Shown: positions 1 to 64,000 of the stretch, in pieces
How the letters are laid out: the number at the start of each line of letters is the position of its first letter
Position numbering within the stretch: the first letter of the stretch is position 1
Assembly (NCBI RefSeq): GCF_018860745.1
Contig: NZ_JAHKPY010000002.1
Coordinates: forward strand, 626,618-690,617
Reading direction: 5' to 3'
From: Zobellia uliginosa
GTDB lineage: Bacteria; Bacteroidota; Bacteroidia; Flavobacteriales; Flavobacteriaceae
Length of the DNA stretch: 64,000 nt
Notes under the pieces: model-generated
Seen by the model: only the letters and a program-made list of their open reading frames with translations
What the model was told of the DNA's origin: nothing
Database searches by the model: none
Translations under genes and position numbers: made by a program

Positions 1-24
1 CGGCATTTTTTTTATTTATATCTT

Positions 25-765
25 TTAGTAAAATGTCTGTATAGTATTGTTAATCAGAGGTAAAAGTTGCTCTATGGTTTTTTTAGAAAGGGTCATTTTT
101 TTTAGTGCATTAAGCTGAGTCATATTATGCACGTCAGAAGCTACAAAGTCTATTAAACCACTCTCTAGAAGCTCCACGGCCATTTTTGGCACTTCTTTTC
201 CGTAGTATTCACTTAGGGACAACAAATTCATTTGAAACTGTATGCCATTTTCTTTGTATTGATAATATCTTTTTTTTCTGTGATGTAAAAAACCATATCG
301 TTCTGGATGTGCTAAAATGGGAAAAAATCGTTTAGAAGCTGTTTTGATAATAGCATCTTCAAAATTTATGGGCGGCTGTAAATAAGACATTTCCACTAAT
401 AAATAGTCTTTTTTCAAAGGCATAACACTTTCGTTATCCAATAAATATTCAAAATTATCATCAATCATATGCTCTGCAGAAGCTTCTACGGAAACATCTT
501 TTAATCCATTTTTAATAAGTGCATTTTTTAATTCATTTAATGCAGTTTCTATAGTCTCTTTTGTATTTGGGTAGTAATTGGACATAATATGCGGGGTAGC
601 AATAAAATGTTTAACTCCAAATTCAGAGAAAGCCTGAATCAGAGCAACAGATTCGTCTACTGTTTTAGCGCCATCATCAATGCCTGGTAATATATGGTTA
701 TGGACATCAATAAACCCATCAAGGTAATCGACCAGAAATTTTTTCTTATTGAAAAAGTGAAACAT
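25..765 (-). CDS. PHP-type tyrosine-protein phosphatase (CpsB/YwqE family)
   Basis: This 246-residue protein looks like a manganese-dependent tyrosine phosphatase of the PHP superfamily, the type that dephosphorylates bacterial tyrosine kinases controlling capsule or exopolysaccharide export. The N-terminal DVHNHILPGIDDGAKT (about residues 20-35) is the first metal-binding signature; later HPERYGF and a C-terminal SDVHN supply the remaining metal ligands. There is no signal peptide, so it should act in the cytoplasm. Length fits the family (about 240-260 aa). In Bacteroidota this gene usually lies inside an EPS/capsule locus next to a Wzc-like kinase, so such a locus probably continues left of the window. 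The partner kinase is inferred, not seen. Confidence 0.88.
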   Translation of the reverse strand: MFHFFNKKKFLVDYLDGFIDVHNHILPGIDDGAKTVDESVALIQAFSEFGVKHFIATPHIMSNYYPNTKETIETALNELKNALIKNGLKDVSVEASAEHMIDDNFEYLLDNESVMPLKKDYLLVEMSYLQPPINFEDAIIKTASKRFFPILAHPERYGFLHHRKKRYYQYKENGIQFQMNLLSLSEYYGKEVPKMAVELLESGLIDFVASDVHNMTQLNALKKMTLSKKTIEQLLPLINNTIQTFY

Positions 766-903
766 TTAGGTAGGTTTCGTTTATAACTAAAGAAGTATAA
801 CGGACAATGCCGGTATTTATGATACTTTGTTTTGTACGCTACAAAGATAAGTTACAACTTAAACAAACAAAACCAATTGGAGATTTTTGCTTTAAACCGA
901 AAA

Positions 904-943
904 TAAAAAAGCGACAATATGATGAATTTTTCATATCGTCGCT
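904..943 (-). terminator. Rho-independent terminator of the TonB receptor gene
   Basis: Thirteen-base arms at 910-922 and 931-943 pair with one G-U on the transcript, leaving an 8-base loop. On the minus strand the stem is followed by a U-run (A-run at 904-910). It lies about 20 bases past the stop of the TonB receptor gene. Confidence 0.8.
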
Positions 944-964
944 ATAGTCAAGTGATGTTAACTC

Positions 965-3196
965 TTAAAAATTAACAGATACTTTTCCTCTTAAATAAAA
1001 CGGGATACCAGGTGTAAAGTGAATCTCTTCAGTAGGTTGCGCTTCATTGAACAATCTACTTTCAGTAGCAAATTGGGTTTCATTCCACTCCGTATCAAAT
1101 AGGTTTTCAACTATTATACCTAAAGTCCAGTTCTTTATAGAATAGTTTAGGTTTAAATCGGTTACAAAGTAACCTTCAGCTACAATTGAGTTGTCTTCAT
1201 TTGCAGGTCTGTCTTTTACATATTTGTAATTAATTCCACCAGAGAAATTCTTGACACCTATAAAAGATAGTCCGGCAGAAGATGTTAAATCTGGTGCGAG
1301 TGGAATTAAATCTGCTCCATCGGGCTCTTCAGTGCTTCTAGCGTAGGTGTAGTTAATATCTCCGTTGGCATATAACCAATCGTTAATTTGGTAACGCATA
1401 CCAAAATCTACTCCAAGTCTTTTGGTTTTACCACTGGGCTCTACAATACCCGCATCGCCAACATAAACGAACTCTTGATCCAAGAACAAGGTCCAGAATG
1501 CAGCATTGACAACCAATTTATCTGTTGGTCTAATTATGGTTCCTAAATCCGCTCCATAAGCTAATGGTAAGATTTCCTCACCATTATTGGCTGTTACAAC
1601 TCTAGTATCGTTTGAATGATAACCAATACCGGATTTTGCAAAAAGCTGTATGTCCGGTGTTGCAGCATAAATAACATTAAGCTTTGGGCCTAAAAATAAT
1701 TTATTTTCACTTTTACTATCATAAGTCTCGGTTAGATTGTCAACATAATCAAACTTAAAATAATCCAATCGCAACCCTGCATTTAATGTCCACTTGTTTT
1801 TCTTGTACGTAACGTCAAAAAAGCCGTATGCATTTAATTCATCTACATCTCCGTAGGCGAGGCGTTCTAATAATTCTTGTCTATTTTTTGTACGGGATAA
1901 CTGAACATCGTTAACATCATCATATCTAAATCCAATTCCAGATTCATATTTAAACTGAGAATCATGGTCGCCAATGTGGACTGAATGCTCATAACTAGTT
2001 TCTGCCCCAATAATAGTTCGGTCTTCGTATTGCCTAATCTGGTCTCCATTTATAGGATCTTCCAAGAAAAATGTAAAATTCGAAAAGAGCTCAAAATCAT
2101 ATTTGGTCAAGTAAGCTTTTGATTTCACTTTAGAATGCTCATTCAACTGTTTTGTGTGATTAAGAAGAATGTTGCTTCTACTTGTGTTTCCTCCTTCTGT
2201 ATCATCAATGGCTCCGAACCGGCTTATTAAACCTGCATCAATAGCACGCTGTGGCACTTGCCCTGATGCGTCCCACTTACTTTGAAAGTGAGAGAGTGTA
2301 ATACTTAAATCTTGGTCTTCGCGATTATTAAAAGTATATCTCCCCATAATGTTGATTCGATTAAAATTCTGAGAGGATTCAAATGGACCATCGGTTAAAA
2401 CCAATTCTGAGGCTAAATAGGCATTGCTAAAGTCACTTTCTGCAACTTTAAACATACCTAACGTACGAATGGTGTTGAATTGACCAACTTCCGCTGAAAT
2501 CAAATTTTTATCGAGCTTTCGCTTCGTTTTAAGATCAATATAACCTGCGGTATTAAAATTACCTTTGTTCGCGTAATACGGACCTTTGCCAAAATCAATA
2601 TTATCAATGGTTTCAGGAATAATAAAGTGCATGTCCGAGTATCCTTGCCCATGGGCGTGAGAAACCATGTTTACAGGAAGTCCGTCTACATTGATTGCTA
2701 AATCCGTTCCGTGGTCAATATCAAACCCTCTTAAAAAAATCTGTTCCGCTTTTCCTCCTCCTGCATGCTGGCCAATAATAAGACCGGGAACCTTTCGTAA
2801 AATTTCTTGTGAAGATTTCACAGGATTTGCCTTAACATCTACGTTAACAAAGTTGCTTAAAGCATTTACTTTGGAGACTAGTACTACCTGGTCTAGAGAT
2901 ACGGCAGACTCATTAAGGACAACATTTATCTTGCCGTCCAAAAGGTTTTCAGAAATTGTAATCTGATGGTTTTTATACCCCAAACTATAAAAATAGATGA
3001 TATCCCCAATTGAAATATCATCAAGTTCAAAATAACCGGATACGTTGGTGTATGTATATCCGCCAGTTGTTTTATTGTAGACGCCAACGCCTTCTAAAGC
3101 AATTTGGTCTTCGTTGGTAACTGTACCGCTTAAATCATGAGCTTGTACGCCCATGCAAAAAGCTAACAGTACTATATAAGTAATGTAGTTTTTCAT
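965..3196 (-). CDS. TonB-dependent outer-membrane receptor (metal/metallophore type)
   Basis: A 743-residue outer-membrane receptor. I place the start at 3196 because that ATG gives a clean signal peptide (MKNYITYIVLLAFCMGVQA); the frame is open upstream for 18 more codons. Order of parts: signal peptide, carboxypeptidase-regulatory-like beta-sandwich (about 22-110), plug (about 115-240, with ILRKVPGL and FLRGFDIDHGTDLAINVDG), then a long beta-barrel ending in VSVNF with a terminal Phe. The plug is rich in His and Asp around VNMVSHAHGQGYSDMHF, a pattern I associate with receptors encoded beside HupE/UreJ-type permeases. It lies next to a His-rich protein and the peptide-synthetase genes, so uptake of a metal or metal-peptide complex is the likely job; the ligand is inferred. 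A terminator follows at 904-943. Confidence 0.87.
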   Translation of the reverse strand: MKNYITYIVLLAFCMGVQAHDLSGTVTNEDQIALEGVGVYNKTTGGYTYTNVSGYFELDDISIGDIIYFYSLGYKNHQITISENLLDGKINVVLNESAVSLDQVVLVSKVNALSNFVNVDVKANPVKSSQEILRKVPGLIIGQHAGGGKAEQIFLRGFDIDHGTDLAINVDGLPVNMVSHAHGQGYSDMHFIIPETIDNIDFGKGPYYANKGNFNTAGYIDLKTKRKLDKNLISAEVGQFNTIRTLGMFKVAESDFSNAYLASELVLTDGPFESSQNFNRINIMGRYTFNNREDQDLSITLSHFQSKWDASGQVPQRAIDAGLISRFGAIDDTEGGNTSRSNILLNHTKQLNEHSKVKSKAYLTKYDFELFSNFTFFLEDPINGDQIRQYEDRTIIGAETSYEHSVHIGDHDSQFKYESGIGFRYDDVNDVQLSRTKNRQELLERLAYGDVDELNAYGFFDVTYKKNKWTLNAGLRLDYFKFDYVDNLTETYDSKSENKLFLGPKLNVIYAATPDIQLFAKSGIGYHSNDTRVVTANNGEEILPLAYGADLGTIIRPTDKLVVNAAFWTLFLDQEFVYVGDAGIVEPSGKTKRLGVDFGMRYQINDWLYANGDINYTYARSTEEPDGADLIPLAPDLTSSAGLSFIGVKNFSGGINYKYVKDRPANEDNSIVAEGYFVTDLNLNYSIKNWTLGIIVENLFDTEWNETQFATESRLFNEAQPTEEIHFTPGIPFYLRGKVSVNF

Positions 3197-3296
3197 CTTA
3201 GAAATATTAATAGTAATTTGAGCATACGAATGCATTTGCCACAAAAGCATAACTGTAAACGTTTGGTGCTAAGTCACTAATTGAAAATGTAGGTAT

Positions 3297-3788
3297 TTAA
3301 CCTTTTACGGAAATGGGGGAGTTGTCTTTCCGGGGAGGTTCTTCTAAGATGGAAATATAGCCTAGAATTAGGCTGTTTTTAACCGATTTAAAGTTTTGAG
3401 AAAGTACATCATAAACTACGAAGGAAACGTTAGCATAGGTAGTAGTAAGATGCTTATCAAATTTAAAGTCCGTTAATACTTTATCTTGCGATGAATTATC
3501 GGTATCGGAGTTGTTAAAAATAGCATCTATTATTTTAATGAACTTGTGTTCATGGGCGGTATTTAAACTTAGATGTTCATGGGCAGTATGTACTTTATTC
3601 TTTTCGAAAATGGAGCTATGCCCTACAACTGTATCCGGCATCTCTAAAACGTGAGAAACCTCATGAAACAAGGTATTTAACTGTTGATGCAAGGGGTTAA
3701 AAATGTAACATACGGCAATTATTAAAGCCAGATACTTAATAAGCCCTGGTTTAATAGAATTACGATTATGTTGTTTCTTTTGTTGCAT
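3297..3788 (-). CDS. Small His-rich membrane-anchored protein, unknown family
   Basis: A 163-residue protein I do not recognise as a named family. A basic N-terminus is followed by one hydrophobic segment (about residues 18-33, LIKYLALIIAVCYIFNPL), which fits a signal anchor. The next region is rich in His: HEVSHVLEM, VGHSS, and two copies of a TAHEH motif about 13 residues apart. The C-terminus has EEPPRKD, recalling small proteins with a PP motif that precede TonB receptors in Bacteroidota. It lies between the peptide-synthetase operon and the receptor gene on the same strand (35-base gap upstream, about 100 bases downstream), so a periplasmic metal-binding or handover role is plausible. 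HEVSH resembles an HExxH protease motif, but nothing else supports a protease. Confidence 0.6.
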   Translation of the reverse strand: MQQKKQHNRNSIKPGLIKYLALIIAVCYIFNPLHQQLNTLFHEVSHVLEMPDTVVGHSSIFEKNKVHTAHEHLSLNTAHEHKFIKIIDAIFNNSDTDNSSQDKVLTDFKFDKHLTTTYANVSFVVYDVLSQNFKSVKNSLILGYISILEEPPRKDNSPISVKG

Positions 3789-3823
3789 ACGGTTCTACTT
3801 ACGAAAACAATCCATTGAAGGTT

Positions 3824-6800
3824 TTATTTTTCTAAAAGAGATGTTAATGTTTTTTCAATATAATTGGAATATTTTGCAATAGTAGGCATTTCAAATATCT
3901 TATTTAAGGGAAAACTATATTCTATTTCTTCGTTAATACGGGCGGTAACTCGTATTGCTGCAAGTGAATGTCCTCCAAGCGAAATAAAATCGTCGTGAAC
4001 CCCAATTTTATTCAACTTTAGAACCTCTGCCCATATTTTTTCTACGAGTCCTTCAATTTCGTTTCTAGGTGCTGTATACGAAGTACTCATAGCTAATTGA
4101 GCCGATGAAATGGCCTTCAAACCTTTCTTGTCTACTTTTCCGTTTTTTGTGAGTGGTATTTCATCTACATGTTTAAATACCGATGGAATCATGTAAGAGG
4201 GGATTTTCTTTGCTAAGAAATTTTGAATATCGTTTATGGCTATATCTTTATTGCCTGCAAAGTAAGCAACTAATTTTGAGTTACTGTCCCACTCCGGATG
4301 AAGTGGTGTGTACCCAATTTCATCCATAATGCGCAATACTTCTTTCTCGTCAATTACCTCGTTGATTTCCTCAAGGCTCTCATCTCTTGTTTTGTGGCCC
4401 AACCGCACATCCCAACTATAGGGGAAAGAGTAGTTACTATAGCCCATATCTTTTTTATGTACATAAATACCTACTTGGTTTATAAGACAGTTGGTAGATC
4501 TTCCTGTGTCCGTAGGTCTTCTCCAGTCTGCCTTGTCTTTAAGGTATACTAACATTTCCTCTAGGCTAACATCACTAAACCTATAAAAATCCACAAACTC
4601 AACTTTTTCAAAAACACTTTCATCTTCAAAAATAGAAACGTCTAGAAGTCTTTTTACAGCATCAGATTCTTTATGATATAATTTTCTTGCTTCTAGGATA
4701 GTGTCGTCTATTTTGGTGGTATCTAGGTCATCATCCCAGAAGAGCTCTTCGGTAAGTCGAGTTTCAAAAAATTGTCCTCTGCTTAGACCGGTAACGATAA
4801 ACGGAATTTTCTTTTCAAGAGCTATTTTAGTACTTAGCGTATAAATAGTTTTAAAACAGCCATTACAAACATTATGGTGTTGCTTTAAGCTATCTACGAA
4901 TATTTCGTTCATATGAGGGGTTTTCCCATAAACATGGTCTACACCAAGCTTTTTTACAATACGGTCTACATTACCTTTTGCTTGTTCTGATATATAACCG
5001 TTATCCATAGTAAAAGCCAAAACTTTTAAGCCCATATTTACTAGTCTTGCTAAAACATAAGTACTATCTTTTCCGCCACTTAATAATGAAATACAGTCGT
5101 AAGAAGCATTTTGGTTCCTTTTGGATGATAAAAGGGCTACCAATTGTTCATCGTTCTTGAAATAGCGTTCTGCTTTTTCTTTATAAGTTTCAAACGCTGT
5201 GCACAGATGGCATACACCATTCTCATCAAAATCTGCTTTTGGATAGTTGGAAGGTAAACCACATTTGGTACAGTTAACAATTTCGTTTTCTGGAACCGTT
5301 TTATTAGAATCAATTAAAACTACGGCACAGTTTTCGATATCTGGATATTCGGTGAGGTTGTTTTCTATCTCAGCTAATTCAATTCGGTGACCTCTTAATT
5401 TTACCTGCTCATCCTTTCTGCCTATATACTCAAAATCTCCGGCCTTGTTAATTCTAGCCAAATCTCCCGTACGATATAATCTTATGTCATCCGCAAATGA
5501 GTTTTCAATAAACTTCTCCTTAGTAAGCTTAGGGTCATTTATATAGCCATCTGAAAGTCCTATACCACTCAAATAGAGCTCTCCAATAACCCCTTTCGGA
5601 ACTTTGTTGTTGTAATCATCTAAGATATAAGCGGACATATTTTTAATTGGTAATCCTATAGGTACGGTAGATTTTATATGAATAGCTTCATTGTACTCCG
5701 TAACAATACAACCAACTGTGGCCTCGGTAGGGCCATATTCATTGAATATTCTTAGCCCGGAAGAAAATGCTTCTTTTACTGTTTTGCTAAGATTAACTTT
5801 CAACTCTTCCCCTCCTACAATTATAGTCCGGATGTAAGATGTCTTAAGATTTTTGCCTTTAAAAAGCGTTAAGTGAGATGGTGTCAACTTAATGCAATTC
5901 ACCATATTATCATCAATAACTTGCAGTAAGCTTACATCTGGGCCATTTGTAGTTTCCCTATAGATATTCATTCTACCCCCGCTTATTAATGGTAATAGGG
6001 TAGTGGTAATTGTTAAATCAAAACCAATTGATGTGAATAAAGGGAAAATCGACTTCTCGTTAGTGCCATAATATTCCTTAGCCCAAAAAATGTAATTAGA
6101 TAACGATTTATGTGAAATACGGACGCCTTTAGGTTTTCCCGTACTTCCTGAGGTGTAAAGTATGTAAGCCAAGCTATCTGGTTGTTGTTGTATCCCTAAA
6201 TCTATAGTTGGCTGTTCCTCGATTACACTTTTTTCCTTTTGAATATCCAAAACTCCGATATCTGGAAGGTTTACTTTTGAAATAAGATCTTTTTGACTTA
6301 ATAAAAGAACACTTCCTGAATTGGATATCACGTACTTTATGCGCTCGGCCGGTTGGTCTGATGCAATAGGAACAAAAGCCGCACCTGTTTTTAATACTGC
6401 CAATACACTTACGATATAATCAGAGCTTCTGTAAAAGTGGAGTGTTACTTTACTATTCTCATTGATACCTTTAGCTTTAAGATAATGAGCAAGCTGATTG
6501 GACTTTTTGTTTAGTAAGTTATATGTAAGTAATTCATTTCCATAATGTAAAGCAACCGAGTTGGGCTTTCTATCTTTGCAATCATGAAAACCTTTTAAAA
6601 CTGACTGAAACGAAGGGACAGTTTTTTTTGTTCCTTGCTGCTTTTCCGCTGGCAATGTATTAGAAATTAAACTGGGCTTTTGAATTGGTTGTTCGTAATT
6701 CTGTAAGAAGGCATCCAAAAGATTTTGGAAATGAACTGGCATTTCTTCAGCTAATGTTTGGGAAAAAGTATGGGAATTGGTGTCAAAAGCTATTTTGAAT

Positions 6801-7969
6801 TCTCCGCTTTTGTTCATGTCATAAACATGTGTGCGTAAATCATGGTTACTATCCATATGATCAGAATGTAACCATGCTGTATGAGTCGGAAATTCGTTGA
6901 AATCTGGAAATTCCGCATGGATATAATTTAAAATAGTATTGAAACTACTGTTCGATTGAGTGGTAGAACTACCCGGACCGGAGTTACGCAAATAGGTGTT
7001 GGTCTCTATCTTAACTCGATTAAAAAGACTAATGAAAGTATCTTCCTCATCAATTTCAATCACTAATGGTAATACTTCTATAAAAAGTCCTACTGTTTTT
7101 TGAAAAACCCTAGATGGTCTATTATGTGCAGGCGCTCCAACAGCTAATGTTTTTTGACCACTTACTCTGTAGATATATGTAAAATATAAAGTGAGGAATA
7201 TATTGAAGAGAGTTAAATCTTCTGTCCATCCTTTAAATTCATTACGCTTAGCAATTTCTCTTAGTTGTTGGGATCGTTTGACTCCCAGATTTAAAGTTGT
7301 TCTAATTGCCGCCGTCGTATTATTAAGAGCTTCACCATATAATTTAGGTTTTTCCAGAATGTTATTTGTTTTCTCCTTCCAATAGTTTTGTTGGATTATA
7401 TCTTTCTCCTCACTTTTTTGACTTTGCTCAAGTTGTATGTAATCTTGAAATGACGGGAAATTTCCAGGAATTGAAAAAGTACCTGAGATTTCATTCTGAT
7501 AAAAGGAGTTCATCCTATTATAAAGAATAACATTGGATATGGCATCGGTTACTAAATGATGCAACTTTAAAAACCAAACATATGTATTAGGTGCGGTTTT
7601 TAGAAGAACAATATCAAACACTTGTTTGGAAATATTTATAAGCAACAAAGTGCGTTCATGGAGCCAATCTTTTAATTCTTCATCTTTGCTGTTATGAGTA
7701 AAATCAATGAATTCTAAAGAAAAATCTATCGTATCAACAAGGTGTTGACTTGGAATGCCCTGTTCTTCTGAAAAGACAGTTCTAAGGGCATCTGTTGAGT
7801 CAATCACTTTTTGAAATGATTTTTCAAATATGATTTTATCAATAGGTCCATTTATAGCAAAAGTATATACCACGTTATGAAGCGGGACATCCGGGTGCAA
7901 GCGCTGACCGGCCCAAAGGGCAGATTGACTTTTTGTAAGGGGCAGATATGTATTCTTTTGAACTCCCAT
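3824..7969 (-). CDS. NRPS C-A-T with PP-loop amidotransferase-like domain inserted in the A domain
   Basis: A 1381-residue nonribosomal peptide synthetase. Order: condensation domain (about 5-430; active-site HHLVTDA near residue 137, with Ala where Gly is usual), adenylation domain (about 450-870; YTSGSTGKPKG near 604, RGHRIELAEIE near 860), an insert of about 340 residues, the rest of the adenylation domain (YMIPS and NGKVDKK near 1255-1282), and a carrier domain (LGGHSLAA near 1330). The insert resembles N-acetyl sugar amidotransferases/PP-loop ATPases: a CxxC...CxxC zinc-type knuckle (900-924), the P-loop SLLSGGKDST (about 961), CNGC (about 1030) and RSTNC (about 1155). Reading the specificity pocket against GrsA gives D-L-T-K-I-G-E-V-G-K, one change from the asparagine code. 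The start lies 2 bases after the carrier-protein stop. Asn activation and a tailoring role for the insert are inference. Confidence 0.88.
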   Translation of the reverse strand: MGVQKNTYLPLTKSQSALWAGQRLHPDVPLHNVVYTFAINGPIDKIIFEKSFQKVIDSTDALRTVFSEEQGIPSQHLVDTIDFSLEFIDFTHNSKDEELKDWLHERTLLLINISKQVFDIVLLKTAPNTYVWFLKLHHLVTDAISNVILYNRMNSFYQNEISGTFSIPGNFPSFQDYIQLEQSQKSEEKDIIQQNYWKEKTNNILEKPKLYGEALNNTTAAIRTTLNLGVKRSQQLREIAKRNEFKGWTEDLTLFNIFLTLYFTYIYRVSGQKTLAVGAPAHNRPSRVFQKTVGLFIEVLPLVIEIDEEDTFISLFNRVKIETNTYLRNSGPGSSTTQSNSSFNTILNYIHAEFPDFNEFPTHTAWLHSDHMDSNHDLRTHVYDMNKSGEFKIAFDTNSHTFSQTLAEEMPVHFQNLLDAFLQNYEQPIQKPSLISNTLPAEKQQGTKKTVPSFQSVLKGFHDCKDRKPNSVALHYGNELLTYNLLNKKSNQLAHYLKAKGINENSKVTLHFYRSSDYIVSVLAVLKTGAAFVPIASDQPAERIKYVISNSGSVLLLSQKDLISKVNLPDIGVLDIQKEKSVIEEQPTIDLGIQQQPDSLAYILYTSGSTGKPKGVRISHKSLSNYIFWAKEYYGTNEKSIFPLFTSIGFDLTITTTLLPLISGGRMNIYRETTNGPDVSLLQVIDDNMVNCIKLTPSHLTLFKGKNLKTSYIRTIIVGGEELKVNLSKTVKEAFSSGLRIFNEYGPTEATVGCIVTEYNEAIHIKSTVPIGLPIKNMSAYILDDYNNKVPKGVIGELYLSGIGLSDGYINDPKLTKEKFIENSFADDIRLYRTGDLARINKAGDFEYIGRKDEQVKLRGHRIELAEIENNLTEYPDIENCAVVLIDSNKTVPENEIVNCTKCGLPSNYPKADFDENGVCHLCTAFETYKEKAERYFKNDEQLVALLSSKRNQNASYDCISLLSGGKDSTYVLARLVNMGLKVLAFTMDNGYISEQAKGNVDRIVKKLGVDHVYGKTPHMNEIFVDSLKQHHNVCNGCFKTIYTLSTKIALEKKIPFIVTGLSRGQFFETRLTEELFWDDDLDTTKIDDTILEARKLYHKESDAVKRLLDVSIFEDESVFEKVEFVDFYRFSDVSLEEMLVYLKDKADWRRPTDTGRSTNCLINQVGIYVHKKDMGYSNYSFPYSWDVRLGHKTRDESLEEINEVIDEKEVLRIMDEIGYTPLHPEWDSNSKLVAYFAGNKDIAINDIQNFLAKKIPSYMIPSVFKHVDEIPLTKNGKVDKKGLKAISSAQLAMSTSYTAPRNEIEGLVEKIWAEVLKLNKIGVHDDFISLGGHSLAAIRVTARINEEIEYSFPLNKIFEMPTIAKYSNYIEKTLTSLLEK

Positions 7970-7971
7970 TT

Positions 7972-8226
7972 TTATACTTGCTTCTCTTCTGAATTTTGCT
8001 TGCTCGCTATAAATTTTAAAATATGGTCAACGGTCATAAAATTGTTTATTATCATTTCTTCTGGAGCTACTTTTATTTGAGCTTCGGTTTCAATAAATAG
8101 AACTAATTGAATCATTCCAATAGAATCTACAAGCCCACTTTCCAAAAGATTTTCATATATATCTAATTCATCAATAGACTCTGTGGCCAAATTGGCTTTT
8201 ATGTAGTTTAGAATCTTTTTTTTCAT
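7972..8226 (-). CDS. Stand-alone acyl/peptidyl carrier protein
   Basis: An 84-residue discrete carrier protein. ESGLVDSIGMIQL holds the DSIG/M phosphopantetheine attachment Ser, and the hydrophobic spacing of the four-helix fold is clear. Its start overlaps the stop of the upstream adenylation gene by 4 bases (ATGA), and its stop is 2 bases before the next synthetase, so the three genes should be translationally coupled. The probable role is to carry the residue activated by the stand-alone adenylation enzyme and present it to the condensation domain of the next protein. Pantetheine would be added by the transferase at 15475-16185. Confidence 0.88.
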   Translation of the reverse strand: MKKKILNYIKANLATESIDELDIYENLLESGLVDSIGMIQLVLFIETEAQIKVAPEEMIINNFMTVDHILKFIASKQNSEEKQV

Positions 8227-9800
8227 AGGTGGTGTTCTTCCAGTAGTTTGCCTAATTCTTTCCGGCTTATTTTACCTGAGCTGGTTCTAGGTAAATCTGC
8301 CATAACCTCAATAGTCTTAGGTATTGCATAGTAGGGAAGCTGTACTTTACAGAATTCCATTAGATGGGTAAGTATTATTGAAGCGTCTTTGCCAGGCTTA
8401 ATAACTGCTGCTAGTTGTTGTGTTTCTTCATCTTTCCCCAAAACTAGTACGGCTACTTCCTCTACATCAGCGTACTTTAATAGGGTAAGTTCAATTTCGT
8501 CTAATTCTACGCGATAGCCTCTAAGCTTAATCTGTCTGTCATTTCTCCCTAAAAACAGCAAATCTCCATTACAGTTAAGTTGGGTTAAATCTCCAGTTTT
8601 ATAATAAACATGATCATAGCCATCCGCAACCGTCACTCTATGAAAAGATTGTTCTGTAAGTGCTTTGTTATTCCAATAGCCCTGCATCATTGTTGCGGAC
8701 CGTATAGCTAATTGTCCTGTTTCTCCCGGTAGAACATCATTATTATGGTCATCCAGTATTTTATATTCGGTATTGTTCCAAACGTTTCCAATGGGTATGG
8801 GTTTATCATTTATGGGAGGTTCGGGTACATGGTAATAGGTACACAAAATAAGCTCGGCAGGACCGTATAAATTACTAAATCTTGCATGAGGCCACTGCTT
8901 CATTAAAGCCCTTAAATGTTTGGTGATGAAAACCTCCCCAGCAAAAAGAACCCATCTAAGTGAGCTAAAATCGTTTTTGCCTAATGTACCGCTGTTCAAA
9001 AGTTGTATTAACATTAGGGGCACTGAATACCAAACTGTGATTTTTTCTTTTGCAATAAGAGCGCTAAGGCTAGCGGGCATTTTTAAATGGGCATCAGGAA
9101 TAATTACCGTTGTTGCACCTATTAAAGGGGCTACAAAATATCCAAAAGTAGAGGGGTCGAAATGTAAAGGTGCCGGATTTCCAAATACATCATCTGAATT
9201 GAAATCATATGTGCTTGACGCAATCTTGGACAAACTTAGGGCGCTATAATGGGTATGCATAATACCTTTTGGCTTACCCGTAGATCCAGAAGTATATAAA
9301 ATAAATGCCAAATCTTGTTCTAAAATGGGGGGAGGCACGAAGTCACCTACCCGTGTAGAAAAAATATCATTCCAAGAAACCGACGGGATAGTGCTTTTAA
9401 TAGTGTCTCCAATTATTATGTTTAAAGAGCTTTGTTCTTTCAGTAGCTGGTTTACCTTTCTCCTTTTAGTTGTTGTGGTAATCAAACATGTAATTTCACA
9501 ATCTTTGATAATACTAATCGTCTTGACCACCGGTGCCGATGTGTCAAGAGGAACATAGGCCGCTCCTGACTTTAATATTCCATAAACTGCAATACAAGTT
9601 TCAAGGCAACGGTTCATAAAAACACCAATACGATCTCCCTTTTTAATGCCGATAGATACTAAGTGAAAAGCTAGTTGGTTACTTTTCTCAAATAGCTCGC
9701 CATATGATATAGATTCTTCCAAATAGCGAAAAGCTTCACGGTCAGGTGATAGCCTTGCTACATTATCTATGAGTTGAGGAAGATTATAAGTTGATTTCAA
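8223..9800 (-). CDS. Stand-alone amino-acid adenylation enzyme
   Basis: A 525-residue acyl/aminoacyl-AMP ligase without carrier or condensation domains. Core motifs are present: LYTSGSTGKPKG (near residue 167), YGPAE, YKTGDL, RGYRVELDEIE, and the C-terminal SSGKISRKEL with its catalytic Lys. Architecture and size match DltA-like or prolyl-AMP-ligase-like enzymes that load a discrete carrier. The pocket reads roughly D-P-F-Y-L-A-L-L-C-K, which I cannot assign to a substrate. It is the first gene of the operon with the carrier protein and the interrupted synthetase, so it probably provides the first building block. The AMP-ligase assignment is firm; the substrate is unknown. Confidence 0.88.
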   Translation of the reverse strand: MKSTYNLPQLIDNVARLSPDREAFRYLEESISYGELFEKSNQLAFHLVSIGIKKGDRIGVFMNRCLETCIAVYGILKSGAAYVPLDTSAPVVKTISIIKDCEITCLITTTTKRRKVNQLLKEQSSLNIIIGDTIKSTIPSVSWNDIFSTRVGDFVPPPILEQDLAFILYTSGSTGKPKGIMHTHYSALSLSKIASSTYDFNSDDVFGNPAPLHFDPSTFGYFVAPLIGATTVIIPDAHLKMPASLSALIAKEKITVWYSVPLMLIQLLNSGTLGKNDFSSLRWVLFAGEVFITKHLRALMKQWPHARFSNLYGPAELILCTYYHVPEPPINDKPIPIGNVWNNTEYKILDDHNNDVLPGETGQLAIRSATMMQGYWNNKALTEQSFHRVTVADGYDHVYYKTGDLTQLNCNGDLLFLGRNDRQIKLRGYRVELDEIELTLLKYADVEEVAVLVLGKDEETQQLAAVIKPGKDASIILTHLMEFCKVQLPYYAIPKTIEVMADLPRTSSGKISRKELGKLLEEHHL

Positions 9801-10157
9801 ATGAATGGTTTAGTTGATAACATACCACAAACCACAAGTATTTCGGTTGGCCCGAAACCTTCGTATTCATAGCATTGCTAATATATATGATGAAAATGAG
9901 CTAATCAAGTAAAAATGCAATCCAATAACAGATTTATAGGTCAGTCATCGAAAATTTGATAATATTTACAATGCTTGATTGAAAATAATGAATTTTAAGT
10001 CCTTGTAGATTGCTGTATTTATGACAAGAACAAATTTGGTTTTAGTTTGATATTGTTCCCATTTGTAATGTTAAAATAGTCAATTACGAAGCTCTTTTAT
10101 ACAGGAGAACGAATAAATAAAGTCAACTTTAAAATAATTTTCTATCTTCAACGCGCT
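9801..10157. promoter_or_regulatory. Divergent promoter region between the two peptide-synthetase operons
   Basis: A 357-base AT-rich gap separates the minus-strand adenylation gene from the plus-strand HupE gene, so it should hold both promoters. I found no open frame of note and no exact match to the Bacteroidota -33/-7 elements. A short GC-rich hairpin lies at 9841-9857 (6-base arms, 5-base loop), in the 5' leader of the minus-strand operon about 41 bases before its ATG. It could be a leader structure or protein site; its role is unknown. Confidence 0.4.
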
Positions 10158-11417
10158 ATGAAAAAATTAATACTTTCACTTATTTTCGGTCTTTTTCTTT
10201 TGGCCCCATTAGTCACCTTTGGTCATCAGCCAAAGCAAAGTTTAATTTACCTCAGAATTTATGAGGAGGCGGGCATAGAAGGACGTTTTGAGGTTAATGC
10301 AAATGAACTCATTCATGTTTTTGGATTGGATGTAGGGCTTCATCCAAGTATAGAACAGGTTAGGCCTTATCAAGATAAAATTCAGGCTTATTTGTTGAAA
10401 AATGCAAAATTTTCTTCTGAATTGGGCTCTTATAAGATTGTTTTTACTGGGGAAATTACCAAATTGAATTTGAACTACGGAGATTTCATTAACTTCCATT
10501 TCCGTCTAGAAAATTCTAAAAACCTTCCGGACAGCCTTACCTTGGATTATAATGCCTTTTTTAATGAGGACCCCACCCATATGTGTCTCGTTGCTATGGA
10601 GTATAATTGGAAAGCGGGTCTTATAAATAACGAACATATTGTAGCTTTATATCTTTCGGAAGGAGAAAGAAACGGTACTTTCTCTATTAAGGAAACGTCT
10701 CTATGGAAGGGTTTTGTAGCTATGGTGCAGCAAGGAATATGGCATATCTGGATTGGAATGGACCACATTCTGTTTCTGGTAGCTTTAATTCTACCATCAG
10801 TGGTTAGAAGGCGTAAAAAAAATCAGGTTACAGGAGGTTTCGTCGAAAAAAGTAAATATAGTTTGTGGGGTTGGGAACCGGTTAAAAAGTTTAGGCCTGC
10901 TTTCATGTACATTCTTAAAATCGTCACTTTTTTTACCATTGCCCATACCATTACCCTAAGTCTGGCATCTTTGGAGATAATAAATCTTCCTTCTAGGGTT
11001 GTAGAATCTATAATAGCCTTTTCTGTAGGTCTTGCGGCTTACCATAATATTAGACCAATATTTAAAGGCGAGGATTGGGTAATTGCGTTTGTTTTTGGCC
11101 TTTTTCATGGTTTTGGTTTTGCTAGTGTTTTAGGAGATTTGGGTTTTAGGGGTGAGTATCTATCATTATCATTAGTAGGTTTTAATGTGGGCGTAGAAAT
11201 TGGTCAGGTTGTTATTATTGCGGCTATATTTCCGATTTTGTATTTCATAAGGAATAATAGGTTGTACCCAAAGCTAATGGTATGGCTTTCCGTTCTTTTA
11301 ATAATTATCTCGTCATATTGGCTTATAGAAAGAGCTTTTGATATTGACTTACCATTGGATGAAATGATCAATAGTAATATACTATATCCTATTGCACATT
11401 TTGTTGGTTTAAAGTAA
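10158..11417 (+). CDS. HupE/UreJ-family membrane protein (predicted metal permease)
   Basis: A 419-residue protein with a signal peptide (MKKLILSLIFGLFLLAPLVTFG), a periplasmic domain of about 160 residues, and a C-terminal block of about seven hydrophobic helices. HupE/UreJ_2 hallmarks are visible: GIWHIWIGMDHILF at the first core helix, IAHTITLSL, and GLFHGFGFASVL. These His/Asp motifs are the expected metal ligands in this family, whose members are predicted to move nickel, cobalt or another divalent metal. Codons run straight to a synthetase gene 21 bases downstream, which ties metal transport to the peptide product. The transported metal cannot be read from the sequence. Confidence 0.83.
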   Translation: MKKLILSLIFGLFLLAPLVTFGHQPKQSLIYLRIYEEAGIEGRFEVNANELIHVFGLDVGLHPSIEQVRPYQDKIQAYLLKNAKFSSELGSYKIVFTGEITKLNLNYGDFINFHFRLENSKNLPDSLTLDYNAFFNEDPTHMCLVAMEYNWKAGLINNEHIVALYLSEGERNGTFSIKETSLWKGFVAMVQQGIWHIWIGMDHILFLVALILPSVVRRRKKNQVTGGFVEKSKYSLWGWEPVKKFRPAFMYILKIVTFFTIAHTITLSLASLEIINLPSRVVESIIAFSVGLAAYHNIRPIFKGEDWVIAFVFGLFHGFGFASVLGDLGFRGEYLSLSLVGFNVGVEIGQVVIIAAIFPILYFIRNNRLYPKLMVWLSVLLIIISSYWLIERAFDIDLPLDEMINSNILYPIAHFVGLK

Positions 11418-11438
11418 CTAACTCACAAAATTTAGTAC

Positions 11439-14400
11439 TTGAAAGAAAACACGAAAAATAGTTCGCTGTTAAGCCGATGGAAAAATCGAGAGACTAAGGA
11501 ATCTACCTCACTACAGATACCTAAGGCGCCTATTGATGCTAACATTCCGTTATCATACGGACAACAGCGTATTTGGTTTTTACAGCAGTTATATAGGGAT
11601 AATCCTTTTTATAATTACTCGGAAGCAATCACCTTTGGGGGAGAGTTGGATATTGAAATATTAAAGGAAAGTCTTGATTATATTTTTCAGCAAAATCAAG
11701 TGCTAAGTACGTACTATCCCACTGTGCATGGGATGCCCGTTATTAAGGTTGATAAAGCCATACCTGTACTTAAAGTGTATGATCTTAGCAATTTTACTGA
11801 AATAGAGGCAAAGAAAGAGGCTGAAGTTTTAATGAAAAAACAATCTTCATTACCTTTTAATTTGTCTAAGCCCGGTTTGGTACGCGTATCATTATTCAAA
11901 TATTCGAAAAGTAGACATATTCTTTTCTTTACAATGCACCATATTGTAATAGATGAATGGTCCATTGACATATTGAAACAACAAATAGCGGAAGCTTATT
12001 TAAAATTGCTCGCAGGTGAGCCATTAGTGCCTTCTCTTAAAGCCTTGCAGTATTCTGATTTTGCACATTGGGAACGAAACACTCCATTAGATGCTGAGCA
12101 GCTTCGTTATTGGAAGAAAGAACTATCTGGGGACATTCCTATTTTAAACCTACAAACGGATGCTTCCAGACCGGCAAGACCAGCTTTTAAAGGGAAACAA
12201 CAAGCATTGCAGTTAGATTCAAATTTCTCGGCAAGTGTACTCAGTGCCTCAAAACAAATGGCTACTACTCCGTTTGTTTTTCTGCTCACTACGTACTATG
12301 TGTTTTTACATAAATATACGGGGCAATCAGATATTTTGGTAGGAACGCCTATTACAAATCGCGCTACGCAATCACTGGAGAAGGTGCTCGGTTTTTTCAT
12401 AAATACGGTGGTGTTAAGAAATGCAATTAAGGATGATACTTCTTTTTCTGAATTGATTCTAGAAGTTAAAAAGAATACACTTTCTGCTTTTTCTAATAAA
12501 GATGTTCCTTTTGATACTCTTGTAAAGGAATTAAAAGTAGAACGATCATTAGCTGTAAGTCCGTTTTTTCAAGTGATGTTTCTATATCACTCATCTACTG
12601 CAACACCTTCATTTGGAGAGAATTTAAAATTGATAGACGAGACTGAGTTTGATACAGAAGTTTCTAAGTTCGATTTAACCCTGTCCATCTCTGAATCAAA
12701 TGGAGCTTTGTCATTGGCTTTTGAATATGACACGGATTTATTTGAATCCGATACCATTACGCGTTTCTTAGAGCATTACAAAATGTTGTTGAAGGGAATA
12801 ATTCATAATCCAAAGGAAACGGTTGCCGGTCTTCCCATGATGACTTCCAAAGAAGAAAAGATATTGTTTCCAAAGAAAGCTGTAAATAATAATCGCTTTG
12901 CATCTTATAATGGGATTCATCATATAATAGCAGATGTAGCGGAAACATTTCCACAGAACAAAGCATTGACATTTAAAGATCAGGTAATTACTTATGAGGA
13001 ATTGGATGCGCGTGCCAATAAAATTGCCTTTGTAATTCTTCAAAAAACAAAGAAGCATAATGAAGTCGTAATGCTTTGCATAGATAGGTCAATAGAAATG
13101 ATGGTAGCGTTGTTGGCCATCTTAAAAGCAGGTTGTGCCTATTTACCCATGGATCCAACATACCCCATGGAAAGGTTAAATTATATTTTAGAAGATGCGA
13201 GCTGTAATATCGTTGTTACTCATAGCAATTTGGTTGATGTTTTCAATGAAACAAATAAGACTGTCATCTTAAGTGATAAAGTAGTTGCTACTAAATGGGA
13301 AAACGTAAGTCTACCTAATGTTGAGGAGGATGATTTGGCGTATGTTATCTACACTTCGGGCAGTACAGGGAAGCCAAAGGGAGTGCCTATAACTCATAAA
13401 AATATTATTAATTCAACGGCAGGAAGATTGGACTTCTATCCTAAGAATCCTAGTGCGTTCTTGTTACTCTCCTCTATTTCATTTGATAGTTCAAAAGCAG
13501 GAATATATTGGACGCTGTGCTCGGGAGGGAATCTTATAGTTACTGAGAATAGGGTTGAACAGGATATTACTAAAATAGAGGATATAGTTCAGTCGCATAA
13601 GGTGAGTCATACGCTTATGCTCCCTTCTTTATATACGGTTATTCTGGAGCATGGTAATGCGTCCAGGTTAATGAGTCTCAATACGGTAATAGTAGCAGGA
13701 GAAGCTTGTAGTAATAATCTAAGAGAACTACATTTTAAAAATCTACCAATGGCATGTCTGTATAATGAATACGGGCCAACGGAGGCTACAGTTTGGTGCA
13801 TTGCACACCAAGTAGAAATGAGCGATACTTCTGAAGTTGTTCCTATTGGCAAAGCTGTTGCCAATGCAGAAATATATCTTCTTAACTCATCTAAAGGCGC
13901 AGTTCCTTTTGGGGCGGTTGGAGAAATTTATATTGGAGGGCCTGGAGTTTCAAAAGGATACATAGGTAAGGAAAAACTTACGAAAAAGGTGTTTTTAGAT
14001 AACCCGTTTTGGATTGGTTCCAATGATAAGATATATAAAACGGGGGATTTAGGCAGGTACCGAAATGACGGAACTATTGAGTTTTTGGGAAGAGCGGACC
14101 ACCAAGTAAAAGTGCGCGGCTTTCGTATAGAATTAGATGAGGTTGAAAAAGTTATAGCAGAGCAGAACCCGGTAATTGCAGCTGTGGCCTTGGTTGAAAA
14201 CAGTAAGCGCTTAATAACTTATGTAAGAGCTGTTGAAAAAGTTGTTGTTGAGGATTTAAAACGTGTTTTGAAAACCAAATTACCAGAATACATGGTGCCC
14301 GCTACAATTATTCAAGTAGATGAGTTTCCGCTATTGCCCAATGGTAAGGTAGATAAAGTAAGTTTATTGCAAGTAAAGCCAAAAGAGAAGCAAAGAGTTA

Positions 14401-15464
14401 CGATAGTAGAGCAGCCTTCTTCAGAATTGGAAAAGAAAATGACAAATATTTGGAAAGAAGTCTTGGATTTACCTGCTGTTGGTCTGCACGAGAACTTTTT
14501 TGATATTGGGGGAGATTCTATATTGAGTATACAGGTGATATCAAAAGCAAAGGCAGTTAATATAAAATTGTCTCCCAATCAATTATTCGAGAATCAGACA
14601 ATTTCAGAGCTTACACGTCATATTCAATCCATAGAAATAAAGGAGACTAAGGTTATTGATAAAACAGAATTCAAACACCTCGTTCCCATTCGCCCCAATG
14701 GCGCAAAGCCTCCTTTGTTTTGTTTGCATTCCGGAGGAACGCACTTTTTTTATTATAACCAGTTTGCAAATCATTTAAAAGAAGATAGGCCTATATATGC
14801 GCTTCAAGCCTCAGGACATGAAGATGAGCTTGTTTTACATAGGAGTGTCAATGAAATGGCAGTCAGCTTTGTTAGGGAAATTAAAAAAGTACAACCGCAT
14901 GGGCCATATCATTTTATTGCCTATTGCTATAATACGGCAATAGGTATGGAGGTGGTAAGATTATTGGACGAAACTGCGGACAAAGCAAATCTTATCGTAG
15001 CGGATACCATGGCCAGTTATCTTAGTTTGTTTGCGGCATCTAGAACCAAAGTGCGGACAGCTGCTTTTTTTGAACGGTTTAAGAAGAAGCCGGTTTATAC
15101 TTTGAAACGCTTAATTAAGTCAAAACTAGTCTATCCCCTTAAAGAAAAATATAAAACCTTTGCCAGTAGCGGAAGTCAAAAATTGATTAGAATCCTTCAT
15201 GAAAATCATATTAAAATTTATGAAAAGTATGATTGGAAGCCTATTAGAAGCGATATTCGTTTGCTTTTGACTGAAAAGCCAGGTACCGATTTTAATGGTA
15301 AGGTAATTAATTCCTGGAATAAAATGACAACTAAAGATGTGGTGATTGTTCCTGTAGAAGGGCATCATGATAAGCTTTTTGAAGATTTAAAAATGGTGCG
15401 TAAAACCGCTATTGCTGTAGATTCTTGTATGACGGAGTTTGAAACTAGTCAGGAAAAAGGTTAA
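11439..15464 (+). CDS. NRPS module C-A-T-TE with Cys-type thioesterase
   Basis: A 1341-residue terminating module. The start is TTG, the first possible start after an in-frame TAG three bases-triplets upstream. Order: condensation domain (about 35-470; LSYGQQRIWFLQQL, active site HHIVIDE near 167, with Glu in place of the usual Gly), adenylation domain (about 494-990; IYTSGSTGKPKG near 637, YNEYGPTEATVW, RGFRIELDEVE near 893), carrier domain (FFDIGGDSILSIQV near 1021) and thioesterase (about 1085-1330). The thioesterase elbow reads IAYCYNTA, so the nucleophile is Cys1163 rather than Ser; VEGHHDKLF holds the catalytic His. The pocket reads about D-S-A-M-I-A-E-V-W-K, which I cannot assign. It should add the last residue and release the peptide. 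Confidence 0.9.
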   Translation: MKENTKNSSLLSRWKNRETKESTSLQIPKAPIDANIPLSYGQQRIWFLQQLYRDNPFYNYSEAITFGGELDIEILKESLDYIFQQNQVLSTYYPTVHGMPVIKVDKAIPVLKVYDLSNFTEIEAKKEAEVLMKKQSSLPFNLSKPGLVRVSLFKYSKSRHILFFTMHHIVIDEWSIDILKQQIAEAYLKLLAGEPLVPSLKALQYSDFAHWERNTPLDAEQLRYWKKELSGDIPILNLQTDASRPARPAFKGKQQALQLDSNFSASVLSASKQMATTPFVFLLTTYYVFLHKYTGQSDILVGTPITNRATQSLEKVLGFFINTVVLRNAIKDDTSFSELILEVKKNTLSAFSNKDVPFDTLVKELKVERSLAVSPFFQVMFLYHSSTATPSFGENLKLIDETEFDTEVSKFDLTLSISESNGALSLAFEYDTDLFESDTITRFLEHYKMLLKGIIHNPKETVAGLPMMTSKEEKILFPKKAVNNNRFASYNGIHHIIADVAETFPQNKALTFKDQVITYEELDARANKIAFVILQKTKKHNEVVMLCIDRSIEMMVALLAILKAGCAYLPMDPTYPMERLNYILEDASCNIVVTHSNLVDVFNETNKTVILSDKVVATKWENVSLPNVEEDDLAYVIYTSGSTGKPKGVPITHKNIINSTAGRLDFYPKNPSAFLLLSSISFDSSKAGIYWTLCSGGNLIVTENRVEQDITKIEDIVQSHKVSHTLMLPSLYTVILEHGNASRLMSLNTVIVAGEACSNNLRELHFKNLPMACLYNEYGPTEATVWCIAHQVEMSDTSEVVPIGKAVANAEIYLLNSSKGAVPFGAVGEIYIGGPGVSKGYIGKEKLTKKVFLDNPFWIGSNDKIYKTGDLGRYRNDGTIEFLGRADHQVKVRGFRIELDEVEKVIAEQNPVIAAVALVENSKRLITYVRAVEKVVVEDLKRVLKTKLPEYMVPATIIQVDEFPLLPNGKVDKVSLLQVKPKEKQRVTIVEQPSSELEKKMTNIWKEVLDLPAVGLHENFFDIGGDSILSIQVISKAKAVNIKLSPNQLFENQTISELTRHIQSIEIKETKVIDKTEFKHLVPIRPNGAKPPLFCLHSGGTHFFYYNQFANHLKEDRPIYALQASGHEDELVLHRSVNEMAVSFVREIKKVQPHGPYHFIAYCYNTAIGMEVVRLLDETADKANLIVADTMASYLSLFAASRTKVRTAAFFERFKKKPVYTLKRLIKSKLVYPLKEKYKTFASSGSQKLIRILHENHIKIYEKYDWKPIRSDIRLLLTEKPGTDFNGKVINSWNKMTTKDVVIVPVEGHHDKLFEDLKMVRKTAIAVDSCMTEFETSQEKG

Positions 15465-15474
15465 TTCATCCCCT

Positions 15475-16185
15475 ATGAAATTAACCGGAAACGACGCACA
15501 TGTCTGGAGTTTTAAAGTGAGTGATTTTGATGATATTAGCACTTATTTAAAATTGCTATCTCTTGATGAACAAGAAAGGGTAACTCGGTTTAAATTTGAA
15601 AAAAATAGAAAAACCTACATTTTAGCGAGAGGGCTGTTAAGAGTCTTGTCTGGACGCTATTTGAACGTTTCGCCAGAAAATATCAGGTTTAAGTATAATG
15701 ATTACGGAAAACCGGACTATAACCTAGAAACGTCAATTAAGTTTAATGTATCTCATTCGGGAGAACTTATTGTTTTAGCCTTTGTGAAAAATCGTGCGGT
15801 TGGTATAGATGTTGAAAAAATCAAAACTGATTTTGACGCATTGAAACTAGCAGAAAATTTTTTCTCGTTTAAGGAAATAGAGATGTTAAATGATGTGCCC
15901 AAAAATGATGTATACAAGGCCTTCTATTGTTGCTGGACCAGAAAAGAATCTTTTATCAAGGCAAAGGGTATTGGTCTTTCTTTTCCATTAGCTTCGTTTA
16001 CAGTTTCTTTGAAGGATGAAAATGCGGAATTGTTACGTACGGATTGGAGTCCTCAAGAAAAGAACAAATGGAAGCTGTTTTCTTTTGGACTGCAGAATGA
16101 CTATGTGGGTGCTATTACGGTCTCAACGGGAATTCGATCCGTATTGTACTTCAATCTCGAGGCTTTTCTAACAAAAATGAGTTAG
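15475..16185 (+). CDS. 4'-phosphopantetheinyl transferase (Sfp type)
   Basis: A 236-residue Sfp-like transferase that moves phosphopantetheine from CoA onto carrier-domain serines. Family motifs are present: FNVSHSGELIVLAF, VGIDVEKIK with the Mg-binding Asp and Glu, and CCWTRKESFIKAKGIGL. The ATG at 15475 is chosen because it lies 10 bases after the synthetase stop; an in-frame TTG at 15439 would overlap the synthetase gene. Being the last gene of the HupE-synthetase operon, it would activate the three carrier domains of this locus. Confidence 0.92.
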   Translation: MKLTGNDAHVWSFKVSDFDDISTYLKLLSLDEQERVTRFKFEKNRKTYILARGLLRVLSGRYLNVSPENIRFKYNDYGKPDYNLETSIKFNVSHSGELIVLAFVKNRAVGIDVEKIKTDFDALKLAENFFSFKEIEMLNDVPKNDVYKAFYCCWTRKESFIKAKGIGLSFPLASFTVSLKDENAELLRTDWSPQEKNKWKLFSFGLQNDYVGAITVSTGIRSVLYFNLEAFLTKMS

Positions 16186-16392
16186 AAATTCACCCTGCGA
16201 TTAGTGCGAGGACTATTTCTGCACCGTTCGTCGTTAAGTACTGTTAGTTAGACGATTATCGTGGTTTATGTCTGCAAAGCGCGAGAAAATATTTTATTTT
16301 TATTCTATCCCCCCAACAAATCATTTAAAATTACCAACACGGCTTTTCCCGTACGAGCGAAAGCACCTAAATTATTTTTGCCAGACCAAACC

Positions 16393-19300
16393 ATGAGAAA
16401 AATTAGCATCTTTTACCAGAAAGTCCCAATTGTAAAAAAAACTAGTATATACCATTTTCGATTCCGTCATATTATTAATAGTGTATTACTCTTGTTCTTG
16501 CTGTTGGGAACAAAAGAGCTAAAAGCTCAACTACCGACCGATTTTCAAAAAGTTGAGCTGTTAACAGGTCTTTCGAATGCAACAACGATGCAGTTTGCAC
16601 CGGACGGTCGGATTTTTATACTTGATCGTTTCGGTGAGGTTAAAATCTATCATACGGACACGCAGCTATCGGTCACGGCGGGCGTTCTCCCTGTATTTCA
16701 TGAGTTTGAAGATGGCTTGTTGGGTATCGCTTTCGACCCCAATTTTCTAGACAATGACTATATTTATTTACACTATTCCGTATTTTCCTCTTCTACAAAT
16801 CGCGTATCCCGCTTTACCATGAATGGTGATATTCTTGATATAGATTCGGAGGTGACATTGTTGGAATGGCCGGTACAGCGTGTATTTAGCTTTCATGCAG
16901 GTGGCGATATGGCTTTTGATTCGCAAGGCAATTTATTTATAGCTACCGGAGACAATACGGATCATGGCAATTATGGAGCGTTAAGCGAAACCAACCCTAC
17001 AAAAAGCGCTGAAAAAAGCTCTTCTAATACCAACGATTACCGTGGAAAAATACTTAGAATAACTCCTCAAACAAACGGAACGTATACCGTACCCAACGGA
17101 AACCTTTTTCCAAATGGTGTAGGGGGAAAACCAGAAATTTATGTCATGGGAGCCAGAAATCCATATCGTATTTTTGTAGATAAGACCAATACAGATTGGC
17201 TTTTCTGGGGAGAGGTCGGTCCTGATGCAAATTCGTCAAGCTCTTTGGGCCCAGAGGGTATGGATGAGATGAATCTGGTGAAGTCCGCAGGCAATTATGG
17301 CTGGCCTTATTTTTCGGGTAAAAACGAAGCGTATCAAATCTCTTATGCGAGTACACCTTATTATAATGATCAGAACGCACCGCAGAACATTTCTACATGG
17401 AATACAGGTTCTGTTACTTTGCCTCCTGCCCAGCCATCATGGCTCGAGTTTTTTCACAAAAGTTATTTTGCAGGGCCAAGATACTACTATGATGGTACGT
17501 TGAGCGATCCACAAAGGCTTCCAGTCGAGTTTGATGAAGTTTTTTTCTATTACGATTTTAATACCAGTAAGATATGGGCAGTACAAATGGACGCTAACGG
17601 TACTATTTTAAGCAATGATCAATTAGCGCCCTCCGTTTTTCCCAACTCTTCAAATGGTTTTATAGATATGGAAATTGGCCCGGACGGTCATATGTACATT
17701 TTGGCGTATGGGACAGGCTGTTGCCCTGACAACAGCGGTACCGGAAAGCTTCTGCGCATAGACTATACAGGCGAAGTCTCCAATTCTCCACCGGAGGTAG
17801 TTCTCAATGCTAATGTCACGAGCGGTTCTCTACCATTGAGTGTGGAATTTTCCAGTGCCGGCACTGTGGACCCTAATGGAGATTTTCCGTTAGCATATGC
17901 CTGGGATTTTCAGTCCGACGGTATAATAGATTCAACTCAAGAAAACCCTACATTCACCTTCACTTCTCCGGGGACTTTCAATGTGCAGCTTAAAGTCGAC
18001 GATGGAAATGGTGGTATAGGGGTTAAAAATAGTACGATTCATGCAGGTAACAATGCGGCCACATTCACTTTTAATTTACCACCTGACGGCGGATTTATGG
18101 CTTGGGACGATGACATCGATTTCGACCTAACCGTAAACGATATAGAAGATGGTAATACATTAAGTGGAATTGCTTGTAGTGATGTGTCTCTAGTTCCCTC
18201 CTTAGGGCACCTCAATCATTTTCACGATGGTGTAACAATTAATGGATGCCCCAAAATATTGAATCTAGATCCCGGCTCCCACGATACTAATGGGGAAATG
18301 GATATTTTTTACGTGCTGAATGCAAACTATACGGATAAAGGAGGGCTAACTTCTTTTGATCAATTGAAACTCTATCCGAAGCGTATGGAAGCGGAGTTCT
18401 TTTCAGAAGCAAGCGATGTACTTAAAATCTCAAATACAGATGCCTCAGGTGGAGGCAGTGAAGCCATTCGTGCTGATCATGGAGGCTATATTGTTTTTGA
18501 GGATAGAAATCTTTTAAATATCGATGCAATAAGATATAGAATATCGGCCGCCGCTATTGGAGGTACTATAGAGTTTAGAACAGGTGGCGTTACCGGGCCA
18601 CTTTTGGCAACCACTAACATACCAGTAACGGGAAGCACCAATAACTGGGTCGACGTTGAATCGACCTTCACCGATCCAGGAGGGAAAAACGATATCTATT
18701 TTGTTTTCAAGAACACTCCCGGGCAGCAGAATATTTTTGATATCAACTATATAGAGTTTATAGGTTCTGGGATTTCTATTGACAATTCCCCACCTGAGGT
18801 AGTAGGCGTAAATCAGGTTAATGCAACTGAATTAGGTGTTGAATTTTCCGAATATATCACCGAAGGTTCCGCAGAAAATTTGTCCAATTATTCCATAGAC
18901 AATGGCATTACGGTTACGGATGCTGTATTGCAGGCTGATAATAGAACGGTAATGCTCACTCATTCTCAACTGGGAGCGGGTACGACATATAGTCTTTCAA
19001 TAGGCAATGTTGAGAATATTGCTGGTTTGGCCGTTGTAACGAATAGTTATCCCATATCCATTTTTGATCCTGTTCGCATCAATGTAGGCGGGCCGCAATT
19101 GACTTTTGATGGCAATACTTTTCTAGGGGATCAAAACGCGAATGGTGGGAATCTTTTTAGTAATGACATAGCTATTGCCAATACCTCCAACGATGTGCTC
19201 TATCAGACTGAACGTTTCCAAACGTTTTCCTATGATATATCGTTACCTATTTCCGGTACATATGATATTCGTTTGCATTTTGCTGAGCTCTATTTTGGTG

Positions 19301-22300
19301 TAGGTAGCGTCTCTGGAGGACCAGGGTCAAGGGTTTTTAACGTTACGATAGAAGGCAATCCGGTATTGACCGATTTTGATATTTTGGCCGAGACCACTCC
19401 GGCAACAGCATTGATAAAGGATTTTGACAATGTTTCGATTACAGACGGGGTTGCTAATATTCAGTTTCTTTCAGTAATTGAAAATCCTAAAGTTTCTGCC
19501 ATTGAGATATTACCGGCAGATGCATTTACGATTGCACCAACAATAGTTATTAATTCACCTTCCAATGGTGCATCGGTAAACCAACCGTTCGATATAGCTT
19601 TTAACGTACAAAATTGGGAAATTGCTGAAGGAAGTACCCACATGCATTATTATATAGATGATGTGATGGTGGGCCCGCATTACAGTTACGGTCCTATTAC
19701 CATCAATGACCTAAGCCTTGGTAACCATACCATAAAATTAGAGCTTTATGAGGCCGGTCATGTACCTACGGGTATATTCGACGAGGTTACGGTCAACGTC
19801 AGTGATCAAAATGTGTGTGGCAATACACCCTTTCCAGACCAATGGCAGGTACATGAATTGGAAAGCAGCGAACTACCACATCGTTCTGTTTATATCCTTC
19901 CACAGGAAGATTTGGACGGCGATGGCCTAAAGGATATTGTGACCGGAGCTTGGTGGTATAAAAATCCGGGTTCTGCCTCAGGTAGTTGGGGTCGGAATAC
20001 AATTGGAAATTCATTTAATAATGTAGCTCATATCCACGATTTTGACAATGACGGTGATATGGATATGTTGGGTACAACCGGTGCTTACACAGGTTCAGAT
20101 TTGGTTTGGGCGCAAAATGATGGCACGGGCAATTTTACTATTCATAACAACATTCCCGCAGGAAACACAAATTATAGTGAGCCCTTTTTGGCGGGTATTT
20201 CCGGTGGCATTTTTCAAAATGGAGGCCCATATCAGATGGCAATTAACTGGAACGGTGCGGAGTCTACGGGGTCCCCCGTACAAATGTTGAGTGTTCCCTT
20301 TGACCCGGTCAATACGACATGGTCACTTGTGGATATTAGTCCCGATTCCCTTGGGGAGGACATACAAAAGGGAGATATTGATGGTGACGGCGACCTCGAT
20401 CTGTTCCAGTCGAGCAATTGGTTACGTAATGAGGGTAATGGTAACTGGACTACGATTGCTACTGGAATTTCATATGTAACCACACCCGATAGGGCCCAAT
20501 TGGCCGATTTTGATGGTGATGGTGATTTGGATGCCGTTGTAGGTCAACTGAGTTTGGGAACAAGCTCATCAGAGAAGACTGAGTTCGCTTGGTTTGAAGC
20601 ACCTGCAGATCCAACACAACCATGGACGAAGCGTATTTTGGCTACGGATATCAACGGAAGTTTGAGTGTCGTAGTTTCCGATATTGACTTTGACGGGGAT
20701 GAGGATATTGTGGTAGGCGAGTGGAAAGGAAACAACCGATTGCTGACTTTCGAAAATGACCTTTGTAATTCCGGTACTTGGATTACCCATACTATTAATT
20801 CCGGGGGTACTGGTTTTGACCATCACGATGGGGCACAAGTAGTAGACATAGACAATGATGGTGATTTGGATATTGTTTCGATAGGATGGGATAATATCGT
20901 GCCCAGGATTTTTGAGAACAAAAGTACGGTGACTAATAGTGTGCCAATTGTCAATGCAGGTGATGACCAGGAAATTAACTTGCCTACTTCTGAATTAATC
21001 TTGAGCGGTTCGGGCAATGACCCTGATGGTGGGCCGGTTACTTTTCTATGGACCCAACAAAATGGACCCAACACGGCTACATTAACCAATTCTAACTCCA
21101 TCGATTTAACGGCAACCAATTTGGTGGCTGGCACCTATACCTTTCGATTAACGGTAACGGACGATGAAAACGATAACTCTTTTGATGAAGTGACGGTTAC
21201 CGTAGTTCCTGAGTCAACTGAAGGAGGGTTCACACTGCGTATCAATACCGGCGGACTTCAGTCCACCTTTAATGGCGAAGAATTTATAGACGACCAATAT
21301 TTTAATACTGGAAGTACACTTGACAGGCCTCAAACAGGATTATCGCAGCCTTACCGTAGTATACGTTATAGCCGTTCGCAAACTATGAATTACGACCTGC
21401 CGGTTCCCAATGGAGCGTACACTGTGAGATTACATTTTGCCGAAACCTGGTTCGGGGCTACGGGAGGTGGTGCAGGAGCAGTAGGAAATAGAGTGTTCGA
21501 CGTACGTTTGGAAAATGAGTTGGTAGAAGATAACCTGGATGTATTTGCCGAAGTGGGAGCAGAGAAACCTTTAGTAAAGATGCATACCGTATATGTAAAC
21601 GACGGCATACTTGATATTGACTTTTCTTCGCTAGCTGAAGATGGAGGCAGTCGGCATCCGATAATCAACGCTATTGAAGTTATTGGTAGCGGAAGTCCCT
21701 CGGTACCACCTGTGGCGGAGGCAGGAAACAATCAGGCAATTACACTTCCTTCTACTACAAGCGTCACTTTTAATGGTTCGGGACATGATCCTGATGGCGG
21801 TCCGGTTACATTTTTATGGACGCAGGTCAGTGGCCCCAACTCAGCAACATTAAGCGATGAAAATACGGCTAACCTTTCCGCAACAGGACTTTTAGCAGGC
21901 AAGTACGTATTTCGATTGACAATCACTGACCAAGATAACGAAACAGCATCCGATGAGGTTGCCCTTACAGCAGAATCAAGCGGTGGTGGGCAGTCACCCA
22001 TTGTCAGTGCAGGAGAGAACCAGAATATCAACTTACCTACCTCTAATATCACCCTGAACGGTTCAGGTAGCGACCCCGATGGTGGTACGGTTACTTTTCA
22101 ATGGACGCAGCAAAATGGTCCCAACAGCGCTACATTGACCAATGCTAACACAGTCAATCTTCTGGTCACAAATTTAGTGGCGGGAGACTACACCTTCCGT
22201 TTAACTGTAATCGACGATGAGAACGATGCAGTTTTTGATGAAGTGAATATTACTGTACAGCCAGAGTCAAGCGAGAGTGATTTCGCACTTCGTATCAATG

Positions 22301-23883
22301 CGGGTGGTCCACAAGCTACCTATAATGGCAATGAGTTTATCGCAGATGAGTTTTTCGATACGGGTTCTATCCTGAACAGGCCTCAAACGGGTCTGTCTCA
22401 GCCTCAAAATAGTTTCCGCTTTAGTAGATCTCAGGTAATGGAATATAATATTCCTGTTGCTGATGGTGAATATACGGTTCTATTACATTTTGCTGAACTG
22501 TGGTTCGGAGCCACCGGTGGTGGTTCAGGGGGAATTGGAAGTCGCGTGTTTGATGTTCAGATAGAAGATCAATTGGTAGAGGACAATCTTGATGTCTTTA
22601 AAGAAGTAGGGCCCGATGCGATTTTGATAAGGAGCTATAATGTGAACGTAAGCGGCGGAATACTTAATATAGATTTCTCTTCCTTGAGTTCTGTAGGAGG
22701 ACAAAGGCATCCCATTATAAACGCTATAGAAATATTGGGAGATGGGATAGGTTCCTCAGAAAAACCTATAGTAGACGCGGGGTCGGACCAGATTATTGAC
22801 CTACCTGTTAACAGTGTTGCATTGAACGGTACGGGTAGTGATCCTGACGGTGGAGCGGTTACCTTTGAATGGAGTCAGCAAAGTGGACCAAGTATGGCAA
22901 CCTTATCCGGTAGTTCTATGGTAAACCTTAACGCTACCGACCTCATAGCAGGTAGTTACGTATTTCGGTTGACCGTTACTGATGACGAGGGTCTATCTGA
23001 TTTTGATGAGGTAAGTGTTACAGTACTACCGCAATCACAGAGTAATACCGATGAAATATGGCTTGAAGCCGAATGTGCCGTTGTTGGTTCAAATTGGTCT
23101 GTTTTGAACGATGTATCTACCTCGGGCGGGCAGTATGTACAATCACCTTCAGGAAATAATTTTAATTCGGCACCCAATGATGTTTCATCGCATGTAAGCT
23201 TTGATTTATCAGTAGAAGCGGGTATCTATAAGCTATATGCCCTAGTGGATACACCCACAGGAGATAATGATAGTTTTTGGGTTCGAGCGAATAACGGACC
23301 TTGGTTAAAATGGAATTATATTTTAGGCGGAAATGGTTTTAATTGGAGACAGTTACATGACAAGGAACGTAGGTCGGTTTTTATAACTTTCAATTTGGTT
23401 GAAGGAAATAATACCATAGATTTTGCTCATAGAGAGCAGGGTGCTAGACTGGATAAAATATACGTAACCAAAAACGGAACTTCTCCATCAGGTTTTGGGC
23501 AAACGGATTTTAGTTGTTCACAGAGCAGTAAAAATTCTACGGAACAAGTATTAGTGGGAGAGGGGTCCAACAACACGGAGTCAGGTACAACTTTAGATAT
23601 GGGTCTAAGAGCTAAGCAAAGTGTAAGTAAGGTAAGTTTATATCCGAACCCTGCGCAGACTGAAGTTCATATTTCTCTTGAGGAAGGTCAAAACGAGGTG
23701 GATTATATTTCGATTTATACCATGGATGGAATGTTGGTTAAAATGGAAAAAGCCGATGCTATCCAAGTTGAACAGAAACTTTACAAACTAGATGTAAGTA
23801 TTTTAAAACCGGGAATGTATGTTGTTCACGTAGTAACTGGTGATGGGGAATCAACAATCCATAAAATGCTTATTTCAAATTAG
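16393..23883 (+). CDS. Giant secreted sugar-dehydrogenase-like/CBM/malectin/PKD protein with T9SS tail
   Basis: A 2496-residue secreted protein. The ATG at 16393 gives a long n-region plus a hydrophobic stretch ending GTKELKAQ; the frame is open back to a GTG at 16261. Approximate order: glucose/sorbosone-dehydrogenase-like beta-propeller (48-460), PKD (467-552), CBM6-like (666-793), Ig-like (796-890), malectin-like (892-1043), Ig-like (1045-1136), FG-GAP/VCBS-type repeats rich in DxDGDxD calcium motifs (1140-1513), PKD (1515-1608), malectin-like (1610-1766), two PKD (1772-1957), malectin-like (1961-2120), PKD (2123-2215), a carbohydrate-binding-like module (2218-2373), and a type A T9SS sorting domain (2413-2496; YPNPAQTEVHI, GMYVVHV). 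It is probably anchored on the cell surface. Sugar oxidation and glycan binding are inferred; the substrate is unknown. Confidence 0.85.
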   Translation: MRKISIFYQKVPIVKKTSIYHFRFRHIINSVLLLFLLLGTKELKAQLPTDFQKVELLTGLSNATTMQFAPDGRIFILDRFGEVKIYHTDTQLSVTAGVLPVFHEFEDGLLGIAFDPNFLDNDYIYLHYSVFSSSTNRVSRFTMNGDILDIDSEVTLLEWPVQRVFSFHAGGDMAFDSQGNLFIATGDNTDHGNYGALSETNPTKSAEKSSSNTNDYRGKILRITPQTNGTYTVPNGNLFPNGVGGKPEIYVMGARNPYRIFVDKTNTDWLFWGEVGPDANSSSSLGPEGMDEMNLVKSAGNYGWPYFSGKNEAYQISYASTPYYNDQNAPQNISTWNTGSVTLPPAQPSWLEFFHKSYFAGPRYYYDGTLSDPQRLPVEFDEVFFYYDFNTSKIWAVQMDANGTILSNDQLAPSVFPNSSNGFIDMEIGPDGHMYILAYGTGCCPDNSGTGKLLRIDYTGEVSNSPPEVVLNANVTSGSLPLSVEFSSAGTVDPNGDFPLAYAWDFQSDGIIDSTQENPTFTFTSPGTFNVQLKVDDGNGGIGVKNSTIHAGNNAATFTFNLPPDGGFMAWDDDIDFDLTVNDIEDGNTLSGIACSDVSLVPSLGHLNHFHDGVTINGCPKILNLDPGSHDTNGEMDIFYVLNANYTDKGGLTSFDQLKLYPKRMEAEFFSEASDVLKISNTDASGGGSEAIRADHGGYIVFEDRNLLNIDAIRYRISAAAIGGTIEFRTGGVTGPLLATTNIPVTGSTNNWVDVESTFTDPGGKNDIYFVFKNTPGQQNIFDINYIEFIGSGISIDNSPPEVVGVNQVNATELGVEFSEYITEGSAENLSNYSIDNGITVTDAVLQADNRTVMLTHSQLGAGTTYSLSIGNVENIAGLAVVTNSYPISIFDPVRINVGGPQLTFDGNTFLGDQNANGGNLFSNDIAIANTSNDVLYQTERFQTFSYDISLPISGTYDIRLHFAELYFGVGSVSGGPGSRVFNVTIEGNPVLTDFDILAETTPATALIKDFDNVSITDGVANIQFLSVIENPKVSAIEILPADAFTIAPTIVINSPSNGASVNQPFDIAFNVQNWEIAEGSTHMHYYIDDVMVGPHYSYGPITINDLSLGNHTIKLELYEAGHVPTGIFDEVTVNVSDQNVCGNTPFPDQWQVHELESSELPHRSVYILPQEDLDGDGLKDIVTGAWWYKNPGSASGSWGRNTIGNSFNNVAHIHDFDNDGDMDMLGTTGAYTGSDLVWAQNDGTGNFTIHNNIPAGNTNYSEPFLAGISGGIFQNGGPYQMAINWNGAESTGSPVQMLSVPFDPVNTTWSLVDISPDSLGEDIQKGDIDGDGDLDLFQSSNWLRNEGNGNWTTIATGISYVTTPDRAQLADFDGDGDLDAVVGQLSLGTSSSEKTEFAWFEAPADPTQPWTKRILATDINGSLSVVVSDIDFDGDEDIVVGEWKGNNRLLTFENDLCNSGTWITHTINSGGTGFDHHDGAQVVDIDNDGDLDIVSIGWDNIVPRIFENKSTVTNSVPIVNAGDDQEINLPTSELILSGSGNDPDGGPVTFLWTQQNGPNTATLTNSNSIDLTATNLVAGTYTFRLTVTDDENDNSFDEVTVTVVPESTEGGFTLRINTGGLQSTFNGEEFIDDQYFNTGSTLDRPQTGLSQPYRSIRYSRSQTMNYDLPVPNGAYTVRLHFAETWFGATGGGAGAVGNRVFDVRLENELVEDNLDVFAEVGAEKPLVKMHTVYVNDGILDIDFSSLAEDGGSRHPIINAIEVIGSGSPSVPPVAEAGNNQAITLPSTTSVTFNGSGHDPDGGPVTFLWTQVSGPNSATLSDENTANLSATGLLAGKYVFRLTITDQDNETASDEVALTAESSGGGQSPIVSAGENQNINLPTSNITLNGSGSDPDGGTVTFQWTQQNGPNSATLTNANTVNLLVTNLVAGDYTFRLTVIDDENDAVFDEVNITVQPESSESDFALRINAGGPQATYNGNEFIADEFFDTGSILNRPQTGLSQPQNSFRFSRSQVMEYNIPVADGEYTVLLHFAELWFGATGGGSGGIGSRVFDVQIEDQLVEDNLDVFKEVGPDAILIRSYNVNVSGGILNIDFSSLSSVGGQRHPIINAIEILGDGIGSSEKPIVDAGSDQIIDLPVNSVALNGTGSDPDGGAVTFEWSQQSGPSMATLSGSSMVNLNATDLIAGSYVFRLTVTDDEGLSDFDEVSVTVLPQSQSNTDEIWLEAECAVVGSNWSVLNDVSTSGGQYVQSPSGNNFNSAPNDVSSHVSFDLSVEAGIYKLYALVDTPTGDNDSFWVRANNGPWLKWNYILGGNGFNWRQLHDKERRSVFITFNLVEGNNTIDFAHREQGARLDKIYVTKNGTSPSGFGQTDFSCSQSSKNSTEQVLVGEGSNNTESGTTLDMGLRAKQSVSKVSLYPNPAQTEVHISLEEGQNEVDYISIYTMDGMLVKMEKADAIQVEQKLYKLDVSILKPGMYVVHVVTGDGESTIHKMLISN

Positions 23884-23950
23884 AAAATCATTGAGTAACA
23901 TTCAATAGTTTATGTCTTTTTATGGGTTATAAAAAGGTGATGGTTTAGAT

Positions 23951-25252
23951 TTAATCCATAACGAATTTTACCCCTGCCGTAATGATCGATGAGCTAAATG
24001 TGGTGTCCCTGTCGTACTGATAAAACTTCAGGTCAATACTTTTTAGTCCATATTTAGAGATATGAAGCTTCGTGAAAATGTCCGTATAGGATATTCCAAA
24101 TCCAAATTGATTGGCAGAATACTTAGATAAATCATAATCTGAAGTATAATATTCTTCCGTTGATAAATGAGATTCATAAGGAGCGAAATAATCAGCGGCA
24201 GATTGATTGTAAAACCGGTAAGACGGGTACAAGGTGAACTTGTCGCTCAACTTTACAGAAGCCTCAAGGCTTGCTGTGTGCGAGTTTGTACCCCAATCAT
24301 CAAAATAATAACGGTAATACGTTCTAAGCGACACGATTTCATTCAAGTACCAGTTTAAGCGGCCTCCAACAGCAAATTTCAATCTTCCGTCAGGTAGTTG
24401 TTCTATGTCATCTGCTAGCTGAAAATTATCTATAAAAGAATCGGCAACATCAGAGAAGTAAACGCGTTGAAACGGTGTTGAAAGTAGCCCTTGTTGATTT
24501 ATAACATCAAATGATATTAACCCTTGTACATTTTTGTGTAGAATCTGCGATAGACCTAGCCCTAATGAATAAGAATTTCGTTTGGTTTGGTCCAGTTCGG
24601 AAAAGTTTGGATTGTAATTGGTGTTTCCGGTAATTTCCTCAGGTCTAAAAAATCCTATTCCATTTTCTGCAAAAGGACGGAGCTCAAAAGGGTAGAGAGT
24701 GGTCCACTTGTCCAAATACACATTGGCGTTAATACTGGCCTCCGTATTATTTTCATTGAAGAGTTTAGTGTAGCTGCCTCCAAAACCCAGAGAAAAATAA
24801 TCATACTCTGAGGAAACGGAGAACTTCGCTGACCATAAGTCATTCCTATCATCGGAACTGTGACTGTAAGTTCCAGTTAAATTTACCCAAGTATCCGATT
24901 GTGATGCACCGGAGCTTGCAACAAATGGGTCCGCTTCGCCCTTATCAAAAGGGTCTACATTACTTGAAGAAGCAGAGGTATAAGCAGAAACGCCTGCATC
25001 TATCGTAAGTACATCATCATCGTTCAAAGGAATAGAAACGATAATAGTTCCCGTAACATCCGTCAATTCTTCCGTACCTTTTCCGCCGGTAACAGCAGCG
25101 TTATCACCATCCTGTGAGTAATAACTTGTCAAGAAATCTACTTCTGTAGTTTCAAGCACACGTTTTTTGTAGGTCTGCTCTTCATCCTGTGACCAGGCTT
25201 GCTGCACGCCTAGTATTAAGATAATGAGAAGTGTATTTTTAATTGAAATCAT
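23951..25252 (-). CDS. DUF3570 outer-membrane beta-barrel protein
   Basis: A 433-residue predicted outer-membrane protein. The ATG at 25252 gives a good signal peptide (MISIKNTLLIILILGVQQAWSQ), so I prefer it to one seven codons upstream. After VDFLTSYYSQDGDN comes a long run of alternating amphipathic strands ending in AGVKFVMD, the usual end of a barrel. This pattern and its place after ApbE and DUF4266 genes match the DUF3570 family, whose function is not established. It is the last gene of a three-gene unit. Confidence 0.8.
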   Translation of the reverse strand: MISIKNTLLIILILGVQQAWSQDEEQTYKKRVLETTEVDFLTSYYSQDGDNAAVTGGKGTEELTDVTGTIIVSIPLNDDDVLTIDAGVSAYTSASSSNVDPFDKGEADPFVASSGASQSDTWVNLTGTYSHSSDDRNDLWSAKFSVSSEYDYFSLGFGGSYTKLFNENNTEASINANVYLDKWTTLYPFELRPFAENGIGFFRPEEITGNTNYNPNFSELDQTKRNSYSLGLGLSQILHKNVQGLISFDVINQQGLLSTPFQRVYFSDVADSFIDNFQLADDIEQLPDGRLKFAVGGRLNWYLNEIVSLRTYYRYYFDDWGTNSHTASLEASVKLSDKFTLYPSYRFYNQSAADYFAPYESHLSTEEYYTSDYDLSKYSANQFGFGISYTDIFTKLHISKYGLKSIDLKFYQYDRDTTFSSSIITAGVKFVMD

Positions 25253-25278
25253 AATTCCTCTATGTGTTATCACTTAAC

Positions 25279-25491
25279 TTAATTACAGCCGCAACCGCCT
25301 CCCGTTTTTCCTCCATTGGCACCAACTGCTGCCTCGCGATAAGAATGAGCGATGGTAACATTACGGTCGCACTTTTTGTCGGACAAAGCCATATCAGGGT
25401 CGCTAAGGTTTACTTTTTCGTATTCTTTAACTACCACGCAGCTATTCATTGCTATGGTAAGACCTATTGCTATTAAAAACCTTTTTATCAT
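25279..25491 (-). CDS. DUF4266 small lipoprotein
   Basis: A 70-residue lipoprotein. The N-terminus is hydrophobic and ends in a lipobox-like MNSC (Cys near residue 18), and the tail is Gly/Cys-rich (GGKTGGGCGCN). DLSDPDMAL-type and YREAAVGA-type blocks fit DUF4266. Its ATG overlaps the ApbE stop by 4 bases and the DUF3570 gene starts 26 bases further on, so the three are co-transcribed. The function is unknown; the conserved trio suggests a shared envelope redox or flavin-linked role. Confidence 0.8.
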   Translation of the reverse strand: MIKRFLIAIGLTIAMNSCVVVKEYEKVNLSDPDMALSDKKCDRNVTIAHSYREAAVGANGGKTGGGCGCN

Positions 25492-26468
25492 AGTTTTTCT
25501 ATTTCTATATTCTTGGATGTGAATATATTTCCTTTGTCATCAATAATGATACATTCAATATGTGGCATTTGGTTAACTCTATTTAAGCCAACCTCTTTGC
25601 CCATTACAAAAACAGAAGTAGCCAAAGCATCTGCCAATTCGGCTTTTGGAGCAAAAACTGTAACACTTATGATGCCTGTGGATGGAAATCCGGTACGCGG
25701 ATCAATAATATGTGTGTACCTTTTTCCGTCTAGGTTCACGAATCTTTCATAATCACCAGAGGTAACAACCGCACCTTGTGTAATAGGAAGCAAGGCAAAA
25801 ACCTTATTCTTATCCATAGGGTTGGTTATAGCAACTTTCCAAGCTTCGCCATTAGGTTGTTTGCCCCAGGTGTTCATATCACCGGAAGCATTTATTATGC
25901 CTGCAGCAACACCTTTTTTCATTAGCAGTGCTTTGGCTTTGTCGGCAGCGTATCCTTTTCCGATACCACCAAAACCAATCTTCATCCCGTTCTTCTTTAG
26001 AAAAACAGTATTATCTTCTATATCTAAAATAATATTTTTAAAACCGACTTTCGCCACGGACGATTGAATGGCTTCCGCACTTGGCATTTGGGTCATACTG
26101 CCATCAAATACCCAGATTTTATCCATTGAAGCATAGCTAATATCAAAAGCACCATCAGTGAGTTCGGAAAGTCGGATAGCCCTTTCGATAAGGTTAAAAA
26201 GTTCTTTAGAGACCTGAACAGGTTTCTTACCGGCATTTACATTAATTAAGGACGTCTCTGAAGTAGTCTGCCAGGAAGAGATTAGAGTTTCAATCCGCGA
26301 GATTTCTTGTGCTGCCAATTTTATAGTGGAATTTCCCTCAACGGAATCTTTGGCAACTACGGTTATATCAAACCTGCTTCCCATTAACTTTAAAGTCTTT
26401 GTAAAGGTATGTTGTGCGCTAACCGATAATGAAAGAAATAATAATATGTAAGACAGGGTGTTTTTCAA
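25488..26468 (-). CDS. apbE: FAD:protein FMN transferase (ApbE family)
   Basis: ApbE enzymes attach FMN from FAD to a Thr/Ser of extracytoplasmic flavoproteins. I choose the TTG at 26468 because it starts a textbook signal peptide (KNTLSYILLFLSLSVSAQ); the frame is open to 26609, and a GTG at 26492 is another option. Family motifs: GSRFDI near the N-terminus, GAFDISYASMDKIW, GFGGIGKGYAADKA, NASGDMNTWG, and the metal-binding Asp/Thr region HIIDPRTGFP...ADALATSVFVMG. Length (327 aa) fits. No obvious flavinylation target is seen in the window, so the target may be one of the neighbouring DUF proteins or lie elsewhere. Confidence 0.9.
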   Translation of the reverse strand: MKNTLSYILLFLSLSVSAQHTFTKTLKLMGSRFDITVVAKDSVEGNSTIKLAAQEISRIETLISSWQTTSETSLINVNAGKKPVQVSKELFNLIERAIRLSELTDGAFDISYASMDKIWVFDGSMTQMPSAEAIQSSVAKVGFKNIILDIEDNTVFLKKNGMKIGFGGIGKGYAADKAKALLMKKGVAAGIINASGDMNTWGKQPNGEAWKVAITNPMDKNKVFALLPITQGAVVTSGDYERFVNLDGKRYTHIIDPRTGFPSTGIISVTVFAPKAELADALATSVFVMGKEVGLNRVNQMPHIECIIIDDKGNIFTSKNIEIEKL

Positions 26469-26602
26469 ATTCCGAGTTTTGTTAAAACGCACATAGTCCA
26501 ATAGGTTCAAAACAAAAGTTTTATAGAAACAATTGGCTATTAATAGTATGTGGTAAAAGAACCTATTATTAAAACAAATGATATAGTGATGTGTAAAATT
26601 TT

Positions 26603-26618
26603 TGCGCAAATTTGCGCA
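26603..26618. promoter_or_regulatory. Perfect 16-base palindrome, candidate operator O1
   Basis: TGCGCAAATTTGCGCA is a perfect inverted repeat in AT-rich DNA and lies 284 bases before the hydrolase ATG. A near copy lies about 104 bases downstream. It resembles a dimer-binding operator; the regulator is not in the window. Confidence 0.65.
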
Positions 26619-26706
26619 TTATTAATGTGATATATTATCAATTTATTCCTTATTATTGTATGATTTAGTTCTCATTTATATTGAATAAACAAGATTATCA
26701 AAATAA

Positions 26707-26723
26707 TGCGCAAACTTTGCACA
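26707..26723. promoter_or_regulatory. Imperfect 17-base palindrome, candidate operator O2
   Basis: TGCGCAAACTTTGCACA repeats the half-sites of the palindrome at 26603-26618 with one mismatch and one extra central base. Centre-to-centre distance is about 104.5 bases, close to ten helical turns, which would suit looping between the two sites. Confidence 0.6.
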
Positions 26724-26901
26724 ATTAAATTTTGGTATTTAACTGTTTAATTTCACAATAAATTTTAACTATTACAACAACTTAGTATAATGAACTTAAA
26801 TCCTATATATCAAAGGTACTGGTTATCACCAAAACAATCAAGAAATTGTCTCGTATAGGCAATCAATATCTCAACATCAACAAACAGAAAAAAGAACACT
26901 A

Positions 26902-29856
26902 ATGAAACATCAAAAATGGAAGTTAATTTCAAAGAGCTACTTCTTAATTGCTTTGTCTTTAAGTTTTTTTCAGACGCAAGCAAATCAATCCAAAAGTAAT
27001 ACAGAACAAAACGGTACGGTAGTAGTGGAAGCTGAGGATTTCTATGAACAAAGCCATTCGGATAAGCGCAAGTGGTATGTTATAGATGCGGCTTACAGCG
27101 GGAGTTTAAATAGTTCCGGACATGATTTACATTTCAAGGGTGCTAATGGTGAAAAATACATTGAAATTTTACCGGATACACGTACCAATCATGATGATAA
27201 ATTGATAGTTGGTGAAAATTTCTCCAATGAAGCTGGTAAAATGGGCATTTTACATTATAAAATTAATTTTTCTGAGGCCGGAAGATACTATGTTTGGGTT
27301 CGTGCATATAGTACAGGATCTGAAGATAACGGTGTTCATGTTGGTGTTGATGGTAATTGGCCGGAAAGTGGTCAGCGTATGCAGTGGTGCGAAGGAAAGG
27401 ACGCCTGGACGTGGGGCAACAGTCAGCGTACCGAAGAAAGACATTGTGGTGTTCCGGGGTTTATTTACATAGATATCAATAAAGCTGGTGAGCATGATAT
27501 TCAATTTAGTATGCGTGAGGATGGTTTTGAAATGGACCAATTTATATTTACTAAGGACACTAAGTATCATCCTGAGCTTACAAATGAATCTGCTACCGAT
27601 GGTAACCAAGATTTATTAGCTATGGTTAAAGAAGTAAGACCAAGCGCTAAAATTTACCCAGCACAAACATTTAAGAACACGAAGAATGCTTTTTATAATG
27701 ATAAAAAATGGTTGGCTATAAACCCAGAGGAGCATGAGGAGGCAGAAGCTTCCCTTTCTTTTGATGGGGCAGAAGGCGAATATGACGTGGTGTTATTTAC
27801 GGTTGGAGAAAACGATGGTCGTTCTGTATACACGTTAAAAAAGAATGCTGAAACCTTTAAGGATTTTAGAACTCCATTAAGCAGTAACATGTTTGAGGAA
27901 GGTTTAGAGTATGTAAAAGTATACGCTAATATTAAGCTGAATGCAAATGATGAAATAGGGGTAAAGGCAGTTCCAAAGAGCAGGGATGGTAAAGAGTTTA
28001 GCCGCGCCCGATGGAGTGGTTTGGTAGTTGTTGAAGCAGGAACGGGTAAAAAATTGTTAGAAGAGTTACAGCATAAAATGGCGGCTCTGACTAATATGCA
28101 AATTACAGGAGAACTAAAAAAATGGCATAAAGTAACGCTAACTTTTGATGGCCCAAGCACTTCTGAGGAAGCGGATTACAACCCGTTTATGAACTATCGC
28201 TTTAATGTGACATTTTCGCATAAACAAAGTGGTAAATCATTTATGGTGCCAGGTTACTATGCAGCAGATGGTGATGCCGGACAGTCATCTTCTGAGCAAG
28301 GAAATAAGTGGCGTGTACATTTTGCTCCAGATGAAATAGGAGAGTGGACGTATGATGTTGACTTTAGAAAAGGAAATTATTCGGCAGTAAGTACAAAACC
28401 TGATACAGGTTTAAGCGCAGGTTATATGGATGGTGCTTCTGGCTCATTCAGTATAGATAAAACAGATAAGACCGGAAACGATTTTAGAGCAAAAGGAAGG
28501 CTGCAATATGTAGGCGAGCGTTACTTGAAATTTGCCGAAACAGGTGAGTATTTCTTAAAACAAGGTCCTGATGCTCCAGAAAATTTTCTTTCGTACGTAG
28601 ATTTAGACGGTACTTTTAAGGACGATGGGCATAAAGATGAGATGGTCAAAACCTGGTCAGCTCATTTACAAGATTATAAGCAAAATGACCCTACTTGGAA
28701 AAACGGTAAGGGTAAGGCCATTATTGGTGCCTTAAATTATTTGGCTTCAAAAGGACTGAACTCGGTTTCATTCTTGACCAATAATATAGCAGGAGATGAC
28801 CAGAATGTATTTCCGTATACGGATTATGACACCTATGATAGAATAGATGTTTCAAAAATGGACCAATGGGAAATTATATTCGAACATGCTCAGGAACTCG
28901 GTCTTTTTCTTCATTTTAAAATGTTTGAAGTAGAGAATCAAGGGCTTTTAGATAACGGAGGAGTAGGAGCATATACCAAATTATACTACCGTGAACTAAT
29001 GGCTCGTTTTGGGCACCATTTAGCCTTGAACTGGAATCTTTGCGAAGAAAATGGGGAATGGGTAACTAATCCAACAACACCTCCACAAGAAGAGGAACAG
29101 CGTTTGGCAATGACAACGTACTTTAAAAAGAACGACCCGTATCACCATCATTTGGTTATCCACAATGGTGTTGAGTTTGAGGATTTGTTAGGACCTGAAA
29201 GCGGACTTACAGGACCATCGGTTCAGACAAATAAAGAAGATTTTAGTCGAGTGCATGGACAAGTATTGCGTTGGTTGAATGCTTCTAAAGAAGCAGGTTT
29301 CCAATGGGCCGTTGCGGTAGATGAGCCGGGTGATGCGCAACATTCGCTAATTACGGATGCAGAAAACCCTGATCACGATAATGCGCGTAGAAATGCCTTA
29401 TGGGGTACTTTTATGGCAGGCGGATGGGGTAATGAATGGTATTTTGGATATGCACATCCTCATTCAGACCTTTCTTGTGAAGATTACCGTTCAAGAGACC
29501 TGTTTTGGGACCAAGCCATACACGCTATGGATTTCTTTAAAAAGAATGATGTTCCGTTTTGGGAAACTGAAAATAGAAATGACCTTGTTGGTAATACGAA
29601 GAATAAAAATACAGTGTACTGCTTGGCAAAAGAAAACGAAGTATATGTAGTGTATCTGAATTCTGTTGCTACGTCTACACTAGATTTATCAAATGCTTCA
29701 GGTGAATTTGAAGTGCTTTGGTTTAATCCAAAAAAAGGAGGAGACCTAAGAAAATCTAAAGTCAAAAAAGTATCTGGTGGGGCAATTGTAGATTTAGGGA
29801 AGTCTCCAGATAAAAAACAGCAAGACTGGGCTATCTTAATTAGAAGAGCAAAATAA
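26902..29856 (+). CDS. Secreted DUF5060 glycoside hydrolase with N-terminal CBM-like module
   Basis: A 984-residue secreted hydrolase. Signal peptide: SYFLIALSLSFFQTQA. Next is a carbohydrate-binding-like beta-sandwich (about 35-230, starting VVVEAEDFYEQ), a linker domain, a DUF5060 domain (about 410-530; KWHKVTLTFDGP, YNPFMNYRFNVTF), a TIM-barrel catalytic region (about 545-900), and a C-terminal collagenase-associated putative binding domain (about 905-984; EVYVVYLNS, EVLWFNPKKGG). Candidate catalytic acids are the Glu pair in NWNLCEENGEW and the Glu in AVAVDEPGDA. DUF5060 proteins of marine Bacteroidota act on algal galactans among others, but the substrate cannot be fixed here. There is no T9SS tail. 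Two palindromes upstream suggest substrate-responsive control, and a terminator follows at 29901-29938. Confidence 0.8.
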   Translation: MKHQKWKLISKSYFLIALSLSFFQTQANQSKSNTEQNGTVVVEAEDFYEQSHSDKRKWYVIDAAYSGSLNSSGHDLHFKGANGEKYIEILPDTRTNHDDKLIVGENFSNEAGKMGILHYKINFSEAGRYYVWVRAYSTGSEDNGVHVGVDGNWPESGQRMQWCEGKDAWTWGNSQRTEERHCGVPGFIYIDINKAGEHDIQFSMREDGFEMDQFIFTKDTKYHPELTNESATDGNQDLLAMVKEVRPSAKIYPAQTFKNTKNAFYNDKKWLAINPEEHEEAEASLSFDGAEGEYDVVLFTVGENDGRSVYTLKKNAETFKDFRTPLSSNMFEEGLEYVKVYANIKLNANDEIGVKAVPKSRDGKEFSRARWSGLVVVEAGTGKKLLEELQHKMAALTNMQITGELKKWHKVTLTFDGPSTSEEADYNPFMNYRFNVTFSHKQSGKSFMVPGYYAADGDAGQSSSEQGNKWRVHFAPDEIGEWTYDVDFRKGNYSAVSTKPDTGLSAGYMDGASGSFSIDKTDKTGNDFRAKGRLQYVGERYLKFAETGEYFLKQGPDAPENFLSYVDLDGTFKDDGHKDEMVKTWSAHLQDYKQNDPTWKNGKGKAIIGALNYLASKGLNSVSFLTNNIAGDDQNVFPYTDYDTYDRIDVSKMDQWEIIFEHAQELGLFLHFKMFEVENQGLLDNGGVGAYTKLYYRELMARFGHHLALNWNLCEENGEWVTNPTTPPQEEEQRLAMTTYFKKNDPYHHHLVIHNGVEFEDLLGPESGLTGPSVQTNKEDFSRVHGQVLRWLNASKEAGFQWAVAVDEPGDAQHSLITDAENPDHDNARRNALWGTFMAGGWGNEWYFGYAHPHSDLSCEDYRSRDLFWDQAIHAMDFFKKNDVPFWETENRNDLVGNTKNKNTVYCLAKENEVYVVYLNSVATSTLDLSNASGEFEVLWFNPKKGGDLRKSKVKKVSGGAIVDLGKSPDKKQQDWAILIRRAK

Positions 29857-29900
29857 CCATTAAACTAAGAGTGCAGAGAATTGCATTCCTCTTTAAAACT

Positions 29901-29938
29901 AACGTGATAGGAATAATTATACTATCACGTTTTTTTTA
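29901..29938 (+). terminator. Rho-independent terminator after the glycoside hydrolase
   Basis: Ten-base arms at 29901-29910 and 29922-29931 pair perfectly around an 11-base loop and are followed by a run of eight T. It lies 44 bases after the hydrolase stop. Confidence 0.9.
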
Positions 29939-30005
29939 GCTCAAAACAGTTTATCAGTAACAGCTTTACAAATATATACTCATAAGAATAGTTGACTCTT
30001 AAGGT

Positions 30006-30482
30006 TTAATACTTGGTCTTATCATGTTTAGCTGCCCAATTATTAAAGACTTCAACAGCTTCGGTTTGTAGCATTTGTTTAAAGTGAATTTGTCTGTCTT
30101 TCATTTCCACCTCTAATTCATCATAAATGAACTGATCATCAAAATCAATAGCTTTTGCATCTGCTTTATCGCAACCGTAATACACAGCTTTTGGTCTTGC
30201 CCAATAAATGGCACCAAAGCACATAGGGCAAGGCTCACAAGAGGTGTAAATAATGCAGTCCGTAAGTTGAAAATCATTTAGTTTTTTACAGGCATCCCTA
30301 ATCACTACCATTTCTGCATGAGCAGTTGGGTCGTTCGTAGAGGTAACTTTATTATGGCCTTCGGCAATTATTTCACCATCTTTTACAACTACGGCACCAA
30401 AAGGGCCACCTGCATTAGAGTTCATTCCCTTTGCTGCCATTTCAATGGCGCGGCGCATAAAAACTTCATGTTCTTTCGTCAT
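30006..30482 (-). CDS. guaD: Guanine deaminase
   Basis: A 158-residue cytidine-deaminase-fold enzyme that converts guanine to xanthine and ammonia. The zinc site is plain: His55 and Glu57 in TAHAEMVVIR, and Cys85/Cys88 in SCEPCPMCFGAIYWARP. The GGPFGAVVVKDG, NKVTSTNDPTAHAE and FDDQFIYDE blocks match Bacillus-type GuaD rather than tRNA adenosine deaminases (TadA). The length is right. It is transcribed alone, converging with the hydrolase gene and divergent from the Crp/Fnr gene. Confidence 0.9.
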   Translation of the reverse strand: MTKEHEVFMRRAIEMAAKGMNSNAGGPFGAVVVKDGEIIAEGHNKVTSTNDPTAHAEMVVIRDACKKLNDFQLTDCIIYTSCEPCPMCFGAIYWARPKAVYYGCDKADAKAIDFDDQFIYDELEVEMKDRQIHFKQMLQTEAVEVFNNWAAKHDKTKY

Positions 30483-30805
30483 ATATATAAAATTCTAATT
30501 GTATGTATTCATTATTTGGGGGTGCAAATTACGCCTTTTATATAGAATTCTATACACATGTTATTTTGAAAGAAAATGCTCTTTTTAGATAATTGTTAAA
30601 ATAATTATGAAAGATTTAGATCTTAATTCGACTTAGTATAGAACCAACCAATTATAAAAAAAATAGAAAAACTATTTATCAAAGTATTTTTTGCATTTAT
30701 AACTACTAAAATCTACTCAACTGTCGTCTAAAGTAACTCTGTGAGTTTTATAGTTTTTGCATACTGTTGATAATCAGTAATATTGGTTTTTATTAAAAAT
30801 AGATA
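30483..30805. promoter_or_regulatory. Divergent promoter region of guaD and the Crp/Fnr gene
   Basis: 323 AT-rich bases without a credible gene. The region should hold the guaD promoter on the minus strand and the promoter of the long plus-strand run. The only structured element I see is an inverted repeat at 30762-30779. Confidence 0.4.
30762..30779. promoter_or_regulatory. Inverted repeat before the Crp/Fnr gene, candidate autoregulatory site
   Basis: TACTG and CAGTA arms flank an 8-base centre containing TTGAT, giving an 18-base partial dyad 26 bases before the TTG start. Size and spacing suit a Crp/Fnr-type dimer site, and the position fits repression by the gene's own product. This is inference from symmetry alone. 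Confidence 0.35.
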
Positions 30806-31471
30806 TTGAAAGCAATTACGAAATACTGGTTCTTAGAAGGATTTAGCCTTTTTCAAAAATTAGGAATGCCTTCTATGATGAAACTTTGTGATTTTCTAGA
30901 GATGGATCATGTAGACAAAGGCAGCATCATTGAGATAGGGGCAAGAGATAAAAAATGCATTTTCTTTTTAAAAAATGGTTCTGTTAAAATCATGGACTCT
31001 GAAAATGACATTGTAAAGTACGTCGTTAAAAAGGGTAATATTTTTGGTGAGCTATCTATTTATGATAAGGATAACTCGTCTAAAGAAGTAGCCCTTGCTT
31101 TAGAAGACGTGGTAATCTGTTATATCGAATCTGACATGATGGAAGGCTTAATGGAAGAATATAAGTCTTTAAAAAATGGTCTGTTAAAAATATATGGTCT
31201 TCGTATCAGAAAATTAGAAACAAGACTACAAGACCTTTTATATAAGGACAGTAAAACGAGAATCTCTGAATTTATAAAAGCTTTTATAGAGGAGTTTGGT
31301 GAAATAGAAAATGATAGGGTAGTGGCAAAAAACCTACTCTCTCATAAAGACATTGCCAACTTGACCAATACCTCTAGGCAGACAGTAAATAATGTATTAA
31401 GCATAATGCGAAAAGATAAGGTCATTGACTACGATTCTAAATGTATATCATATTCTAAGAAATTCATATAA
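30806..31471 (+). CDS. Crp/Fnr-family transcription regulator
   Basis: A 221-residue regulator with an N-terminal cyclic-nucleotide-binding-like beta-roll (about 20-120; GSIIEIGARDKKCIFFLKNGSVKI, GNIFGELSIYD) and a C-terminal helix-turn-helix (about 160-215; LLSHKDIANLTNTSRQTVNNVLSIM). It starts at TTG; no good ATG lies nearby upstream. The roll lacks an obvious phosphate-binding Arg in the usual RTA position, so cAMP binding is doubtful. There are no clustered Cys for an Fe-S site. It is 34 bases upstream of the Omp85 fusion gene and probably controls that run. Confidence 0.85.
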   Translation: MKAITKYWFLEGFSLFQKLGMPSMMKLCDFLEMDHVDKGSIIEIGARDKKCIFFLKNGSVKIMDSENDIVKYVVKKGNIFGELSIYDKDNSSKEVALALEDVVICYIESDMMEGLMEEYKSLKNGLLKIYGLRIRKLETRLQDLLYKDSKTRISEFIKAFIEEFGEIENDRVVAKNLLSHKDIANLTNTSRQTVNNVLSIMRKDKVIDYDSKCISYSKKFI

Positions 31472-31505
31472 CTAAATAAAGACACGTTTAAATAAACCAA
31501 CTATA

Positions 31506-34500
31506 ATGAAAAAGTTCTCCCGTTTTCTCCTAATATTTTCTTTAGGATTATTTACAAGTACCGTTTTTTCTCAAGAAATAGAGCAGTCTATTTTTATTAC
31601 TGGTAACACTTGGGATACTACAAATACAGAGGTTCTTTCTGAGATTTCAAAAGAATCGCAGTTAGCTAAGAAACCTACAGTTTTGTTATTAGGAAATGCA
31701 GCACCGAAGACTGAAGTAGAAAAGTCATTAGATAAGCAGTTGTCAATTATGTCTAAACTGGGTAATGATGTCATTTTCATATCTGGTAATAAAGAATGGA
31801 CAAAAGGTCATAAAGGTGTTTCTGATATTGAAAAATATATACAGAAAAACAGTAAAGCAAAATTTTCTCCTGATGACGCTGAACCTATTAAGCATCAAGA
31901 TTTGGGAGAAAACGTAGAATTGATTACGGTAGATTCTCAATGGTTCTTAGAAAACTGGGACAATCATATTTATATCAATGAAGATTCTGAGATTCAAAAT
32001 AGGAACTTGTTCTTTTTAGAATTTGAAAATCGAATTAAAAAAGCACAAGGTAAAATCGTATTTGTTGCATTATATCACCCCATAAAAACAAATAGTAGGC
32101 AGGGTTTTTTTAGTAGTATCGGTGGCTTCTCTACTCAAGAATTTCAAAACAAGCAGTACAGAACGCTTAGAAACAGGTTGAAAACAATAGCTAGAGGTGC
32201 AGACAACGTTATTTTCTTGTCGGGTCAAGGTAAAAATTTGCAATATATTAATGGTAGTGTTCCTCAAATTACAAGCGGTGCTGCGGGTAAAATCGAATCC
32301 GTTAAACATGGTGAACCAGATGATTTTTCTATTGCCAAAAAAGGTTATGTTCGCCTAGATGTTACTACCGCCGGCAGTGTAAAGGCAAATTATTACGCTT
32401 TAGATAATGGTTCTTTTAATGAAGTTTTTAAGACTACTGTACTAAAAAGCGAAACTGAAGATTTACAAGTATACAACTTCGATAAAAATCTAGGAGCTAA
32501 AAAATCAGCGGCTATTTATTCGAAAGAAGCTGCAACAAAAAGCGGATTCTATAAAGCGCTTTGGGGTGATCATTACAGAGAATTCTATGGTAAAGAAGTT
32601 AACGTACCAGTAGTTTTCTTAGATACTTTAATGGGAGGTTTAACCCCGTTGAAGCGAGGAGGCGGACAACAATCAAAATCACTTAGATTAGAAGATAAAG
32701 AAGGTAAGCAGTATGTTATGCGTGCCTTAAAAAAGAGTACCATAAAGTTTCTACAAGCGAATGCTTTTCAAGAAACTTATATTGGAGATGTTTTAGATGG
32801 TACAACCGTAGATAAATTTTTAGCCGATTTTTATACGACTTCAAATCCATATACTCCTTTTGTTGTAGGTGGGTTATCTAATGCAGTTGGTGTCAATCAT
32901 ACCAATCCTATTTTATACTACATTCCTAAACAAGAAACATTAGGCGTTTATAATGATGAGTTTGGTGGTGAATTGTATATGATTGAAGAGCATGTAGGCG
33001 ATACTCAAGTAGAAGCTGAAAGTTTTGGAAAACCGTTGAAAATATTAAGTACTGCAGATGTTTTACAAGAAATAAACAGATCGGGAAAATCTGTAGTAGA
33101 TGAGTCTTCTTATATCCGTGCAAGAATATTCGATATGCTTCTGGGAGATTGGGACAGACATGAAGACCAATGGCGTTGGGCGCTTTATAAAAATGAAGAC
33201 GGTACGGAGTATTGTAGTCCAATACCAAGAGATCGTGACCAAGCATTTTCAAAGTACGACGGTACTTTAATCAGTTTTCTGACAAGAGTAATACCAGGGC
33301 TACGTAAAATGCAAACTTATGATGAAGACCTTAGAAGTGTAAAATGGTTTGCATCATCTCCTTATCATTTAGATTTAACTTTTATTCATGCTTCTGGTTG
33401 GGAAGAGTGGGAAAAGCAAACCAATCATATTCAAAGCCAGTTATCAGATGCTGATATTGAAAATGCTTTTGAAGCAATTCCTGATGAGATAAAAGGACCG
33501 ATCATAGATGATATTAAACAGAAATTAAAAGGTAGAAGAGATAATCTTAAAAAAATAACAAAAGCATATTATCTCTATTTGAACAAGTTTCAAGTTGTTA
33601 CGGGAACACAAAAAGCAGATGATTTTACCATAACTAGATTAGCGGATGGTAAGACTACGGTAAAAATAGACCGTAAAGATTTAGGTCTTTTAAATCATAC
33701 ATTTTCCAATGATATTACCAAAGAAATTTGGCTATTTGGGTTGGATGGAAAAGATACGTTCACGGTAGAAGGTGAGGGAGACCATCCTATAAAAATTAAA
33801 ATAGTAGGTGGAAAGAAAAATGATACATACGACTTTAAAAACACACGAAAGGTAAAACTTTATGATTACAAGGATAAGGAGAATACCATTGTGAATAAAA
33901 GATCTAAAAAATGGTTGGTAAATGACTATGAATTAAATAATTACGATCATAAAAAAGTAAAATATAATTTTAATCAATTGTTACCTATAATAGCATTCAA
34001 TCCAGATGACGGAGTGAAATTAGGAGTGATTAGTAATCATACTTCATATAGTTTACAACGTAATCCATTTACTTATAAGCATAGCATTAATGCTGCATAT
34101 TATACTAGTACATCAGGTTTTGATTTGTCGTACAAAGGGGAGTTTTCGAATATTTTTCATAACTGGAATTTTGGTTTAGAAGGTTTGTATACGAGTCCTA
34201 GTTTTTCAGAAAATTTCTTTGGCTTTGGTAATGAAACACTTTATGACGCTGATGAGGTCGATTTAGATTTTAATAGAATTAGAATTAGTAAATTTAAAGC
34301 AGCAGTGTCATTACAATGGGAAGGTATTAACGGAGGTTCTTTCTATTTTAAACCTTTAATAGAATCTTTTGAGGTTGATAATACCGAAGATCGTTTTCTA
34401 GCTCAACTACCAGAAACCAGTACAATTTTTGATAGACAAACCTATGCAGGTATTGAAACTGCTTATAATTTCAAGAATAAGAATAGTGCCGCTTTTCCAA

Positions 34501-35012
34501 CCTTGGGGTTAGATGCAGGGCTGACCATAGGTTATAAAACGAATATAGATAATACCGAAGCAGATAATAGTTTTGCGTACATACAACCACAATTGATCAT
34601 AGATCACAAATTAACTAAAAGCGGTAGTATCGTTTTTGCAACCAAGATTGCAGGTGAAGCATTGATCGGTGATGATTTTGAATTTTACCATGCAGCAACT
34701 ATTGGCGGTATCAAGAGCTTAAGAGGATTTAGAAATGAAAGATTTACTGGAAAACAATCTTTTTATCAGAATACAGATTTAAGGTTTCCTTTAGGAGGGT
34801 TAAGAACCAGCCTTGTACCTTTTAGATTCGGACTTACCGGTAGTTTCGATTATGGTAGGGTTTGGGTTGAAAATGACACTTCAAATAAATGGCATAATTC
34901 AGTAGGTGCATCAGCTTGGCTTATAGGAGCTGAAGCTTTTACGGCTAACATAGGATATTTTAATAGTTTAGATGGTGGGCGTGTTGTCTTCGCACTAGGC
35001 TTTTCTTTTTAA
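31506..35012 (+). CDS. Phosphoesterase-like/kinase-like/Omp85 barrel fusion
   Basis: A 1168-residue exported protein starting with a signal peptide (FLLIFSLGLFTSTVFSQ). The N-terminal part (about 25-330) resembles a calcineurin-like phosphoesterase fold (VLLLGNAAPKT, VIFISGNKEWT, FVALYHPIKT) but lacks most of the expected His/Asp metal ligands. The central part (about 355-690) shows kinase-like marks: KSLRLEDKEGKQYVMRALKK (near 395), LLGDWDRHEDQWRW (near 545-558) and PIPRDRDQAF (near 573-582), like the catalytic loop and metal-binding Asp of CotH/FAM20-type kinases. The last 350 residues form an Omp85/surface-antigen barrel with the GGIKSLRGFRNERFTG motif and a terminal Phe. The fusion suggests a phosphotransfer domain displayed at the outer membrane. 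Barrel call is firm; kinase activity is inference. Confidence 0.75.
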   Translation: MKKFSRFLLIFSLGLFTSTVFSQEIEQSIFITGNTWDTTNTEVLSEISKESQLAKKPTVLLLGNAAPKTEVEKSLDKQLSIMSKLGNDVIFISGNKEWTKGHKGVSDIEKYIQKNSKAKFSPDDAEPIKHQDLGENVELITVDSQWFLENWDNHIYINEDSEIQNRNLFFLEFENRIKKAQGKIVFVALYHPIKTNSRQGFFSSIGGFSTQEFQNKQYRTLRNRLKTIARGADNVIFLSGQGKNLQYINGSVPQITSGAAGKIESVKHGEPDDFSIAKKGYVRLDVTTAGSVKANYYALDNGSFNEVFKTTVLKSETEDLQVYNFDKNLGAKKSAAIYSKEAATKSGFYKALWGDHYREFYGKEVNVPVVFLDTLMGGLTPLKRGGGQQSKSLRLEDKEGKQYVMRALKKSTIKFLQANAFQETYIGDVLDGTTVDKFLADFYTTSNPYTPFVVGGLSNAVGVNHTNPILYYIPKQETLGVYNDEFGGELYMIEEHVGDTQVEAESFGKPLKILSTADVLQEINRSGKSVVDESSYIRARIFDMLLGDWDRHEDQWRWALYKNEDGTEYCSPIPRDRDQAFSKYDGTLISFLTRVIPGLRKMQTYDEDLRSVKWFASSPYHLDLTFIHASGWEEWEKQTNHIQSQLSDADIENAFEAIPDEIKGPIIDDIKQKLKGRRDNLKKITKAYYLYLNKFQVVTGTQKADDFTITRLADGKTTVKIDRKDLGLLNHTFSNDITKEIWLFGLDGKDTFTVEGEGDHPIKIKIVGGKKNDTYDFKNTRKVKLYDYKDKENTIVNKRSKKWLVNDYELNNYDHKKVKYNFNQLLPIIAFNPDDGVKLGVISNHTSYSLQRNPFTYKHSINAAYYTSTSGFDLSYKGEFSNIFHNWNFGLEGLYTSPSFSENFFGFGNETLYDADEVDLDFNRIRISKFKAAVSLQWEGINGGSFYFKPLIESFEVDNTEDRFLAQLPETSTIFDRQTYAGIETAYNFKNKNSAAFPTLGLDAGLTIGYKTNIDNTEADNSFAYIQPQLIIDHKLTKSGSIVFATKIAGEALIGDDFEFYHAATIGGIKSLRGFRNERFTGKQSFYQNTDLRFPLGGLRTSLVPFRFGLTGSFDYGRVWVENDTSNKWHNSVGASAWLIGAEAFTANIGYFNSLDGGRVVFALGFSF

Positions 35013-35029
35013 TTAAAAAATTACTACCA

Positions 35030-36643
35030 ATGAAAAAACCAATTGCAATTGCCCAAGTAGACACTTTAGAAAACAAAAAACCAGAACACGCATTAGTCAA
35101 TGGTTTGGATTTAGTAATCGTAAAATTTGATGATGATATTTCTGTATTGTATGGTAGATGTCTACATAGAGGGGCATTAATGTCAGACGGTCATGTAGAT
35201 GGTCATAACCTTATTTGTGGTGTTCACGGTTGGGATTATAGAGTAGATACCGGAGTTTCAGAATACAATAACGCTGAGGTATTACATAAGTTTACTACTA
35301 AAATAGAGGGTGGTAGTCTTTTTGTAGATGAAGAAGAGATAGATGCTTATTTAGTAGACAGTCCGCAACCTTTTAATAGAGATGCTTATTTGGGCGCTTA
35401 CGCAGATACACACCCTGAAGAGACAGAACCATATACCGGGTATATAAAAGAATTAGCTACCAACGGACTTAAAAATTTAGGGCATCACGGATTTTCGGCA
35501 TCCATGGGAGTGGATAGAAATACATTGCCAAAATGGAGCGATATTCAATTTTTGCCTGCCCAATTGGCTAGTAGACCGTTGCTTGATGAAGATGCGGTGG
35601 CTACAAAGGTGGTAATTGGACCTAAAGCCAAAAAGCCTTTACATTTAGATATTCCCCTTTTTGTAAGTGATATGAGTTTTGGTGCTTTGTCACGCGAAGC
35701 AAAAATAGCGTTGTCTAAAGGTGCAGAACTGGCAGGTACGGGTATTTGTTCAGGAGAAGGTGGTATGTTGCCTCAAGAGCAAGAAAATAATAGCAAGTAT
35801 TTTTACGAATTGGCTTCGGCAAAGTTCGGCTTTACTTGGGATAAGTTAGATAATGTACAGGCATTTCATTTTAAAGGCGGGCAAGGAGCAAAAACAGGTA
35901 CCGGCGGTCATTTGCCAGGTGCTAAAGTAAGTAAGGAAATTGCAGAGGTAAGAGGTTTAAAAGAAGGTGAGACGGCAATTTCACCAGCCACTTTTCCAGA
36001 TTTTCATGGTGTAGATGACTTCAAATCTTTCGCAGCTCAGGTAAGAGAACGTACAGGAGGTATACCGATCGGATTCAAAATTGCAGCAAGTCATATAGAA
36101 AAAGATATTCAGTTTGCATTAGATGTGGGTGTCGATTATATCATTTTAGATGGTAGAGGTGGGGGAACAGGTTCCGCACCAACTATATTAAGAGATAATA
36201 TAAATGTACCTACAATTCCTGCTTTGGCAAGAGCAAGAAAATATTTAGATAAAGTTGGTGCTACAGATGTCACCTTGGTAATTACCGGAGGTTTAAGAGT
36301 TGCTGAAGATTTTGGTAAAGCCCTTATGTTAGGTGCCGATGCTATTGCCGTATCTAATTCGGCCTTGCAGGCAATTGGCTGTTTAGGTATGCGTGCTTGC
36401 GGAAGTAACAACTGCCCTGTGGGTATTGCAACGCAAAAAGAATCATTGCGTAGTAGGTTGATTATTGATTCTTCGGCGAAACAATTGCATAACTATTTTG
36501 ATGCCACAAATAACCTTATCAAGGTTATAGCAAGAGCTTGTGGGCATGATGATATTTCAAAATTCAATTTTGATGACCTATCTACTTTTAATCATGACAT
36601 GCATCGTTTAACAGGAATTAATTACGGCGGTGTTAACGCTTAA
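35030..36643 (+). CDS. Rieske-FMN glutamate synthase-like fusion
   Basis: A 537-residue fusion. The N-terminus (about 5-105) is a Rieske [2Fe-2S] domain with CLHRGAL and CGVHGWDY as the C-x-H and C-x2-H cluster ligands. The remainder (about 135-530) is the FMN-binding domain of large-subunit glutamate synthase (FVSDMSFGALSREAKIALSKGAELAGTGICSGEGG, KGGQGAKTGTGGHLPGAK, DGRGGGTGSAP, and a CGSNNCPVGIATQ cluster-type segment). There is no glutamine amidotransferase domain, so it is not a complete GltB. No signal peptide. The enzyme probably takes electrons through the Rieske centre for an FMN reaction on an unknown substrate. It starts 17 bases after the Omp85 gene. Confidence 0.87.
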   Translation: MKKPIAIAQVDTLENKKPEHALVNGLDLVIVKFDDDISVLYGRCLHRGALMSDGHVDGHNLICGVHGWDYRVDTGVSEYNNAEVLHKFTTKIEGGSLFVDEEEIDAYLVDSPQPFNRDAYLGAYADTHPEETEPYTGYIKELATNGLKNLGHHGFSASMGVDRNTLPKWSDIQFLPAQLASRPLLDEDAVATKVVIGPKAKKPLHLDIPLFVSDMSFGALSREAKIALSKGAELAGTGICSGEGGMLPQEQENNSKYFYELASAKFGFTWDKLDNVQAFHFKGGQGAKTGTGGHLPGAKVSKEIAEVRGLKEGETAISPATFPDFHGVDDFKSFAAQVRERTGGIPIGFKIAASHIEKDIQFALDVGVDYIILDGRGGGTGSAPTILRDNINVPTIPALARARKYLDKVGATDVTLVITGGLRVAEDFGKALMLGADAIAVSNSALQAIGCLGMRACGSNNCPVGIATQKESLRSRLIIDSSAKQLHNYFDATNNLIKVIARACGHDDISKFNFDDLSTFNHDMHRLTGINYGGVNA

Positions 36644-36656
36644 AAAAAATATAAAG

Positions 36657-37391
36657 ATGGATAAAATGATGCATTTAGCGGCACAGTATTTAGCTGCTGC
36701 AGGAATAAGTTTTGTAGAGAAGAAAGCAGATGATAGTCATACCAATCTTGGTTGGTCAACTGATAAGCAACGTTTAGAAACACACCCATTATCAAGAGAA
36801 GGAGATGTTCTTGCTTTAAACTATAATACCTTTTCTTTAGAGTGGAATTCCCCTAAGAACAATGCTTCTTTTGCTTTAGATGGTAAAACGCATCAACAAG
36901 CATTGGAATGGTTAACGAATTCTGTGAATACATTTTTGGGTAAGACATATACCTATGATTTTCATTACGACCTACCGTATTCAATTGATGATGCTTTCAC
37001 CTTTGTACTAGATGCATCTAAATTAAAGGAACTTGCCGATTTAAGAAGTTTGACGCAATCTGGTCTAGAAAGAACACTTGAGGTAAATGGTTTGGAATCG
37101 GACATTCGTATTTGGCCCCATCATTTTGATTCAGGTGCTTATGTTATTATTTCTGATGATTTGTCTATTGGCTTTGGTTTAGCTGTACCTGATACGATGA
37201 TTAATGAACACTATTTTTATATCAGCGGATACAAAGGGCATAACGGTTTAGATACTTCTAAGTTTGATGCTCTTTCATTAGGTGAATGGAAAAACGACGG
37301 ATTTAAAGGAGCGGTTTTACCTGCTACAAAAATTAAAGAAGAACAAGCGGTACAGTTTTTCACGGAAGCTATCAATACCTATAAAAAGTAA
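36657..37391 (+). CDS. Conserved protein of unknown function in the double-Rieske operon
   Basis: A 244-residue soluble protein I do not recognise. The ATG at 36657 is preferred: a GTG at 36630 would overlap the previous gene and adds a poor nine-residue lead. There is no signal peptide, membrane segment or Cys cluster. It is acidic, with motifs THPLSREGDVLALNYNTFSLEW, HYDLPYSIDDAF and WPHHFDSGAY. It lies 13 bases after the Rieske-glutamate synthase gene and 2 bases before the epimerase gene, so it is almost surely co-translated with both. A role as partner or binding subunit of the neighbouring enzymes is a guess. Confidence 0.7.
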   Translation: MDKMMHLAAQYLAAAGISFVEKKADDSHTNLGWSTDKQRLETHPLSREGDVLALNYNTFSLEWNSPKNNASFALDGKTHQQALEWLTNSVNTFLGKTYTYDFHYDLPYSIDDAFTFVLDASKLKELADLRSLTQSGLERTLEVNGLESDIRIWPHHFDSGAYVIISDDLSIGFGLAVPDTMINEHYFYISGYKGHNGLDTSKFDALSLGEWKNDGFKGAVLPATKIKEEQAVQFFTEAINTYKK

Positions 37392-37393
37392 AT

Positions 37394-38050
37394 ATGCAAG
37401 TGACCAGTCTTTCATTAGAAGCCTTTAAAGAAATGGATTATTGGGCGGTTGAAAAATACAATCTGTCCATTGAATTGATGATGGAAAATGCGGGGCTTCA
37501 ACTAGCAAGATTAATCGCCAAAAAGGCAACTGCGACCTCTGTTATCACTATTGGCGTTGGTAATGGAAACAATGGTGGTGGCGGTTTAGTAGCTGCTCGA
37601 AGACTTGCTGCTTGGGGGTTTAATGTGAATTTAGATTTGGTAGTTCCTATTACCAAAGACCTGCCAAAAGCACAGTTAGAAAGAGCGTTGTTATTTGGAG
37701 CTAAAGAAGGTATTCCAGAAACAACGGATATTTGGGTAGATGCCTATTTAGGATTCTCTCAAAGATTACCGTTGTCAGATGCTTTTGTAAAAAGTATTGC
37801 ATTAGCAAACGCATCAACGGCATTTAGAATATCATTGGACATTCCCATTGGTATTTCTAAAGATGGTGAATTATCAGGGTTTAAAGCAAACCAAGTAATG
37901 ACCTTGGCAGCTCCTAAAATTCTTTTAGAAAAATTACCGAGCTCAGTAGAAGTGTATATGGCTGATTTGGGAATTCCAAAATCGGTTTATGAGCATTTCA
38001 ATATTCAAATGCCTGATTTTAAAGAATACCAATTGATAAAAATTAAATAA
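37394..38050 (+). CDS. YjeF N-terminal-like protein (NAD(P)H-hydrate epimerase family)
   Basis: A 218-residue stand-alone YjeF_N-fold protein. Expected motifs: MDYWAVEKYNLSIELMMENAG at the N-terminus, VGNGNNGGGGLVAARRLAAWG as the nucleotide loop, the catalytic-type Asp in WVDAYLG, and SLDIPIGIS. Family members epimerise hydrated NADH/NADPH so it can be repaired. The loop has an extra Gly run and DAYLG replaces the common DALFG, and there is no fused dehydratase domain, so a specialised role in this operon is possible. It starts 2 bases after the previous stop. Confidence 0.78.
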   Translation: MQVTSLSLEAFKEMDYWAVEKYNLSIELMMENAGLQLARLIAKKATATSVITIGVGNGNNGGGGLVAARRLAAWGFNVNLDLVVPITKDLPKAQLERALLFGAKEGIPETTDIWVDAYLGFSQRLPLSDAFVKSIALANASTAFRISLDIPIGISKDGELSGFKANQVMTLAAPKILLEKLPSSVEVYMADLGIPKSVYEHFNIQMPDFKEYQLIKIK

Positions 38051-38068
38051 CCAGAAAAAAACCGACCC

Positions 38069-40018
38069 ATGGAAAAGAAAGTAGTGTGGCATAAAGTGTT
38101 AGATAATAAAAAGAGATTGGCAGAAGGTCGTGTAATGACTGTTACTGCTGCTCATAAAGGTATTTGCTTAACACATTTTAAGGGCAAATTTTCTGCTCTA
38201 GATAATAAGTGTCCACACCAAGGTGGACCTCTAGGCGAAGGTTCTATTGAAAACGGATTGTTACGTTGCCCGTGGCATGGTTGGGATTTTGACCCTTGTA
38301 CCGGTGTGCCGCCAGGTGGTTATGATGATGGTATTGAAACTTTTCCAACAAAGGAAGAGGGCGATGAAATTTTTGTGGGTATTGAAGAGGAAGAGAAACA
38401 CGCAGAAACAATCTCTGATGTCATGATAGAGACCATGGTTAATTGGGGTGTTGATACTGGTTTTGGCATGGTTGGTCACTCAAACCTAGGGGTTGCCGAT
38501 GCCATGATGCGTCAAGAAGAAAAAGGAAATTTCAAGTTTTTCGGAATACGTCATGAAGGTGCTGCGGCATTTGCGGCATCTGCTTATGGTAAATTAATGG
38601 GGAAACCTGCAGTTTGCTTTGGTATTGCAGGTCCGGGTTCTACCAATATGTTTACAGGTATGTGGGATGCTAAAGTAGACCGTTCACCAATGTTGGCACT
38701 TTCTGGTCAGGTAAATACACAAGTATTGGGAACAGGTGCCTTTCAAGAAGTAGATTTGGTAGGTGCTTTTCAAACCGTAGCCAATTTTAACCATAGTGTG
38801 CAACAAAACTCTAAGCATAGTGAATTAATGAGCTTGGCGATTAAAAGCGCATTAATAAATAGAGATGTATCTCATATTACTTTCCCAGATGAGGTTGCCT
38901 TTATGCCAAAGCCAGATAACCAAAAGGCACAGACTCCAGAAGATAGAATTACACCTTTTAATATTTCACCGCCAAGACAAATGGTAGCGAAAGCGGTGGG
39001 TATGATTACAGACTCAGAACGACCTGCAATAATCGTAGGGCATGGCGCTCGTTTTCAAATGGATGCTATAATCGCATTTGCAGAAAAATTAAACTGTCCG
39101 GTAATCACCACCTTTAAAGGAAAAGGACAAATTTCTGACCATCATGAATTAGGTTGTGGAGTACTAGGAAGAAGCGGAACGCCCATAGCTTCATGGTTTA
39201 TGAACGAGAGTGATTTATTGATTGTTTTTGGAGCATCGTTTTCTAATCATACAGGTATTACGCCTAAAAAACCTATTATACAGGTAGATTATGACCCAGC
39301 AGCTTTAAGTAAATTTCATAAAGTTGATGCTGCCCTATGGGGAGAGATTTCTGAAACCTTGACCATTATAGAAGAACAAACCGAAGGAAAAATAAATACG
39401 GTAGATAGACGTCCGGAAATTGCAAAACGATGGGAGATATGGCAAGAAGAAAAAGCAAGTAGGCTCCAAGATGAAAGTACAGTTGGTCTAAGTTCAATTG
39501 CAGTATTTGATGCAATGAACAAAGTAGTGCCAGACAATGCGGTTATTGCCGTAGATGTTGGTAACAACACCTATTCTTTTGGTCGTTATTTTGAACCTAA
39601 AAATCAATCTGTATTGATGTCGGGTTACTTGGGTTCTATAGGTTTTGCATTACCTGCAGCAATGGGGGCTTGGGCTGCTCAAGGTAACGAAAGACCTATT
39701 TGGTCCGTTTCCGGTGATGGTGGCTTTGGTCAATATTTAGGTGAGATGATGACTTTGGTGAAATACAATATGAACATTAAGCATGTGCTTTTAAACAACT
39801 CGGAAATCGGTAAAATTTCAAAGGAGCAAAAAGCGGCTGAATTGGATGTTTGGAAAACTTCTTTACACAATGCTAATTTTTCAAAGTATGCAGAGAATTG
39901 TGGAGCACTTGGTATTAGAGTTACCAAAATAGAAGAATTAATACCTGCTTTAGAAAAACTAAAAGCACATGATGGTCCGGCATTACTGGAAATAATCACT
40001 GACGCTAGTTTGATTTAA
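38069..40018 (+). CDS. Rieske-thiamine diphosphate enzyme fusion (pyruvate oxidase-like)
   Basis: A 649-residue fusion. The N-terminal Rieske domain (about 5-105) has CPHQGGPLGEG and CPWHGWDFDPCTG. The rest (about 115-645) is a three-domain TPP enzyme close to pyruvate oxidase/acetolactate synthase: the activating Glu in RHEGAAAFAASAYGK, GPGSTNMFTGMWDA, a central domain with IIVGHGAR, and the TPP/Mg motif GDGGFGQYLGEMM...LLNN. Electrons from decarboxylation of a 2-oxo acid could pass directly into the attached Rieske cluster. It is cytoplasmic by sequence. It is the second Rieske fusion in this operon; the substrate is not identified. Confidence 0.87.
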   Translation: MEKKVVWHKVLDNKKRLAEGRVMTVTAAHKGICLTHFKGKFSALDNKCPHQGGPLGEGSIENGLLRCPWHGWDFDPCTGVPPGGYDDGIETFPTKEEGDEIFVGIEEEEKHAETISDVMIETMVNWGVDTGFGMVGHSNLGVADAMMRQEEKGNFKFFGIRHEGAAAFAASAYGKLMGKPAVCFGIAGPGSTNMFTGMWDAKVDRSPMLALSGQVNTQVLGTGAFQEVDLVGAFQTVANFNHSVQQNSKHSELMSLAIKSALINRDVSHITFPDEVAFMPKPDNQKAQTPEDRITPFNISPPRQMVAKAVGMITDSERPAIIVGHGARFQMDAIIAFAEKLNCPVITTFKGKGQISDHHELGCGVLGRSGTPIASWFMNESDLLIVFGASFSNHTGITPKKPIIQVDYDPAALSKFHKVDAALWGEISETLTIIEEQTEGKINTVDRRPEIAKRWEIWQEEKASRLQDESTVGLSSIAVFDAMNKVVPDNAVIAVDVGNNTYSFGRYFEPKNQSVLMSGYLGSIGFALPAAMGAWAAQGNERPIWSVSGDGGFGQYLGEMMTLVKYNMNIKHVLLNNSEIGKISKEQKAAELDVWKTSLHNANFSKYAENCGALGIRVTKIEELIPALEKLKAHDGPALLEIITDASLI

Positions 40019-40028
40019 ATAAGAAAAC

Positions 40029-41267
40029 ATGTTTCAATCATTTAGTATCATATTCTTAATTGCCGCCTTTTTTAGTTACGTCAACTATAAGTGGTTAAAG
40101 TTGCCATCAACCATTGGGTTAATGATTTTAGCTTTGTCAACGGTCGTTTTAATTACATTGACTCAAAATATATTTCCTGCATTTTATCTTTACTTCTGCG
40201 ATGTGGTAATCAATACAGATTTTAGAAGTCTGTTAATGGACGGTATGTTGAGTTTCTTGCTTTTTGCAGGATCTTTACATGTTAATATCGATGACCTAAA
40301 AAAAGAGCGGAAATCTATACTATTGTTTGCAACGTTCGGGGTGCTTATTTCTACTACTATTGTCGGGTTTTTAACCTATTATCTTGCTCAATCTTTAAGT
40401 ATAGAATTACCTCTTATACATGCTTTGCTTTTTGGAGCATTAATTTCGCCAACAGACCCCATAGCGGTAATGTCAATTTTGAAAAAGGCAAATATTCAGA
40501 AAAGTTTGGGAGTAAAAATTGAAGGCGAATCATTGTTTAATGATGGTATTGGTGTTGTAGTATTTTCTGGTTTGTTGATTGTAGCACGCTTAGATGAAAA
40601 TAGCAATGAATCCGTAAGTAGTGCAATTGGCGAGCTATTTTTAATGGAAGCCGTTGGTGGAATTGTCTACGGTTTGATTTTAGGTTATATAGGATATAGA
40701 GTTATCAAATCTATTAATGAAAATCCGCAATTAGCGGTTTTAATAAGTTTAGCCATTGTCATAGGTGGTTATGCAATAGCTTCGTTACTTCATGTATCCG
40801 GACCGTTGGCTATGGTAGTTTCGGGTATGGTCATTGGAAATAAAATTAATATAGCATCAAATAAAGGAATGACTCGCAAAATGCTGAATAATATTTGGGA
40901 AGTTCTAGATGATGTATTTAATGCTATTCTATTCGTTCTAATAGGGTTGTCAATACACCTGCTTAAATTTGATTCGTTATACCTTACTTTAGGTGTCTTG
41001 TCTGTATTCGTGGTGCTTTTAGCTCGTTTTATATCGGTGTTATTACCGTATAGTTTACTAAAACATGAAGAAAGTAAACCTATAAAAACAGTGGCTATTT
41101 TAACCTGGGGAGGCTTACGCGGTGGTATATCCATAGCATTGGCACTTAGTTTGTCAGAAGACCTTTCTGCGGAAATCATATTATATATAACCTATGTTGT
41201 GGTACTGGTGTCGGTACTTGTACAAGGGTTGAGTGTTGGTAAAGTAGCAAAGAAAATATATAGCTAG
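40029..41267 (+). CDS. Na+/H+ antiporter (CPA1/NhaP type)
   Basis: A 412-residue inner-membrane antiporter with about 12 hydrophobic helices. CPA1 motifs are present: LFGALISPTDPIAVMSILK with the paired ion-binding region, EGESLFNDGIGVVVF with the Asn-Asp motif, and GGLRGGISIALALSL near the C-terminus. It exchanges Na+ or another cation for protons, so it would help with pH or salt stress, as expected in a marine organism. It starts 10 bases after the TPP enzyme gene. Confidence 0.9.
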   Translation: MFQSFSIIFLIAAFFSYVNYKWLKLPSTIGLMILALSTVVLITLTQNIFPAFYLYFCDVVINTDFRSLLMDGMLSFLLFAGSLHVNIDDLKKERKSILLFATFGVLISTTIVGFLTYYLAQSLSIELPLIHALLFGALISPTDPIAVMSILKKANIQKSLGVKIEGESLFNDGIGVVVFSGLLIVARLDENSNESVSSAIGELFLMEAVGGIVYGLILGYIGYRVIKSINENPQLAVLISLAIVIGGYAIASLLHVSGPLAMVVSGMVIGNKINIASNKGMTRKMLNNIWEVLDDVFNAILFVLIGLSIHLLKFDSLYLTLGVLSVFVVLLARFISVLLPYSLLKHEESKPIKTVAILTWGGLRGGISIALALSLSEDLSAEIILYITYVVVLVSVLVQGLSVGKVAKKIYS

Positions 41268-41279
41268 TAAAATTATTTA

Positions 41280-41918
41280 ATGATGGAAGAATCAGAAAAA
41301 GTAATAAAAAAGCAAGAAAAAGCGATTGATAAGCAATTGATTGCCGAATTGGGTATTGATAAAGAGAAACTAAAAGAACTGAAGAAGAAACTTTCAAAAG
41401 TTGAACCTCGTTCAGAACGTGGTGCAGAAACTTTGTTTCGTTTGGTATCTAAAAATCAGTATACTTTGAACGCGATGATCGATAGAAAATCGAATATTCT
41501 TATTTCCATCAACGCACTTATTCTATCTATAATTTTGGGTACCGTATTAAGTCAGTTAGATAAGGATCCACATCTTATATATCCGGCAATTATTATGCTT
41601 GTCACCAATCTTATATCTATTGCATATGCCGTATTTGCAACTAGACCAGAGCTTACACATGGTGATAGGAGTACCAATAATCTTTTGTTCTATGGTAATT
41701 TTAATACTATGAACGAAGAAGAATATACAGAAGAACTTACTGGTTTAATGTACAAGGGCGACGAACTTTATAAGACCATTGCAAGGGATACGTTTCACTT
41801 AGGGAAGACAATTGATAGAAAGTTTAAACTACTTAGAACTTCTTTTCATGTATTCTTAGTAGGTATTATTTTAGCGGTGGTAGGGTTTATTGCTTGCCAT
41901 ATTATGTTCGCTATGTAA
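41280..41918 (+). CDS. PycTM/DUF5706-like membrane protein
   Basis: A 212-residue protein whose first 45 residues are strongly charged and probably coiled (KKQEKAIDKQ, KLKELKKKLSKVEP). After that comes RLVSKNQYTLNAMIDRKSNILISINALILSIILGTVL, the hallmark of the Pycsar effector PycTM (DUF5706), with two membrane segments near 75-95 and 100-118 and a third at the C-terminus. In Pycsar defence such proteins act with an adjacent pyrimidine cyclase (cCMP/cUMP). No cyclase gene lies here, so this may be a housekeeping relative. ATGATG gives two adjacent starts. It ends the long plus-strand run, 2 bases from a convergent gene. Confidence 0.78.
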   Translation: MMEESEKVIKKQEKAIDKQLIAELGIDKEKLKELKKKLSKVEPRSERGAETLFRLVSKNQYTLNAMIDRKSNILISINALILSIILGTVLSQLDKDPHLIYPAIIMLVTNLISIAYAVFATRPELTHGDRSTNNLLFYGNFNTMNEEEYTEELTGLMYKGDELYKTIARDTFHLGKTIDRKFKLLRTSFHVFLVGIILAVVGFIACHIMFAM

Positions 41919-41920
41919 TC

Positions 41921-42277
<357 letters not shown>

Positions 42278-42333
42278 TTAATGCGCTATTATGGCGAAAA
42301 TATCAAAAAAACTAGGGATATGTATAAAAAAGT

Positions 42334-42360
42334 AGCAAGCCCTTGGAAAAGGGCTTGCTT
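42334..42360 (-). terminator. Terminator after the beta-propeller lipoprotein gene
   Basis: Arms AGCAAGCCCTT (42334-42344) and AAGGGCTTGCT (42349-42359) form an 11-base perfect stem with a GGAA-type tetraloop. Read on the minus strand it is followed closely by a T-run (42325-42330 region). A shorter T-run on the other side means it could also work for plus-strand transcripts. Confidence 0.75.
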
Positions 42361-42414
42361 TTAAAGTTTAGAGAACATAAGGTTTACTTTAGGAGAACCT
42401 TATAATTAAATTAA

Positions 42415-43755
42415 TTATGGTTGGTAAGAAGGTAACTCAACTACATAGGATTCCACTGATTTTCCGTCATCGCTACCACTCCAGTCAGATCCAAAAAGCA
42501 CACGGGTTCCTGTAGGGCTAATTACGGCATGAGGCTCTCCCCAATAACCAAACTCATCGGAATCGGATCTATGGTGTCCAATTCTGTATACTTGTATGTT
42601 TTCTGGTTCAACTCTTGCTATCACCAATTCTTGATCTAAAAGCGTTTGTCCGTCTAATTGAAACCCCATCATAGAAGCTGCAATCCATCCCGGATTTTTA
42701 TGAGCTACAGCAGAAATATGCGTACCGCTTTTTGGATAATCATATCCTAAATCTTCAGAGATAACAGGTAAACAATCGCCTGTGTTTAGGTCATAAGCAA
42801 CAATATTCCCTAAACATCCACCATTGGGACCACCGTTAAATGTTACCGTAAAATCGGCATCGGTTCCGTTCGCCATTTTACCTAAAGAAGAATGTTCTGG
42901 TTTCTGTTTGTTAAGTCTAGTTACAAGGTTACCGTTGGTATCGTATGAAGATACATTATGGTAAAAAAGTTGACCGCTTGGGGCAGGCATAGCCGCTGTA
43001 TAGTTTACGTCATCAATATTGAAAGTAGTTAACTTTTGAGTTGAAAAACGATAAGCGTAGGCTGTATTGTTCTCACAACGAAATCCTATTATATCATTGT
43101 CCCAAGATGGCATTTGAACATCGTTGCCCATACTTAGGCCACCTGTACAACCGGTTATTTCCCTAAGGTTCACCAAAATCTCTTTGTTACCAGATGATAC
43201 GGTGTATTTGGTATAATCATCCGTTCTTTTATCAAGGTAATAAAGAATGTCAGCTTCTTTAAAATCCCAATATAATTGTTCTATATCATCTGGTAGAATA
43301 TCGTCTAGGTTTCTAATAAAAGCATAGGTCTTACCATCTAATAATTGATGTACACCATTAGTTTGGTCGTACAAAATCATTCGGGTTTCATCTGCGTTCC
43401 ATGCTTGAACGGTACTATACATTGGTTTTGTAACGGTACCATCGCCACCATTAGAAATTCTACGGATAATTGTTCCGAATGAAGGATCTACAATGGTTTC
43501 CAAATACCCAGGTTTCGCAATATCTTGCATGGGGTGTGGCTCTAAATCGTTTGCGGTAAGTTCTGTAGCGATATCTACAGTAACTACATCTTCATCGGGG
43601 GTTGCTTCCTCCTCCTCGGTGTTCTCTTCTTCGGGAGTTTCGGATTCCTGTTCTTCAGAATCGTCATCTGGAATTAAATTTAAGTTGTCACTGGTACAGC
43701 TCATAATGCTGAATCCAACACAAAAAAACAATAAGTACATTTTCACTTTGTTCAT
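42415..43755 (-). CDS. Beta-propeller-like surface lipoprotein
   Basis: A 446-residue lipoprotein. I use the ATG at 43755 because it gives a type II signal peptide (MYLLFFCVGFSIMSC, Cys near residue 20); the frame is open further upstream. A very acidic linker follows (about 28-62, mostly Glu/Asp/Thr), typical of surface-exposed lipoproteins in Flavobacteriaceae. The rest reads as a WD-like or oligogalacturonate-lyase-like beta-propeller (IIRRISNGG, WNADETRMILYD, EPHAVISPTGTRVLFGSDW). The WNADETRMI/SPTGTRVLF repeats are TolB-like blades. Glycan or peptide binding is possible; an enzyme role is not shown. A terminator follows at 42334-42360. Confidence 0.72.
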   Translation of the reverse strand: MNKVKMYLLFFCVGFSIMSCTSDNLNLIPDDDSEEQESETPEEENTEEEEATPDEDVVTVDIATELTANDLEPHPMQDIAKPGYLETIVDPSFGTIIRRISNGGDGTVTKPMYSTVQAWNADETRMILYDQTNGVHQLLDGKTYAFIRNLDDILPDDIEQLYWDFKEADILYYLDKRTDDYTKYTVSSGNKEILVNLREITGCTGGLSMGNDVQMPSWDNDIIGFRCENNTAYAYRFSTQKLTTFNIDDVNYTAAMPAPSGQLFYHNVSSYDTNGNLVTRLNKQKPEHSSLGKMANGTDADFTVTFNGGPNGGCLGNIVAYDLNTGDCLPVISEDLGYDYPKSGTHISAVAHKNPGWIAASMMGFQLDGQTLLDQELVIARVEPENIQVYRIGHHRSDSDEFGYWGEPHAVISPTGTRVLFGSDWSGSDDGKSVESYVVELPSYQP

Positions 43756-44313
43756 AAGATTTAAATTTCGGGGTTTAAAGATGTACGAATAAACTGAGGA
43801 TGTGGTTGTTGTATTCTTTAATTTTAACAAGTTTGTTTATGAATAAGTAGCTTTTATTCTATTATCTGTAAATCATCCAGTAGTGTAGAATAGTACTGAT
43901 ACTAGGTGAAAGGAATTTTTTTTGAAGTGAAATTCTGCGTTTAAAAAAAATTTAAGAAAATTTAAGAAATACGCTTAAATTTTAAAAAAATGTTCTCGAA
44001 GAAAAAAAATATCAATTAATGAATCATTCTAAATGAAAAAATAGGATGCCTAAAATTACTGTTGAATAATATCTTTTTTTAATGATTTCAAAAAGGTAAT
44101 TTATGTAGAGCACCATTTAAATAATAAATCAAAAGCAAATGTTTATTTGAGGAATTCAGAAGTTTTAAAGAACAAATCATCTTCAACCTTTAATTACTTT
44201 TAATAGCCACTTATTTTATCGTTCAAATTTAATTAAAACAACAACAAAAAGCCCCATCATTTCTGGCAGGGCTTCTTTAATTACAATATTTAAAGATTTC
44301 ATCACAACTATAT
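43756..44313. other. Long AT-rich non-coding gap
   Basis: About 560 bases lie between the start of the lipoprotein gene and the end of the 604-residue protein gene. The stretch at 43920-44010 is nearly pure A/T with repeated AATTTAAGAAA words. A terminator sits at its right end (44249-44274). I see no credible gene or RNA. Confidence 0.5.
44249..44274 (-). terminator. Terminator after the 604-residue protein gene
   Basis: On the minus strand AAGCCC and GGGCTT pair around a 14-base loop, followed by TTTTTG. It lies 40 bases beyond the stop of the gene at 44314-46128. The stem is short (6 bases), so confidence is moderate. Confidence 0.6.
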
Positions 44314-46128
44314 TTAAGACGCTAAATTCTCTTCAGGTATTTCAACTTCTTCGGTTAACAATGATAAGAAAATTCGGGACTCCTTTAACTGTTGCGTCGC
44401 AAGGTTATAATAGGGGAGTGCCTTATTTTTTTTTGCCTCAAATAGATTTTTATAATACCCAATACCTTCCATTAAATTACTGCTAAATGACAGTAATTGT
44501 TTTCTACGTTTAGCGGTAGGCATCATTTTAGATTCCGAAATTTGTTCTTTATAATATTCTAAATAGATGTGAAGTTCTTTTATGAACATATTTGGGCGAT
44601 TTGGATGTGACATTACATTCTTCTTGCCATAGATATGCCTCATCATTTCATCTAACGTAGATACTTTTGAAAAATAAGCCATATTAGGTCCTGGGCAAAC
44701 AGATACGCCTTCACCTTCAATTTTTGTATCTAGATTATAAGCGAGTAGTGCAGATGTCCCTAAACCTACGCAGGTACAGGATTTTTCCGTAATCTTATGA
44801 AAATGATAATCGTATTCGGTTTGTGAGAGGTCTTTGCTTTTGAGTTCTTTTAACTTCTTGTTTTGGTATTGTCTAGATGCCGTACAAAGTCCTTTTTCAC
44901 TAAAATCTTTGTTTAGCGCTACAAATTTTTTCGGACATGGACTACCAGGTTTGCCGTCAGAAATGCGGGCCGCTTTTTCAACATCTTTGGTATTCCCTTT
45001 TAAACTGTGAAAAGGAATACCCAATGGCGAAATATTACTCAAATACAAGTCTTCTTCTTTGGCTTTGACCAATCTGTCTAAAGTGCCTTTATCTACTGTG
45101 GTCGCCTCAGGAACTAAAAGAAAAGCGGAACCCCAACCAACAGAGTCTACGTTGTATTCATCTATAAGAAATTGATGTTCTGCAGCAGTACCAACACCGC
45201 CTTGAGCAGTGATTTTTAAAGACAATGGCTGGTTTGGAGTTGTACGTTCTTTAAGTTGAAGAGAACTGATTAAAAGGTCATAAACCGTATCTATCAATTC
45301 TTGTTTATTTTCTTTGAACTGATGTAATATAGGACCCATTAAGTGGCCATCCGTGGCAAATGCATGTCCACCACAATTAAGTCCAGATTCTATACGGTAT
45401 TCTGAAACCCAAATACCTTTTTTGGCTAGAAATTTTCCCTGTATCATAGCTGACCGGTAATCACTTACCTTAAGAACAATCTTCTTTTTAATGTTCCCGT
45501 TGGCCTCCGGATAAAAATCATCAAACTGTTCTAAATAGCTATATAAACGAGGGTTCATTCCTGCAGAAAGAACTACGGAAGAGTTCAGCTTACTATTTGC
45601 AAACCCTCTAAGAGCAGCATGCGCATCATTAAATTCAGATGAAAGTTTTTCTTTTTTAATGTAGTTATCCTTATCAACCTTCGTCATGATGTTTACATCA
45701 ATACTCCCCATGGGCATTCGCTCTTTAACCCAGTCTTTAATTTCAGTAAAATTAAAAGAGTGTTCAGAGAGTTGAAAAAACTCTTTTTTAAAGGTTGATG
45801 AATCGGGTAGGGAGTTGAAATAAGACCGGATGCCGTCAGCAGTTTCGGTAGTGGTATTTTTGAAATTATCAAATTTTTCTTGAGCAAGATCTTGAATCAT
45901 GTCAAGATAAGAAGTTATGCGTTTGGCCCTAAAATCTTCTATATTATCTGTAATTTCCTGATAAGGGAGGTCATATTTGCCAGAGTACATCTTGCGAAGC
46001 TTTTCCAATAGAATATCATCTACTAGCGAAATAACGGAGTCAATACCAAATTGTGAAACTTTTAAAGGAGAGTCAATTGTAAAGCCAATGCCCATAACTG
46101 GAATGTGAAAGGAATGTGCTTGCGTCAT
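44314..46128 (-). CDS. Conserved 604-residue protein of unknown function
   Basis: A cytoplasmic 604-residue protein I do not recognise. The N-terminus is IPVMGIGFTIDSPLKVSQFGIDSVISL. The central part has CGGHAFATDG, then KITAQGGVGTAAEHQFL and GWGSAFLLVPEATTV, a series that weakly recalls FMN TIM-barrel enzymes (nitronate monooxygenase, IMP dehydrogenase). The C-terminal third has several Cys that could bind metal or an Fe-S cluster (GSPCPKKF, GLCTAS, CTCVGLG, VCPGP) and then an alpha-helical tail. It is a single-gene unit with its own terminator, 290 bases from acs. An oxidoreductase is a reasonable guess, nothing more. Confidence 0.6.
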   Translation of the reverse strand: MTQAHSFHIPVMGIGFTIDSPLKVSQFGIDSVISLVDDILLEKLRKMYSGKYDLPYQEITDNIEDFRAKRITSYLDMIQDLAQEKFDNFKNTTTETADGIRSYFNSLPDSSTFKKEFFQLSEHSFNFTEIKDWVKERMPMGSIDVNIMTKVDKDNYIKKEKLSSEFNDAHAALRGFANSKLNSSVVLSAGMNPRLYSYLEQFDDFYPEANGNIKKKIVLKVSDYRSAMIQGKFLAKKGIWVSEYRIESGLNCGGHAFATDGHLMGPILHQFKENKQELIDTVYDLLISSLQLKERTTPNQPLSLKITAQGGVGTAAEHQFLIDEYNVDSVGWGSAFLLVPEATTVDKGTLDRLVKAKEEDLYLSNISPLGIPFHSLKGNTKDVEKAARISDGKPGSPCPKKFVALNKDFSEKGLCTASRQYQNKKLKELKSKDLSQTEYDYHFHKITEKSCTCVGLGTSALLAYNLDTKIEGEGVSVCPGPNMAYFSKVSTLDEMMRHIYGKKNVMSHPNRPNMFIKELHIYLEYYKEQISESKMMPTAKRRKQLLSFSSNLMEGIGYYKNLFEAKKNKALPYYNLATQQLKESRIFLSLLTEEVEIPEENLAS

Positions 46129-46317
46129 ATACTATGTTTTTGTGATGGTTAAACCTAAATGAACAGTCTTGATTCAAGGTTTGCAACTGTAGCTCACAAA
46201 AATGCAGTGTCTAGGTTTTTTATAATATGATTTTGATCAGGTTTTGAAGATATTTCCTACTAATTATCCTTTGAGCCGAGTATATCTTTTATAATTTATT
46301 ATTAATAATTTGGAAGC

Positions 46318-46363
46318 CAAAAAAAGCAAACGCATTAGAATACCGTGTAGTCTAATGCGTTTG
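46318..46363 (-). terminator. Strong terminator after acetyl-CoA synthetase
   Basis: Perfect 13-base arms at 46327-46339 and 46351-46363 flank an 11-base loop. On the minus strand the stem is followed by CTTTTTTT. It lies about 55 bases past the acs stop, and a T-run on the other side could also stop plus-strand transcripts. Confidence 0.9.
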
Positions 46364-46418
46364 TAAAAAAATCGAGTATGATTAATCTACTTAATGGTTA
46401 AAAGTACGGATAGCTGTG

Positions 46419-48326
46419 TCATAAGGCGTTATCCATTATATCTTGAACGCATTCTGGATTTAGAAGCGTACTCGTATCGCCAAGGTTACTCGTGTCCTTA
46501 CTGGCAATTTTTCTTAGTATACGTCGCATGATTTTGCCGGAACGCGTTTTAGGTAAACCTGTCGTAAATTGAATTTTATCCAACTTGGAAATGGGTCCAA
46601 TCCGATCAGAAATCAACTGATTTATTTCTTTGCGAAGATTTTCGTGATTTCTACTTTCACCGGCGTCTTTTAAAGTAATGTAGCCGTACAGAGCACTGCC
46701 TTTAATATCATGAGGGAAACCAACAATTGCACTCTCTGAAATTGCGGGGTGCTCGTTTATAGCATCTTCGATTGGTGCAGTACCTAAATTATGACCTGAC
46801 ACAATTATAACATCATCTACACGGCCTGTTATCCTGTAATAGCCAACTTCGTCCCGTAAAGCACCATCACCGGTAAAATACATATTGTCATATGCGGAGA
46901 AATAGGTTTCTTTATAACGTTGATGATTGCCCCAAATAGTGCGGGCAATACTTGGCCAAGGAAATTTTATACATAAACGACCATCAACTTGATTACCTTT
47001 TAATTGCTTTCCTTCTTCATCCATTAAACAGGGTTGAATACCTATAAAGGGGAGTGTGGCATACGTTGGTTTTGTTGGTGTTACATAAGGAATAGGGGTA
47101 ATCATAATACCTCCGGTCTCAGTTTGCCACCATGAGTCTATAATAGGGCTTTTGCTCTTTCCAACATTGTCATTATACCAGTGCCAAGCCTCTTCATTTA
47201 TAGGTTCACCTACACTACCTAAGACTTTTAATGAAGAAAGGTCATATTTCTGTATTAATTCAACACCTTGCTTTGCCAAGGCACGAATTGCTGTTGGTGC
47301 GGTGTAAAATTGATTTACTTTGTGTTTATCTACAATGTCCCAAAAACGTCCAAAATCAGGATAGCTGGGTACACCCTCAAATAGAACGGTGGTAGCCCCA
47401 TTGGCCAGTGGTCCGTAAACTATGTAACTATGGCCTGTAATCCAACCAATATCAGCAGTACACCAATACACATCGTTCTCTTTGTACTGAAAGGCATTTT
47501 TAAAGGTATATGCGGTGTATACCATGTAGCCACCCGTAGTATGCACCATGCCTTTGGGTTTTCCTGTGGAGCCAGAGGTATATAGAATGAACAAAGGATC
47601 TTCTGCATTCATTATTTCTGCTTTACATTTATAAGAAGCTTTATCTAACAGGGGTTGAAGCCACTTATCCCTTCCTGCTTTCATAGTAATTTCAGAATTA
47701 ATTCGTTTTGCTACTAAAACAGTTTGCACACCTTTACAGCTTTTTAGGGCTTCATCTACAATACCTTTTAAATCTATGGTTTTAGAGCCTCGGTATGATC
47801 CGTCTGCGGTAATAACCATTTTGCAGTCGCTATCGTTAATTCTAGTTGCTAACGCTTTAGAAGAAAATCCCGCAAAAACTACGGAGTGAATAGCACCTAT
47901 TCTGGCACACGCTAAAAGAGAAATAGCCAACTCTGGTATCATGGGTACATAAATACATACTCTATCTCCTCTTTTTACACCCTGTTCCTTTAAAACATTT
48001 GCAAATTGGTTCACCCTTTTATGTAGTTGACCGTAAGTGATATGTTCCGCTTCCTCATTTGGGTCATTGGGTTCGAATAAAATAGCAGTTTGGTCAGATT
48101 TGGTGGTTAAATGTCTGTCAATACAATTCTCGGTAATATTTAACTGTGCACCTTCAAACCATTTGATTTCCGGTTTTTTAAAATCCCAATCTAGCACTTT
48201 GTCCCATTTTTTTCGCCATAAAAAATGTTCGCCTGCAATTTCCTCCCAAAAATTTTCTGGATCTCTAATTGATTTTCTGTAAACTTGATAATATTCTTCT
48301 AGGTGTTTAATATGATAATTACTCAT
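46419..48326 (-). CDS. acs: Acetyl-CoA synthetase
   Basis: A 635-residue AMP-forming acetyl-CoA synthetase that makes acetyl-CoA from acetate, ATP and CoA. All core motifs are present: YTSGSTGKPKGMVHTTGGY, SWWQTETGG, the TGD region, the RVDDVIIVSGHNLG hinge, and PKTRSGKIMRRILRK with the Lys that is commonly acetylated to switch the enzyme off. Length is normal (about 630-650). Genes upstream on the same strand encode a two-component system, an acetate symporter and a porin, so this is an acetate uptake and activation locus. It ends at a strong terminator. Confidence 0.95.
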   Translation of the reverse strand: MSNYHIKHLEEYYQVYRKSIRDPENFWEEIAGEHFLWRKKWDKVLDWDFKKPEIKWFEGAQLNITENCIDRHLTTKSDQTAILFEPNDPNEEAEHITYGQLHKRVNQFANVLKEQGVKRGDRVCIYVPMIPELAISLLACARIGAIHSVVFAGFSSKALATRINDSDCKMVITADGSYRGSKTIDLKGIVDEALKSCKGVQTVLVAKRINSEITMKAGRDKWLQPLLDKASYKCKAEIMNAEDPLFILYTSGSTGKPKGMVHTTGGYMVYTAYTFKNAFQYKENDVYWCTADIGWITGHSYIVYGPLANGATTVLFEGVPSYPDFGRFWDIVDKHKVNQFYTAPTAIRALAKQGVELIQKYDLSSLKVLGSVGEPINEEAWHWYNDNVGKSKSPIIDSWWQTETGGIMITPIPYVTPTKPTYATLPFIGIQPCLMDEEGKQLKGNQVDGRLCIKFPWPSIARTIWGNHQRYKETYFSAYDNMYFTGDGALRDEVGYYRITGRVDDVIIVSGHNLGTAPIEDAINEHPAISESAIVGFPHDIKGSALYGYITLKDAGESRNHENLRKEINQLISDRIGPISKLDKIQFTTGLPKTRSGKIMRRILRKIASKDTSNLGDTSTLLNPECVQDIMDNAL

Positions 48327-48739
48327 TACTTAATAGTTTATAATTCATTAATTCCCCAATATTTGGGTTTTACTTTGTTGCCATTGTATGTGCTTTTGTT
48401 GAAAATAATATGACTTATTTTTTCTATTATTTTCATTCTATATTGAATATACTTTTCATCTAATGACCTGTGGTATGGTAGGAAATCATAAAATCCTTTA
48501 CTTTAAAAACCAAACGAACACAAACCCACTCTAAAAAGATAAGAAGGGTTAAAAGGGTGTTTTTTAGTTTTGTTTAATTGAAACTTAGATATTAAGTAAC
48601 CACTCAATTCAAGCAGAAGCTTAAGTGTGGTTTGATAAATATGTTTTAAGTGATTTTCAGGATATAAAAGTCTCGGTAGAAGACAGGTCATAGAATTAAA
48701 GCCCATTGCTGCTTTCCGTTCTCATTACTAAAAAACTAA
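48327..48739. other. Non-coding gap upstream of acs
   Basis: About 410 AT-rich bases between acs and the small membrane protein gene. It should hold the acs promoter and leader on the minus strand. A short open frame at 48503-48706 lacks support. I see no clear operator or RNA. Confidence 0.4.
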
Positions 48740-48961
48740 TTATTTGGGGCTTTTAGCATTGAACAAACCAAACCAATTGGGGTTGAATACCTTAAGTTTA
48801 ATAAGTACCCAAAGAATTACAACAAAACAAATACCCATAGCTATAGACAGCGTAGGACTCGTTTCGGTCTGGCTTTCGAATTTAAATCTCAGATATAAGG
48901 TACCAATAATGTACGCAGTAATTATAATATCTGACGCCAACGGATTAATGCGAAATTTCAT
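48740..48961 (-). CDS. Small two-helix membrane protein
   Basis: A 73-residue protein with two hydrophobic segments (about 10-25 and 38-57) separated by a short polar loop (FKFESQTETSP). I do not know a family for it. It lies 70 bases after the response regulator on the same strand, so it may belong to the acetate regulatory unit. The open frame has a normal ATG and membrane-protein composition. Confidence 0.55.
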   Translation of the reverse strand: MKFRINPLASDIIITAYIIGTLYLRFKFESQTETSPTLSIAMGICFVVILWVLIKLKVFNPNWFGLFNAKSPK

Positions 48962-49030
48962 GTCTTTAAAATTTAATTAAACATAGTTTGCTTGCACACA
49001 AAACCAATTTAAAAAAGTCTTAAAAGACTG

Positions 49031-49396
49031 TTATTCCAACAGTTCCAATATTTCTGAAACTATTTTTTTTACTGAAAAAGGTTTTACTAAATATTTATCA
49101 GCTCCAAGTTTTAAACCCTTTTCAATATCTGAAGCTCTATTTTTTGCGGTTAGAAAAGCTATTTTTGTAGCCTCTAAACTCTTGTTGTTCTTTATTTGTT
49201 TTAAGGTTTGATAACCATCTACATTTGGCATCATGATATCCAGTAAAATAATGTCCGGAACATTGTTTTCAACAGTACTTAACACCTCACTGCCATCTCT
49301 TGCTATGAATACCTCAAACCCTTTTTTTTTAAAGGCATACTCTAGAGACATTACAATATTTGGCTCATCATCAACAATTAAAATTTTGTACTTCAT
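49031..49396 (-). CDS. Single-domain response regulator
   Basis: A 121-residue receiver domain with no output domain. Key residues are in place: Asp9-Asp10, phospho-acceptor Asp53 (LLDIMMPNVDG), Thr83 and Lys105. It lies 15 bases after the histidine kinase gene. In the CrbS/CrbR systems of Proteobacteria the partner regulator has a LuxR-type DNA-binding domain; here that part is absent, so it must act on another protein or pass the phosphate on. It is probably phosphorylated by the adjacent kinase. Confidence 0.9.
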   Translation of the reverse strand: MKYKILIVDDEPNIVMSLEYAFKKKGFEVFIARDGSEVLSTVENNVPDIILLDIMMPNVDGYQTLKQIKNNKSLEATKIAFLTAKNRASDIEKGLKLGADKYLVKPFSVKKIVSEILELLE

Positions 49397-49411
49397 AAAT
49401 CGTTCTACAAT

Positions 49412-52102
49412 TTAACTAATAGGCAGCGTAAAAACAAACTTTGCGCCGGTTTTTACAGTCTTGTCTACCCATATTCTTCCATTATGCTTTTCTATAATTT
49501 GTTTAGTGATAGCCAGTCCTAACCCGCTTCCTTGAGGTTTAATGGTATTTTGATGTTGAGATTGATAAAATTTGTCAAAAACATAGTCTATATCTTCTAC
49601 AGGAATACCTTTTCCATTATCCGCAACAAATATTTCAAGGACTTCATTCCCAAGCTTATAATCTATTTCAATATACCCGGATTGCGCTTCGCAAAACTTT
49701 ATAGCATTAGAAATTAGGTTAGTAAATACTTGTAGAATCCTATCCTCATCATAATCAATCTTAAAATTGCGTACATTTTTTGTTTGTATAACAATTCCTT
49801 TTTTAGCAGCTATATGCTTGGTGTTGGCAACTGCCTTTTTTATTGTTTCTTGAATATCAAGAGAACGAACATCTAGGCTGAGTCTTCCTGTTTCCAGTTT
49901 TTCAAAATCCAAGATGTTGTTAATGAGCCGTCCTAATCTATCCGAATCTTGAAGTATATTGGTAAGAAACTGTTTTTTAAGGGTTTTGGGCATATCATCA
50001 TCTTCATCCATCAGAAGTTCAGTTGCAGCCCTTATTCCGGTAATAGGCGTTTTTAGTTCATGGGCAACCGTATCTAAAAACTCATCCTTTTGTTTGTCCT
50101 TATTAACCAGTTCTTCATTTGCATCTTTCAATTGTGACGTAAGTTGAGATAGCTCATCAGATTTTTCAAGAAGCATTTTATTGCTCACGATGTTTTCTTT
50201 TGATTCCTCTAATATCCTAAGGACTTCAGGAAGGCTGATCTGTTCTTCCTTAACTACGCTGTCTATTAGTATTTTTGCGGAAGCACTACCAATGCTTCCG
50301 GTTAGAAGTTTTTCAGAAAAGTTTATAAGTCGCGCGTCCGCCAATTGTGTGTCTAACGGTAATTTATATTTTGTAAAAAAGAGCCGTAATGCCCTAGTGG
50401 CTTTTTTTTCTCCCAAAAATCGGATGAGCATATTCTTGATGTCCGCCACATATGCTTCTCCTTTCCAAACAAGCGCACTGTCCTGCAAGGCGGAAAAATT
50501 TTTACTGTCCACAAACATTTCTGCATAATTACGCTCTCTATAATTACCTTTTGAAACAAGTGAAAACACTAAATAAGCTAGCAGATTAAAAAAGATGCTC
50601 CAAAAAAAAGCGTGAGCAGGTGGACTCAAAAAGTCAATGCCGAATAAAGCATATGGCTTTAATGCTTCAATACCATAAAGGCCATGTTGGGTAAAATCAT
50701 CCGTACCACTGTAGGCGGCCAGAGTAAATGGAAGTACAAGGGTATAAACCGTAATAAAAAAACCGATTATAATACCAGTTATAGCTCCTTTTGATGAACC
50801 TCGATTCCAAAAAAGACCAATAAAAAAAGAAGGGGCAAGTTGACTAATAATGGTAAACGATATTAAACCTATGGCGTATAACGACAATTCTCTTGAGAAT
50901 GAAACATAAAAAAGATAGGCTATGATAATTATAGAAAAAATAGAAATACGGCGTATGTTCTTAATATATCTTTCATTTAGTTCTGTATGGCTTCTAATGA
51001 ATTTTTCCAAAAAGCCATATGGAATAATTAAGTTGTTGCTTACCATGGTTGATAAGGCTAAAGTTGACACCACAACCATAGATATTACCGCAGAAAACCC
51101 TCCTAGAAAAACCAAGGTAGCCAGAAAAGAATTCCCATGTTCCAGTGGTAGGTGTAAGGTGTAATATTCCGCATTTACATTGTCTCCAAAAGTTAACTTA
51201 CCGGCCCAAGCAATAAAAATCACAAAAACATTGAATGCTAAAAGATAGAGAGGAAACAACCAAATAGCTTTCTTTAAATACTTTTCCCTATTATTTTCCA
51301 AAACGGAAACCTGAAATTGACGGGGCAATAGAAAGATAGCCATGAAAGCCAGTGCAATTGTAAAAAACCAGTTAAAACCATCCTCTAGCCCAGAAAGGCT
51401 GGTCAGTTCCTTCATATTGCCCAAAGCGGACATCTGTTCGTAAATATCCACTGTTCCGTCAAACAAGTAGAACGTGGTGTATAATCCAACTACTAAAAAA
51501 AATACTAACTTCAATATAGATTCAAACGCTACCGATGCAATTATTCCGGTGTGTTTTTCAGACGCATCTGCATTTTGTGTTCCAAAGAAAGTTGCAAATA
51601 TGGCCAAGAGCAAGGCTACATAGAAGGTAGAGTCATGAAAAGTGTTACTTAAAATGTAGCTAGTGTTGTCAGACATTATTTCAAACGTTTCGGATACCGC
51701 TTTTAGCTGTAAAGAAATATAAGGTATGGTGCCAAAGAGGCAAACCACCGTAACTAGTGCACCTAAGAATCTATGGTTTCCATAACGTAGGGAAATGAAA
51801 TCCGCAATAGATGAAATTTTATTTTGATTAGAAATCCGTATAACTTTTCTAAGCACAAGAATCCATAAGGGAGCTGCTATAACAGGGCCTAAATAAATAG
51901 GTAAAAAATCAATTCCTGAGTTGGCGGCAATTCCAATACTGCCATAATAGGTCCAAGCAGAGCAATAGACAGCTAGAGATAGAGTGTATACATAGGGATT
52001 ATTTACCCATTTGCTTTTCTTTTTCTTTTCCGCCAGGTAAGCTATGAAGAAAAGTACCGCCAAATAAGTAATGATTATAACTATGATTACATAATTACTC
52101 AT
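49412..52102 (-). CDS. SSS-STAC sensor histidine kinase (CbrA/CrbS-like)
   Basis: An 896-residue hybrid of a sodium/solute symporter and a histidine kinase. Residues 1-about 515 form the 13-helix SSS domain (NPYVYTLSLAVYCSAWTYYGSIG, GGFSAVISMVVVSTLALSTMVSNN). A STAC linker follows (about 548-630), then a coiled region, the dimerisation helix with phospho-acceptor His681 (VAHELKTPITG), and the ATPase domain (DNGKGIP near 829, GSGLGLAITK). Such kinases sense uptake of a solute or its flux. Position next to actP and acs points to acetate. Its ATG overlaps the small membrane gene before it by 8 bases. The receiver at 49031 is the likely partner. Confidence 0.92.
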   Translation of the reverse strand: MSNYVIIVIIITYLAVLFFIAYLAEKKKKSKWVNNPYVYTLSLAVYCSAWTYYGSIGIAANSGIDFLPIYLGPVIAAPLWILVLRKVIRISNQNKISSIADFISLRYGNHRFLGALVTVVCLFGTIPYISLQLKAVSETFEIMSDNTSYILSNTFHDSTFYVALLLAIFATFFGTQNADASEKHTGIIASVAFESILKLVFFLVVGLYTTFYLFDGTVDIYEQMSALGNMKELTSLSGLEDGFNWFFTIALAFMAIFLLPRQFQVSVLENNREKYLKKAIWLFPLYLLAFNVFVIFIAWAGKLTFGDNVNAEYYTLHLPLEHGNSFLATLVFLGGFSAVISMVVVSTLALSTMVSNNLIIPYGFLEKFIRSHTELNERYIKNIRRISIFSIIIIAYLFYVSFSRELSLYAIGLISFTIISQLAPSFFIGLFWNRGSSKGAITGIIIGFFITVYTLVLPFTLAAYSGTDDFTQHGLYGIEALKPYALFGIDFLSPPAHAFFWSIFFNLLAYLVFSLVSKGNYRERNYAEMFVDSKNFSALQDSALVWKGEAYVADIKNMLIRFLGEKKATRALRLFFTKYKLPLDTQLADARLINFSEKLLTGSIGSASAKILIDSVVKEEQISLPEVLRILEESKENIVSNKMLLEKSDELSQLTSQLKDANEELVNKDKQKDEFLDTVAHELKTPITGIRAATELLMDEDDDMPKTLKKQFLTNILQDSDRLGRLINNILDFEKLETGRLSLDVRSLDIQETIKKAVANTKHIAAKKGIVIQTKNVRNFKIDYDEDRILQVFTNLISNAIKFCEAQSGYIEIDYKLGNEVLEIFVADNGKGIPVEDIDYVFDKFYQSQHQNTIKPQGSGLGLAITKQIIEKHNGRIWVDKTVKTGAKFVFTLPIS

Positions 52103-52289
52103 AATGTCGTTTTAAAACGATTCCTGAAATAATTATGGAAAGCAACCAAATTGAAAAAATAGAAAAGTAAAATGTAGGAACGCCTAGTATTGCCCCTTCA
52201 AAATTAAAAATTAGGACAAAAGGAATGTTGAACAGTAAGAACAAAGCAAAGGAAAGAACTATTAATTTTTGTTCGTGGCGTTTCTTCAT
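52095..52289 (-). CDS. Small membrane protein overlapping the SSS kinase gene
   Basis: A 64-residue protein with two hydrophobic helices (about 9-27 and 38-58) and a basic N-terminus (MKKRHEQK). It overlaps the start of the SSS-kinase gene by 8 bases, so it is translationally coupled to it. In position and form it resembles the short partner subunits encoded beside SSS transporters, and may be a partner of the kinase's transporter-like half. No family name is claimed. Confidence 0.68.
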   Translation of the reverse strand: MKKRHEQKLIVLSFALFLLFNIPFVLIFNFEGAILGVPTFYFSIFSIWLLSIIISGIVLKRHYE

Positions 52290-52363
52290 TTAGAATAAGT
52301 ATTGATGGTTGCAACTAATAGGTTTTACTAATTTATGAAATATAAAGCCTCTTTTCACTAATA

Positions 52364-52397
52364 AAATCAGCATCACCATATTTGGCAATGCTGATTT
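52364..52397 (-). terminator. Hairpin between actP and the kinase unit
   Basis: Ten-base arms AAATCAGCAT and ATGCTGATTT (52364-52373, 52388-52397) flank a 14-base loop. On the minus strand the following bases are AT-rich but lack a long U-run, so this may be a weak terminator or an attenuator that reduces kinase expression relative to actP. Confidence 0.5.
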
Positions 52398-52458
52398 AGC
52401 TAATTAAAATTGAAACAAATCTATAATTCCAAATAAAATGGAATAATGAGATACTTTA

Positions 52459-54225
52459 TTAATGATCGGAAGCTTCTCCTGCACCTGATGGTATTCTTAT
52501 ACTCTCTACCATTTCCTGTACGTTGATCGGAGGGGCCGGAGTCATTCTTGAAACTACCATAGAGATGACAATGTTTACACACATGGCAATGGTGCCGAAT
52601 CCTTCCGGTGATGTTCCAAACCACCAGTCTGCACTGGTGCCGCCGCCAAACATATCTAGTTTAAACTTCATCATATAGAAAAGCATTAGAACAATACCAA
52701 CTACCATACCTGAAATTGCACCTTGACTATTCATGCGTTTGTCAAATATTCCTAAGATTATTGCTGGGAAAAACGAAGCTGCGGCTAGTCCAAATGCCAA
52801 CGCAACGACCGCGGCTACGAACCCTGGGGGGTTTATTCCAAAGTATCCTGCAATTAAGATGGCTACAAATATTGAGATTCTTGCAGCAGTTAATTCTCCT
52901 TTGTCCGAGATGTCCGGCTTCAATTGTTTTTTGATTAAATCATGAGATATAGAAGTAGAGATTACCAAAAGCAACCCAGCAGCAGTAGATAGGGCAGCGG
53001 CAAGACCACCTGCAGCAACTAGTCCTATGACCCAGTTGGGAAGATTTGCTATTTCTGGATTAGCTAGTACCATAATATCACGATCCACATAAAGCTCGTT
53101 TTCGGCATCACTTGGGTTGGAAATCATCCGCTGACCGTGTGTTCCCCTGGCTTCAGTATAGATAGGTTTTTTATCAGCTAAAGCACTTCCGGCAACGTAT
53201 TGAATTTTGCCATCGCCATTTTTATCGGACCAAGCTATCAGACCTGTGTTTTCCCAGTTTCTGAACCATTCCGGAATTTCTTTGTACTCCTTATTACTTA
53301 CCGTTTCAATTAAATTCGTTCTGGAAAATACGGCAATTGCTGGAGCAGTAGTGTATAAAATAGCAATAAGTAATAAAGCATACCCTGCGGATTTACGGGC
53401 ATCTTTTACTTTGGGTACTGTAAAGAAACGTACAATTACGTGTGGCAGCCCAGCTGTTCCCGTCATAAGCGCTAAGGTAATAGCAAAAACATCCCATGTA
53501 CTTTTCGTACCGCTTGTGTACTCGTTAAAACCAAGTTCTGTGTGCAATTTATCTAATTTATCCAAAAGAAATTCTCCGCCTTCTACCGTACCTCCCATTC
53601 CTATTTGAGGAATAATATTTCCGGTCATTTGCAATGAGATAAAAAATGCTGGTACCATGAAAGCAAAAATCAGTACACAGTATTGTGCTACCTGAGTGTA
53701 TGTTATTCCCTTCATCCCCCCTAAAAGGGCAAACGTTAGAACAACCGTCATTCCAATGATTACACCTACATTAATATCAACCTGTAGAAATTGGGAAAAA
53801 ACAATACCTACACCTCTCATCTGACCTGCAACATAGGTAAACGAAACGATTAAAGCACAGATTACAGCAACCGTTCTTGCCGTGTTCGAGTAGTATCTGT
53901 CACCAATAAAATCTGGCACGGTAAATTTTCCGAACTTTCGTAAATATGGGGCTAGGAGTAGGGCCAATAGCACATATCCACCTGTCCAGCCCATAAGGTA
54001 AACGGACCCGTCGTAACCTGCAAAGGAAATAATACCCGCCATACTTATGAAAGATGCGGCACTCATCCAATCTGCTGCTGTGGCCATACCATTTGCCCAA
54101 GGGGAAACGCCACCACCTGCTACGTAAAATTCTTTAGTTGAGCCGGCTCTAGCCCAAATCGCTATTCCAAAATAAAGGGCAAAAGTAAGCCCAACTAGTA
54201 GCCATGTCCATGTTTGTACACTCAT
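52459..54225 (-). CDS. actP: Cation/acetate symporter (SSS family, ActP-like)
   Basis: A 588-residue sodium:solute symporter with about 13 membrane helices. The N-terminus GSTKEFYVAGGGVSPWANGMATAADWMSAASFIS is typical of ActP-type cation/acetate carriers. One soluble loop (about residues 320-385, with WSDKNGDGKIQY resembling an EF-hand-like DxNGDG motif) is longer than in E. coli ActP. It lies 28 bases after the DUF4212 gene, its usual partner, and on the way to acs, which supports acetate or a related short acid as substrate. Confidence 0.88.
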   Translation of the reverse strand: MSVQTWTWLLVGLTFALYFGIAIWARAGSTKEFYVAGGGVSPWANGMATAADWMSAASFISMAGIISFAGYDGSVYLMGWTGGYVLLALLLAPYLRKFGKFTVPDFIGDRYYSNTARTVAVICALIVSFTYVAGQMRGVGIVFSQFLQVDINVGVIIGMTVVLTFALLGGMKGITYTQVAQYCVLIFAFMVPAFFISLQMTGNIIPQIGMGGTVEGGEFLLDKLDKLHTELGFNEYTSGTKSTWDVFAITLALMTGTAGLPHVIVRFFTVPKVKDARKSAGYALLLIAILYTTAPAIAVFSRTNLIETVSNKEYKEIPEWFRNWENTGLIAWSDKNGDGKIQYVAGSALADKKPIYTEARGTHGQRMISNPSDAENELYVDRDIMVLANPEIANLPNWVIGLVAAGGLAAALSTAAGLLLVISTSISHDLIKKQLKPDISDKGELTAARISIFVAILIAGYFGINPPGFVAAVVALAFGLAAASFFPAIILGIFDKRMNSQGAISGMVVGIVLMLFYMMKFKLDMFGGGTSADWWFGTSPEGFGTIAMCVNIVISMVVSRMTPAPPINVQEMVESIRIPSGAGEASDH

Positions 54226-54252
54226 AATGTTCTATTTAAGGTTTGGTTATGG

Positions 54253-54513
54253 TTAATCATCAAAACCGTATTTTTTATCTAATTTGTTCATTAATCTTAC
54301 GTAGACGAAAATCAGCACAACGAATACATAGATAGATCCTTGTTGCGCAAACCAGAAGCCCAGTTTAAAGCCGCCAAGTCTGATCTCGTTTAACTCTTCT
54401 CTAAATAATATTCCACATCCAAAGGATACAACAAACCATATGACAAGTAGTACAATTAAATACTTGAGGTTCTCTTTCCAATAGGCCGTGGCTTTTTCTT
54501 GTTTTTCAGACAT
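54253..54513 (-). CDS. DUF4212 symporter-associated small subunit
   Basis: An 86-residue two-helix membrane protein (helices about 17-35 and 50-72; YWKENLKYLIVLLVIWFVVSFGCGIL, then FWFAQQGSIYVFVVLIFVYV in part). The YWKxNLK start and GFWFAQQGSIYVF motif identify the DUF4212 family, encoded just before SSS transporters. It probably forms a complex with the symporter 28 bases downstream. Confidence 0.9.
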   Translation of the reverse strand: MSEKQEKATAYWKENLKYLIVLLVIWFVVSFGCGILFREELNEIRLGGFKLGFWFAQQGSIYVFVVLIFVYVRLMNKLDKKYGFDD

Positions 54514-54523
54514 AATTGTGTTT

Positions 54524-55771
54524 TTATAAATAAATCATTGCTTGAAGTGATATGATATTTGAGTCAAAAGCACCGAATTTCTGGTTCTTATACTCTAAGG
54601 TCAATTTTGAATTGTGGCCGCTCATATATGCGTTAACCCCAATACCCAGGGTATTTCTATTATCATCTACGGCATCATATGTATGGGTGCCATAACTTAA
54701 ATAGGGTTGATATCTAGTCTTGGTGACATCACCTTTAAAAACATAACCTACATGACCGTACATCATATTTCCAGTACCATATGCGCTAAACAAGTAATCC
54801 TTTCCATAATCACTAGATTGAAAAACAGCGTAAGCAGTTAATGCACTACCATCTTCACCTATTGGCGTGTCATAAAAAGCATCTACGGCAAAAATTGAAA
54901 CATTTTCACCGTCTAGTGTGGGGGCAATATCAGAACCTGTATTGATTACAGCTCCTTTTGGGTGTAAAAAGAACCCGGCTCCAACATTGAAGATTTTTTT
55001 CCCTCCTAGGTAAGAACCCACCTTGTAAGGTAAAAAATTAGATTCCTCATCAAGAAAATGATAGTCAAAATACCCTGCATACGTTTTACCGGCATCTTTA
55101 GAGCCTAGTAAAGCGCGACCATTGTATACGGCATCTCCGCCAGCTTCGGCAACACGACTATCTAAAGTTGTTGTTGCGGCGTCATTTATGGCTAAACGAT
55201 ATTGAAGTCTATCAAATTTACCTTTTACAAAAATCCCTAAATGACGGGCAAATTGATCAGAAAGACCAATGGTGGCCCAGGACTGCCGGTTGTTGTCTAA
55301 CGTCATCATATTTAAGGTACTTTGATTGTTTAACCTTGAAATACCGTTAAAATAATGAAGACCACCACCCACGGTATGGTTAACTCCCAAGTTGTACTGA
55401 GCCCAAACGCCGTGAAAGAATATTTGGGACCCATCTCCTTTACCCGTGGGACTTAATGTTGAGCTGTTTAAGCTATTGAGGCCAAAATGAGTTAGGATTA
55501 GAAAGTCCTTATTAATTTGGGCAAACATTAGAATACGTGCTCTTCTTAAATTAAAATTTAATGGGCTGTTCTCATTTCCATTACCATCAAAAGTTTCATC
55601 TAAACTATAATTAGCTTGTACCTGCGCCCAAGAAATAACTCTCAGATACTTTGAGCCATCTTCATTAAATTTAAGTTTTAAACCTCCGGTATAATCAGGC
55701 GATCCTTGGGCAATCATAAATTGGGAGGACAATAAAAAAAGTCCAATCAGTAATAGAGTTTGTTTACTCAT
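54524..55771 (-). CDS. Porin-like outer-membrane barrel of the acetate locus
   Basis: A 415-residue outer-membrane protein with a signal peptide (LLLIGLFLLSSQFMIAQG). The rest shows regular amphipathic strands with YLRVISWAQVQANYS and FNLRRARILMFAQINKDFLILTHFG, and it ends in QAMIYL, as porins do. It is the first gene of the transport part of the locus, 10 bases before the DUF4212 gene, so it probably lets acetate or other small acids across the outer membrane. Family naming beyond a porin is uncertain. Confidence 0.78.
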   Translation of the reverse strand: MSKQTLLLIGLFLLSSQFMIAQGSPDYTGGLKLKFNEDGSKYLRVISWAQVQANYSLDETFDGNGNENSPLNFNLRRARILMFAQINKDFLILTHFGLNSLNSSTLSPTGKGDGSQIFFHGVWAQYNLGVNHTVGGGLHYFNGISRLNNQSTLNMMTLDNNRQSWATIGLSDQFARHLGIFVKGKFDRLQYRLAINDAATTTLDSRVAEAGGDAVYNGRALLGSKDAGKTYAGYFDYHFLDEESNFLPYKVGSYLGGKKIFNVGAGFFLHPKGAVINTGSDIAPTLDGENVSIFAVDAFYDTPIGEDGSALTAYAVFQSSDYGKDYLFSAYGTGNMMYGHVGYVFKGDVTKTRYQPYLSYGTHTYDAVDDNRNTLGIGVNAYMSGHNSKLTLEYKNQKFGAFDSNIISLQAMIYL

Positions 55772-55828
55772 GATTAAAGAGGTTTAGTTAGTGAACAATT
55801 GATTTTGTGTGCACCGCTAAACTCTTAA

Positions 55829-55848
55829 AAACAATTTGTTAATTGTTT
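55829..55848. repeat. AT-rich inverted repeat between the porin and zinc-ribbon genes
   Basis: Eight-base arms AAACAATT and AATTGTTT flank a TGTT loop. It lies 58 bases before the porin ATG and 31 bases after the stop of the zinc-ribbon gene, and on the minus strand it is followed by TTTTTAAG. It may be a weak terminator of the zinc-ribbon gene or an operator for the porin operon. A second, looser repeat (TATCAAT...ATTGATA) lies at 55848-55876. Confidence 0.4.
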
Positions 55849-55879
55849 ATCAATATATTTTTATGTTAAATTGATATAG

Positions 55880-56299
55880 TTATTCTTTAAATCGCTCCCA
55901 TTTAATGAGCATAAACTTATCTCCTAGCTCTGTTACTATAACTCCTGCTCCTTTTATGTTGTCTGTATTTCTGAAGTAATCAGCAAGTTCTGAGGCGTTT
56001 AAAATTTTATAGGTTGGGTGATAATCAGAATTGTAAGGCCGTTTAATGTTGTATTTTTTTACCCAATTCATAATACTTACATGAGAAACGCCTAAAATAC
56101 GTTCAATCTCCCTATAGGTAAGGCCCTCCAAATATAATTGTAGAGATTTGTTGACATAATAGACATCTATTTTCTTGCCGATTTTATTTACTGAAAAGAA
56201 ATAATTACACTTTTTACATTTAAAACGTTGTCTATTATTAACTATTCCGCTTTTAATGTAACTGTCAGAACTGCAATTTGGGCATAGTTCAATTTTCAT
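55880..56299 (-). CDS. IS1 InsA-like zinc-ribbon/HTH protein, probable regulator
   Basis: A 139-residue protein. The N-terminal 45 residues are a zinc ribbon (CPNCSSDSYIKSG...FKCKKCNYFF), followed by a helix-turn-helix (YLEGLTYREIERILGVSHVSIMNWVKKY), the same pair that starts IS1-type transposases. The catalytic DDE half is absent; instead there is a short unrelated tail (NASELADYF, KGAGVIVTELGDKFMLIKWERFKE). No inverted repeats typical of an IS border are visible. It is therefore best read as a transposase-derived DNA-binding protein, perhaps controlling the acetate operon it precedes. A dyad upstream (56327-56360) could be its own site. Confidence 0.72.
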   Translation of the reverse strand: MKIELCPNCSSDSYIKSGIVNNRQRFKCKKCNYFFSVNKIGKKIDVYYVNKSLQLYLEGLTYREIERILGVSHVSIMNWVKKYNIKRPYNSDYHPTYKILNASELADYFRNTDNIKGAGVIVTELGDKFMLIKWERFKE

Positions 56300-56326
56300 G
56301 TATATTAATTTTGCATAAATATATCA

Positions 56327-56360
56327 ATTTAGCAATATAATATTTTAAAAATTGCTAAAT
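56327..56360. promoter_or_regulatory. Inverted repeat before the zinc-ribbon gene
   Basis: Perfect 10-base arms ATTTAGCAAT and ATTGCTAAAT are separated by 14 bases, starting 28 bases before the zinc-ribbon ATG (minus strand). The position between divergent genes suggests an operator, possibly bound by that gene's product. Confidence 0.5.
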
Positions 56361-56510
56361 ATTTATTTAAAACCAATTTATTTATGAATTTAAGTAAGAT
56401 AAGTTCGGGATATTTATAAAAGGGCAAGTTAACTTTCATAGTGCTGTAAAGATTTGGGGTTTATAAATTTTTTTAATTTCGGATTCTTATTTTTACGGAA
56501 ACAAGAGCCC

Positions 56511-57092
56511 ATGCTTCATTTAAAACTAGCAACAGACCCGCGTTGGGTTAATATTGTTGAAAAAAATATAGAGGAAATACTTACAGACCATGCATGGTGC
56601 GAACAAAAAGCCGCTACTAACGCTATCACTATAATTACCCTTAATTCTGAGTATCCGGATTTAGTTACCGATTTGCTTCTTTTAGCACAAGAAGAACTGG
56701 AACATTTTCAAATGGTCCATGATATCATTAAAAAACGAGGTTACACTTTAGGGAGAGAACGTAAGGACAGTTATGTTAACGAGCTTTACAAGTTTATGAA
56801 TAAAGGAGGAAGTAGGGTTAAATCTATGGTAGATAGACTCTTGTTTTCTGCTATGATCGAAGCTAGGAGTTGTGAGCGTTTTAAACTGCTTTCAGCAGAA
56901 ATAAAAGACTCGGAACTTTCTAAATTTTATCATGATTTAATGATCAGTGAAGCAGGCCACTATACTACTTTTATTGGTTTCGCTCGTAAATACGGTCAAG
57001 ATGTAGATGTAGACAAACGCTGGCAGGAGCTAGTTGCTTTTGAGGCCGAAGTAATTAAAAACTACGGTAAGGATGAAACCATACATGGTTGA
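56511..57092 (+). CDS. miaE: tRNA-(ms2io6A)-hydroxylase
   Basis: A 193-residue non-haem di-iron hydroxylase that modifies the isopentenyl group of ms2i6A at position 37 of tRNA. The ATG at 56511 starts the usual MLHLKLATDPRW; an upstream in-frame start (56454) adds an unlikely hydrophobic lead. Iron ligands are visible as Glu/His pairs: DHAWCEQKAA, AQEELEHFQMV, EARSCERFKLL, SEAGHYTTF. Length matches the bacterial family. It is a monocistronic unit pointing away from the acetate operon. Confidence 0.93.
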   Translation: MLHLKLATDPRWVNIVEKNIEEILTDHAWCEQKAATNAITIITLNSEYPDLVTDLLLLAQEELEHFQMVHDIIKKRGYTLGRERKDSYVNELYKFMNKGGSRVKSMVDRLLFSAMIEARSCERFKLLSAEIKDSELSKFYHDLMISEAGHYTTFIGFARKYGQDVDVDKRWQELVAFEAEVIKNYGKDETIHG

Positions 57093-57189
57093 AACATGGA
57101 CACTAAGTTTAAAAATTAGTTGTTTCTAACTGTTGGATTAGAAGGTTTTTGATTAATTTTTATTTGTAAGTAATTTAAAAATTGAAAGA

Positions 57190-57223
57190 GATACTGTTAT
57201 TATTTAAGAGCATAAACAGTATC
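57190..57223 (+). repeat. Inverted repeat downstream of miaE
   Basis: Nine-base arms GATACTGTT and AACAGTATC surround a 16-base centre. It lies about 100 bases after miaE and 80 before the BspA-like gene. The T-run after it is weak, so it is either a poor terminator or an operator for the next gene. Confidence 0.4.
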
Positions 57224-57304
57224 GCATATTTTGTACAATATGATCAGCTTTCAAATCGTAATCTAGTTTCTTTTATTAACAGATGAATTAAACAGATTCG
57301 TAAT

Positions 57305-58420
57305 ATGTCCCATCTAAACATTTTCAAAAATTTTATCCTTGCTATTTCAGTTCTTGTTTTTGCTATTTCTTGTAGTAAAGACAATGCAGATCGGAACTCA
57401 ATCGTAGTGGATGAAGAAACTACTACAGAAAATACTATAACCGAAGAAACTGGAGAAGACGAGAATACAGAGGAAGAAGAGGAGGTTGTAGAAGAGGAGG
57501 AAGAGATAATAGAAGGTCCTCAAGACGACCCTTATGATGAAAGTGCTTTTATAATTACATGGGAAGCTGCTTATGATCAAGATTATATCTGGATCAGAAC
57601 AAATCCGGATGTAGATACTCCTTATAACTTTACAGTAAACTGGGGTGATGGAACCATAGACACCGGATTAAGTGAGAATACTATTCATGAATATGCTAAA
57701 GAGGGCGTATATACCGTGCAAATAACCGGTGATTTTCCAGCTATTTATAACGACTCATCATATGCCAATACTAAATTGTTGACTGTGGAAAATTGGGGGG
57801 ATATTAAATGGGAGAGTATGAACCGTGCATTTCAAAATTGCACGAAAATTGTTTTTAATGCTACCGATGTGCCGGATTTATCTAGAGTAACAGATATGTA
57901 TGCAATGTTCGCCAGTGCTACGTTTTTTAATAGCTAACTTAAGGATTGGAATGTAAGCAATGTTACGAATATGGGCTACATGTTTTACGAAGCTAATAAT
58001 TTTAATCAAGACATTTCTACATGGGATGTAAGTAATGTAACCAGTATGAAATCCATGTTCTTAAAGGATAAAGCTTTCAATCAAGATATTTCTTCTTGGG
58101 ATGTAAGTCAGGTAGCAGATATGTATTTTATGTTCTATGGTGCACATATTTTCAATAGTGATTTAAGTGCGTGGAACGTAAGTAACGTAACGGATATGGA
58201 CAGTATGTTTTTCAACGCTGAAGTTTTTAATCAAGATATATCTGAATGGGATGTAAGTAAAGTGACCAATATGGAGAATATGTTTAACGACGCTTTATTA
58301 TTCAGTCAAAACTTATCTGGTTGGGCTACGGAAAATGTTACAGAGTGTAATTCATTTTGGTCTGATAGTTCATTGGAAGAGAGTCAACTACCAACGGAAG
58401 GAACTTGTTTTGGAGGTTAA
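57305..58420 (+). pseudogene. BspA-like (DUF285) surface lipoprotein interrupted by an in-frame stop
   Basis: The frame starts with a lipoprotein signal (ILAISVLVFAISCSKD), a very acidic linker (about 40-80), a PKD-like beta domain (FTVNWGDGTIDTG), and then repeats of the BspA/DUF285 type. It stops at TAA 57935-57937 inside a repeat (FNS-stop-LKDWNVSNVTNM), then continues in the same frame to 58420 with five more repeats of FNQDISxWDVSxVTxM. In the other repeats the stop position holds Asp or Gln-like residues, and CAA to TAA is one change. The reading ends CFGG. A truncated 210-residue product would lose most repeats. It may be a recent nonsense mutation, a sequence error, or phase-variable; which is unknown. 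Role: probable surface adhesin or binding protein. Confidence 0.8.
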
Positions 58421-58719
58421 ACCAAGCCTATTTTATAGAACAATTGGGGCTGCAGGAATAATTGATGTAATGGATAAGGTCCAATTGAATTTTGCTGTAG
58501 CTCATAACCGCAAGAATTTTAAAAGCAAAAGCCTTGTTTCCAAACAATAACCTTTCTCAAGTAGTGTACAAAAATGAGGATGGTGAAATATAGTAAACAA
58601 TTAACATGGCCTATATTGGTGATGGTGACTACCCAAAAACAGCAACAGTTTCATTTGTTTCCACAGATGGTGGTGACAACGAAACTTACTTGACAACCTT
58701 AGCGTATGTAGATGAATAA
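58421..58719 (+). pseudogene. Decayed coding remnant
   Basis: This stretch has coding character but broken frames. One frame (58565-58719) reads VVYKNEDGEI, two stops (58591-58596), TINMAYIGDGDYPKTATV and then SFVSTDGGDNETYLTTLAYVDE. The part before it matches in a different frame, so a frameshift also occurred. A terminator follows at 58743-58766, as expected for a gene end. Probably the tail of an older secreted-protein gene, now dead. Confidence 0.5.
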
Positions 58720-58742
58720 GAATTATAATTTTTAAATGATAG

Positions 58743-58766
58743 AAAGCAGCCTACAGGCTGTTTTTT
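58743..58766 (+). terminator. Terminator after the decayed remnant
   Basis: CAGCC and GGCTG arms (extended by A-T pairs) around a TACA loop, followed by six T. It lies 24 bases after the last codon of the remnant at 58421-58719. Confidence 0.8.
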
Positions 58767-58955
58767 GTTTCTAGTTCAATTAATATAAAATCTTGTGTTC
58801 CTCAGGTTAATAGATGTATAGGATAGGGAAGTTCCGGTGGGTATAGATGAGGTGCTTTACAATAGTTCCATTTGTTCAAGAGTTGATTTTTCAGCTTATG
58901 ACTCAACCCAATAAAATAATAGGAATATTTAGTAACCGCATAATTGGTTTAAAGA

Positions 58956-61691
58956 TTATTTGCCTAATAACTTTAAAAGGGCTTCTTTGGTTAGGCTAGT
59001 TTCCCAAGCTAAACGCTCTCCTTTTTCATATTTAAAGTACGTATAGGTTTTACTGTCCTTTGCATAACGAATATGTTCACCATCATAGAAATCATTGTTA
59101 AGAATTACACCTGTTGCTAAAAGCTTATTGTCTACATAAGAATACATGGTTACTTCACCATCAACAAACAGCTTTTCTGGGTTAAGGAAGTTTTTGTATG
59201 TAAACTGCTTAATATGTTTTAAACTAGGATATGCCTTTAATAATATCCCTTCTTTTTTCAAGGTGATAACTAATTTAGAATCAACTAATGAATAATTGAT
59301 ATCATAGCGCGCTTCATGATAATTAATATCGATTGTAGTTATTTTATTTTTATCATATTCTAGTGTGCCTGCTGATACATTAACATCAGAGTATACTTCA
59401 ACTTTTGCTTTCGTTTTTTCTTCATTCAAATATGTACTTCTGAACATCACTAAATCTGATTCTCTTTCTGCAACCGTAAATCCGGTATCCGTATAGATAA
59501 CGGTATTTCGAATTTTTTGATTTAAATCATCTTTTGTTACTATTGTTTTAACAAGTTTTCCGTTTTGGTATTCGTGAAAATGCAACCTATCTTCTGTATG
59601 CTCCATAAACCTGCCCTGGTGCGGTCTACCAGATTTATATTGCATAGAATCTACAACTACTAGGGTTTGATAATCGTTAAAACCTACGTATTGCGCTCCA
59701 AATATTTCCCCATTCTCATAATGGGTGAATGAGGCTAGTATAGGTTCGAATTTAAAAAAATCACCATTATATGGTTTGCCATTTTTGTACACGCCTTTGG
59801 CAATTTCTCCATTTGATTTTTTTAAGTGAGGGTATGATTCGGTTAAAATAATTCCCTTATCGTATTCTGCCTGTCTGCCTATAACTTCTTCGAGCCTTGT
59901 TTCAGTGATTTCTTTTTCAATCCCTTGTTTTAGACCGTTTTTGTACGTTGTAAACGTATGGTCATGTATAACGGTACCCTTTATAGGTTTCCCTTTTTTA
60001 TAGATACAAGTGGTCTTCCTGTCTAAGTCCTTTTCATAGAACTCAATTAATCCATGGCGTTGATTTTTCTTATAAATACCACTAATAGTTAAATCTCGAT
60101 TATTTTCGTCTTGCTCTAAAAAAACACCTTCTTTAATTCCATTTTTATAGGTGGTAATTTCTTCACTATAAACTACGTAATGAACACCGTTGTACGGTAT
60201 TTCATTTTTAAATGTTAATGCATAGGTTTTACCTTTTGCAATAATAAATTGTGCGCTAACAATTCCGTTTTCGTAAGTGGTGCTACCAGTAAAAACTAAA
60301 GTATCATTTTCATGATCAAAATTGAAATTGTCTATTTTAACAATAAGCCCTTTTTCATAGTGCGTTTTGGTATAGTTGTCACAAACTTGACCCGTGTACG
60401 GATTCCCTTTTTTATAAATACATTCGCAAATATCTCCATCTATAAGATTACTTTTGACCTTACCAGTAAGTAAATCATTTTCATATGCTTGTTGTTCTAC
60501 AACTTCACCTTCGTAGTTATACTGAGTAAACATACCATGTTTTTTTCCATCCTTAAATGAAGAAAAAGACAAGCTGTAGGGATTATAAAAAGTTCCGTTC
60601 CAAGGTTTATGGTCCTTGTAGATTCCCTTTGCCACTTCTTTGCCATCTTGCAAGTAATAGGCGCTTTCCCCGTCTTTGTCATTGTTTTTAATATGTTCAT
60701 ATGACTTTACTTGCTCCAAGTTATCAGAATAGAATGAAGTTTGTTTACCATCTAACCTGCCTTCCTTGTAGCTAGAAATTTTACTTTCATAACTATCTAC
60801 GAATTCACCATCCCAATGTTCTCCATCTTTATTTATTCCTCTAGTGATAGCTTCTTTTTTTCTTGAGTATCCTATTTCCTCACCTTCTAATTTTCCGTTG
60901 ACATATGTTTTTAAGTTACTGTAGTTAAAGACAGTTCCGTTATAAGGTTGGTCATCTTTATAATCGACTTTTGAAAACAATTTACCATCGTCAGAAAAAG
61001 TAGCATACTCACCATTTAATTTTCCATTTTTAAAATGCATATAGTCTTCTAAACCTAAGGCATCATCTTCTTTATTGATGAAAAATGTGGCTAACATTCC
61101 GTTTTTTATATTTCCATTTATATATTGATTTTCCCCTATTTTATTTCCTTTTTTATCAAAATATAATGTTATATCAATACTGTCATTCTGTTGTAATTTC
61201 TGTTGCGCTAGTTGATTGGAGTCTTCATAAAACATTTGCTGACCAGTACGCTTACCTTCTTTGTAAATGGGTATGTAACCATTAAAACAGCATGGGTGAA
61301 TAAAAGTACCTTCCCAACCTTCATCATTTCTATATTCGCCCTTGGCTCTTAAAAATCCGTTTTGGGAGTAGACCAATGATTCTCCGTTAAGTTTACCATT
61401 AGTGTAATGCCTACTTTCTAAAAGCTGACCATTTTCATGGTACCATTGTATTTTTCCTTGATTAATTTCATCTTCAAGGTTTGACCAATAGCCATCCATC
61501 TGAATATTTCCACTTATGAAATAGTCCTTTACATGATACAGATCACCCTCTTTTTCTAGCGGTAACGGTCTAAAAAACGATGCATTAGCTTTTTCGGTTC
61601 TATGCCAATCAGCGTCAAAATAGAGCGTGTCTTGTTGTGCCGTTATTTGGATAGTAAAAACTAAAAAGAGTAGGGGGAGTATGCTTTTCAT
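58956..61691 (-). CDS. Giant MORN-repeat secreted protein
   Basis: A 911-residue exported protein with a signal peptide (ILPLLFLVFTIQITAQ). Nearly the whole length is built from MORN/YwqK-type repeats of 20-25 residues with patterns such as YKNGKPYNG, TTYKNGIKEG, KNGKLNGEYATF and YENGKL. The count is well over 25, far above the few repeats of usual YwqK antitoxin-like proteins. The last 150 residues are less repetitive and end KEALLKLLGK. It follows a second such gene by 5 bases and both end in similar segments. Function is unknown; MORN sheets can bind lipids or act as scaffolds. Confidence 0.8.
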   Translation of the reverse strand: MKSILPLLFLVFTIQITAQQDTLYFDADWHRTEKANASFFRPLPLEKEGDLYHVKDYFISGNIQMDGYWSNLEDEINQGKIQWYHENGQLLESRHYTNGKLNGESLVYSQNGFLRAKGEYRNDEGWEGTFIHPCCFNGYIPIYKEGKRTGQQMFYEDSNQLAQQKLQQNDSIDITLYFDKKGNKIGENQYINGNIKNGMLATFFINKEDDALGLEDYMHFKNGKLNGEYATFSDDGKLFSKVDYKDDQPYNGTVFNYSNLKTYVNGKLEGEEIGYSRKKEAITRGINKDGEHWDGEFVDSYESKISSYKEGRLDGKQTSFYSDNLEQVKSYEHIKNNDKDGESAYYLQDGKEVAKGIYKDHKPWNGTFYNPYSLSFSSFKDGKKHGMFTQYNYEGEVVEQQAYENDLLTGKVKSNLIDGDICECIYKKGNPYTGQVCDNYTKTHYEKGLIVKIDNFNFDHENDTLVFTGSTTYENGIVSAQFIIAKGKTYALTFKNEIPYNGVHYVVYSEEITTYKNGIKEGVFLEQDENNRDLTISGIYKKNQRHGLIEFYEKDLDRKTTCIYKKGKPIKGTVIHDHTFTTYKNGLKQGIEKEITETRLEEVIGRQAEYDKGIILTESYPHLKKSNGEIAKGVYKNGKPYNGDFFKFEPILASFTHYENGEIFGAQYVGFNDYQTLVVVDSMQYKSGRPHQGRFMEHTEDRLHFHEYQNGKLVKTIVTKDDLNQKIRNTVIYTDTGFTVAERESDLVMFRSTYLNEEKTKAKVEVYSDVNVSAGTLEYDKNKITTIDINYHEARYDINYSLVDSKLVITLKKEGILLKAYPSLKHIKQFTYKNFLNPEKLFVDGEVTMYSYVDNKLLATGVILNNDFYDGEHIRYAKDSKTYTYFKYEKGERLAWETSLTKEALLKLLGK

Positions 61692-61696
61692 TATAG

Positions 61697-64000
61697 TTAA
61701 TGTTTGGTTTTAATTAGTTGTACTAATTGCTGTTTGGTTATATTTTTTTGATCTTCAACCAATTTACCTTTCTTATACAAGTTAAAGTTATAGCTGCCAT
61801 CTTTGTTTATATTAGTTGTAACACCGTTGTACTCTCTGCCTTCTTTATACATACATGTGGCAATAGGAGTTTCTTCACCATCTAAATAAAAACTTGCCGG
61901 ACCATCACCAAAATAAAATAGTCGAAGCCAGTCTTGAACATCACTAGGTTTTATAATATGCGCAGGTTTAAGTGTACTTTCAAACTTAATCAGCATATTT
62001 TCTAAGTCAAAAACTAGATTTATTTTATTCAAAGAAATACTTTCTATGGTAACGTTTGTGCCATATTCCTTAAATGAAAATGAAGCATTTGAAATTCCTT
62101 TTTTTGAAAATGAAAATCTTCCCATTTCATTTCCATTGCCGGTAATAATTGCGGTTCCTGCACTAGAATCGGTATTTATATAAGTTACTTCACTAGAATA
62201 ATTGGTCGTGTTATTGGAAGGTCGTTCATTAGTAGTTTTATAGCCTTCATTGGTATACCTAACTATTGCATCTGGTTTTTTACTAAGTCCCCATGTAAAA
62301 ATATTGGTCTGTACTAAATTTCCATTTTCATAAAGGTGTTCTAGGGTATCGCTATGGTATATTTCAAGTAGATTGCCTTGAAATGGTTTTCCGTTTTTAT
62401 AGCTTACACTATCTAAAACAACCTGCATATTGGATCCCATGGTAGTAAAGTATTCCATGCCCGATTTTTTACCGTTTGCATAATGACTTACAGACTGATA
62501 GCTACTTTTGGTTTCTGTATCAGGTAGGTTAATAGCTAGTGTCGTTAAAAAATCTCCTGAAAAAGGCATGTTGTTTTTATAGGTACCTACAAGACTTTTT
62601 TTGTCTTTGAAAGGGAGAAAAATAATTTCACTTAGTATCTTTCCATTTTTATATTGAATCACTTTTTCTATTAAATTCTCTTTGAAATTGACCACAGTTT
62701 CTTCTCCATTTTTCTTACCTTTTTTATAGCTAGTAAGTGTGTACTTCTCTGGGAAATAGTTTTTGTCGATTTTTTCTAGTGTGGCAAAGCTACCTTCAAA
62801 CGAAATGCCGTTTTTATAGCTGCCCTCAGCAATTAAATCTTCATTGTAATAGAATTTTCCTTGATGAAGTTTACTGTCTTTATATTCGTAGTTAGCTTTA
62901 AATTTCTGAGAGATGTATTCCTCTTTTAATTGTTCGCCTTCGTTGTAGGTGCTGCGGGTATAATTAGTGCCGCCAGAATACTCATAAAATACTCCGGTAA
63001 AAGGTTTGTTCTTATTGTACAGTCCTTCTGCTATTAATGTACTTTCTTCAAAGTATTTAATTTGACCATGCAGCTTACCATCTATATAGTTTCTGCTAAT
63101 ACTATCAAAAGGTGAATTGTAGGCTCCATAAGCACGCATAGGAGTTTCTAATCCGTTTTTAAGTCCGTTTTTATAAGATATAATGGTGTCTTTGTAAATT
63201 GCAGTACCATCAATTGGTTTTCCATTTTGGTACATACAAAATGTACTTGTCTTACTTTGTAAATTTTCAAATTCTATTTTTCCTTCGTAAACGCCTTGGT
63301 TGTAATTACCAGATGCTATATAGCCCTTATATTTCTTACTGATTCGAAAAGGACCTTCTTTTGTACCATTTTTAAAAGTGGTTAGGCTACCCGATATACG
63401 ATCGTATTCTCGACCAGAATATGCCTTGCCATTTTTATAAATTAGCTCGTATGCTTCTCCGTTTAAGTTGACAAATTTTTTAGTTTTCTCTTTATCTTTA
63501 AACAACTGAATTTCTATTTTTTCACCTTCATTTTCCGAATTGCAAGAGGTTAATTTAATCAATTGTCCATCTACATACTCATAAACGTCATAACCTTTGC
63601 ATTCTTCACCGTTGAAAGGTTTTTGATTTCTATACTCACATTCACATGTTTTGGTTTTAAAAAGCCCTGTACTCATGACTTTACCTGAAATCTTACCATT
63701 AACATATTCACGTATGGAAATTATTTTTCCTTGTTCATTAAAGGTGGTGAGCGGACCATGAAAAACGCCTTCTTTATAAGAGGTGATTTTGCGCGTATAT
63801 TCATTGTAAAATGAACCGTTATATGACATTCCCGCCTTATTTATACCTCTAGCTTTTTCTTTACCGTCTTCGTAATAGGAAATTTCTTCGCCTTCTTTTA
63901 AACCATCGCTAATAGCATACTTCTGCTTTTTTTGACTAAAATTTAAATCATAGTATGCTGTGGTGAAACCGTCATTTTTTCCGTCTGTGTACGTGGTTTT
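61697..64000 (-). CDS. Second MORN-repeat protein (5' end beyond the window)
   Basis: A paralogue of the gene at 58956-61691. The reading frame has no stop from the last base of the window, so the true start lies to the right; the inner ATG at 63829 is not a good start because repeats (DGKNDGFTT, DGLKEGEEISYYEDGK) continue upstream in the same frame. At least 768 residues are seen. Repeats such as YKNGKAYSG, TTFKNGTKEG, YANGKKSG and YKEGREYNG fill it, and the end (ITKQQLVQLIKTKH) resembles that of the neighbour. The two genes are 5 bases apart and co-transcribed. Likely exported, but the signal region is not visible. Confidence 0.8.
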   Translation of the reverse strand, partial: KTTYTDGKNDGFTTAYYDLNFSQKKQKYAISDGLKEGEEISYYEDGKEKARGINKAGMSYNGSFYNEYTRKITSYKEGVFHGPLTTFNEQGKIISIREYVNGKISGKVMSTGLFKTKTCECEYRNQKPFNGEECKGYDVYEYVDGQLIKLTSCNSENEGEKIEIQLFKDKEKTKKFVNLNGEAYELIYKNGKAYSGREYDRISGSLTTFKNGTKEGPFRISKKYKGYIASGNYNQGVYEGKIEFENLQSKTSTFCMYQNGKPIDGTAIYKDTIISYKNGLKNGLETPMRAYGAYNSPFDSISRNYIDGKLHGQIKYFEESTLIAEGLYNKNKPFTGVFYEYSGGTNYTRSTYNEGEQLKEEYISQKFKANYEYKDSKLHQGKFYYNEDLIAEGSYKNGISFEGSFATLEKIDKNYFPEKYTLTSYKKGKKNGEETVVNFKENLIEKVIQYKNGKILSEIIFLPFKDKKSLVGTYKNNMPFSGDFLTTLAINLPDTETKSSYQSVSHYANGKKSGMEYFTTMGSNMQVVLDSVSYKNGKPFQGNLLEIYHSDTLEHLYENGNLVQTNIFTWGLSKKPDAIVRYTNEGYKTTNERPSNNTTNYSSEVTYINTDSSAGTAIITGNGNEMGRFSFSKKGISNASFSFKEYGTNVTIESISLNKINLVFDLENMLIKFESTLKPAHIIKPSDVQDWLRLFYFGDGPASFYLDGEETPIATCMYKEGREYNGVTTNINKDGSYNFNLYKKGKLVEDQKNITKQQLVQLIKTKH

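Follow-up and report, generated by a model that had tools for sequence, protein, structure and literature searches.

The 64,000-nucleotide window of Zobellia uliginosa DNA (the window being the whole stretch analysed) encodes a non-ribosomal peptide synthetase (NRPS) module whose Asn-type adenylation (A) domain is interrupted by a PP-loop domain. This insert is quite probably an AMDH-type domain, acting in cis on the Asn side chain to give a nitrile or isoasparagine. The AMDH (aminomutase/amide dehydratase) domain is already known from CysH of the cystobactamid pathway and AlbIV of the albicidin pathway (PMC7966384), whereas the product of the cluster in the window is an orphan.

Domain organization of the interrupted module

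The features of the module and its neighbourhood are collected in Table 1. Pfam profiles divide the module into Condensation (residues 7-437), AMP-binding (466-809), AMP-binding_C (1234-1278) and PP-binding (1309-1371) regions, and TIGR01733 matches at 482-883. The PP-loop insert of about 326 residues lies between core motifs A8 and A9, with A8 ahead of it and YMIPS...NGKVDKK behind, and contains SLLSGGKDST, CNGC, RSTNC and two CxxC knuckles; its predicted structure has a mean pLDDT of 92.4. The domain order, the flanking core motifs and the pocket code DLTKIGEVGK bear out the interrupted Asn-type A domain described by a first-pass annotation of the letters. That annotation had the code letters right but erred in placing them one change from Asn, since DLTKIGEVGK is an exact listed Asn/β-cyanoalanine code (PMC12283262). 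The predicted L-Asn specificity is read from this code only.

Profile searches of the insert matched TIGR03573 (WbuX, N-acetyl sugar amidotransferase; residues 900-1216, E 5e-37) and, inside the gap of the A domain, the Pfam family QueC (959-1032, E 6.8e-6). The relationship to N-acetyl sugar amidotransferases proposed earlier is thus upheld, though the TIGR03573 score of 128.1 bits (131.8 in a second scan) lies below the curated family cut-off of 203.2.

Table 1. Features of the interrupted module and of the surrounding gene cluster (window coordinates)
Feature	Position	Strand	Evidence
NRPS module C-A(AMDH)-T, 1381 aa, ATG start	3824..7969	-	ORF; Pfam and NCBIfam domains
Condensation domain, residues 7-437, HHLVTD at residue 137	6659..7951	-	PF00668 2.1e-58; motif
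Adenylation core, residues 466-885, code DLTKIGEVGK (Asn)	5315..6574	-	PF00501, TIGR01733; code; PMC12283262
Inserted putative AMDH-type domain, residues 893-1218, between A8 and A9	4316..5293	-	TIGR03573-like; relatives; tree
Tetracysteine knuckle C900, C903, C920, C923	5201..5272	-	Invariance; 8WEX parallel
PP-loop SGGKDS, residues 964-969	5063..5080	-	107/107 rows; position
CNGC (C1035, C1038), two of three predicted Fe-S ligands	4856..4867	-	107/107 rows
C1161 (RSTNC), third predicted Fe-S ligand	4487..4489	-	107/107 rows
A-domain C-terminal subdomain resumes, A9, A10 NGKVD	4100..4315	-	PF13193 1234-1278
Thiolation domain, GGHS	3857..4045	-	PF00550; motif
Stand-alone carrier protein, 84 aa, DSI	7972..8226	-	Weak NCBIfam carrier matches, no Pfam match; motif; syntenic
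Stand-alone adenylation enzyme, code DPFYLALLCK, putative prolyl-carrier ligase	8223..9800	-	PF00501; code; neighbours
HupE/UreJ family membrane protein	10158..11417	+	PF13795 6.9e-46
Second NRPS, C-A-T-TE, code DSAMIAEVWK (His-like)	11439..15464	+	Pfam; code
4'-Phosphopantetheinyl transferase	15439..16185	+	PF01648 2.3e-16
163-aa protein between module and receptor, no Pfam match	3297..3788	-	Relative in 22/26 fetched loci
TonB-dependent outer-membrane receptor	965..3250	-	PF00593, PF07715

Distribution and conservation of the insert

A search for other A domains with this insert found 27 of 397 Flavobacteriaceae genomes, the source genome included, to encode this architecture in a reading frame of 1373-1426 aa. 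The best 80 of at least 360 confirmed loci from a GTDB scan all lie in A-domain proteins and carry 15 phylum labels. An Asn-type code was read in every one of the 106 rows with an A core, duplicates included; the full set of 107 rows, in which L133 is cut off and uncoded, holds 96 distinct inserts. In all 94 comparable rows (40/40 near, 54/54 others) the insert is closer to the copy in the window than the A core is, which together with the recurrence in the family argues against a chance architecture. The PP-loop SGGKDS and the knuckle residues C900, C903 and C923 are kept in 107/107 rows, and C920 in 106. Two sister clusters (L162 and L167) have an Asn code and no insert, and are otherwise similar.

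The architecture had already been described in part: a 2021 paper noted numerous AMDH homologues, all within Asn A domains and, by its account, none tied to a known product (PMC7966384).

Relation to the AMDH domains of CysH and AlbIV

By sequence, the module would qualify as an AMDH bearer, with an insert in its A domain, an Asn-coded host, the SGGKD motif and an AlbIV-like relative of the insert. This relative, from Xanthomonas albilineans (row L140), is a 941-aa A-insert-T protein taken as the putative AlbIV, and the insert in the window is 52% identical to it. In a tree thinned to 71 inserts and 6 outgroup rows, whose bootstrap had not settled, the two group together against the sugar amidotransferases.

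The first-pass annotation knew of no described example, which CysH and AlbIV provide. Purified CysH converts T-bound Asn to β-cyanoalanine, and CysH without its AMDH domain does not (PMC7966384). The earlier claim that the bound Asn is modified in cis with ATP is probably right. The suggested amidine or thioamide product fared worse, as the homologous CysH domain gives β-cyanoalanine or isoasparagine (PMC7966384).

Alternative reactions of the insert

The domain could act mainly as an aminomutase, converting Asn to isoasparagine so that the chain runs via the β-carboxyl. CysH does isomerise Asn in vivo, best after β-hydroxylation, and when the hydroxylase gene cysJ was deleted the isoasparagine and plain Asn forms persisted, both called major; in the same deletion, however, the nitrile form rose and the isoasparagine/asparagine ratio dropped six- to eightfold (PMC7966384). 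AMDH domains need not give one product, since the cysJ-deleted cystobactamid system yields isoasparagine, Asn and nitrile forms. Pfam matched no hydroxylase family among the nine proteins at 25..16185 (two of them without any Pfam match), and as no CysJ-like hydroxylase is seen in the cluster, β-cyanoalanine is favoured and a mainly aminomutase role appears unlikely. Plain incorporation of Asn past a decayed passenger insert is the least probable alternative. Uninterrupted Asn-coded proteins do occur in the otherwise similar clusters L162 and L167, and the cystobactamid system also builds in plain Asn (PMC7966384), but an insert that outconserves its A core in 94/94 rows, with PP-loop and Cys sites intact, does not look decayed.

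The other two alternatives follow from the family relationships of the insert. As a CtaC-like thioamide synthetase in cis, it would use Fe-S-handled sulfur to replace the oxygen of an amide, either that of Asn or the prolyl-Asn bond. CtaC belongs to the same superfamily, has a similar three-Cys spacing and uses carrier-bound peptides (PMC6772006), and the 8cnz profile match aligns its CxxC with CNGC. Against this, the purified relative CysH gives a nitrile (PMC7966384) and no sulfur-carrier family is among the Pfam matches of the cluster. Thioamide formation, considered as a first choice, was set aside on the CysH precedent and is now very unlikely. It is highly improbable that the insert is a genuine amidotransferase with an amidine as product, the reaction that WbuX-type enzymes carry out on acetamido sugars. 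Among named families TIGR03573 matches the insert best, yet the score is 75 bits below that family's cut-off and the Cys triad differs; the Pfam matches of the cluster include no glutaminase family, whereas the two long TIGR03573 proteins scanned, L078 and L080, carry one fused. The low score and the lack of a visible glutaminase in the cluster led us to discard the amidine.

A cysteine triad as a possible Fe-S site

The residues C1035, C1038 and C1161 are invariant in 107/107 rows of the insert. Among 38 sugar amidotransferases (of 50 fetched, 12 having no readable PP-loop frame) the two CNGC cysteines are present in 3 and 4 proteins, respectively, and the C1161 equivalent in none; a second alignment, using 19 of 30, has two proteins with all three. 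D968 and C1035 are 67 positions apart, and C1038 and C1161 123; the corresponding distances in CtaC, taken from its residue numbers, are 77 and 127, and its three cysteines are predicted [4Fe-4S] ligands (PMC6772006). We propose from these patterns that a [4Fe-4S] cluster on C1035/C1038/C1161 takes part in the reaction, which we consider reasonably likely. Purified CysH was dark brown, and its authors discounted an Fe-S cluster after finding no CxxCxxxC motif; the same paper calls the AMDH mechanism unknown (PMC7966384). The triad as Fe-S site of AMDH was not met in the open-access literature searched. Because the three cysteines are invariant and resemble the set that sulfur-inserting PP-loop enzymes employ, the idea can be tested cheaply and directly for AMDH. 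Sulfur transfer by the triad was an interim idea, dropped once the GTDB scan brought the X. albilineans row.

The gene cluster and its proposed product

Relatives of the stand-alone adenylation enzyme adjoin prolyl-carrier-dehydrogenase-like and ornithine cyclodeaminase-family proteins in 8 of the 26 loci fetched. The prolyl reading has weak points: the code departs strongly in 5 of 28 cases, and the gene was not seen in 6/26 fetched loci. For the second NRPS, the similar code DSALIAEVWK is listed for His (PMC12283262). After 11 duplicates of 106 loci were dropped, 58 loci of at least 19.9 kb were compared. The genes that recur together are the prolyl-type ligase and carrier (some with a prolyl dehydrogenase), Asn-AMDH module, His-type module and HupE/UreJ protein, joined in Flavobacteriaceae by a TonB receptor. 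This gene set was not met in the open-access literature searched, and it predicts a product where the homologues were so far linked to none. Its bearers include several cultured marine type strains, and Zobellia and Euzebyella strains are examples of culturable flavobacteria that have the cluster.

HupE was found at E <= 1e-100 in 26 of the 27 AMDH genomes of the family, and a receptor copy 62-92% identical in 25/25 same-family loci fetched. Of 24 long loci beyond the near group, only 2 contain a comparable receptor (at least 50%). Where same-genus relatives have lost the cluster, the receptor is retained but there is no HupE match at 1e-100, suggesting that HupE is tied to production of the compound and not to its import. 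A crude scan of 23 regions upstream of HupE, with palindromes listed for 10, revealed no conserved metal-regulator palindrome.

In the proposed pathway, the A domain would load L-Asn onto its own T domain, and the AMDH domain would use ATP to activate the amide oxygen of the side chain, whose elimination would give β-cyanoalanyl-S-T. The C domain would then join this unit to a prolyl starter from the stand-alone A enzyme and carrier, after which the second NRPS would add His and its TE release the product. The TonB receptor would then recapture this product, probably bound to a metal. The gene content suggests that a Pro-(β-cyanoalanine)-His type tripeptide is the somewhat favoured outcome. 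An outer-membrane receptor and a metal-transporter-like protein accompany the synthetase, as in metallophore loci, and the metal-binding context suggested in the first-pass annotation is plausible; we give about even chances to a metallophore, perhaps Pro/pyrrole-Asn*-His. More tentative, and rather doubtful as a whole, is the broader idea that AMDH domains are [4Fe-4S] PP-loop nitrile makers, most commonly used for one orphan Pro/pyrrole-cyanoalanine-His family of ATCUN-type Cu/Ni ligands (X-Y-His) that spans many phyla and is also taken up by receptor-keeping non-producers.

Comparison with known enzymes

QueC (PF06508), the commonest Pfam match of the inserts (55 of 64, spanning only 74 of the 210 profile positions), is a PP-loop enzyme with ATP-dependent amide-to-nitrile chemistry, whose substrate is a free small base and not a carrier-bound residue. 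The N-acetyl sugar amidotransferases (TIGR03573; WbpG, WbuX, LpNASAT 8WEX) have the PP-loop and the N-terminal tetracysteine in common with the insert, the latter being a Zn site in 8WEX (PMC10607449). The insert differs from them in falling below the family cut-off, in its extra three-Cys set and in having no glutaminase seen beside it. CtaC of closthioamide, likened here by published residue numbers, is also adenine-nucleotide α-hydrolase-like, with a carrier-bound substrate and a CxxC...C set at similar spacing after the PP-loop, but it is a free enzyme and inserts sulfur (PMC6772006). Interrupted A domains with a methyltransferase, oxidase or ketoreductase use the same a8/a9 insertion site for another inserted enzyme (PMC11355689).

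CysH and AlbIV likewise have a PP-loop domain with the SGGKD motif inside an Asn A domain; kinship with CysH rests on its description, the sequence compared being the putative AlbIV row. Both are stand-alone A-T modules of antibiotic pathways, whereas in the window the domain is part of a C-A-T elongation module, with a prolyl-type starter, a His-type module, HupE and a TonB receptor encoded nearby. CysH and AlbIV lack the C domain that is present here, so the timing of substrate modification may differ.

An AMDH-type domain within an asparagine-type adenylation domain

The first-pass annotation had proposed an Asn-type adenylation (A) domain interrupted by a PP-loop insert, and domain searches, the position of the insert relative to motifs A8 and A9, and the A-domain code demonstrate that this architecture is real. 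The code of the module, DLTKIGEVGK, is listed for Asn and is also used for β-cyanoalanine in albicidin (PMC12283262). The insert is matched by TIGR03573 (N-acetyl sugar amidotransferase) at 5e-37 with a score 75 bits below the family cut-off, and weakly by Pfam QueC.

Xanthomonas albilineans has a related A-insert-T protein, 941 aa long, whose insert is 52% identical to that of the window; by its size and neighbours we regard this protein as AlbIV. The homologous 38-kDa domain of CysH (cystobactamid), 69% identical to the AlbIV insert, was named AMDH (aminomutase/amide dehydratase); it converts T-bound Asn to β-cyanoalanine in vitro, and its deletion in vivo abolishes isoasparagine and cyanoalanine forms alike (PMC7966384). 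A tree built from 71 inserts with 6 sugar-amidotransferase rows placed the inserts, the X. albilineans row among them, in one group against the sugar amidotransferases (long outgroup branches, bootstrap not settled). Based on the X. albilineans relative, the homology with CysH and this grouping, the window's insert is by sequence an AMDH-type domain. The CysH report already noted numerous AMDH homologues in Asn A domains, none tied to a known product (PMC7966384). The domain type is known and its setting is new; it is worth following for the question of its cofactor and for the orphan product.

Coordinates of features in the window and in loci of relatives (L)
Feature	Location	Strand	Evidence
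NRPS module C, A, T with PP-loop domain between A8 and A9, 1381 aa	window 3824-7969	(-)	ORF, Pfam, NCBIfam
DUF3570 and ApbE genes	window 23951-26609		
Scraps of module end and of NRPS2 or PPTase, beside full-length TonB receptor	L170:11359-11792		
Same	L171:11240-11643		
513-575 aa membrane-type protein	L067:16652-18301		
Same	L167:11236-12858		
Same	L168:11677-13218		
Same	L145:1283-3010		
Split His-type A domain	L169:6134-11212		
Same	L163:13450-17184		
Same	L074:1305-5050		
Same	L145:12896-18693		
Same	L116:12826-19661		
PhyH-type dioxygenase gene	L163:11368-12156		
AMDH module, seemingly split	L196:10062-14112		annotation only
Sugar-amidotransferase-like domain behind fused glutaminase domain	L078:5112-7148		
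Same	L080:6365-8179		

Distribution of the insert

At 1e-10, the insert was matched in 34 of 397 genomes of the window's family. Twenty-seven of these matches, including the window's own, span almost the full query with ≥67% identity in frames of 1373-1426 aa, and the remaining seven are weak. TIGR03573 was matched at 1e-10 in 61 of 395 genomes of the phylum sample (53 above the cut-off), where the matches listed include, besides the window's own, one NRPS-sized frame, that of genome G587 (1347 aa), an NRPS of the same kind. A scan of GTDB species genomes revealed at least 588 candidate stretches and at least 360 relatives. Among the best 80 of these relatives, A-domain sequence adjoins the insert in all 80 proteins; in 78 of them the A core is matched ahead of the insert and the A C-terminal part behind it, and in two one side is cut off (L133 and L122). 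These best 80 carry 15 phylum labels, with many metagenome bins among them, so that single labels may be wrong. Of 72,556 plasmids, three contain the insert at 1e-30. The alignment of 107 insert-bearing proteins (96 distinct inserts) shows an Asn-like code in all 106 rows having the core, duplicates included: DLTKIGEVG (81), DLTKVGEVG (14), DLSKIGEVG (5), DLTKIGEIG (4), DLTKLGEVG (1) and DMTKIGEVA (1).

The accompanying gene set

In all 25 same-family neighbourhoods fetched from the 26 other genomes (G382 was left out), a receptor sharing 62-92% identity with that of the window is located past the module. The 26 fetched loci contain HupE (23), the 163-aa protein (22) and the stand-alone A enzyme (20), and eight additionally have ornithine cyclodeaminase-family and acyl-CoA-dehydrogenase-like proteins. 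The one dehydrogenase-like protein scanned showed best NCBIfam matches to PigA and L-prolyl-carrier dehydrogenase, both under cut-offs. The stand-alone A enzymes mostly have the codes D.[FL]Y....CK, presumably prolyl-like, and 5 of 28 have DQFFRGSRCK. Since a close copy of the dehydrogenase was not found in the window's genome (best 37%), the starter there is probably proline itself. The code of the second NRPS (NRPS2), DSAMIAEVWK, differs from the His code DSALIAEVWK at a single letter (PMC12283262). A protein of 513-575 aa (31-41% identical, membrane-type by eye) recurs among clusters that have the ornithine cyclodeaminase gene; it had no Pfam match in the copies scanned (L067 and L145).

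Across phyla, the 58 long non-duplicate loci include 49 with HupE, 39 with a His-type A domain (by pattern), 36 with the receptor at ≥50% and 26 with the dehydrogenase at ≥40% identity. For the 24 long loci outside the group of near relatives the counts are 17 for the dehydrogenase, 16 for HupE, 14 for the His type and just 2 for the receptor. HupE is not universal, being absent from eight of these 24 (L071, L108, L109, L119, L129, L142, L157 and L158); nor was it seen in some shorter stretches, among them L120, L126, L150 and that of X. albilineans. On a Roseovarius plasmid, acyl-CoA dehydrogenase, adenylation protein, carrier, HupE/UreJ protein and NRPS were annotated by others as adjacent.

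The His-type A domain, whole in the window, is split after A8 into two proteins in several relatives, and 13 of 16 second-NRPS proteins compared have a length of only 967-985 aa. A methyltransferase-like gene (262-263 aa, weak matches only) separates the halves in L169 and L145, and methyltransferase and glycosyltransferase genes in L116; in all three, the protein that follows starts with the A C-terminal part. On a Streptomyces plasmid (L196), the AMDH module likewise seems, from annotation, to be split: an NRPS gene is directly followed by one for a condensation domain-containing protein that has the AMDH match at its start, and an asparagine synthase gene adjoins.

Clusters without the insert

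HupE of the window's type (E ≤ 1e-100) occurs in 34 of the 397 family genomes, comprising 26 of the 27 AMDH genomes (the exception is G303, whose contig ends beside the module) and eight others. All eight have a like cluster with a 1033-1054 aa NRPS protein matching the module, without an AMDH match; gene order differs in one (L168). Their codes are DVWHFSLVDK (4), which we take to be a Ser code, DLTKIGEVGK (2; Asn, no insert) and DINK..EIGK (2). Because these clusters differ in code with the rest of the set kept, the second residue of the product seems, on sequence grounds, to change while the other genes stay. In an ATCUN-like site the second side chain is free, and a varying second residue would suit such a site. 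One of the uninterrupted DVWHFSLVDK clusters (L163) has the PhyH-type dioxygenase gene.

The distribution of HupE tracks the synthetase and not the receptor, which is present in 157 of 397 family genomes at 1e-200. Two genomes of the same genus, G001 and G388, retain the receptor and the 163-aa protein, whereas the end of the module and NRPS2 or the PPTase persist there just as scraps; the insert was not found in them at 1e-10, nor HupE at 1e-100. Judging from gene content, production has been lost in both and the receptor kept. Relatives of the window's DUF3570 and ApbE genes lie near the receptor in these two genomes. HupE/UreJ proteins have been described as nickel transporters (PMC4771312), and from this family description nickel transport by the PF13795-type HupE is putative here.

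Candidate product and cofactor

Pfam matched no hydroxylase family in the nine proteins encoded between 25 and 16185 of the window (two of the nine had no Pfam hit at all). In the cystobactamid pathway, the nitrile form increases when the hydroxylase gene cysJ is deleted, with isoasparagine and asparagine forms still major (PMC7966384). For these two reasons β-cyanoalanine is favoured, although not proven, as the product of the window's AMDH domain.

The residues C1035, C1038 and C1161 (numbered in the window module) are invariant in all 107 aligned rows and additional to the tetracysteine knuckle common to inserts and sugar amidotransferases. Among 38 sugar amidotransferases in one alignment, the first Cys was found in 3, the second in 4 and the third in none; in another alignment, all three occurred together in 2 of 19. 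The triad is thus rare in these enzymes and perhaps not unique to inserts. The glutaminase-fused sugar-amidotransferase-like domains of two Bacteroidota genomes (L078 and L080) lack the triad in the alignment.

Purified CysH was dark brown and its authors suspected a metal; they found no CxxCxxxC motif and thought a radical mode unlikely (PMC7966384). The best PDB profile match of the insert is 8cnz, whose CxxC aligns at that of the insert. From the PP-loop Asp to CxxC and from CxxC to the third Cys, the insert has spacings of 67 and 123, similar to the 77 and 127 given by the residue numbers of CtaC. In CtaC a [4Fe-4S] cluster has been measured, with the corresponding Cys as its predicted ligands, and changing them lowers activity (PMC6772006). 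By this likeness in spacing, a cluster of the CtaC kind is predicted in the insert.
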